A stretch of 20,693 nt of DNA, taken from positions 1 to 20,693 of IMG/VR virus record IMGVR_UViG_3300048597_000639. One strand, written 5' to 3'. Numbering within the stretch: the stretch's first letter is position 1; every line of letters starts with the position of its first letter. This document shows, piece after piece, positions 1 through 20,693 of the stretch. Below the pieces are notes generated by a model. It saw only the letters and a list, made by a program, of their open reading frames with translations. It was not told the DNA's origin and searched no databases. Source of the stretch: a virus. Both the position numbers and the translations under genes were made by a program.

Positions 1-1755
1 CTAGCCATCGAGCGTCCACGTGTCGTTGGACCCATCGGCATCGCCCGCGCCGGTGGGACTGATCCAGGACGTCCGCCCCGCACCCGAGACCACGAGCGCC
101 GTGATCGTGATGTCGCCGGTCATGGGGGCCGTGCCCCGGCCGCTGTTGCCCTCGCCCCCGATGACCGGACCACCGAACGGGGACACCAGGACATCCGCGC
201 AGACCGCCCACCCAAGGGTCGCGTGCCAGGCCGGCGCGATGGCGAGGAAGTTCGTGCCGCCATCGGCGATGAGCGACCCCGGCACCCACACCGTGCCGCC
301 TGCATCGCCGATCGTGCCGATGACCGTGAAGTCGCGCAGATGCGAGGGTGCCGCGTTCGCCCAGCCGACCAGGAACGTGCCGCCGTCCGCCACGCCGAGC
401 AGCGAGCCGAGCGCGCCGATCTCGACCCGGGCGCCCAGGATGCCCCCGATGCCCGACGCGCTCACCGTGTACCAGGCCTCCCAGGTGACACCACCCGGGC
501 CCCAGAGTCCACCCCCGAGCGGGCAGCCCGAGACGGAGTAGGCGGTGTTCTGGCTGATCCAGGAGCCGACGTACGGGGTGCCGGACGAGTAGAGGCCCGC
601 CCAGGCGTCCCCGACGAGCGAGTCGTGGCAGGACTGGCGGGCGGTCACCGCGAGCGTCGCGCCATCCGCCACATCCGCCTCGGCGTCACTGCTCGTGCCC
701 TTGCGCTTCCGGGTGTTCCGGTTCGTGACGTCCCGGTGGCTGGGGCGCCGGCGCCGGCGGTCGCGGAACCGGACCTCGCAGCGCAGGTAGGCCTCGCCGT
801 CCTCGTCGTGCGGATCGACCGCGGTGATGTCCACCGAGACGAGCACGATCGTCGTGTCGAGCGACCACAGGTCGTTCCGGAGGGTCGCCTTCATGCCGCC
901 GCGGAGGCCCGGCTCCCAGCAGACGAGCGAGCCGTCCACGACCGGTGCCGCCTGCTCCGCGAGCGCCCGGTCACCGGCCCGGCTGCGCTGGGTGCTGGTC
1001 CTGAGGTCCCCGTCGTTGACGCTCCGCTCCTGGCGGCCCCAGGTCGCGATCGCGCCGGAGTCCGTCACCCAGCTCTGGTCCGACTCCCCCTGGACGTACA
1101 CGGCGGTGGCGAGGTCGGTGGAGTCCCGGGCACGCCGGTACTCGGTGTAGGGGAACGAGGTGACGTGGTCGGGGCCCGTGTCATCGAGCGCGAACGGGGC
1201 CGAGACGACCTCGTCCCTCGCGAGGTGGAGGTCGGCGTCGAAGTCCAGGTGGTAGTGGAGGCGTGCCTCGTCGGCGACCTGGTCGAGCGCCTCCCGGACG
1301 GTCATCCCGTCGTAGGTCGCGGCATCGAGGGTCATCGAGGGTGGGTCCACGTGCGTGGTCGTGATCGAGAAGTTGAGGAACCCGAGGATCCACGCCACCC
1401 GGGCAGCGACGCTCTCGGCCGCACGCTCGGCGGGGTGGTCGATGACCGAATCGTCGAGCTTGGCGGTGTAGTCCTGGGCATCGAGGCCATACACCCGCGG
1501 ACCCACCTCGGACAGCTGCGATTCCTCGACCGCCTTCAGGTGCCCCGCGAAGATGCGGGTCCCGGCGAACGTGACCCAGACCCGGTCCTCCGGCGCGAAC
1601 ACCAGCGACGCGTCCCGGTCGACCACGGAGCAGGAGAACGTGGCGAGGTCCTCGGGGTGCGCCTCGGAGATGAGCACCGAGTCGAGGGTCGGCCAGAAGT
1701 CGAAGCCGCGGGTCTGGTTCCGGAACCGCCAGGCACCACGGCTGGGGTAGGTCAC
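1..1755 (-). CDS. Phage tail hub / baseplate protein with C-terminal accessory domain
   Basis: Probable tail-tip (baseplate hub) protein of a siphophage, 584 aa, complete with a TAG stop at the window edge. It follows the tape measure gene with a 4-base GTGA overlap, the usual place for Dit/hub proteins. The N-terminal part (about residues 1-330) is beta-rich and contains a hub-like strand pattern near residues 58-76 (RVWVTFAGTRIFAGHLKAVE). A very basic linker sits at about 329-352 (runs of Arg, then RKRK). The remaining 230 residues are Gly/Ala/Trp-rich and lack the upstream pattern, so they are probably a separate exposed domain, perhaps receptor or carbohydrate binding. The hub role is inferred from position and N-terminal style; the C-terminal function is unknown to me. 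Confidence 0.72.
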   Translation of the reverse strand: MTYPSRGAWRFRNQTRGFDFWPTLDSVLISEAHPEDLATFSCSVVDRDASLVFAPEDRVWVTFAGTRIFAGHLKAVEESQLSEVGPRVYGLDAQDYTAKLDDSVIDHPAERAAESVAARVAWILGFLNFSITTTHVDPPSMTLDAATYDGMTVREALDQVADEARLHYHLDFDADLHLARDEVVSAPFALDDTGPDHVTSFPYTEYRRARDSTDLATAVYVQGESDQSWVTDSGAIATWGRQERSVNDGDLRTSTQRSRAGDRALAEQAAPVVDGSLVCWEPGLRGGMKATLRNDLWSLDTTIVLVSVDITAVDPHDEDGEAYLRCEVRFRDRRRRRPSHRDVTNRNTRKRKGTSSDAEADVADGATLAVTARQSCHDSLVGDAWAGLYSSGTPYVGSWISQNTAYSVSGCPLGGGLWGPGGVTWEAWYTVSASGIGGILGARVEIGALGSLLGVADGGTFLVGWANAAPSHLRDFTVIGTIGDAGGTVWVPGSLIADGGTNFLAIAPAWHATLGWAVCADVLVSPFGGPVIGGEGNSGRGTAPMTGDITITALVVSGAGRTSWISPTGAGDADGSNDTWTLDG

Positions 1756-4436
1756 GAGGGCGACCCCACGAGGCGGCGATCCCGTCGGCGCAGGTGCCGG
1801 CGGCGCTCCATCCGCCGCTCGAGCTCATCGAGCCCGGCGTCGTTCGCGATCAGCGTGCCGACGTGGATGTGGACCTCGCCACCACGCCCGCCGCCACCGA
1901 CGGCGCCCACGGCGGCCCACGTGGCGCGGTCCGGTCCCCGCTGGTCCATCCACGCAGGCGCGCCCGGGTGGGGCGTCAGTGCGGCACCCATGCGCGCCCC
2001 CATCCGCTCGACGTCGCCGACCTTCCGCTCCATCGGTCCGAGCCAGTTCTGGACGAGGTGCGGGCCCCACGAGCGGATCGTGGACAGGGGCCCCGTCCGG
2101 GGTGGGTGGCTGAAGCCGACCATCCGGTGGGTGGCGGCCGCGAGGTTCCGGGCCGCGGCCTCGGCAGCCGCCTCCTGGCTCGCGATCCCCGAGGCGAACA
2201 GGGATCCCGCATGCGAACCCCACCGGTAGGCGGGGAGCGACGAGAGCGGCCCCGTGACCGCGGACTTCACGTCGGACGCGGCGGATCGCGTGTCGCCGAC
2301 GCTGGACGAGAGCGCATCGGGCAGCGCGGACGCAGTCCGGTCCGCATCCTTGGCCACGCGGCGGGCGGTCGCATCGACCTGGGAGGTCACAGCGGTCCGG
2401 AGCCGGTGGGCATTGCGTCGAGCGTCCCTCGCCATCCGGCGGAACGAGCCGCCGACCTTCACGCCGGCCGCCGCGAGGTCGGCCTTGACCTCTCCCATCG
2501 TCTTCGTGGTCGTGCCTCGGAACTCCGCCTGCGCGGCGCTCACCTTGGCCAGCTGGTCCTGCCAGTAGGTCGCGGCGAGCGGATCGTTGGCGATGATCGA
2601 ACGGCGCAGCATCCGGGTGGCGTGGTCGACCGCCTTTCCGAACTCCTTGAGGCGTGCGGCCCGGCTCATGATCGTGGGGCCCTTCGCGAGGGCCGACGCC
2701 ACGGTGTCCCAGGCGCCGGCCACCTTCGAGGCGGAGCCGGCGATCCCATCTCGGATGCCCTGCGCCGCCTCGGAGCCGACCGCGTTGCCGGCCTTCCGCA
2801 CCGCGCCCGCGTTCTGCTTCGCGCCGGCCGCGACGTTGGCGGTGACCTTGGCGCCGGCCGCCGCGGAGGCGCTGGCCGCGGTGTCGGCCGGGAGCTGGGC
2901 GAGGTAGGTCTCGAGGGCCTGGATCTGCTCCTGGTTGACCTGGGCGGGGTTGGCGCCGAACAGGCCGTCGATGGCCGAGCCGAGCACGTTGCCCTTGGCG
3001 AAGTCGGCGAACCCGTAGACGGCACCTTGGATGCCATCGAGGTTCTCGGGGATCGCCTTGAGCGCGGCGAGCTTCTGCTCCGCCTCGGCACGGGAAGGTG
3101 CCTCGGCGAGCAGCTTCTTCATCGAGTCGCTGATGCCCGCGGCGGCCTCGACGTTCTGTTGCCGCACCTCGCCCAGCTGCTTCAGCTCGTCGGCGATGAG
3201 CAGCGCGAGGCCGACACCGGCGGCCGCCTTGAACGCCATGCCGAACTTCCCGCCCGCCATGCCGCCCAGCGACGACGCCGCGTCACCCAGCTTCGAGGCG
3301 AGCGGGCCGAAGAGCCGGTCGGCGACGCCGACGGCACCCGCCATCGCGGACGAGAACGCCTTCCCGGCGCGGGTCCCGAGCCCCTTGAACAGCGGGCCGA
3401 TCGCGCGGTCGAGCCCCAGGCTCTTCCCGAAAGTGATGGCGCTCACGGCGCCCGTGAGCACCGGGCCGACCTGCATCCCGAAGCCGCGCAGGATCGCCAG
3501 GCCCTGGTTGACCGCGAGCTTCAGCTTCGAGGTGAAGGTGGAGTCGAGGGCCGCCGCGGCGTCCTCGGTGCGTCCCGTCACATCGTCGAGCTGGAAGCCG
3601 AAGCGAGACAGGTCGCCACCGGAAGTCTGGAGGGCCTGCGCGAGCTTGGGCCCGGCCTTGGCGCCGAACAGGTCGATCGCCTTCTGGGCCCGCTCGAAGG
3701 GGTCGGCGGTCCGGGCGACGTCGACCAGGAGCGCCTGCAGCTCCTCGGGGGACTTCACCTTGCCGAGGGCCTTGGTGATGCCCGTCACGCCAGCGCTCGC
3801 ATCGACGCCCGCCGCGTTGAACAGGTTGATGAGCTCGGTGCCCTGCTGCCACTGCATGTTGGCGGCCTGGAGCACGGGCGCCATCTTCGCGAGCAGGTCC
3901 TGCGATTCGGTGATCGACCCGCCATACGTCTGCTGCCCGGCGATGAGGGTGTCCATGATCGCGTTCGTGTCGGCCGCGGTCAGGTTCCAGGCATCGAGGA
4001 TGTCGTCGAACGCGAGCACCGCATCCGACCCCTGCCCGGTCGCGCGCTCGTAACGGAGGAACGACGCGAGGCTCGCATCCGCGGCCTCCCCGGTCAGGCC
4101 GAGGTCGGTGCGGATCTTCGTCGCCGAGGCCGCGATGTCGTCCATCGCGACGAGGGACGAGCCGGCCGCCGCGTTGACGGAGTCCGCGAAGTGGCGGGCC
4201 TCCTCGGCCGATGCCCCGGTCGCCGCCTGGAACGCCGCGGCGCGATCCTCCATCTCGAGCGCACCCTTGGCCGCGAACGCGAGGCCACCGCCGATGAGGG
4301 AACCCGCCACCTTCATGGCCGTGCCCGCACCGGTGGACAGGCCGCCGATGGACTTCTCGGCCCGGGCGACACCCTGCTCCACGCCGGTGGCATCGAGCCC
4401 GAGCTTGATCAGCAGCGACGCGATCGTGCCGGGCAT
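1752..4436 (-). CDS. Phage tail tape measure protein
   Basis: Tape measure protein, 894 aa from the ATG at 4436; a TTG at 4451 is an alternative start. It sets tail length inside the tube during assembly. It is Ala-rich and largely helical. The N-terminal half resembles the TP901-type minor tail core: a small-residue hydrophobic stretch near residues 40-60, then EDRAAAFQAATGASAEEA and regular amphipathic helices. The middle holds further hydrophobic stretches, and the C-terminus ends in a typical tape measure tail (EVHIHVGTLIANDAGLDELE). At about 1.5 angstrom per residue it predicts a tail near 130 nm. The ATG sits in a TGATG junction, as elsewhere in this operon, although the gene directly upstream is now a lipoprotein on the other strand. 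Confidence 0.93.
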   Translation of the reverse strand: MPGTIASLLIKLGLDATGVEQGVARAEKSIGGLSTGAGTAMKVAGSLIGGGLAFAAKGALEMEDRAAAFQAATGASAEEARHFADSVNAAAGSSLVAMDDIAASATKIRTDLGLTGEAADASLASFLRYERATGQGSDAVLAFDDILDAWNLTAADTNAIMDTLIAGQQTYGGSITESQDLLAKMAPVLQAANMQWQQGTELINLFNAAGVDASAGVTGITKALGKVKSPEELQALLVDVARTADPFERAQKAIDLFGAKAGPKLAQALQTSGGDLSRFGFQLDDVTGRTEDAAAALDSTFTSKLKLAVNQGLAILRGFGMQVGPVLTGAVSAITFGKSLGLDRAIGPLFKGLGTRAGKAFSSAMAGAVGVADRLFGPLASKLGDAASSLGGMAGGKFGMAFKAAAGVGLALLIADELKQLGEVRQQNVEAAAGISDSMKKLLAEAPSRAEAEQKLAALKAIPENLDGIQGAVYGFADFAKGNVLGSAIDGLFGANPAQVNQEQIQALETYLAQLPADTAASASAAAGAKVTANVAAGAKQNAGAVRKAGNAVGSEAAQGIRDGIAGSASKVAGAWDTVASALAKGPTIMSRAARLKEFGKAVDHATRMLRRSIIANDPLAATYWQDQLAKVSAAQAEFRGTTTKTMGEVKADLAAAGVKVGGSFRRMARDARRNAHRLRTAVTSQVDATARRVAKDADRTASALPDALSSSVGDTRSAASDVKSAVTGPLSSLPAYRWGSHAGSLFASGIASQEAAAEAAARNLAAATHRMVGFSHPPRTGPLSTIRSWGPHLVQNWLGPMERKVGDVERMGARMGAALTPHPGAPAWMDQRGPDRATWAAVGAVGGGGRGGEVHIHVGTLIANDAGLDELERRMERRRHLRRRDRRLVGSPS

Positions 4437-4486
4437 CAGAAGTGCACCCAAGCGGCGTACTTGACCGGGCCGAGCGCGCCGGGCAT
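4436..4486 (-). CDS. Possible 16-codon leader or gene remnant before the tape measure gene
   Basis: A short ATG-initiated frame, MPGALGPVKYAAWVHF, whose TGA overlaps the tape measure ATG as TGATG, the same coupling arrangement used at five other junctions in this operon. It may be a true leader peptide, or the surviving 3' end of a small gene that once stood between the tail chaperones and the tape measure gene and was disrupted when the opposite-strand lipoprotein was inserted. It is very short, so chance is quite possible. Confidence 0.25.
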   Translation of the reverse strand: MPGALGPVKYAAWVHF

Positions 4487-4489
4487 GGT
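4461..4489 (+). promoter_or_regulatory. Possible promoter of the tail-module lipoprotein
   Basis: TTGACC at 4461-4466, a 17-base spacer, then CATGGT at 4484-4489. The -35 matches 5 of 6 bases and the -10 only 3 of 6. A start point 7 bases beyond the -10 would fall at the GTG codon at 4496, so the transcript could be leaderless; no good Shine-Dalgarno sequence precedes that codon. The hexamers were read by eye; no transcript evidence is available. Confidence 0.3.
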
Positions 4490-4495
4490 GTCAAG

Positions 4496-4909
4496 GTGAA
4501 GCGGATGCTGCTGCTGGCGGTACTGGTGACTGCGTGCTCCGGGACACCGGCACCCACACCCTCCCGGACCCTGGGGCCGGGCGAGCGTTGGCTGCCGGTC
4601 GCGGACATGCCCGAGGTGTGCGCCGGGACGGGCCTGGATGGCGTGACGCTGCACGGGTCTCCTGACGATTCTCGGGTGACCTGGGTGGAGTTCGCGGGCC
4701 ACAGCCGACGGGAGATCGCTTGGCCGCTGGGTTTCTCCGCGCGGTTCAATCCCGCCCTCGAGGTGCTCGACGGCCGGGGTCACGTGATCGCCACAGAGGG
4801 CACGCAGGTGGTCGGGCAATGCCCTACCCGAGACAGCAAGATCATGCTGGTGACCGAGATGGAGTACCCGCTGCCGACGCCGAGCATCGAGGCGTCTGCT
4901 GCGACCTGA
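4496..4909 (+). CDS. Small lipoprotein, moron inside the tail module
   Basis: Putative 137-aa secreted lipoprotein on the strand opposite to all surrounding tail genes. From the GTG at 4496 it begins MKRMLLLAVLVTACSG: a short basic n-region, a hydrophobic core, and a lipobox VTAC with the lipidated Cys at residue 14. The mature part starts with a Pro/Thr-rich spacer, carries two further Cys (EVC and GQC) that could pair, and is otherwise a small beta-rich domain I cannot assign. A lysogenic-conversion or superinfection-exclusion role is suggested by analogy with phage-encoded lipoproteins that block incoming phages, but nothing in the sequence proves it. An upstream in-frame GTG at 4442 would add residues that spoil the signal peptide. 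Confidence 0.68.
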   Translation: MKRMLLLAVLVTACSGTPAPTPSRTLGPGERWLPVADMPEVCAGTGLDGVTLHGSPDDSRVTWVEFAGHSRREIAWPLGFSARFNPALEVLDGRGHVIATEGTQVVGQCPTRDSKIMLVTEMEYPLPTPSIEASAAT

Positions 4910-4914
4910 CCTCG

Positions 4915-5256
4915 TCACCGCTTCCGGATGCCGCCGAACGCGGCCATCGCCGCGTCGATGCGCGGCCGCAGGTCGGCGACCTCCCCCGAACGGCGTGGCA
5001 CGCGGTTCGGCAGGAAGTCCCCGGGCGACCACGGGGTCTTGCGTCGCTTCGGGTCCCGGTTGACGTTCGCGATCAGCGCGAGCAGCTGCGCCAGCCGCTG
5101 GTCGTCCGCCCCGGAGCCGAAGGGCTCCAGGCGGGCATAGGCCATCCACTCCGCGAACTCCCGGCTGGAGACCGCGGCCTGGCAGGCGGCGACCGACCGA
5201 TGTCCGAGCGCCAGCGTCAGTCGGAACCAGAACCGACGCTCGGGTCTTCCCCCAGT
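4915..5256 (-). CDS. Tail assembly chaperone T region (expressed as G-T by -1 frameshift)
   Basis: This open frame has no proper start of its own. It is the -1 frame relative to the upstream chaperone, opens right after a TGA at 5257-5259 and ends at TGA 4915-4917. It encodes a recognisable tail chaperone T segment: EFAEWMAYARLEPFG, then LLALIANVNRDPKRRKTPWSPGDF, a pattern common to gpT-like extensions of siphophages. Slippage on the GGGGGAA heptamer at 5253-5247 would join residue 134 of G to 111 residues of T, giving a protein of about 245 aa. The internal ATG at 5145 is unlikely to be the real start. In lambda-type phages G and G-T coat the tape measure protein during assembly and are absent from the virion. 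Confidence 0.8.
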   Translation of the reverse strand, partial: TGGRPERRFWFRLTLALGHRSVAACQAAVSSREFAEWMAYARLEPFGSGADDQRLAQLLALIANVNRDPKRRKTPWSPGDFLPNRVPRRSGEVADLRPRIDAAMAAFGGIRKR

Positions 5257-5651
5257 TCACGGGTCAGCTCCTCGACCTCGTCCTCGGCCAGTCCGGAGAG
5301 TCGCTGCGCCACCCGGAACACGCGCTGGAGGGCCGCGGCGTTCTTGCGTCCCAGCGCCTCGACCTGGGTGTCGCTGAACACCCGGCTGTCATCGGCCCTG
5401 CGCACCGACTGGGCCACGAGCTTGGCGCGCATGTTCCGGAGGTTGATCTCCCGGTCCTTGCCGCGGGTCTGGAGGAGCGACGCCTCGAAGGCATCCCGTT
5501 CCGTCCCGGTGAGCGAGCGGACGCGGAGGCGGAAGCCCCATTCCGGGACCTCCACCTCCTCGCTCGTGAGGTCGGGCAGGTCGAGGATCGACGCCGCGTC
5601 CTCGAGCAGGGGCAGGACGGTGGGTGCCGCGATCGCGGCCTTCGTGCCCAT
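5217..5651 (-). CDS. Tail assembly chaperone G
   Basis: Tail assembly chaperone, 144 aa, between the major tail protein and the tape measure gene, the invariant location of this class. It is acidic, with the pattern EVPEWGFRLRVRSLTGTERDAFEASL near residues 30-60, typical of actinophage-style gpG proteins, followed by charged helices and an acidic C-terminus. Its ATG at 5651 overlaps the stop of the major tail gene as TGATG; a GTG at 5654 is possible. The C-terminal codons contain the GGGGGAA slip site used to make the G-T fusion. Confidence 0.82.
   Translation of the reverse strand: MGTKAAIAAPTVLPLLEDAASILDLPDLTSEEVEVPEWGFRLRVRSLTGTERDAFEASLLQTRGKDREINLRNMRAKLVAQSVRRADDSRVFSDTQVEALGRKNAAALQRVFRVAQRLSGLAEDEVEELTRELGEDPSVGSGSD
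5247..5253 (-). promoter_or_regulatory. Predicted -1 ribosomal frameshift site GGGGGAA
   Basis: In the G frame the codons read CTG GGG GAA GAC. Moving back one base re-pairs the GGG tRNA perfectly on GGG, while the GAA tRNA re-pairs only in part on GGA. The site lies inside the only stretch (5256 to 5219) where both the G frame and the T frame are open, which is what a working G/G-T frameshift requires. No other candidate heptamer of comparable quality is visible there. Confidence 0.62.
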
Positions 5652-6067
5652 CACGGTGCCGGCGGTGCGAACACGGGCGCACCGGACGGTCGGAGCGTCA
5701 CGTCCGCACTCAGGTGCCCGTCCACCGGCGCCGAGTTGCTGAACCCGGTGACGTAGGCGGAGAACGTCCAGGTGCTGCCGTCGGGGTAGGTCAGGACGTA
5801 GCTGTCGAGGGAGCGATCCGCCCAGGCCGCCAGCAGCCCGGTGTCGTTGTCGTGGGAGGGGTCCGACGGCAGGAACACCAGCGGGAACGTGATCTCGCCC
5901 GTGCGCTTGATGGTCGGGATGAACTCCTCGACCCCATCGGGGCTGTCGTGGTTGGTGATCTCGTCGGTGTCGGTCGACAGGTCCGGACCACTGATGTCCT
6001 GGACCTGCGCGATGTGCTGGAGCCCACGCTTGAGCGTGGTGCCGAGCGTGCCGATGGCCTCGCTCAC
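5651..6067 (-). CDS. Major tail (tube) protein
   Basis: Major tail protein, 138 aa, polymerising into the siphophage tail tube. It begins MSEAIGTLGTTLKRG and contains IKRTGEITFPLVFLPSDPSHDN near residue 53-75 and LDSYVLTYPDGSTWTFSAYVTGFSNSAPVDGHLSADVTLRPSG towards the end. That last pattern (strand, turn, A-x-V-x-G-F, then a second strand set ending in a TLRPSG-like motif) is typical of lambda gpV/phi-like tube proteins. The GTG start at 6067 is set by a very strong Shine-Dalgarno AAAGGAGG eight bases upstream, in a 28-base gap, consistent with the high output this protein needs. Confidence 0.9.
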   Translation of the reverse strand: MSEAIGTLGTTLKRGLQHIAQVQDISGPDLSTDTDEITNHDSPDGVEEFIPTIKRTGEITFPLVFLPSDPSHDNDTGLLAAWADRSLDSYVLTYPDGSTWTFSAYVTGFSNSAPVDGHLSADVTLRPSGAPVFAPPAP

Positions 6068-6075
6068 GGGAGGTG

Positions 6076-6083
6076 CCTCCTTT
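6076..6083 (-). promoter_or_regulatory. Strong ribosome binding site of the major tail gene
   Basis: AAAGGAGG on the minus strand, eight bases before the GTG start at 6067. It is one of only two near-consensus Shine-Dalgarno sites in the late operon. The other is AAGGAG before the major capsid gene. Confidence 0.8.
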
Positions 6084-6095
6084 CAGGCTGGGTGG

Positions 6096-6503
6096 TCATG
6101 GGATGCGGGTCCACTGGACGACGACGTCGAGCATCCGGCGGTAGCGCCCGACGTCCGGGCGCCAGTCATCGATCGAGGTGTCCACCAGCGCCGAGGCGAT
6201 CGGGACGGGCCCCCAGGTGCCGGTGAAGCCGTCCACCACCTGCTTGACCTCCGTCGCCAGCAGCTCCGCCGCCCGGGCCGATTCCGCCCAGCAGGCGATC
6301 TGGATGCGGGAGCGCTGGAACGACGCGCCCGCGCCATCGCCCGAGTGGGCATCGCCGTGGCTGTGGAGCGGGCCCTCGCCGCCGACGAGCTGGTAGACGA
6401 CGGCGGGCAGCGTCGCACCCTGGGGCAGCGTGAGCGGGTACACCCGATCGCCGACCGAGAGCACCGACGAGAGGTGGGCGTACAGGCCGTCGCCGAGGAT
6501 CAT
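6096..6503 (-). CDS. Tail terminator / tail completion protein (DUF3168-like)
   Basis: 135-aa protein of the DUF3168/lambda gpU-like group, expected to cap the tail at the head-proximal end. It starts MILGDGLYAHLSSVLSVGDRVYPLTLPQGATLPAVVYQLV, a characteristic opening for this family (short helix, then R-V-Y-P-x-x-x-P-x-x-A-x-x-P-x-V-V-Y). Later it has a central strand RIQIACWAES followed by a helix with V-x-x-V-V-D-G-F, and a C-terminal strand LDVVVQW. The start overlaps the preceding gene's stop by ATGA. Its place directly before the major tail gene fits. Confidence 0.85.
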   Translation of the reverse strand: MILGDGLYAHLSSVLSVGDRVYPLTLPQGATLPAVVYQLVGGEGPLHSHGDAHSGDGAGASFQRSRIQIACWAESARAAELLATEVKQVVDGFTGTWGPVPIASALVDTSIDDWRPDVGRYRRMLDVVVQWTRIP

Positions 6504-6973
6504 CTGGCGACCCCCTCCGTCGCCTTGGCCAGCACATCCCCCGCGGCCTGGACGGCACGCTCCGCCGAGGCGTCGAACGCGGGTCGGGCGGAGGGCTCGG
6601 CCGGTCGGTCGGCGTCCCCGAACTCGAGGCGCGCGGCGTAGGCGATGGGCTGGTCGGCGTCGTCGAGTCCGGCCACCTTCCGGGGTCCGACCGAGCCCGA
6701 GGCGCCGGCCTTGGTCTTCGCGGCCCTGGTCGCGCCGTCCAGCGAGTGCTGGTAGTTGGCATCGAGGACCGGGACGCGCGACCGCCATTCCGTGGCGATC
6801 ACGCCGCCGGCGGCCTGCAGCGCATCCTTGGACGCCTTCACCCGGACCGCGTCGTGGAGCCGGGTGAGGGCCGCCGCCAGCTCCGGACCGCCTTCCAGCG
6901 TCGCCTGGAACTTCGTGGACATGACCCGACCACGGCGGCCGATGACGTTGCTGATCCGGACGGCGCGGGCCAT
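6500..6973 (-). CDS. HK97 gp10-like head-tail joining protein
   Basis: 157-aa protein of the HK97 gp10 type, a neck component. After a short basic N-terminus it reads GGPELAAALTRLHDAVRVKASKDALQAAGGVIATEWRSRVP, the usual helix of this family, followed by a Gly-rich turn (GASGSVGPRK), then IAYAARLEFGDADRPAEPSARPAFDAS, the conserved E-F-G ... P-A-R-P-(A/F) signature. The ATG at 6973 sits in a TGATG overlap with the upstream gene; a second ATG at 6922 would remove 17 basic residues and cannot be excluded. Confidence 0.82.
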   Translation of the reverse strand: MARAVRISNVIGRRGRVMSTKFQATLEGGPELAAALTRLHDAVRVKASKDALQAAGGVIATEWRSRVPVLDANYQHSLDGATRAAKTKAGASGSVGPRKVAGLDDADQPIAYAARLEFGDADRPAEPSARPAFDASAERAVQAAGDVLAKATEGVAR

Positions 6974-7290
6974 CAGGTGGCCACCTTCCGGGCGACCAGC
7001 ACCGTCTCGCGCCGGCCCAGGGTCGGTGCGACCCGGACGATGTCGTAGACGGCGATGCCGTCCAGCACCACCATCTCGGGCCGGATCTGCGGGTGGTGAC
7101 CGGCCAAGACGATGTCGAAGCGGTCCTCGATGGTGACGAGGTCCGGGTCCCGCGTCTCGTCGACCGCGGGCACGATGGTCGCCGCCACCGAGGCGAGCCC
7201 GGGCACCGTCACGTGGGTGTGGGTAACACCACCGGCGGGATCGCGGACCTCCACGGACGACTGGATGGCGACGCGGGTGCGGTAGCGCAT
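6973..7290 (-). CDS. Head closure / head-tail stopper protein
   Basis: 105-aa beta-rich protein in the head-closure slot between the gp6-like adaptor and the gp10-like protein. It runs RTRVAIQSSVEVRDPAGGVT, then VAATIVPAVDETRDPDLVTIEDRFDIVLAGHHPQIRPEMVVLDGIAVYDIVRVAPTLGRRETVLVARKV. The second part has the strand order and V-x-V-L-D-G ... Y-D-I-V-R-V pattern seen in SPP1 gp16/HK97 gp7-like stoppers. A 1-base TGATG overlap couples it to the adaptor gene. The assignment rests on position and fold-like pattern rather than on a unique motif. Confidence 0.72.
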   Translation of the reverse strand: MRYRTRVAIQSSVEVRDPAGGVTHTHVTVPGLASVAATIVPAVDETRDPDLVTIEDRFDIVLAGHHPQIRPEMVVLDGIAVYDIVRVAPTLGRRETVLVARKVAT

Positions 7291-7850
7291 CAGCGGGCAC
7301 CCGCCGCGGCAAACGGCACCGAGCGTGGCACGGGCGGGTCCCCGGGCCGGATCGCCCGCAGCAGCTCGTTCCGCTGGCGGAGGTATCGGCCGTAGGACTC
7401 GGTCCAGCCGCCGGCGCCCTGGCTGGCCATCCCCGGCTGGACGTTGAGCTCGAGCTGCACGAGCTGGACCAGCACCGTCCGGCGGATCGCGGAGTCGTCG
7501 GTCGGCGTGTGGGTCACGACCGTCCGCTCGCCCCACAGCGCCATCGCGAGGCGCCGCAGGTAGCGGGCCTCGATCCGGTACTCGGTGGCATCGAGGTCGG
7601 ACTCGATGCCACCATGGATGTCGGTGACGCTCGTGATCGCGACCGGGGCCTGGCGCAGCAGGAGCAGCGTCCGGCCCGGCGCGTTGACGGCCTCGGTGAC
7701 GGGCACGATCGCGCCGTCCTCGTCGAACGAGAGCGGCCCCGCCCAACCGGCGATGGCCAGCTCGCAGCCGGCGAGGAGGCGCTCGAGCGCGGTGTCCGGG
7801 AGCGCGCTCTCCACGTGCTCCCGGAGCTCCGCCACCGTCAGGAGGCCCAC
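7290..7850 (-). CDS. Head-tail connector (gp6-like adaptor)
   Basis: 186-aa protein directly downstream of the capsid gene, the place of the gp6/gp15-like adaptor ring that docks under the portal. It starts MGLLTVAELREHVESALPDTALERLLAGCELAIAGWAGPL, the typical helix-turn-helix opening of gp6-like adaptors, followed by strands RTLLLLRQAPVAITSVTDIHGG and the helix EARYLRRLA. The C-terminal extension ending in a Pro-rich, Arg-rich tail is a little long for the family. It starts at a GTG only 2 bases after the capsid stop. Confidence 0.8.
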   Translation of the reverse strand: MGLLTVAELREHVESALPDTALERLLAGCELAIAGWAGPLSFDEDGAIVPVTEAVNAPGRTLLLLRQAPVAITSVTDIHGGIESDLDATEYRIEARYLRRLAMALWGERTVVTHTPTDDSAIRRTVLVQLVQLELNVQPGMASQGAGGWTESYGRYLRQRNELLRAIRPGDPPVPRSVPFAAAGAR

Positions 7851-7852
7851 GG

Positions 7853-8797
7853 TCAGGACGCCGGCACCAGGACCGCGAAGGGGAAGCGGGTCCCCTCGGT
7901 CGGGTTCTGGAGGCTGATGGGGTTGGCGACCTGGAACGCCACCCGCATCACCGCGCGCATGGCGACCGCGTCCTGCTGCGCGAGGTTGAGGATGACCTTG
8001 CCGTCGGCGTCGCTGATGACCGCCTCGGTCAGGATCTTGTAGCTGATGTCCTGGCGCACCGCGAGGATAGCGGCGCTGGTGTCGCCGGCGATGAGGTCAG
8101 CCTGGCTGGCATCCCAGGCGCCGTTGGTGGGATAGAGGATCGGCTCGCCGTAGAGCGTGCCGGGCGTGCCGGCCGTCAGCGAGGGCTGGAAGATGGGCTG
8201 GCCGTTGTCATCCCGGAGGCCCCGGAACGCCGCCTTCAGGCCCCGCCGGGCCCAGAAGCCGTTGACGTCGAAGCCGTCCTCCTCGACCTTGCCCATGACG
8301 AGGTTGACGTCCGCCGCGATGTCGCCGGTGGATTCGCCGACCTCGACCACGTTGCCGGCGGCGATCGCGGCCTCCACGATCGAGTCGGGCCAGCCCGACG
8401 GGGAGTCGGTGCCGAACAGGGCCGCGGCGTCGATCTTGGCCCCGAACGCCTCGACGAGGCGAGGTCGCACCTCGCCCCAGATGTCGAAGTCGGCGTCATC
8501 GAGGACGGCCTGGGGGATGGGCACGATGACCGCGAGCTCCCGGGCGTCGAGGTACTTGTTCGCCCAGTTCTGCTCGGTCGTCTGCTTGAGCCCGGTGTCG
8601 CCGTCCACCCAGTAGGCGACAGGCAGGACCGACAGCACGGGCAGCCGCTGCTGGGCGCGGCTCATCGTGGCGCGGCGGAAGGACGACAGGGCCACCGAGC
8701 TCGCGGGCAGGCCCTGGATGATGGTACGGCTCACGTCCTCGGGGATGAGGGCGCCGACGTCGCTGCGGTCGATGACGCTGTTGTAGACGGGCGGCAT
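7853..8797 (-). CDS. Major capsid protein (HK97 fold)
   Basis: 314-aa major capsid protein. The pattern RATMSRAQQRLPVLSVLPVAYWVDGDTGLKQTTEQNWANKYLDARELAVIVPIPQAVLDDADFDIWGEVRPRLVEAFG (about residues 42-120) is the N-arm to E-loop and spine-helix region of phage HK97-fold capsids. Further on come DAALFGTDSPSGWP and the P-domain strands up to AVMRVAFQVANPISLQNP. There is no long delta domain, and no protease gene was seen nearby; the separate scaffold gene upstream takes that role. AAGGAG six bases before the ATG at 8797 gives a strong start, in a 13-base gap after the scaffold gene. Confidence 0.94.
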   Translation of the reverse strand: MPPVYNSVIDRSDVGALIPEDVSRTIIQGLPASSVALSSFRRATMSRAQQRLPVLSVLPVAYWVDGDTGLKQTTEQNWANKYLDARELAVIVPIPQAVLDDADFDIWGEVRPRLVEAFGAKIDAAALFGTDSPSGWPDSIVEAAIAAGNVVEVGESTGDIAADVNLVMGKVEEDGFDVNGFWARRGLKAAFRGLRDDNGQPIFQPSLTAGTPGTLYGEPILYPTNGAWDASQADLIAGDTSAAILAVRQDISYKILTEAVISDADGKVILNLAQQDAVAMRAVMRVAFQVANPISLQNPTEGTRFPFAVLVPAS

Positions 8798-8803
8798 GGG
8801 GAT

Positions 8804-8809
8804 CTCCTT
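8804..8809 (-). promoter_or_regulatory. Strong ribosome binding site of the capsid gene
   Basis: AAGGAG on the minus strand, six bases before the capsid ATG at 8797. It matches the need for several hundred copies of this subunit per virion, and contrasts with the stop-start overlaps used for low-copy neck proteins. Confidence 0.75.
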
Positions 8810-8810
8810 G

Positions 8811-9386
8811 TCAGGTGCGCCCCGCGGCGCGGCGGATGAGGCTGTTCATGTCGGTGCCCGAGGCCGAGGCGCCCCGCTGGCCGCCACCGAAGTCGGACGC
8901 GACGCCGGTGCGGCCGAGGTAGGGCGAGCGGGCGAGGACGTCGGCGAGCAGGCGCTCGACGTTCTTGGGCGTCCCGTCGTCCTTGGTCTCGACCGCGGAG
9001 GGATCGATGAGCCGGATGGCGAGGTCGGGGTCCCGGAAGCCGAGCTTGGCCGCGGCCTCCAGGGCCGCGTACCGGATCGCCCGGTCCTTCTCCCGCGCGA
9101 GGACCTGTTCCCGCTCGGCCTCGAGCTCCGTAACACGGCGCTGGAGCCGCTCGGCCTCCGAGAGCTGCGCGTCGGTGACCCTGCGCAGGTCGGTGCGGTG
9201 CTTCGCCGCCTCCCGTCGGGCCTCGGCCAGCTCGCGCTGGAGGACGGCGACATCGACGGTGGTCGAGATGGGGTCGGTCGTCCCGGCGGCCGCCTGGGCC
9301 TGCGTCGTGGACTCCGGATGGATCGTGCCCGCCTGGGGCGGCGCGCCGGGCTCCTGGCCGCTGGTCGCGCTGGTGCTGTCGCTCAT
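8811..9386 (-). CDS. Capsid scaffolding protein
   Basis: 191-aa scaffold, encoded between portal and capsid genes. It has a disordered, Gln/Thr/Ala-rich N-terminus (residues 1-45), then a long charged coiled coil (about 48-110: AVLQRELAEARREAAKHRTDLRRVTDAQLSEAERLQRRVTELEAE...) and a conserved segment AALEAAAKLGFRDPDLAIRLID (about 108-130), followed by a Gly-rich C-terminus. This order, coiled coil then K-L-G-F-x-D-P-x-L-A, is the common actinophage scaffold pattern. The ATG overlaps the portal stop by ATGA. Confidence 0.88.
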   Translation of the reverse strand: MSDSTSATSGQEPGAPPQAGTIHPESTTQAQAAAGTTDPISTTVDVAVLQRELAEARREAAKHRTDLRRVTDAQLSEAERLQRRVTELEAEREQVLAREKDRAIRYAALEAAAKLGFRDPDLAIRLIDPSAVETKDDGTPKNVERLLADVLARSPYLGRTGVASDFGGGQRGASASGTDMNSLIRRAAGRT

Positions 9387-10915
9387 GGTACCTCCGATGC
9401 GATCGCGGCCGGCACCGCCGCCCGGGTGAAGCCGGCCCCGATGGGGGTGGACGTGTCAGGGACACGGACTGGCTCGGGCTGTGCCGCGCGCCGCTCGCGC
9501 ATCTGGCGCACCTGCTCGGGCGAGTAGCCCAGCTGCTCCTGCGCGGTCTCGAGATCGATGACGCCCGCCTGGAACTGCTTGAGGACCGCGTCCGTGCGGA
9601 CCGCCTCGTTCTGGGTCTCGGGGTCCCGCCAGATCGTCTCGGCGGAGCGCACCCGTCCCCGGGCGTCGCCCATGGCGAGGAGGCAGAGGCGCATGACCTC
9701 CTCCCAGCCCTCGCCCAGGTGGAGCGCGATGCGCCCGACCTTGCGCACGAGGCCGGCCTCGCTGGACTTGAGCGATTCACCGGACGGCGGGATGGCCTGC
9801 GGCTGGCCGAGGAAGAAGTGGTACGGGATGCGGGAGATCGAGCTGATGTGGCCGACCTCGGTTTCGATCATCAGCTTGTAGGGCAGCAGGTCCGTGGCGG
9901 CGAACTCGCCCACCTGCGGGAACGCCTGGTTGGGGTCCTCGGGGTCCGGACGGGGGAACGTCCAGAGCCGGTCGACCGCGGGCTTGAAGGGCTCGATGGG
10001 CCGGCCGGTCTCCGGGTCGACCGGGATGTCGATGCCGATCGCCCAGCGCTGGCGGAACGCCGCGAACTCCGATGCCACGAGGGCATCGGCACGGTACTTG
10101 TTGATGGCGTCCTGGTTGCTCATCACGCCCGCGATCTCGCTCCGCCCATCGAGCCGCACCGGGACGCCGGTCACCGACCAGGAGCGACCCGACAGGCGCG
10201 GCCGGTTCGGCAGCGGCACCACCGGCACGACGCCCAGCGGGTTCGGCAGCGGCCAGGGCTCGTCGGGGACCTCGAGCCGGGCCCAGCGGACCGAGGACGG
10301 CTCGAGCGGCAGGTCGCCGGCCGGGACCTCTGTCGTGGCGGTCGTGACTCTGGCGACCGAGCGGTACTTGAACACCGCGTCGGGCAGGTGGAGGTAGGCG
10401 ACGAGATGGCCCTCGTCGTCGACCCAGCGCTTGAGCGCGGCGACCCGCTGGGTCCGGTCCTTGGCAGCGGTCTCGACCACGCAGTCGAGCGGGTCCTCGA
10501 CCGTGACCACCGGTGTCCCGTCCGGCGAGGGCTCGACGATCGCGTAGGCGACGCCCTTCATGAGCGCCTCGGTATGGGCCAGCTGGGACCCGGCGTCGAG
10601 GTCGTTCTCCTGCCAGATCCGACGCCAGATGTCGGCGTCGCCCTCCGCATCGGCGAACCGGAACCCCTGGACCTCGAGGCGCTCCGCCGGCGCATCGACG
10701 ACGAGGCTCATGAAGTTGGAGCTGAACTCCCGGAAGCGGCTGCCGAAGGCGTCCCGGAACTTCTGGCTCGCGAACGCGAGGGGCTGGTGCCCGTCGTAGT
10801 AGGCCTCGAAGGTCTCGAGGTCGGTCCGCCGGGCATCGAGGCGCGCGAGGAGGCGGGCCAGCCACCACTCGGGGCTGCCGGCGGGCGCGGTGCGGAGGTC
10901 GATCGTGTCGGGCAT
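9383..10915 (-). CDS. Portal protein (SPP1 gp6 type)
   Basis: 510-aa portal subunit, forming the ring through which DNA enters the capsid. The opening PEWWLARLLARLDARRTDLETFEAYYDGHQPLAFASQKFRDAFGSRF... and SSNFMSLVVDAPAERLEVQGFRF (residues about 15-90) are the hallmark start of SPP1-gp6-like portals. The central part carries VEDPLDCVVETAAKDRTQRVAALKRWVDDEGH, and the stem/crown helix has FLGQPQAIPPSGESLKSSEAGLVRKVGR. The length is normal for the family. Its ATG overlaps the terminase stop as TGATG. Confidence 0.93.
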   Translation of the reverse strand: MPDTIDLRTAPAGSPEWWLARLLARLDARRTDLETFEAYYDGHQPLAFASQKFRDAFGSRFREFSSNFMSLVVDAPAERLEVQGFRFADAEGDADIWRRIWQENDLDAGSQLAHTEALMKGVAYAIVEPSPDGTPVVTVEDPLDCVVETAAKDRTQRVAALKRWVDDEGHLVAYLHLPDAVFKYRSVARVTTATTEVPAGDLPLEPSSVRWARLEVPDEPWPLPNPLGVVPVVPLPNRPRLSGRSWSVTGVPVRLDGRSEIAGVMSNQDAINKYRADALVASEFAAFRQRWAIGIDIPVDPETGRPIEPFKPAVDRLWTFPRPDPEDPNQAFPQVGEFAATDLLPYKLMIETEVGHISSISRIPYHFFLGQPQAIPPSGESLKSSEAGLVRKVGRIALHLGEGWEEVMRLCLLAMGDARGRVRSAETIWRDPETQNEAVRTDAVLKQFQAGVIDLETAQEQLGYSPEQVRQMRERRAAQPEPVRVPDTSTPIGAGFTRAAVPAAIASEVP

Positions 10916-12462
10916 CAGAAGCCCACCGGCGCTCGCGGCACCCGCACGAACGGCTTCGGCGCCTCCTGCATCGCCATGGCCACGGCCATGACCATCGCGA
11001 CGCAGGCATCGTTCTTGCGGGGCGTCACCTTCTTGGGCTTGGTGACCTTCATGCCGCGCTCCGTGAGGATCGCGGTCGTGTTGGCGACGTGCTCCGCGAG
11101 CACCGGATCGCCGTCGTGCGCGAGCCGCCCCGTGGTGATCAGCTCGAACGCCTGCGTGGAGGCCGGACCCATCGTCGTCGCGTTCTGCGGGAAGTCGACC
11201 ATCGCGAGTCCCTCCTGCTCCAGGGTCTCCGCCGATTCCGAGAACGCCCAGCGGTCGTAGGCGAAGGCGGGACCCTGGAGGGCACGACCGGTCTTCTCGT
11301 CGCGCGCCTGGGGCGCGGGGAAGCGACCCCGCACGTAGCGCAGGTAGGCGCGCATCGATTCGGTGTTGACGCGGCCGGTGGCCGGGTGGGGCGGGAACAC
11401 GCGCGAGCGGATCACGACCCGGTCCCCCTGCCGCTGGGCGACGACGATCGCGGACAGGTCGCTCGTCTGGCCCTTGTCGATGCCGACGCCCACCGGGAGC
11501 GCGGGGTCGAGGCCGTGGAGCGGGTCGTCGGGATCGGGGTCACCTGTTCGGCACGCAGACCAGGCGCCGTCCGGGAGCCACGCTTCCTCCGTGCCCACGA
11601 ACTGGTTGAGGTGATACCGGCGCCAGTCGAGCAGCGCCCCACGGGCCCGGAGGCGGGCGTGCTCTTGTGCCAGGTACTTCCCGTCCTGCAGCCAGGAGGC
11701 CGGGTTGCAGGCGCGCCAGACCTCGGGATCCTCGATGTCGGCGTCCCTCGGTGCGCCATACCACCAGATGAGGACGCCGTTGGCGCGGTCCCGGTAGATG
11801 AGCAGACTGCCGCGGTCCTCGAGCTCGCCGGGGCCGTCGAACATGCTGGCGTGGAGCTCCACGAGGATGCCCGGGGCATCCACGCCCGCCGTGCTGATCC
11901 AGAGCGTGAAGGGCTGCTCGCGGGCGCCCGTCCCCGTAGTGAGCGCGGTGTAGAGGTCCGCGGTCCGATGGGCGTGGAGCTCGTCGATGATGTTCGCGTA
12001 GGGGTTGAGGCCGTGCTGGAGCGCGGCATCGGCACTGAGGCTGCGCATGACCCCGCCGTTGCGGGGGCACTCGATGAGCGTCGTCCGCACGGACACGTAT
12101 CGGGACAGGCGGGGCGACTGCTGGGCCATGCGGCGGGACTGACCGAGCACGATGCCGGCCTGATTGCGGGCGGCCGCGGCGACATAGACCTCGGGCTCGG
12201 CCTCCCCGTCGGCGACGAGGAAGTAGAGGCCGGCGGCACTGGCCTGGACGGACTTGCCGTTCTTGCGGGGCAGGCCGAGGCCGACCTCCTGGTACACCCG
12301 GAGGCCGGTGGTCGGATCGACCTCCAGGGCCTCCCACCAGAACTCCCGCTGCCACGGTTCCAGGCGCAGGGGCTCGCGAGCCCAGCGTCCCTTGGTGTGG
12401 CGGACGTAGTGCTCGCAGAAGGCGGCGAAGCGGGGGCCGCCGGTGAGGGCATCGGGGACCAC
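10915..12462 (-). CDS. Terminase large subunit
   Basis: 515-aa packaging motor of the HK97 type. The ATPase Walker A is GLPRKNGKS (residues 63-71) and the Walker B is NIIDE (157-161), followed by the coupling segment TLWISTAGVDAPG. The nuclease domain shows VGIDKGQTSDLSAIV, with the metal-binding Asp at 329, and the C-terminal KNDACVAMVMA, with Asp 485. Full length for the family; the GTG start lies 3 bases after the small-subunit stop. It is expected to pump DNA into the prohead and cut concatemers. Confidence 0.95.
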   Translation of the reverse strand: MVPDALTGGPRFAAFCEHYVRHTKGRWAREPLRLEPWQREFWWEALEVDPTTGLRVYQEVGLGLPRKNGKSVQASAAGLYFLVADGEAEPEVYVAAAARNQAGIVLGQSRRMAQQSPRLSRYVSVRTTLIECPRNGGVMRSLSADAALQHGLNPYANIIDELHAHRTADLYTALTTGTGAREQPFTLWISTAGVDAPGILVELHASMFDGPGELEDRGSLLIYRDRANGVLIWWYGAPRDADIEDPEVWRACNPASWLQDGKYLAQEHARLRARGALLDWRRYHLNQFVGTEEAWLPDGAWSACRTGDPDPDDPLHGLDPALPVGVGIDKGQTSDLSAIVVAQRQGDRVVIRSRVFPPHPATGRVNTESMRAYLRYVRGRFPAPQARDEKTGRALQGPAFAYDRWAFSESAETLEQEGLAMVDFPQNATTMGPASTQAFELITTGRLAHDGDPVLAEHVANTTAILTERGMKVTKPKKVTPRKNDACVAMVMAVAMAMQEAPKPFVRVPRAPVGF

Positions 12463-12465
12463 GGC

Positions 12466-12957
12466 TCAGACATCGCCGCCCACCACGCGCAGACGGGGCG
12501 GTGGCCCGAGGACATCCTCGATGTCCGTCGGCAGCGCTGACGCCTCCACCCGGAGACCCGCCCGGGCGGACGGCGACAGGCCCAGCTCCCGGGCGAACAG
12601 GCGGACGGCATCGGCGTTGTCCCGCACGACCTGGTGGAGCGGGTTCTTGACGAACTCCCCATCCCGCCGGAGGAGTGGGCTGGACTTCGCGTACAGCTCC
12701 GCGGCCTGGGCATAGCGGGCGACCGCCTCGCAGTAGCAGCGCAGGACGTCCGCATCGGCACCGACGATCACATCCGAGCCGCGCATCTCCCGGACCACGC
12801 GGCGCCACACCTTCTGGGCCTCGTCATCCATGCCCCGCGGCATCTGGGGTGCACCGGCACGGGGCAGCGGCTCCATCCGATTGACCCGGGACGGACGCGT
12901 CTCGCCGTTCCGGAGCTTCACGCCGGTCGGGGTGGGTGCGGGTCCACGGCGGCCCAT
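12466..12957 (-). CDS. Terminase small subunit (P27 family)
   Basis: 163-aa P27-family small terminase that recognises phage DNA for packaging. The N-terminus MGRRGPAPTPTGVKLRNGETRPSRVN is the family's typical basic leader, followed by helical segments DEAQKVWRRVVREMRGSDVIVGADADVLRCYCEAVARY and LLRRDGEFVKNPLHQVVRDNADAVRLFARELGLSPSARAGLRV, the classic G-x-x-V-K-N-P-x-x-x-x-x-R signature. It lies between a methyltransferase gene (TGATG overlap) and the large terminase. Confidence 0.93.
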   Translation of the reverse strand: MGRRGPAPTPTGVKLRNGETRPSRVNRMEPLPRAGAPQMPRGMDDEAQKVWRRVVREMRGSDVIVGADADVLRCYCEAVARYAQAAELYAKSSPLLRRDGEFVKNPLHQVVRDNADAVRLFARELGLSPSARAGLRVEASALPTDIEDVLGPPPRLRVVGGDV

Positions 12958-14399
12958 CAGGCAGCCTCCGCCGTCGGCGCCGGGACGCGCTCCGCCTTGA
13001 GCCCCGTGAACTCCTCGAAGCGGCGGACGATGACGTCGCAGTAGAGCGGGTCGATCTCCATGAGTCGTGCCCGGCGTCCGGTCTGCTCCGCGGCGATCAG
13101 TGCGGACCCCGAGCCGCCGAACAGGTCGAGCACCACCTCACCGGGCAGGGAGCTGTACTCGATCGCCAGACGGGTCAGCTCCGTCGGCTTCTCGGTCAGG
13201 TGGACCATCGCCCGTGGGTTGACCTTCTTGACCGACCAGACGTCGGTGGCGTTCGGGGGCCCGAAGAAGCGGTGCCCGGCCCCCTCCTTCCAGCCGTAGA
13301 AGCACCACTCGTGGTTGCCCATGAAATCCTTGCGGGTGAGGACCGCGTGCTCCTTCACCCAGATCACCGCCTGGCTGAAGTAGAGGCCGGCGGCACGCAG
13401 GGCGGGCGGGTAGTTCGCGATGTTCGCGTAGCCACCCCAGATGTAGAAGGCACCGCCGGGACGGAGCACGCGGGCGCCGTTGCGGAACCAGGCATCCAGG
13501 CGCGCCGCGAAGTCCTCGTCGGTGATGAAGTCACCCACGAGCGGCCGGTCCTTGGCGCGCATCTTCCGGTGGGTCGGCTGGGCCTTCTCCGGATGCCGTG
13601 CCAGGTCCATCGACTGGTGGTGGGATGCGGGCGGCTTCAGTCGCGCGGCGTCGAACTCGTGGAGGCCGCGGGCGTTGCGGCGCTTCGCCTGGCTCGCCTC
13701 GAGCGCGGTCTGGTAGGAGGCGTCCCACTGGTCCGACATCCCCGCCGCGATCGCGTTGTTGGAGCGGGGCTCGACCTTCACGTTGTAGGGCGGGTCGGTG
13801 GCCAGGAGATCCACGGTCGCACCGTCGAGCAGCCGATCGAGGTCCGCGGGATTCCCGGAGTCGCCGCACAGCAGCCGGTGCTCGCCGAGGATCCACAGGT
13901 CGCCGGGCCTGGTGACGGCCTCGTCCGGAGGTGCGGGGACGTCGTCGGGATCGGTCAGCCCGGCCCGGACCTGCTGCGGTGCCAGCCTGGCCAGCATCGC
14001 GGCGAGCGCCTCGTCGTCCGCTGATGCCTCCGCGAGCAGCGCCGCGAGCTTCTCGTCGTCGGTGCCAGCCATCGCCGCGAGGGGGTCGAGGGCGACGAGG
14101 ACGAGCGCCTCCTCCTCGGCGGTGAGCTCGACGTAGCTCACGGGGATGGTCGCCTCGCCCCGGGCCAGGGCGAGGTCGACCCGCAGGTGGCCGTCGACGA
14201 GATGGCCCGTGGTCCGGTTGACCATCACCGGGGCGACGACCCCGACCTGGTCGATCAGGCCGGCGAGTGCATCCCGCTGCGCCTTCGGATGCGTCCTCCA
14301 GTTCGCGGGGTTCGCGAGGAGCTGGTCGGGCGCCTCGTCCCCGATGCCCACGATCCGCGAGCGCCAGGGGCTGACAGCGGACGTGGTGGGCCTCGGCAC
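12957..14399 (-). CDS. ParB-like nuclease domain / DNA methyltransferase fusion
   Basis: 480-aa protein with a ParB/Srx-like N-terminal domain (about residues 20-95: NPANWRTHPKAQRDALAGLIDQVG, then GHLVDGHLRVDLALARGEATIPV) and a DNA-methyltransferase domain (about 165-465). The methylase has DPPY at 202-205, the C-terminal HLTEKP at 400-405 and DLFGGSGS at 425-432. DPPY before FGGSGS makes it a beta-class amino-methylase, giving N6-adenine or N4-cytosine; the target site is unknown. The fusion is common beside terminase genes in actinophages and may protect phage DNA from host restriction. The start is uncertain: I chose the GTG at 14399; another GTG at 14468 would add 23 residues without a better ribosome site. 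Confidence 0.9.
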   Translation of the reverse strand: MPRPTTSAVSPWRSRIVGIGDEAPDQLLANPANWRTHPKAQRDALAGLIDQVGVVAPVMVNRTTGHLVDGHLRVDLALARGEATIPVSYVELTAEEEALVLVALDPLAAMAGTDDEKLAALLAEASADDEALAAMLARLAPQQVRAGLTDPDDVPAPPDEAVTRPGDLWILGEHRLLCGDSGNPADLDRLLDGATVDLLATDPPYNVKVEPRSNNAIAAGMSDQWDASYQTALEASQAKRRNARGLHEFDAARLKPPASHHQSMDLARHPEKAQPTHRKMRAKDRPLVGDFITDEDFAARLDAWFRNGARVLRPGGAFYIWGGYANIANYPPALRAAGLYFSQAVIWVKEHAVLTRKDFMGNHEWCFYGWKEGAGHRFFGPPNATDVWSVKKVNPRAMVHLTEKPTELTRLAIEYSSLPGEVVLDLFGGSGSALIAAEQTGRRARLMEIDPLYCDVIVRRFEEFTGLKAERVPAPTAEAA

Positions 14400-14493
14400 G
14401 TCCTCGTTGTCACACCCGCCCGCGGGACGGTCAAGCGCGCCGCCGCACGGATGTTCGAGAAGCCGCACGGAAAGCGGATGGCGGGTCCGGGCT

Positions 14494-14515
14494 CGGTGTC
14501 ATCACGGTGTCATCG
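14494..14515 (+). repeat. Tandem 11-base repeat in the divergent promoter region
   Basis: CGGTGTCATCA at 14494-14504 is followed immediately by CGGTGTCATCG at 14505-14515; 10 of 11 bases agree. A related CATCACGG follows at 14531-14538. They lie in the 164-base gap between the late operon and the divergent small-gene operon, where an activator or repressor would bind. Confidence 0.5.
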
Positions 14516-14563
14516 CGCCCACACGCCTTGCATCACGGCGCGTCCCGAGCGACTCATGGACGC

Positions 14564-14800
14564 ATGGACACCACCACCGCCACCGCGAAGGGCCAGCCGA
14601 GCGAGGTCCAGCGCCTGATCGCGCAGCACACGCGCGAGATCGACCCGCGCCACATCGAGGCCTGGATGCGGGTCGAGCACCCGACGCTCGACGGCCTCTC
14701 GCGCGAGGAGCTGCTCGGCGCCATGTACCGCGCCATCGCCGACCACCTCGAGGCGGGTGACGCGATGAGCGAATCCCTCGCCGCCACGTTCGGCCTCTGA
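14564..14800 (+). CDS. Small hypothetical protein
   Basis: 78-aa protein that I do not recognise, first of four small genes on the plus strand, divergent from the packaging operon. It is predicted to be helical: SEVQRLIAQHTREIDPRHIEAWMRVEHPTLDGLSREELLGAMYRAIADHLEAGDAMSESLAATFGL. No metal-binding cluster, membrane segment or catalytic motif is visible. I chose the ATG at 14564; an in-frame GTG at 14507 is possible. Neither has a good ribosome site. It ends 15 bases before the next gene, so it is likely co-transcribed with it. Such small acidic helical proteins are common in phage and plasmid accessory operons. Confidence 0.62.
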   Translation: MDTTTATAKGQPSEVQRLIAQHTREIDPRHIEAWMRVEHPTLDGLSREELLGAMYRAIADHLEAGDAMSESLAATFGL

Positions 14801-14815
14801 GACGGAGCGACCCCG

Positions 14816-15112
14816 ATGACGACCCGACCCCGCGACACCCGCACCGCGCTCGACACCTACATGGAGCACCACGCCGCCGCGCTCGCCCTCCTGGTGCGGA
14901 TCACCGAGCACCTGGCCAACCACGACGACGCCCCCGCCGAGGGCCTCCACTGGGGCCACGTGGGAGACATCGCCGAGACCCGCAGGACCCTCCAGGAACT
15001 GAGCGACCGCCTCTTCTCCGAGGGCGAGTTCGCCGAGGTCGCCTGCCTCCGCTGCCCCGCGACGTTCCGGACCAGCCCCGAGCTCGACGCCCATTACCGC
15101 GCCACCCACTGA
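14816..15112 (+). CDS. Small protein with a C2H2-type zinc finger
   Basis: 98-aa protein of unknown role. Residues 1-75 form a helical, His- and Glu-rich region. The last 22 residues make a textbook C2H2 finger: C77-x2-C80, then F84 and L90, then H93-x4-H98, at the very C-terminus. Spacing and the two core hydrophobics match classical fingers, which are unusual in bacterial genomes but do occur in phage-borne small proteins. DNA binding is plausible but unproven. GGAG lies about eight bases upstream of the ATG at 14816. The gene sits in the short-gap operon at 14564-15889. Confidence 0.75.
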   Translation: MTTRPRDTRTALDTYMEHHAAALALLVRITEHLANHDDAPAEGLHWGHVGDIAETRRTLQELSDRLFSEGEFAEVACLRCPATFRTSPELDAHYRATH

Positions 15113-15127
15113 CGAAGGAGATCCGCG

Positions 15128-15436
15128 TTGACCAGCCAGACCATCCCGACCTGCACCCTGTGCGGCCGCGAGCTTCCCGCCGATGCCATCGGTTACCTCG
15201 GCGACGGACGCCTCGCCTGCGTGGTCGTCCAGGCCTGTGAGGCACGCCGGAAGGTGGATGCCGAGGACCCCGAGACGCCCGCCCAGCGGCGCGCGGCCCT
15301 GCTGAGCGCCATGGAGGGCGGGTACGCCGCTCCCGAGGACTTCGGTCCGATCGAGGCGTGCGACGGGTTCCGCGGTGAGAGCGCCTGGGGTCCCTGCGCG
15401 GAGTGCGGGAAACGCCTCGAGGACCACGACGCCTGA
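15128..15436 (+). CDS. Small Cys-rich (zinc-ribbon-like) protein
   Basis: 102-aa protein with two separate CxxC knuckles: C9-x2-C12 near the N-terminus (TCTLCGREL) and C90-x2-C93 near the C-terminus (GPCAECGKRLEDH). Additional Cys at 31, 37 and 78 and His 100 could complete two zinc sites. The middle is a charged helix. It starts with TTG at 15128, set by a strong GAAGGAG seven bases upstream. It resembles zinc-ribbon-type accessory proteins of phages; the function is unknown. It is third in the four-gene small-protein operon. Confidence 0.75.
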   Translation: MTSQTIPTCTLCGRELPADAIGYLGDGRLACVVVQACEARRKVDAEDPETPAQRRAALLSAMEGGYAAPEDFGPIEACDGFRGESAWGPCAECGKRLEDHDA

Positions 15437-15514
15437 CGCCGAAACCGGGCGATCGCCCGGTCCGCCGGAGACCCCGCCCGGCGCTGACGAGGCAGGGGAC
15501 CAAGGAGCACCACG

Positions 15515-15889
15515 ATGGACAGCAAGAAGGACGCCACCACCCAGACCGCGAGCGGCATGCGCCGCTGCATCGGCAGCACCACGTTCGGGATCGAGGCGCA
15601 CGAGGCGCCGGTCGACGACTTCCCGGTCCAGGCGAGCGCGAAGGATGGGCTCGGCCGGATGTGCAAGCCGCACTGGCGGCAGTACACCAACGCGCTGCGG
15701 AAGGCGGCCGTGTCGCGCAAGGCGGCGGAGGCCGCGACCGAGGCGGTCACGGAGCCCGAGCCGATCGCGGAGACGGAGTCGGTGACGGAGACCACCACCG
15801 AGCCGGACGTCGAGGCCGAGGCGCCTGCGCCCCGGAAGGGCCGCCGGTCGAAGGTCCAGGCGGAGCCCGAGGAGGTCGCCGCCGCCTGA
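15515..15889 (+). CDS. Small protein with acidic/Pro-rich tail
   Basis: 124-aa protein of unknown role. The N-terminal half has a possible metal-binding pair: C18 and C50-K-P-H53-W, within GRMCKPHWRQYTNALRKAA, which recurs in phage accessory proteins. The C-terminal half (about residues 70-124) is low-complexity Ala/Glu/Pro/Thr, likely disordered, with a basic patch RKGRRSK near residue 107-113. AAGGAG lies seven bases before the ATG at 15515. It is the last gene of the operon and is followed by a strong hairpin. Confidence 0.72.
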   Translation: MDSKKDATTQTASGMRRCIGSTTFGIEAHEAPVDDFPVQASAKDGLGRMCKPHWRQYTNALRKAAVSRKAAEAATEAVTEPEPIAETESVTETTTEPDVEAEAPAPRKGRRSKVQAEPEEVAAA

Positions 15890-15911
15890 CCCACCCGATC
15901 CCCGCACGACG

Positions 15912-15940
15912 GGCCCCGGGCGCGAGTCCGGGGCCTTCCT
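15912..15940 (+). terminator. Rho-independent-type terminator after the small-gene operon
   Basis: A perfect 8-bp stem GGCCCCGG / CCGGGGCC (15912-15919 with 15928-15935), an 8-base loop and a following TTCCT. The T-tract is mixed with C, so it is weaker than a classical terminator, but it sits 22 bases after the last small gene. Confidence 0.6.
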
Positions 15941-16043
15941 CTGTCCGGTGGTATCCGTGCGCGGCCCGCGGGACACCGCGGCATGTGGGCGCCCTGTGGC
16001 GCCCCCGGTGGCGGTGGTCAGCTCGCCGCGGCTCCCGGGCCGT

Positions 16044-16085
16044 GGTCCGTCGGCACTTGACCCGGTCCGTGCCGACGCGGACCAT
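16044..16085 (+). promoter_or_regulatory. Promoter-like site inside an inverted repeat, before the second lipoprotein
   Basis: TTGACC at 16057-16062 and GACCAT at 16080-16085 are separated by 17 bases. They are framed by an inverted repeat: GGTCCG-TCGGCAC (16044-16056) and its complement with a 2-base insertion (16069-16083). GGTCCGT also occurs as a direct repeat at 16044 and 16064. The -35 lies in the loop, so a bound repressor could control the lipoprotein. No transcript evidence. Confidence 0.35.
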
Positions 16086-16123
16086 TCGAACCCCATGCCA
16101 ACTGTCCGAACCGCAGGTCCCTG

Positions 16124-16843
16124 GTGAGGTCGCTCGCCTCCATCGCGCTCGTGCTCCTGGCGGCCCTCGTCATCGGCTGCGACCGAGCGGCCGTGCCGAC
16201 CAAGGGCACGATGCCCCCCGGAGATGTCGATTGGCGCAACGCGGCGAGCGTCGCGCCCGACTTCATCGCGGTGTGGGACCGCGACGGGGTCCGGATCGCG
16301 GGCTACGTCCCACGCTCGTACCTGTTCCCGGCACCCACGGTCGTCCCCATCGGCGCGGAGGATCCCCCCATGCCGGTGTACGCCGCGGATCTCAGGACGC
16401 TGGTCGGCCACATGGTGGCGGGCAAGGGGTTCGTCCCGGTCGGGGTCGACCCCGCTTCGATCGCGGACATCCCGGTCGAGGCGGGTCCGGCCGGTCCGGT
16501 CGATGCGCCCTCCGGAGGACCCCTGCCGGGAACCCTCGCGCTCTACGTGCGGACCGAATCCTCCAGGACGGCCTGGTTCGGGCAGCGTCGCGGCGCCGGC
16601 TTCGTCACGGCGACGGGGTTCGACGCGGATGGGGCGGGCTGTTTCGAGCTCGAGGTCGGGGATGAGATCGGGCTCTACGACCGGAGCCCCGACGACCCTG
16701 CCGCGGGGCGCATGCGCATCATCGAGACCGTCGACGGCGGCGAGCCAGCGGGCATGGCCACGTGGGTCGTGATCACTCGCGGAGGGGTCGTGACCCAGGG
16801 GGCCGGCAAGCCCGAATGGTGGCCGTGGGAACCGCCGTGCTGA
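16124..16843 (+). CDS. Putative lipoprotein
   Basis: 239-aa secreted lipoprotein. MRSLASIALVLLAALVIGCD is a signal peptide with lipobox VIGC and lipidated Cys 19. The mature part is largely beta-structured, with no recognised enzyme motif: WRNAASVAPDFIAVWDRDGVRIAGYVPRSYLF, then a Pro/Gly-rich loop, then GFVTATGFDADGAGCFELEVGDEIGLYDRSPDD. It starts at a GTG at 16124 with a weak AGG upstream. It is monocistronic: the hairpin terminator lies upstream and a 327-base gap lies downstream. It could be a host gene beside the phage segment or a second lysogenic-conversion gene; I cannot tell. Confidence 0.7.
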   Translation: MRSLASIALVLLAALVIGCDRAAVPTKGTMPPGDVDWRNAASVAPDFIAVWDRDGVRIAGYVPRSYLFPAPTVVPIGAEDPPMPVYAADLRTLVGHMVAGKGFVPVGVDPASIADIPVEAGPAGPVDAPSGGPLPGTLALYVRTESSRTAWFGQRRGAGFVTATGFDADGAGCFELEVGDEIGLYDRSPDDPAAGRMRIIETVDGGEPAGMATWVVITRGGVVTQGAGKPEWWPWEPPC

Positions 16844-17170
16844 TCGCGGCTCCGTAGCCGGCCCATCCGGCCGACCGGGAAAAATGGCGAAACCCGGCCG
16901 CGCGTACACGCTACCCGCGCGTCATCCCGGCTGCCCGGCCAGGTGAAGTACCTACCCCAGGCTCTGCCGGACGCCAGGTGGGGAAGGGTCCGATCGCTTG
17001 TTTGCGGCGTGTAACATGCGCGCAGCCGTATGCACGTCGCCCTGGGACATGCGTCCGGAGCTCGTCGCCTGCGGTGCAAGCACCTGACTGGGCTCGCCAG
17101 ACTCACGAACCCGGGTTCCGATTGACGGATCTCATGGCGTTGCTTCGAGCCCTTCAACAGGGAGTCGCAC
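16844..17170. other. Intergenic region with hairpins, no gene seen
   Basis: 327 bases between the lipoprotein and the membrane protein. Just after the lipoprotein stop are two overlapping short hairpins that cannot form together (CGGCT/AGCCG at 16847-16860 and GCCGG/CCGGC at 16857-16871), so a weak terminator is possible, though without a T-tract. A direct repeat CGCGCGT lies shortly after. TTGACG at 17122-17127 might be a -35 for the next gene, but no good -10 follows. No tRNA or other RNA gene could be supported. Confidence 0.4.
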
Positions 17171-17935
17171 ATGCGGGCCGTGTTCACGGTGAGTCTGCGG
17201 CCGTCCACCCAGGAGGGTCAGCCTCGGTATCCCTCCAACGATGACATCGTCACCCTCCTCCGAGGGTTCGGGTGGGAGACATCCGACCTGCATGACGTGG
17301 AGCCAAGCGAACGGCCCGCTCGATACGAGCGAGAGGCCACGCGGATCCTCAGCGAGATGCCGGAGCTCGCGGACGACGGCAAGGAACCCCATCTGCCGAC
17401 CGAGATGGAACGCCGCCACATCATCTTCTGGGGCTTCTTCGCCGCGGCGGACGAACAGACCGAGTTTCTCGTCACGCGTCCCAGCGAGAGCCAGGTCAAC
17501 TTCCGCCTGTTGCACAAACAGCTGCCGAACCTGCAGCGGTCGACGCTCCGCGCCGTGCGTCGGCTCCGCGCGACGAAGCTGGGCGGTCAGAAGCTCGACA
17601 TCGCCAACCGAAGCGTGCTCGTGTACGAGCGTGGTTTCAACCACGTCGTGATCCGTGGAAGAGTTCGTGGCAACTCCCTCCGCGAGGCCGTATCTGCCAA
17701 CGCGCGGGAGTTCTTTCTGTTCGTCGTGGCTGCGGTGGTCGTGGTGCCGCTGTGGCTCCTCGCCGGAGGCGCGGACCGTGCGAATGACCCCTTGTGGACG
17801 GGCACCTGGGACCGGCTCTCCACGGTCGCGGTTACGACGGCCGTTGTGAGCCTGCTGGGCTTCCTCACGACCGTCTGGGACATGGCACGACATCGCGTGG
17901 TCTTCTGGGACGTCGATCAAGGTAAGTACCGATAG
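17171..17935 (+). CDS. Unrecognised protein with two C-terminal membrane helices
   Basis: 254-aa protein that I do not recognise. Residues 1-175 are soluble and charged: a first domain with RYPSNDDIVTLLRGFGWETSDLHDVE, then a helix rich in Arg/Glu, then LPNLQRSTLRAVRRLRATKLGGQKLDIANRSVLVYERGFNHVVIRGRVRG. Two transmembrane helices follow, at about 180-199 (EFFLFVVAAVVVVPLWLLAGG) and 215-236, with a short cytoplasmic end. AGGGAG six bases before the ATG supports the start. It is encoded beside restriction and TIR genes, so a membrane effector or abortive-infection role is a fair guess, but no catalytic motif is visible. Confidence 0.6.
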   Translation: MRAVFTVSLRPSTQEGQPRYPSNDDIVTLLRGFGWETSDLHDVEPSERPARYEREATRILSEMPELADDGKEPHLPTEMERRHIIFWGFFAAADEQTEFLVTRPSESQVNFRLLHKQLPNLQRSTLRAVRRLRATKLGGQKLDIANRSVLVYERGFNHVVIRGRVRGNSLREAVSANAREFFLFVVAAVVVVPLWLLAGGADRANDPLWTGTWDRLSTVAVTTAVVSLLGFLTTVWDMARHRVVFWDVDQGKYR

Positions 17936-17968
17936 ACCTGTCAGGACGCGGCCGCCGACGGCCAGGTC
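17935..17968. terminator. Possible bidirectional terminator between convergent genes
   Basis: Between the membrane protein (stop at 17935) and the restriction endonuclease (stop at 17983) lies GGCCG-CCGA-CGGCC (17950-17963), flanked by GACCTG and CAGGTC (17935-17940 and 17963-17968). This gives a nested inverted repeat in the short gap between convergent genes. No T-tract is seen on either side. Confidence 0.4.
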
Positions 17969-17982
17969 GTGCGCCGAGGCAC

Positions 17983-19161
17983 CTACAGAGGAGCCCGACC
18001 CTGCCACTGCAGCGGCCGCAGGGAGTACCTGTCGCGCTCGATCGCGCCCGGGTACCGGCGAACGTCCGCGTGCGTGCGGTTCGCCACGTCGATGCCGGTG
18101 ACCACGAGCAGCTCGTAGCACGACGCGTTGTCGACCGAAAACCGGCGCTCCCCCTCGCTCATCAGGAACACCGGCTCGAGTGATCGGGTGGACTTCACCT
18201 CGACGTAGCGCACGGGCACCGTCGCGGTGCCGACCAGGATGTCGAATCCCGGGTTGTTCTTCGGCATCGCCTTCACTGGCTGGCCAGGGTAGGCCTTGCG
18301 AACCACGCCCAGTGCCACCTCCATCCCGATTGCATCGACCGCATCCGCATCATCCGGCGTCGCATAACCACCCTTGGCGGGCCCAGCCGGTGGTGTGGGT
18401 GTGGCTGGTGTGGACGCTGGAACGATGGATGCCGACTCGACCCACTGTCGCCAGGCGGTCGGGGCGAGCGCGAGGGCATCCTCGAGACCGTATGCAGGGT
18501 CCCAACGCGCCGCGATCCAATCCCATGGAAGCCGGTCGTCGTCGAGCGCGATGAGGCGCATGTCGAAGCGGTAGTTCGAGAACATCCCGCCGTCGGCCCC
18601 CGGTTGGGTGACGGGCTCCGCTCCCACGATGAGCAGGATCCCCTCGAACCGGACGTGCCCGTTCTGGCGACCCTCGAGTTGCTGAGCCGTGAAGTAGAGC
18701 AACGGATGCGCGCGGACGCGCTCGGCCCGCGTCGCCGCGGTGTGCAGTGCCGTGGTGGCGAGCAGGACCTTGTTGCCCGGTGCGTCGGCGGCGTCCGCGA
18801 ACGCGAGGTCGGGACGCATGTCGCCGTAGTAGGTGAGCGTCGCGGCGGCCGGATCGAGCACGTCGTGCCAGGGTGTCGTCTCCGTGCCGGCCTTGTACGG
18901 CGTCGTGCGGAGCAGGATGGCGGGCTTGCGCTCCGCGCGGTCGGGTCCCACCACGCTCAGCATCGAGTTGATGCCCCGCTCGAGCCGCACGATTGGCCGG
19001 TCGGGGACATCGGGACGCTGCACGACCCAGTAGAAGTTCTGATGCGGGCAGGCATCCGGCTCGAGGACCTCGGTCGCCGCGACGGTGGGGTATGTCGCGA
19101 TCGTGTAGGTCGGATAGCGCAACGTCTGTCCGACCGAGATCGTCCTTCCTGTCGGCTGCAT
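17983..19161 (-). CDS. Putative modification-dependent (type IV) restriction endonuclease, AspBHI-like
   Basis: 392-aa protein. The N-terminal region (about 1-245) has the features of the SRA-like, methylated-base-binding domain of AspBHI-type enzymes: PWHDVLDPAAATLTYYGDMRPDLAF (residues 97-121) and HPLLYFTAQQLEGRQNGHVRFEGILLIVG (152-180). A Pro/Thr linker (about 247-263) leads to a nuclease domain of PD-(D/E)XK/DUF3883 type, with D307 in NNPGFDI and the E321-V-K323 core. The predicted role is to cut DNA bearing modified cytosine. I start it at the ATG at 19161, which has GGAGGGG nine bases upstream; a GTG-less upstream ATG at 19224 lacks a good site. It follows the HNH gene in the same direction. 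Confidence 0.75.
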   Translation of the reverse strand: MQPTGRTISVGQTLRYPTYTIATYPTVAATEVLEPDACPHQNFYWVVQRPDVPDRPIVRLERGINSMLSVVGPDRAERKPAILLRTTPYKAGTETTPWHDVLDPAAATLTYYGDMRPDLAFADAADAPGNKVLLATTALHTAATRAERVRAHPLLYFTAQQLEGRQNGHVRFEGILLIVGAEPVTQPGADGGMFSNYRFDMRLIALDDDRLPWDWIAARWDPAYGLEDALALAPTAWRQWVESASIVPASTPATPTPPAGPAKGGYATPDDADAVDAIGMEVALGVVRKAYPGQPVKAMPKNNPGFDILVGTATVPVRYVEVKSTRSLEPVFLMSEGERRFSVDNASCYELLVVTGIDVANRTHADVRRYPGAIERDRYSLRPLQWQGRAPL

Positions 19162-19257
19162 GTCCGATATCCCCTCCACCGATGACTCGCGAGGGATCGA
19201 CTCTACAAGGCGCTGGCCTTGCATGACACCGAGAGGATGGTCCGCCCATCCAGCGGG

Positions 19258-19605
19258 TCAGCGTGGTCGGCCGATCCGCGTGACCCGCCCGAATTCCCGG
19301 TCGAACCGCGCTGACTTGAGCCGATGATGCGCCGCGCAGAGCGACTGCAGGTTCTCAGGGTCGTCGCTTCCTCCGTAGACCTTGGGTCTGATGTGGTCCA
19401 CCTCGGTCGCAGGAAGGCCGCAGGGCGATCGGCCTACGGTCGCTCTCCATTGGCACAAGGGGTGACGGAGCAGTTGGTACGCCCGGTGTGACTGCCATGC
19501 GGAGCCGTAGCCGCGCTCAGCGGTGGTGCCACCTCCGCATCGCAGACAGCGACCGGCTCGAGAAGTAACGCAGAGACAGCCAGGGCAGGGACGGCGAATC
19601 GACAT
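19258..19605 (-). CDS. HNH endonuclease
   Basis: 115-aa HNH nuclease. The fold signature reads ATEVDHIRPKVYGGSDDPENLQSLCAAHHRLK, with the catalytic D70-H71, N85 and H93/H94. Two zinc-binding CxxC pairs sit at the N-terminus (C7/C10 and C20/C23), followed by RGYGSAWQ, the typical opening of phage and mobile-element HNH proteins. The ATG at 19605 is preferred over an upstream ATG at 19734, which would add an unlikely 43 residues; no strong ribosome site is visible. It lies 97 bases upstream of the type IV enzyme, on the same strand. It could be a phage packaging HNH or a partner nuclease of the defence genes. Confidence 0.85.
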   Translation of the reverse strand: MSIRRPCPGCLCVTSRAGRCLRCGGGTTAERGYGSAWQSHRAYQLLRHPLCQWRATVGRSPCGLPATEVDHIRPKVYGGSDDPENLQSLCAAHHRLKSARFDREFGRVTRIGRPR

Positions 19606-19787
19606 CACGTCAACGGATGCCCACTCGGACGGGCCGATGGTTGTGCGAGACTGAGTTGACCACCCGATGCGTCCGCGCGGAGGCCCACAGCGCTGGGAAG
19701 ACGCGCAAGGGTCGCCGAACAAGAACGTGCGCAAAGGGAGACCACGCAGGTGGACCCGAGGCCGCGCTCGAGACTGCAGGGGATGCG
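19606..19787. other. Divergent promoter region of HNH/restriction and TIR genes
   Basis: 182 bases between the divergent HNH and TIR genes. It contains TTGACC-like hexamers in both directions, but no convincing -10 at the right spacing, so no promoter is called. The TIR ATG is preceded by AGGGG. Confidence 0.35.
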
Positions 19788-20693
19788 ATGACGAGTCCGG
19801 TCGGCAAGGTCTTCATCTCACATGCGAGCACCGACAAGCCCTTCGTGGACCGCCTGGTCCAGGACCTGACGTCTCGCGGCGTGCCCGTCTGGTACGACAA
19901 GCTCGATCTCAAGGTCGGCGACAGCATCCCGGGCGCCATCAACGAAGGACTTACCGCCGCCAAGTACTTCTTGCTCGTCCTTTCCAAGGCGTCGGTCGGG
20001 TCCCGATGGGTCCAGGAAGAGATGAACGCTGCCCTGATGCATCAAGTGGCCTCGGGCGGAACCTTCATCGTGCCGGTGATGCTCGAGGACTGCGACGTCC
20101 CACCACTCCTGAAGCACCGGCGTCATGCTGACTTCCGCACGGACTACGGTGCCGGACTGACAGACCTGCTTGCCGTCTGGGGAATGGATGCCCAGGCCGC
20201 TCAGGCCTTGAATTCCACCGCGCTGTACCCGTGGCCTGATCTCGATGCGTCCGATCAGGACTTCGTGTACCTGCACTCGACGCGCTTCGCGAAGTTCTTC
20301 CGGGTGGGATGCGACCTGTCCAGTCCCGCCGAAAAGCTGCTGGACGACATCATCAAGGCACTCGACCTCCCGTGGACGAACGACATGCCGCAGTTCGGAT
20401 TCCGTTGGTCCTTCAGCTATGGGTTGGCGTTTAAGGACGAGTCGATGGCGCTCTCGCAGAAGCTGCGTGACGCCGGAGTGAAGTCTGGCGATGTCGTGGA
20501 GCTCTCCGTCCAGGGGACCTATCAGGACCTATGGACGAACGAGCTCGAGAACATGTGGGACGGCTCCAAGATGTACAACATGTTGTTTGCGAAGCAGCGC
20601 GAGGCGGAGCTGCAGCAACAGATCCGGGACCGGGGCCCTCTCACTCGAGATCGCCTTAGAGCGATCGCGAACTCGGCCTTCGACCACATCTAG
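19788..20693 (+). CDS. TIR-domain protein with a C-terminal ubiquitin-like (beta-grasp) domain
   Basis: 301-aa protein. Residues 5-130 are a bacterial TIR domain: VFISHASTDKPFVDRLVQDL, then WYDKLDLKVGDSIPGAINEGL, then LLVLSKASVGSRWVQEEMNAAL. The TIR NADase catalytic Glu should be E78 in W74-V-Q-E-E78, the same spacing as W-x-x-x-E in SARM1. Residues 167-243 look like a beta-grasp ubiquitin-like domain: a strand FFRVGCDL, helix PAEKLLDDIIKALDL, strand RWSFSYGL, then the family-like end LSQKLRDAGVKSGDVVELSV. A charged helix follows to the end. I start at the ATG at 19788, preceded by AGGGG; the longer upstream frame is unlikely. The beta-grasp call is inferred from the pattern. Confidence 0.8.
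   Translation: MTSPVGKVFISHASTDKPFVDRLVQDLTSRGVPVWYDKLDLKVGDSIPGAINEGLTAAKYFLLVLSKASVGSRWVQEEMNAALMHQVASGGTFIVPVMLEDCDVPPLLKHRRHADFRTDYGAGLTDLLAVWGMDAQAAQALNSTALYPWPDLDASDQDFVYLHSTRFAKFFRVGCDLSSPAEKLLDDIIKALDLPWTNDMPQFGFRWSFSYGLAFKDESMALSQKLRDAGVKSGDVVELSVQGTYQDLWTNELENMWDGSKMYNMLFAKQREAELQQQIRDRGPLTRDRLRAIANSAFDHI

Follow-up and report, generated by a model that had tools for sequence, protein, structure and literature searches.

How a gene for a small lipoprotein comes to stand backwards among the tail genes of a phage, and whom it serves there, is the question raised by one locus of the viral metagenome record IMGVR_UViG_3300048597_000639, a stretch of 20,693 bases that was analyzed as a whole (hereafter, the window). 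The late genes of the window—those for the small and large terminase, portal, scaffold, capsid, head-tail joining proteins, tail tube, chaperones G and T, and tape measure—lie on the minus strand. An initial annotation had placed the lipoprotein gene on the plus strand between the genes for chaperone T and the tape measure, both on the minus strand, an arrangement confirmed by the open reading frame (ORF) and by the positions of the Pfam matches (Table 1). On balance, we consider it probable that a siphophage, itself probably temperate, took this lipoprotein gene from the Chloroflexota lineage of its host and retains it in the tail operon as a moron that would be read in the lysogen.

Table 1. 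Features at and around the joint between the chaperone T and tape measure genes (window coordinates).
Feature	Position	Strand	Basis or remark
Tape measure gene	1752..4436	minus	PF10145; start ATG 4436 from codon-scored gene map
Whole insert, ~475 bp	4440..4914		Missing at empty sister joints
GGGTG, ribosome-site-like, rebuilt inside the insert	4445..4449	minus	8 nt before the tape measure ATG
Promoter-like TTGACC-17-CATGGT	4461..4489	plus	6 nt before GTG; 8/12 matches; host promoter type may differ from consensus
GGTG, alternative Shine-Dalgarno for GTG 4496	4487..4490	plus	Sequence
Lipoprotein gene, 137 aa, unnamed Chloroflexota family	GTG 4496..4909	plus	ORF, relatives, codon score, lipobox
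Signal peptide with lipobox V-T-A-C	4496..4537	plus	Predicted lipidated Cys14, codon 4535-4537
Tail chaperone T	4915..5145	minus	PF06223; true start may be further upstream
Tail chaperone G	5217..5651	minus	phrog_344

The Lipoprotein Gene and Its Product

With a GC content of ~70%, the window holds 135 ORFs of at least 50 aa, and long antisense ORFs are common in it, so that ORF length alone is no proof of a gene. Although this frequency would favor a chance antisense ORF with no gene behind it, such an explanation is so improbable that we regard it as ruled out, given the chromosomal relatives (E values down to 7e-20), the lipobox, and the edges of the insertion described below. The codon score of the frame is positive, with a GC3 of 0.83. 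Its product begins with MKRMLLLAVLVTACSG, a short signal peptide ending in the lipobox V-T-A-C, and a scan for lipobox signals at the 597 starts that open frames of at least 80 aa returned just this frame (at two start sites) and a gene at 16124. The start at GTG 4496 is preferred over ATG 4505 because the resulting N-terminus, MKRMLLLAVLVTAC, resembles those of relatives (MKRGLLVGSVAVLLAAC and MKQILVLLAIVGVSAC). A search of the protein sequence against the PDB gave no match, and the AlphaFold model built from the single sequence was uninformative (pLDDT 41).

An Insertion at a Repeatedly Refilled Joint

Sister viral contigs were collected via chaperone G, and seven of them span the joint between the T and tape measure genes. 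Their matches to the window stop at positions 4439 and 4915, and the lipoprotein gene is missing from all seven. The joint is empty in three sister lineages (L003, L005/L006, and L007), with four bases separating the T stop codon from the tape measure ATG (TGA-CCTG-ATG or TGA-GCTG-ATG). Three other sisters carry unrelated cargo at the same place, each gene reversed: a secreted protein of 313–323 aa in L002, a RibD-type reductase (RibD_C, PF01872, 1.8e-24) in L008, and a secreted cupin-like protein, by a weak match (0.003), in L009. The window, L002, and L003 are 90–91% identical over the flanking genes, their joints holding the lipoprotein gene, the other secreted protein, and nothing, respectively, and L008 and L009 are 82% identical to the window; the sisters with other reversed cargo thus span 82–91% nucleotide identity. 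The four different cargoes sit on four branches of the tree, and the simplest reading is therefore that the joint has been filled four times. The lipoprotein gene is an insertion, and its joint is one that has been refilled repeatedly. An assembly chimera is unlikely, because four contigs have four different inserts at this one joint. All four cargo genes are reversed with respect to the tail operon; four of four has a chance probability of about 1 in 16, so this orientation bias is suggestive only.

These comparisons also bear on what kind of gene it is. A late lytic or virion protein might be expected from the location inside the tail module, but the strand is opposite to that of all late genes, the gene is missing from all sisters, and it is without phage relatives; we hold a late or virion role to be highly improbable, and a structural tail gene is ruled out. 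The initial annotation had called the gene a moron, as opposed to a structural gene found in all related phages, and this assignment holds up, with absence from every joint-spanning sister, clean edges, and a source family in bacterial chromosomes. In its broad present use, the term covers gene insertions found in a single genome or confined to some of them (PMC6316719). The gene agrees with this sense both in separating two genes that are neighbors in related phages and in having an outside origin, with chromosomal relatives and no phage relatives. A deviating base composition, which is usual for morons but not required, is not seen here, the insert and its surroundings both having a GC content of about 0.70.

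The edges of the inserts suggest how the joint may tolerate them. Where the joint is empty, the position expected for the tape measure ribosome site is taken by the GGTGA at the T stop; at every occupied joint, a new GGTG-type sequence stands immediately before the tape measure ATG, namely the GGGTG of the window insert, GGAGGGTGA in L002, GGGTG in L009, and GGCGGTGAGC in L008, where the same ten bases are also found at the T edge. We infer that inserts survive where translation of the tape measure gene gets rebuilt, and that the short edge matches fit illegitimate recombination. In the proposed scheme, the gene would have entered the joint by this route, and the joint would tolerate inserts because T has already ended there and just the tape measure ribosome site needs rebuilding.

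The lipoprotein gene might also be a neutral passenger, a host gene that happened to be caught at such a tolerant joint and that is unselected and soon lost. The fast turnover among phages that are ~90% identical and the unrelated functions of the cargo would suit such a passenger, but the four cargo genes remain intact, signals and ribosome sites included, and point in the same direction; we therefore judge neutrality unlikely.

Source Family and Presumed Host

The lipoprotein falls outside all Pfam, PHROG, and NCBIfam families, and tblastn against 50,697 phage records gave no match; single-protein scans of viral and genome contigs, which require exact short words, were likewise negative. Relatives were found in 11 of the 400 Chloroflexota genomes searched and, at a best E value of 7e-20, in 31 of the 126 genomes of one Chloroflexota order. 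The chromosomal matches have E values of 1e-17 to 1e-20 over ~100 aa, and the relatives are 37–43% identical to the lipoprotein over the full protein. Some are stand-alone lipoproteins built in the same way, and others form the end domains of larger, often membrane, proteins. The neighbors of several chromosomal copies, judged by eye, resemble ordinary chromosomal genes. Across eight stand-alone members, C42, G44, L52, G54, D58, W63, R71, P77, G79, A82, F84, P86, L88, G102, G107, and C109 (window numbering) are invariant, and C42 and C109 may form a disulfide; the family alignment is otherwise too variable for a pattern scan. The protein family is host-derived and as yet without a name.

The phage of the window probably infects Chloroflexota bacteria. 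An actinobacterial host is disfavored, with weak relatives in 11 of 396 Actinomycetota genomes (best 1.6e-8) versus 31 of 126 genomes (best 7e-20) in the Chloroflexota order. Furthermore, the RibD cargo of L008 shares 81% identity with a chromosomal gene from the same order, the family of the L002 cargo is present in 30 of its 126 genomes, and in L277, the record of L009, the flanking host-type genes are related to that order. These cargo families, together with the integrase and host-type flanks of L277, support a host in this order and a temperate lifestyle for the clade, without proving either for the window. No tyrosine integrase was found within the 20.7 kb window fragment, no close prophage of the window type was found in the 126 genomes of the presumed host order, and no literature on Limnocylindria phages was found. 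The donor of the lipoprotein gene is not pinned down, there being weak relatives in Actinomycetota and a best relative that is ~40–50% identical.

Positions 9555-17933 of L277 hold an integrase, an HTH gene, and a D5-type primase-like gene, followed by the tail tube, G, and T genes and then by the cupin-like gene in reverse orientation and a tape measure gene of reduced length, with no head genes seen, and this region looks like an integrated element, either a prophage remnant or a satellite. The window itself carries, at 16124-16843 (plus strand), a second lipoprotein gene (239 aa; N-terminus MRSLASIALVLLAALVIGC), which has no Pfam family and has relatives in 8 of the 126 genomes of the same order (best 42% identity, E value 5e-32); it is probably another captured host gene. 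Beside the terminase genes, the stretch 12957-20693 contains an N6/N4 DNA methylase gene, a gene on the minus strand for an AspBHI-type modification-dependent nuclease with a NOV_C domain, and a TIR-domain gene on the plus strand that runs to the window end—a defense-like cluster on a phage fragment.

Possible Expression from the Opposite Strand

In its original, strict sense, a moron is a complete transcription unit, with a promoter and a terminator of its own. The initial annotation had pointed to a -35-like TTGACC and a possible leaderless GTG start. The TTGACC was located at 4461-4466, and an element as good as TTGACC-17-CATGGT at this spacing is rare, being present before just 3 of 1186 other ATG or GTG codons in the window. 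The element would put the transcript start at or beside GTG 4496. On the other side, the -10 hexamer CATGGT matches the consensus at 3 of 6 positions, a stricter scan for consensus promoters found none, and the GGTG before the start could serve as a Shine-Dalgarno sequence. A leaderless start is therefore plausible, but not established, and independent expression of the gene is likewise plausible as judged from its upstream sequence. No intrinsic terminator-like site was found in 4300-5250, the scan seeing the intrinsic type only.

In the proposed scheme, the gene, lying opposite to the late operon, would be read from its own upstream sequence while the late genes are silent, that is, during lysogeny, and in lytic growth late transcription would cross it as antisense. 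The product would be exported, lipidated, and kept on the external face of the membrane, altering the envelope of the lysogen in some way; the gene probably serves the infected host. The reading as a captured moron draws support from the reversed, different cargo in sister phages and from the chromosomal source families, and is weakened by the missing integrase in the fragment, the lack of a close prophage, the weak promoter, the lack of an intrinsic terminator, and a GC content the same as that of the phage.

Morons are described as characteristically antisense to lytic genes (PMC7067206). In staphylococcal prophages, a defense gene is turned off on induction via an overlapping antisense gene (PMC11087260), a kind of regulation that the reversed orientation could give here by analogy. 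More speculatively, the joint may be a standing docking place at which reversal has been selected as an off switch worked by the late transcript, with cargo on in the lysogen and antisense-silenced in lytic growth; we rate this as no better than a long shot. If true, the reversed non-tail genes at the joint in unrelated phages—a lipoprotein gene in L202, a membrane protein gene in L012-L014, a zinc-ribbon gene in L174, and an HNH-like gene in L175—would be the same design. Tape measure genes were located at 159 distinct joints; the gap is shorter than 120 nt in 110 of these, and forward inserts are mostly of tail type, some being nuclease-like or glycosyltransferase-like by eye.

Several of these inserts deserve separate mention. 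The L202 gene (8318-8632, minus strand) lies reversed at the T/tape-measure joint and encodes a DUF3862 lipoprotein, the DUF3862 match being barely above the cut-off. In the L008 phage, a SnoaL_3-domain gene (L281, 5650-6099, minus strand) is reversed within the head-tail joining genes, which is a second joint with reversed host-type cargo. A forward insert encoding 95 aa, with no Pfam family, lies between the tail terminator and tail tube genes in L278 (1728-2015, plus strand) and is absent from the window.

Comparison with Known Systems and Possible Function

Like the window lipoprotein gene, the gene for HK97 gp15 is an extra gene at this joint, with the G-T chaperone on one side and the tape measure gene on the other. 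It differs in lying on the same strand as the late genes, with an annotated putative terminator after it, and in encoding a predicted inner membrane protein (PMC10883804) rather than a lipoprotein; the search of the phage records gave no sequence match between the two. The bor gene of lambda likewise encodes a lipoprotein, runs against the late genes, and is expressed in the lysogen (PMC7067206), but it is located after the lysis genes, outside the tail module, and also lacks a sequence match in that search. The morons that vary at one conserved joint among related Burkholderia prophages (PMC2920897) resemble the window series, although their hosts and joints are others, and the joint cargo of the window clade is all reversed. 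That joints are filled by different morons is already known (PMC2920897). The unnamed Chloroflexota family is alike in the lipobox, two conserved Cys residues, and the full-length identity given above, and differs in being chromosomal and often fused to larger membrane proteins.

The initial annotation had proposed superinfection exclusion by a surface lipoprotein. In such a role, the protein would stand on the lysogen membrane and block entry of the DNA of related phages, perhaps via their tape measure protein, as Ltp of TP-J34 does. The Ltp gene belongs to the lysogenic-conversion region, away from the tape measure joint. In this location, and in having no sequence match in the phage-record search, it is unlike the window gene; what the two have in common is that a phage carries them, that they encode a surface lipoprotein, and that bacterial genomes contain relatives (PMC3952083). 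Ltp targets the tape measure protein (PMC10883804, PMC3952083), changes in which overcome the TP-J34 exclusion (PMC10883804). A role in exclusion would accord with the lipoprotein signal, shared with proteins of the Ltp and Cor type, with the occupation of the same joint by the exclusion moron HK97 gp15, and with Ltp and gp15 both acting by way of tape measure or tail proteins (PMC10883804, PMC3952083). Against it, the lipoprotein has no sequence relation to phage exclusion proteins (PHROG, Pfam, and NCBIfam; tblastn against the 50,697 phage records), its family is chromosomal, is found in roughly one in four genomes of a single bacterial order, and is often a domain of larger membrane proteins, and the other joint cargo—a RibD-type reductase, a cupin-like protein, and a secreted protein—is unlike exclusion proteins, which argues against a common exclusion role. 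We thus do not assign the lipoprotein to the Ltp/Cor-type exclusion lipoproteins, and exclusion is, by analogy, a possible but rather doubtful reading of its function.

Significance

As a moron the gene is ordinary; the point of interest is its reversed, refillable joint. In closely related phages, one and the same joint is empty or holds one of four different bacterial genes, the source families of which are still found in the chromosomes of a little-studied phylum. The series of joints allows testing of how phages take up host genes, how inserts are tolerated, and whether orientation keeps the cargo lysogen-specific, and the cargo itself offers a route for linking metagenomic phages to Chloroflexota hosts.

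Follow-up and report, generated by a model that had tools for sequence, protein, structure and literature searches.

How bacterial TIR proteins sense infection has so far been solved for a few of them. SpbK, from the Bacillus subtilis element ICEBs1, is clustered by the clip domains of phage portals through its N-terminal, non-TIR domain (PMC12847820), and for the Thoeris proteins ThsB1/B2 the activator is the major capsid protein (PMC12578639). TIR proteins borne by phages have in turn been proposed to restrict superinfection (PMC9503650). Here we describe a TIR protein encoded at one end of an IMG/VR virus record. The record resembles a fragmentary provirus of a temperate siphovirus and was analysed over its whole length of 20,693 nucleotides (hereafter the window). 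In this protein the TIR domain is followed by a second domain with a probable ubiquitin-like fold.

Comparison with described TIR systems

Like SpbK, this is a single mobile-element protein that combines one TIR domain (an NADase in SpbK) with one non-TIR domain, but the order is inverted: SpbK binds its partner through an N-terminal domain and has its TIR at the C-terminus, while here the TIR comes first, followed by a C-terminal domain that is, unlike that of SpbK, probably ubiquitin-like. No match to the portal-binding N-terminal domain of SpbK was found in the protein, and the PADLOC spbK model gave E 0.007 over 26 residues of the TIR. With Thoeris ThsB it shares a TIR with the catalytic Glu and a putative role in infection sensing, although the match to the ThsB model is confined to the TIR domain, and neither ThsA nor an equivalent effector appeared among the neighbours tested, in a record that ends at the stop of the TIR gene. 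The second domain has a weak profile similarity to YukD/EsaB, the accessory proteins of WXG100 secretion, from the helix to the last strand and including the GV-x-x-G-D-V stretch; in contrast to these proteins, it scores far under the family cut-off and is fused to a TIR, and no type VII secretion genes were detected in the window. PDC-S66 and retron-TIR (type XII) rank among the nearest TIR profiles of PADLOC and NCBIfam; these are models with a C-terminal TIR, and their match ends at the TIR.

The phage and its host

Most of the siphovirus core genes lie on the minus strand. The major capsid protein (PF05065; 7853-8797), TerL and an N6/N4 DNA methylase were assigned by Pfam, and the portal (9383-10915), tail and tape measure genes were named from a reading of their translations. 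Four sister contigs (L002-L005) align to the record at 79-90% DNA identity, the similarity ending at about 16,925. TerL relatives of 60-93% identity were found in 30 viral contigs and also in three MAGs labelled Chloroflexi, and because of the latter a high-GC Chloroflexota bacterium is the most likely host. The nearest sister, L002 (TerL 93% identical), carries, past its HNH gene, an integrase and genes of primase type, again named from their translations, for which reason the phage group is considered temperate. The features discussed below are collected in Table 1.

Table 1. Positions of the main features within the window.
Feature	Positions	Strand	Evidence
Phage core (tail, tape measure, capsid, portal, TerL, methylase, others)	1..16900	.	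Pfam and sister identity
254-aa protein, likely cargo	17171..17935	+	Two hydrophobic segments near C-terminus
Methyl-directed restriction endonuclease (AspBHI-type N-domain + NOV_C), likely cargo	17983..19224	-	Pfam, PADLOC
HNH endonuclease gene of the phage, start uncertain	19258..19734	-	Pfam HNH E 2.8e-8
TIR + probable ubiquitin-like protein, 301 aa	19788..20693	+	ORF, SD CAGGGG upstream of ATG
TIR domain, residues 8-127	19809..20168	+	Pfam TIR_2 E 1.8e-30, TIR E 1.5e-6
E78 codon	20019-20021	+	W74 and E78 invariant vs NADase TIRs
Probable ubiquitin-like beta-grasp domain, residues 159-244	20262..20519	+	Single-sequence AF2, weak profiles, Foldseek ranking
C-terminal tail, probably helical, no GG, residues 245-301	20520..20690	+	Low-confidence model

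The TIR gene as cargo

Past about 16,925 the record continues with the 17171-17935 gene, a restriction gene, the HNH gene and the TIR gene, in that order, and the GC content, 72% in the core, is here 61-68%, with GC3 going from above 0.91 to 0.70-0.84. The open reading frame of the TIR gene, its coordinates and its start (ATG at 19788, preceded by CAGGGG) were confirmed. Its GC is 61% and its GC3 0.82, compared to about 71-72% and 0.92-0.96 in the phage core genes. No TIR was found in 19 related phage records, most of which are fragments, and at the corresponding site beside the HNH gene L002 has its replication and integrase module instead. Given this low GC and GC3 and its absence from the related records, the TIR gene looks like strain-specific acquired cargo, a setting within a prophage record that the first-pass annotation had not recognised. 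A search for sigma-70-like promoters in 16800-20693 found none, a result of little weight for a Chloroflexota phage.

The stop codons of the outermost genes form the first (1-3) and the last (20691-20693, the TAG of the TIR gene) codons of the record, and since both ends fall exactly on stop codons the record seems to have been trimmed at gene borders, as provirus software would do. The TIR gene could therefore be part of a host flank, that is, a chromosomal defence gene of the bacterium at the prophage border that was taken in by the provirus-calling software. Its GC unlike that of the core would agree with such an origin, as would the fact that TIR genes of the same subtype are common in Chloroflexota. 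However, the gene starts less than 200 bp from the HNH gene, which belongs to the phage (a 66% identical copy is present in L002), and in L002 the replication module and integrase run 5 kb past the HNH gene, so the true prophage end should be further out. We thus regard a host gene as unlikely and treat the TIR gene as phage cargo.

The restriction gene is inserted between the conserved phage core and the HNH gene. Its product was recognized by RE_AspBHI_N (E 1.4e-17) and NOV_C (E 3e-8) in Pfam and by mREase_II (E 2.2e-52) in PADLOC, and its N-terminal part has relatives in 8 of the 177 host-class genomes. We take its proximity to the TIR gene as in keeping with a defence cargo. The 17171-17935 product, with hydropathy maxima around residues 181 and 217, gave no match in family searches and has no relative in the 177 genomes; it is possibly a membrane effector. 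A rival reading is that the TIR protein makes the signal, or is the effector, within a larger, Thoeris-like system, its C-terminal module docking it either on a partner encoded beyond the end of the record or on the 17171-17935 product. Many TIR defences are indeed multi-gene, TIR genes of phages are reported to adjoin 2TM SLATT proteins (PMC9503650), and the two hydrophobic segments of the 17171-17935 product are placed near its C-terminus. Yet the neighbours gave no match to an effector family, ThsA and SLATT included, and two genes on the opposite strand stand between this candidate and the TIR gene. A multi-gene arrangement appears improbable to us, and we favor a protein that acts by itself.

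The TIR domain

The assignment of the N-terminal half to the TIR fold, made in the first-pass annotation, is firmly established by TIR_2 (106.3 bits against a curated cut-off of 28). The closest solved relatives in the PDB include bacterial TIR NADases (E 2e-13 to 2e-12). In the alignment with solved TIRs, W74, E78, S11, D16, K17 and the GDS of the BB-loop are invariant, and both the WxxxE motif and the BB-loop residues are common to this protein and the solved NADase TIRs. E78, already proposed as the catalytic residue, is the expected catalytic Glu because it is invariant in the alignment with NADase TIRs. The domain is probably enzymatically active, as NADase or ADP-ribosyl cyclase, judging from the established biochemistry of TIR domains.

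The retention of this Glu bears as well on a different role, namely a phage counter-defence protein (a decoy handling NAD or ADPR, or a modulator of host immunity) instead of a defence effector. Phage-encoded antagonists of ADPR-based immune signals are described in one report (PMC13232231), but a catalytic Glu has been retained here and the gene is cargo-like and located near a restriction gene, all of which make counter-defence very improbable in comparison with a defence effector.

The TIR half has relatives in Chloroflexota with 39-43% identity, in which the second domain differs or is missing. This pattern fits a TIR subtype that exchanges its partner domain. Five of these Chloroflexota proteins (L161-L165) differ in their second domains, among which are TPR-like repeats and partners on the N-terminal side.

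A probable ubiquitin-like domain in the C-terminal half

The C-terminal half had been proposed to have a ubiquitin/YukD-like fold starting at about residue 167. In a single-sequence AlphaFold2 model of residues 152-250 the predicted elements are strands at 159-164 and 169-174, a helix at 181-191, a strand at 204-212, a second helix at 220-228 and a last strand at 236-244. The domain thus begins about 8 residues ahead of the earlier limit and takes in the expected first hairpin, and its strand-strand-helix-strand-helix-strand order corresponds to that of a beta-grasp, albeit in a model of low confidence (mean pLDDT 51 for the domain and 39.5 for the whole protein). A predicted structure of another fold would have spoken against the proposal; the order found does not, within what a model of this confidence can indicate.

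Three Pfam families were listed in a scan of the segment. Two of them, YukD (PF08817) and Rad60-SLD, are ubiquitin-fold families, both with E 0.19; the score of YukD was 13.0 bits, below the family cut-off of 27 bits. The third, DUF1967, covers 21 residues, a match too limited to assign the tail to DUF1967/Obg C-terminal, and this candidate was rejected. A YukD profile constructed from 31 Chloroflexota members scored 11.0 bits against the C-terminal half (single-comparison E 3.4e-5), above every one of the 26,288 controls (maximum 9.7 for 20,000 shuffles and 10.0 for 6,288 ORF tiles), and hhalign gave P 9.4e-5 and a probability of 59%. The YukD relationship thus exceeds the controls but stays under the Pfam threshold, and the match spans the helix to the last strand only. 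Models for the Obg C-terminal domain and for acyl-CoA synthetases likewise gave weak matches to the LxxxGVxxGD motif.

Searching the PDB with the low-confidence model, Foldseek gave no significant match (best E 1.6). The highest TMq values (about 0.31 or more, all with E>1) were for NEDD8, ubiquitin variants, diubiquitin and RA/RBD-type domains, together with the small subunit of toluene monooxygenase. All of these top-TM matches, the RA/RBD domains and the monooxygenase subunit included, we take to be beta-grasp folds. The search of viral folds in BFVD was uninformative. The proposed fold is therefore backed by the profile score, the predicted order and the fold ranking, each of them weak and none decisive; these three lines are only partly independent, and the YukD profile comparison was itself prompted by the earlier suggestion.

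One alternative is that the C-terminal half is an unrelated small alpha/beta domain peculiar to this protein, whose likeness to YukD arose by chance from the hydrophobic pattern and the GVxxGD turn. The structural evidence is all of low confidence, and GVxxGD matches families outside the ubiquitin fold as well. Against a chance likeness stand the profile score above all controls and the agreement of both the predicted topology and the fold-search ranking with the YukD profile. An unrelated domain is consequently a possibility of the lesser kind, and a ubiquitin-like beta-grasp fold, as indicated by these profiles and the model, is in our opinion probable.

Beyond the last strand the low-confidence model of the full protein places helices at 245-260, 271-281 and 287-300. 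The protein ends in FDHI, with no GG tail, as had been pointed out. A conjugated ubiquitin-like protein was considered and discarded, there being no C-terminal GG after the last strand and about 57 further residues; since the domain is internal and without GG, conjugation of the protein itself is unlikely, in agreement with the first-pass annotation.

Distribution of the C-terminal half

No credible homologue of the C-terminal half was detected by peptide scans of the viral_contigs and genome_contigs collections, by tblastn against plasmids and phages (E up to 10), or by phmmer against the PDB, nor was any homologue found in a search of 400 Chloroflexota genomes or, overall, in about 520 genomes of that phylum. 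With no homologue, the domain comes without a conservation pattern or a reliable model. Three candidates were discarded as chance matches: L049 is the antisense of a long gene and has an internal stop codon, and L050 and L055 are short motif matches in unrelated frames. Scans with the YukD profile and the tail sequence were also run on 97 frames that contain a TIR, drawn from phages, plasmids and Chloroflexota; none contained a relative of the tail, the best YukD score being 3.3 bits versus 11.0 for our protein. The same pair of TIR and C-terminal domain, which the earlier proposal suggested looking for in other genomes, was hence encountered in none of those examined. As peptide scans see close relatives only and the genomes are a sample, the tail has to be considered rare rather than unique. 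While the TIR type is well known, its pairing with a probable ubiquitin-like domain appears to be new within the material searched, and a ubiquitin-fold sensor on a TIR was found neither among the TIR relatives inspected nor in the literature searched.

Proposed mode of action

Our main reading, to which we give about even odds (roughly 0.5), is that this protein is an accessory immune effector complete in one polypeptide, carried as cargo by a temperate Chloroflexota siphovirus and aborting competing infections. The N-terminal TIR would be the NADase or ADP-ribosyl cyclase, and the C-terminal half, a probable ubiquitin-like beta-grasp plus helical tail, would be the protein-binding module. 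In the lysogen the protein would stay idle. On infection by a second phage, the C-terminal module may bind a cognate product of that phage, such as its capsid or portal protein, and the TIRs would cluster and complete a shared active site, after which NAD+ would be consumed and the competing infection aborted. We infer the activity and its product, the trigger and the abortive outcome. The trigger logic, in which a structural protein of the phage brings the TIRs together, is borrowed from SpbK, and a SpbK-like logic with a different second domain is the best-supported model. That a ubiquitin-like module may act as sensor or oligomerisation platform, as suggested earlier, fits known TIR immunity. 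The more specific idea that the beta-grasp is both the receptor for the phage product and the platform on which the TIRs of this prophage-borne immune protein cluster is put forward tentatively, and we consider it rather doubtful.

If true, recognition through a ubiquitin fold would be linked to TIR signalling in prokaryotes, and a single protein of 301 residues, whose ubiquitin-like module is small and separable, would make an easy test case. The locus also suggests that, in a phylum that has received little study, a prophage equips its host with a TIR gene located close to one for methyl-directed restriction.

Other TIR proteins with a second domain were noticed by eye in viral contigs. Two of them (L108:3860-5293 and L110:1367-2683) have a TIR followed by a DnaB/KaiC-type ATPase-like domain with the motif LLAGRPLTGKT, and another three (L113:1397-2878, L117:2789-4426, and L118:2894-4444) are reverse transcriptase-TIR proteins that resemble retron-TIR (type XII).
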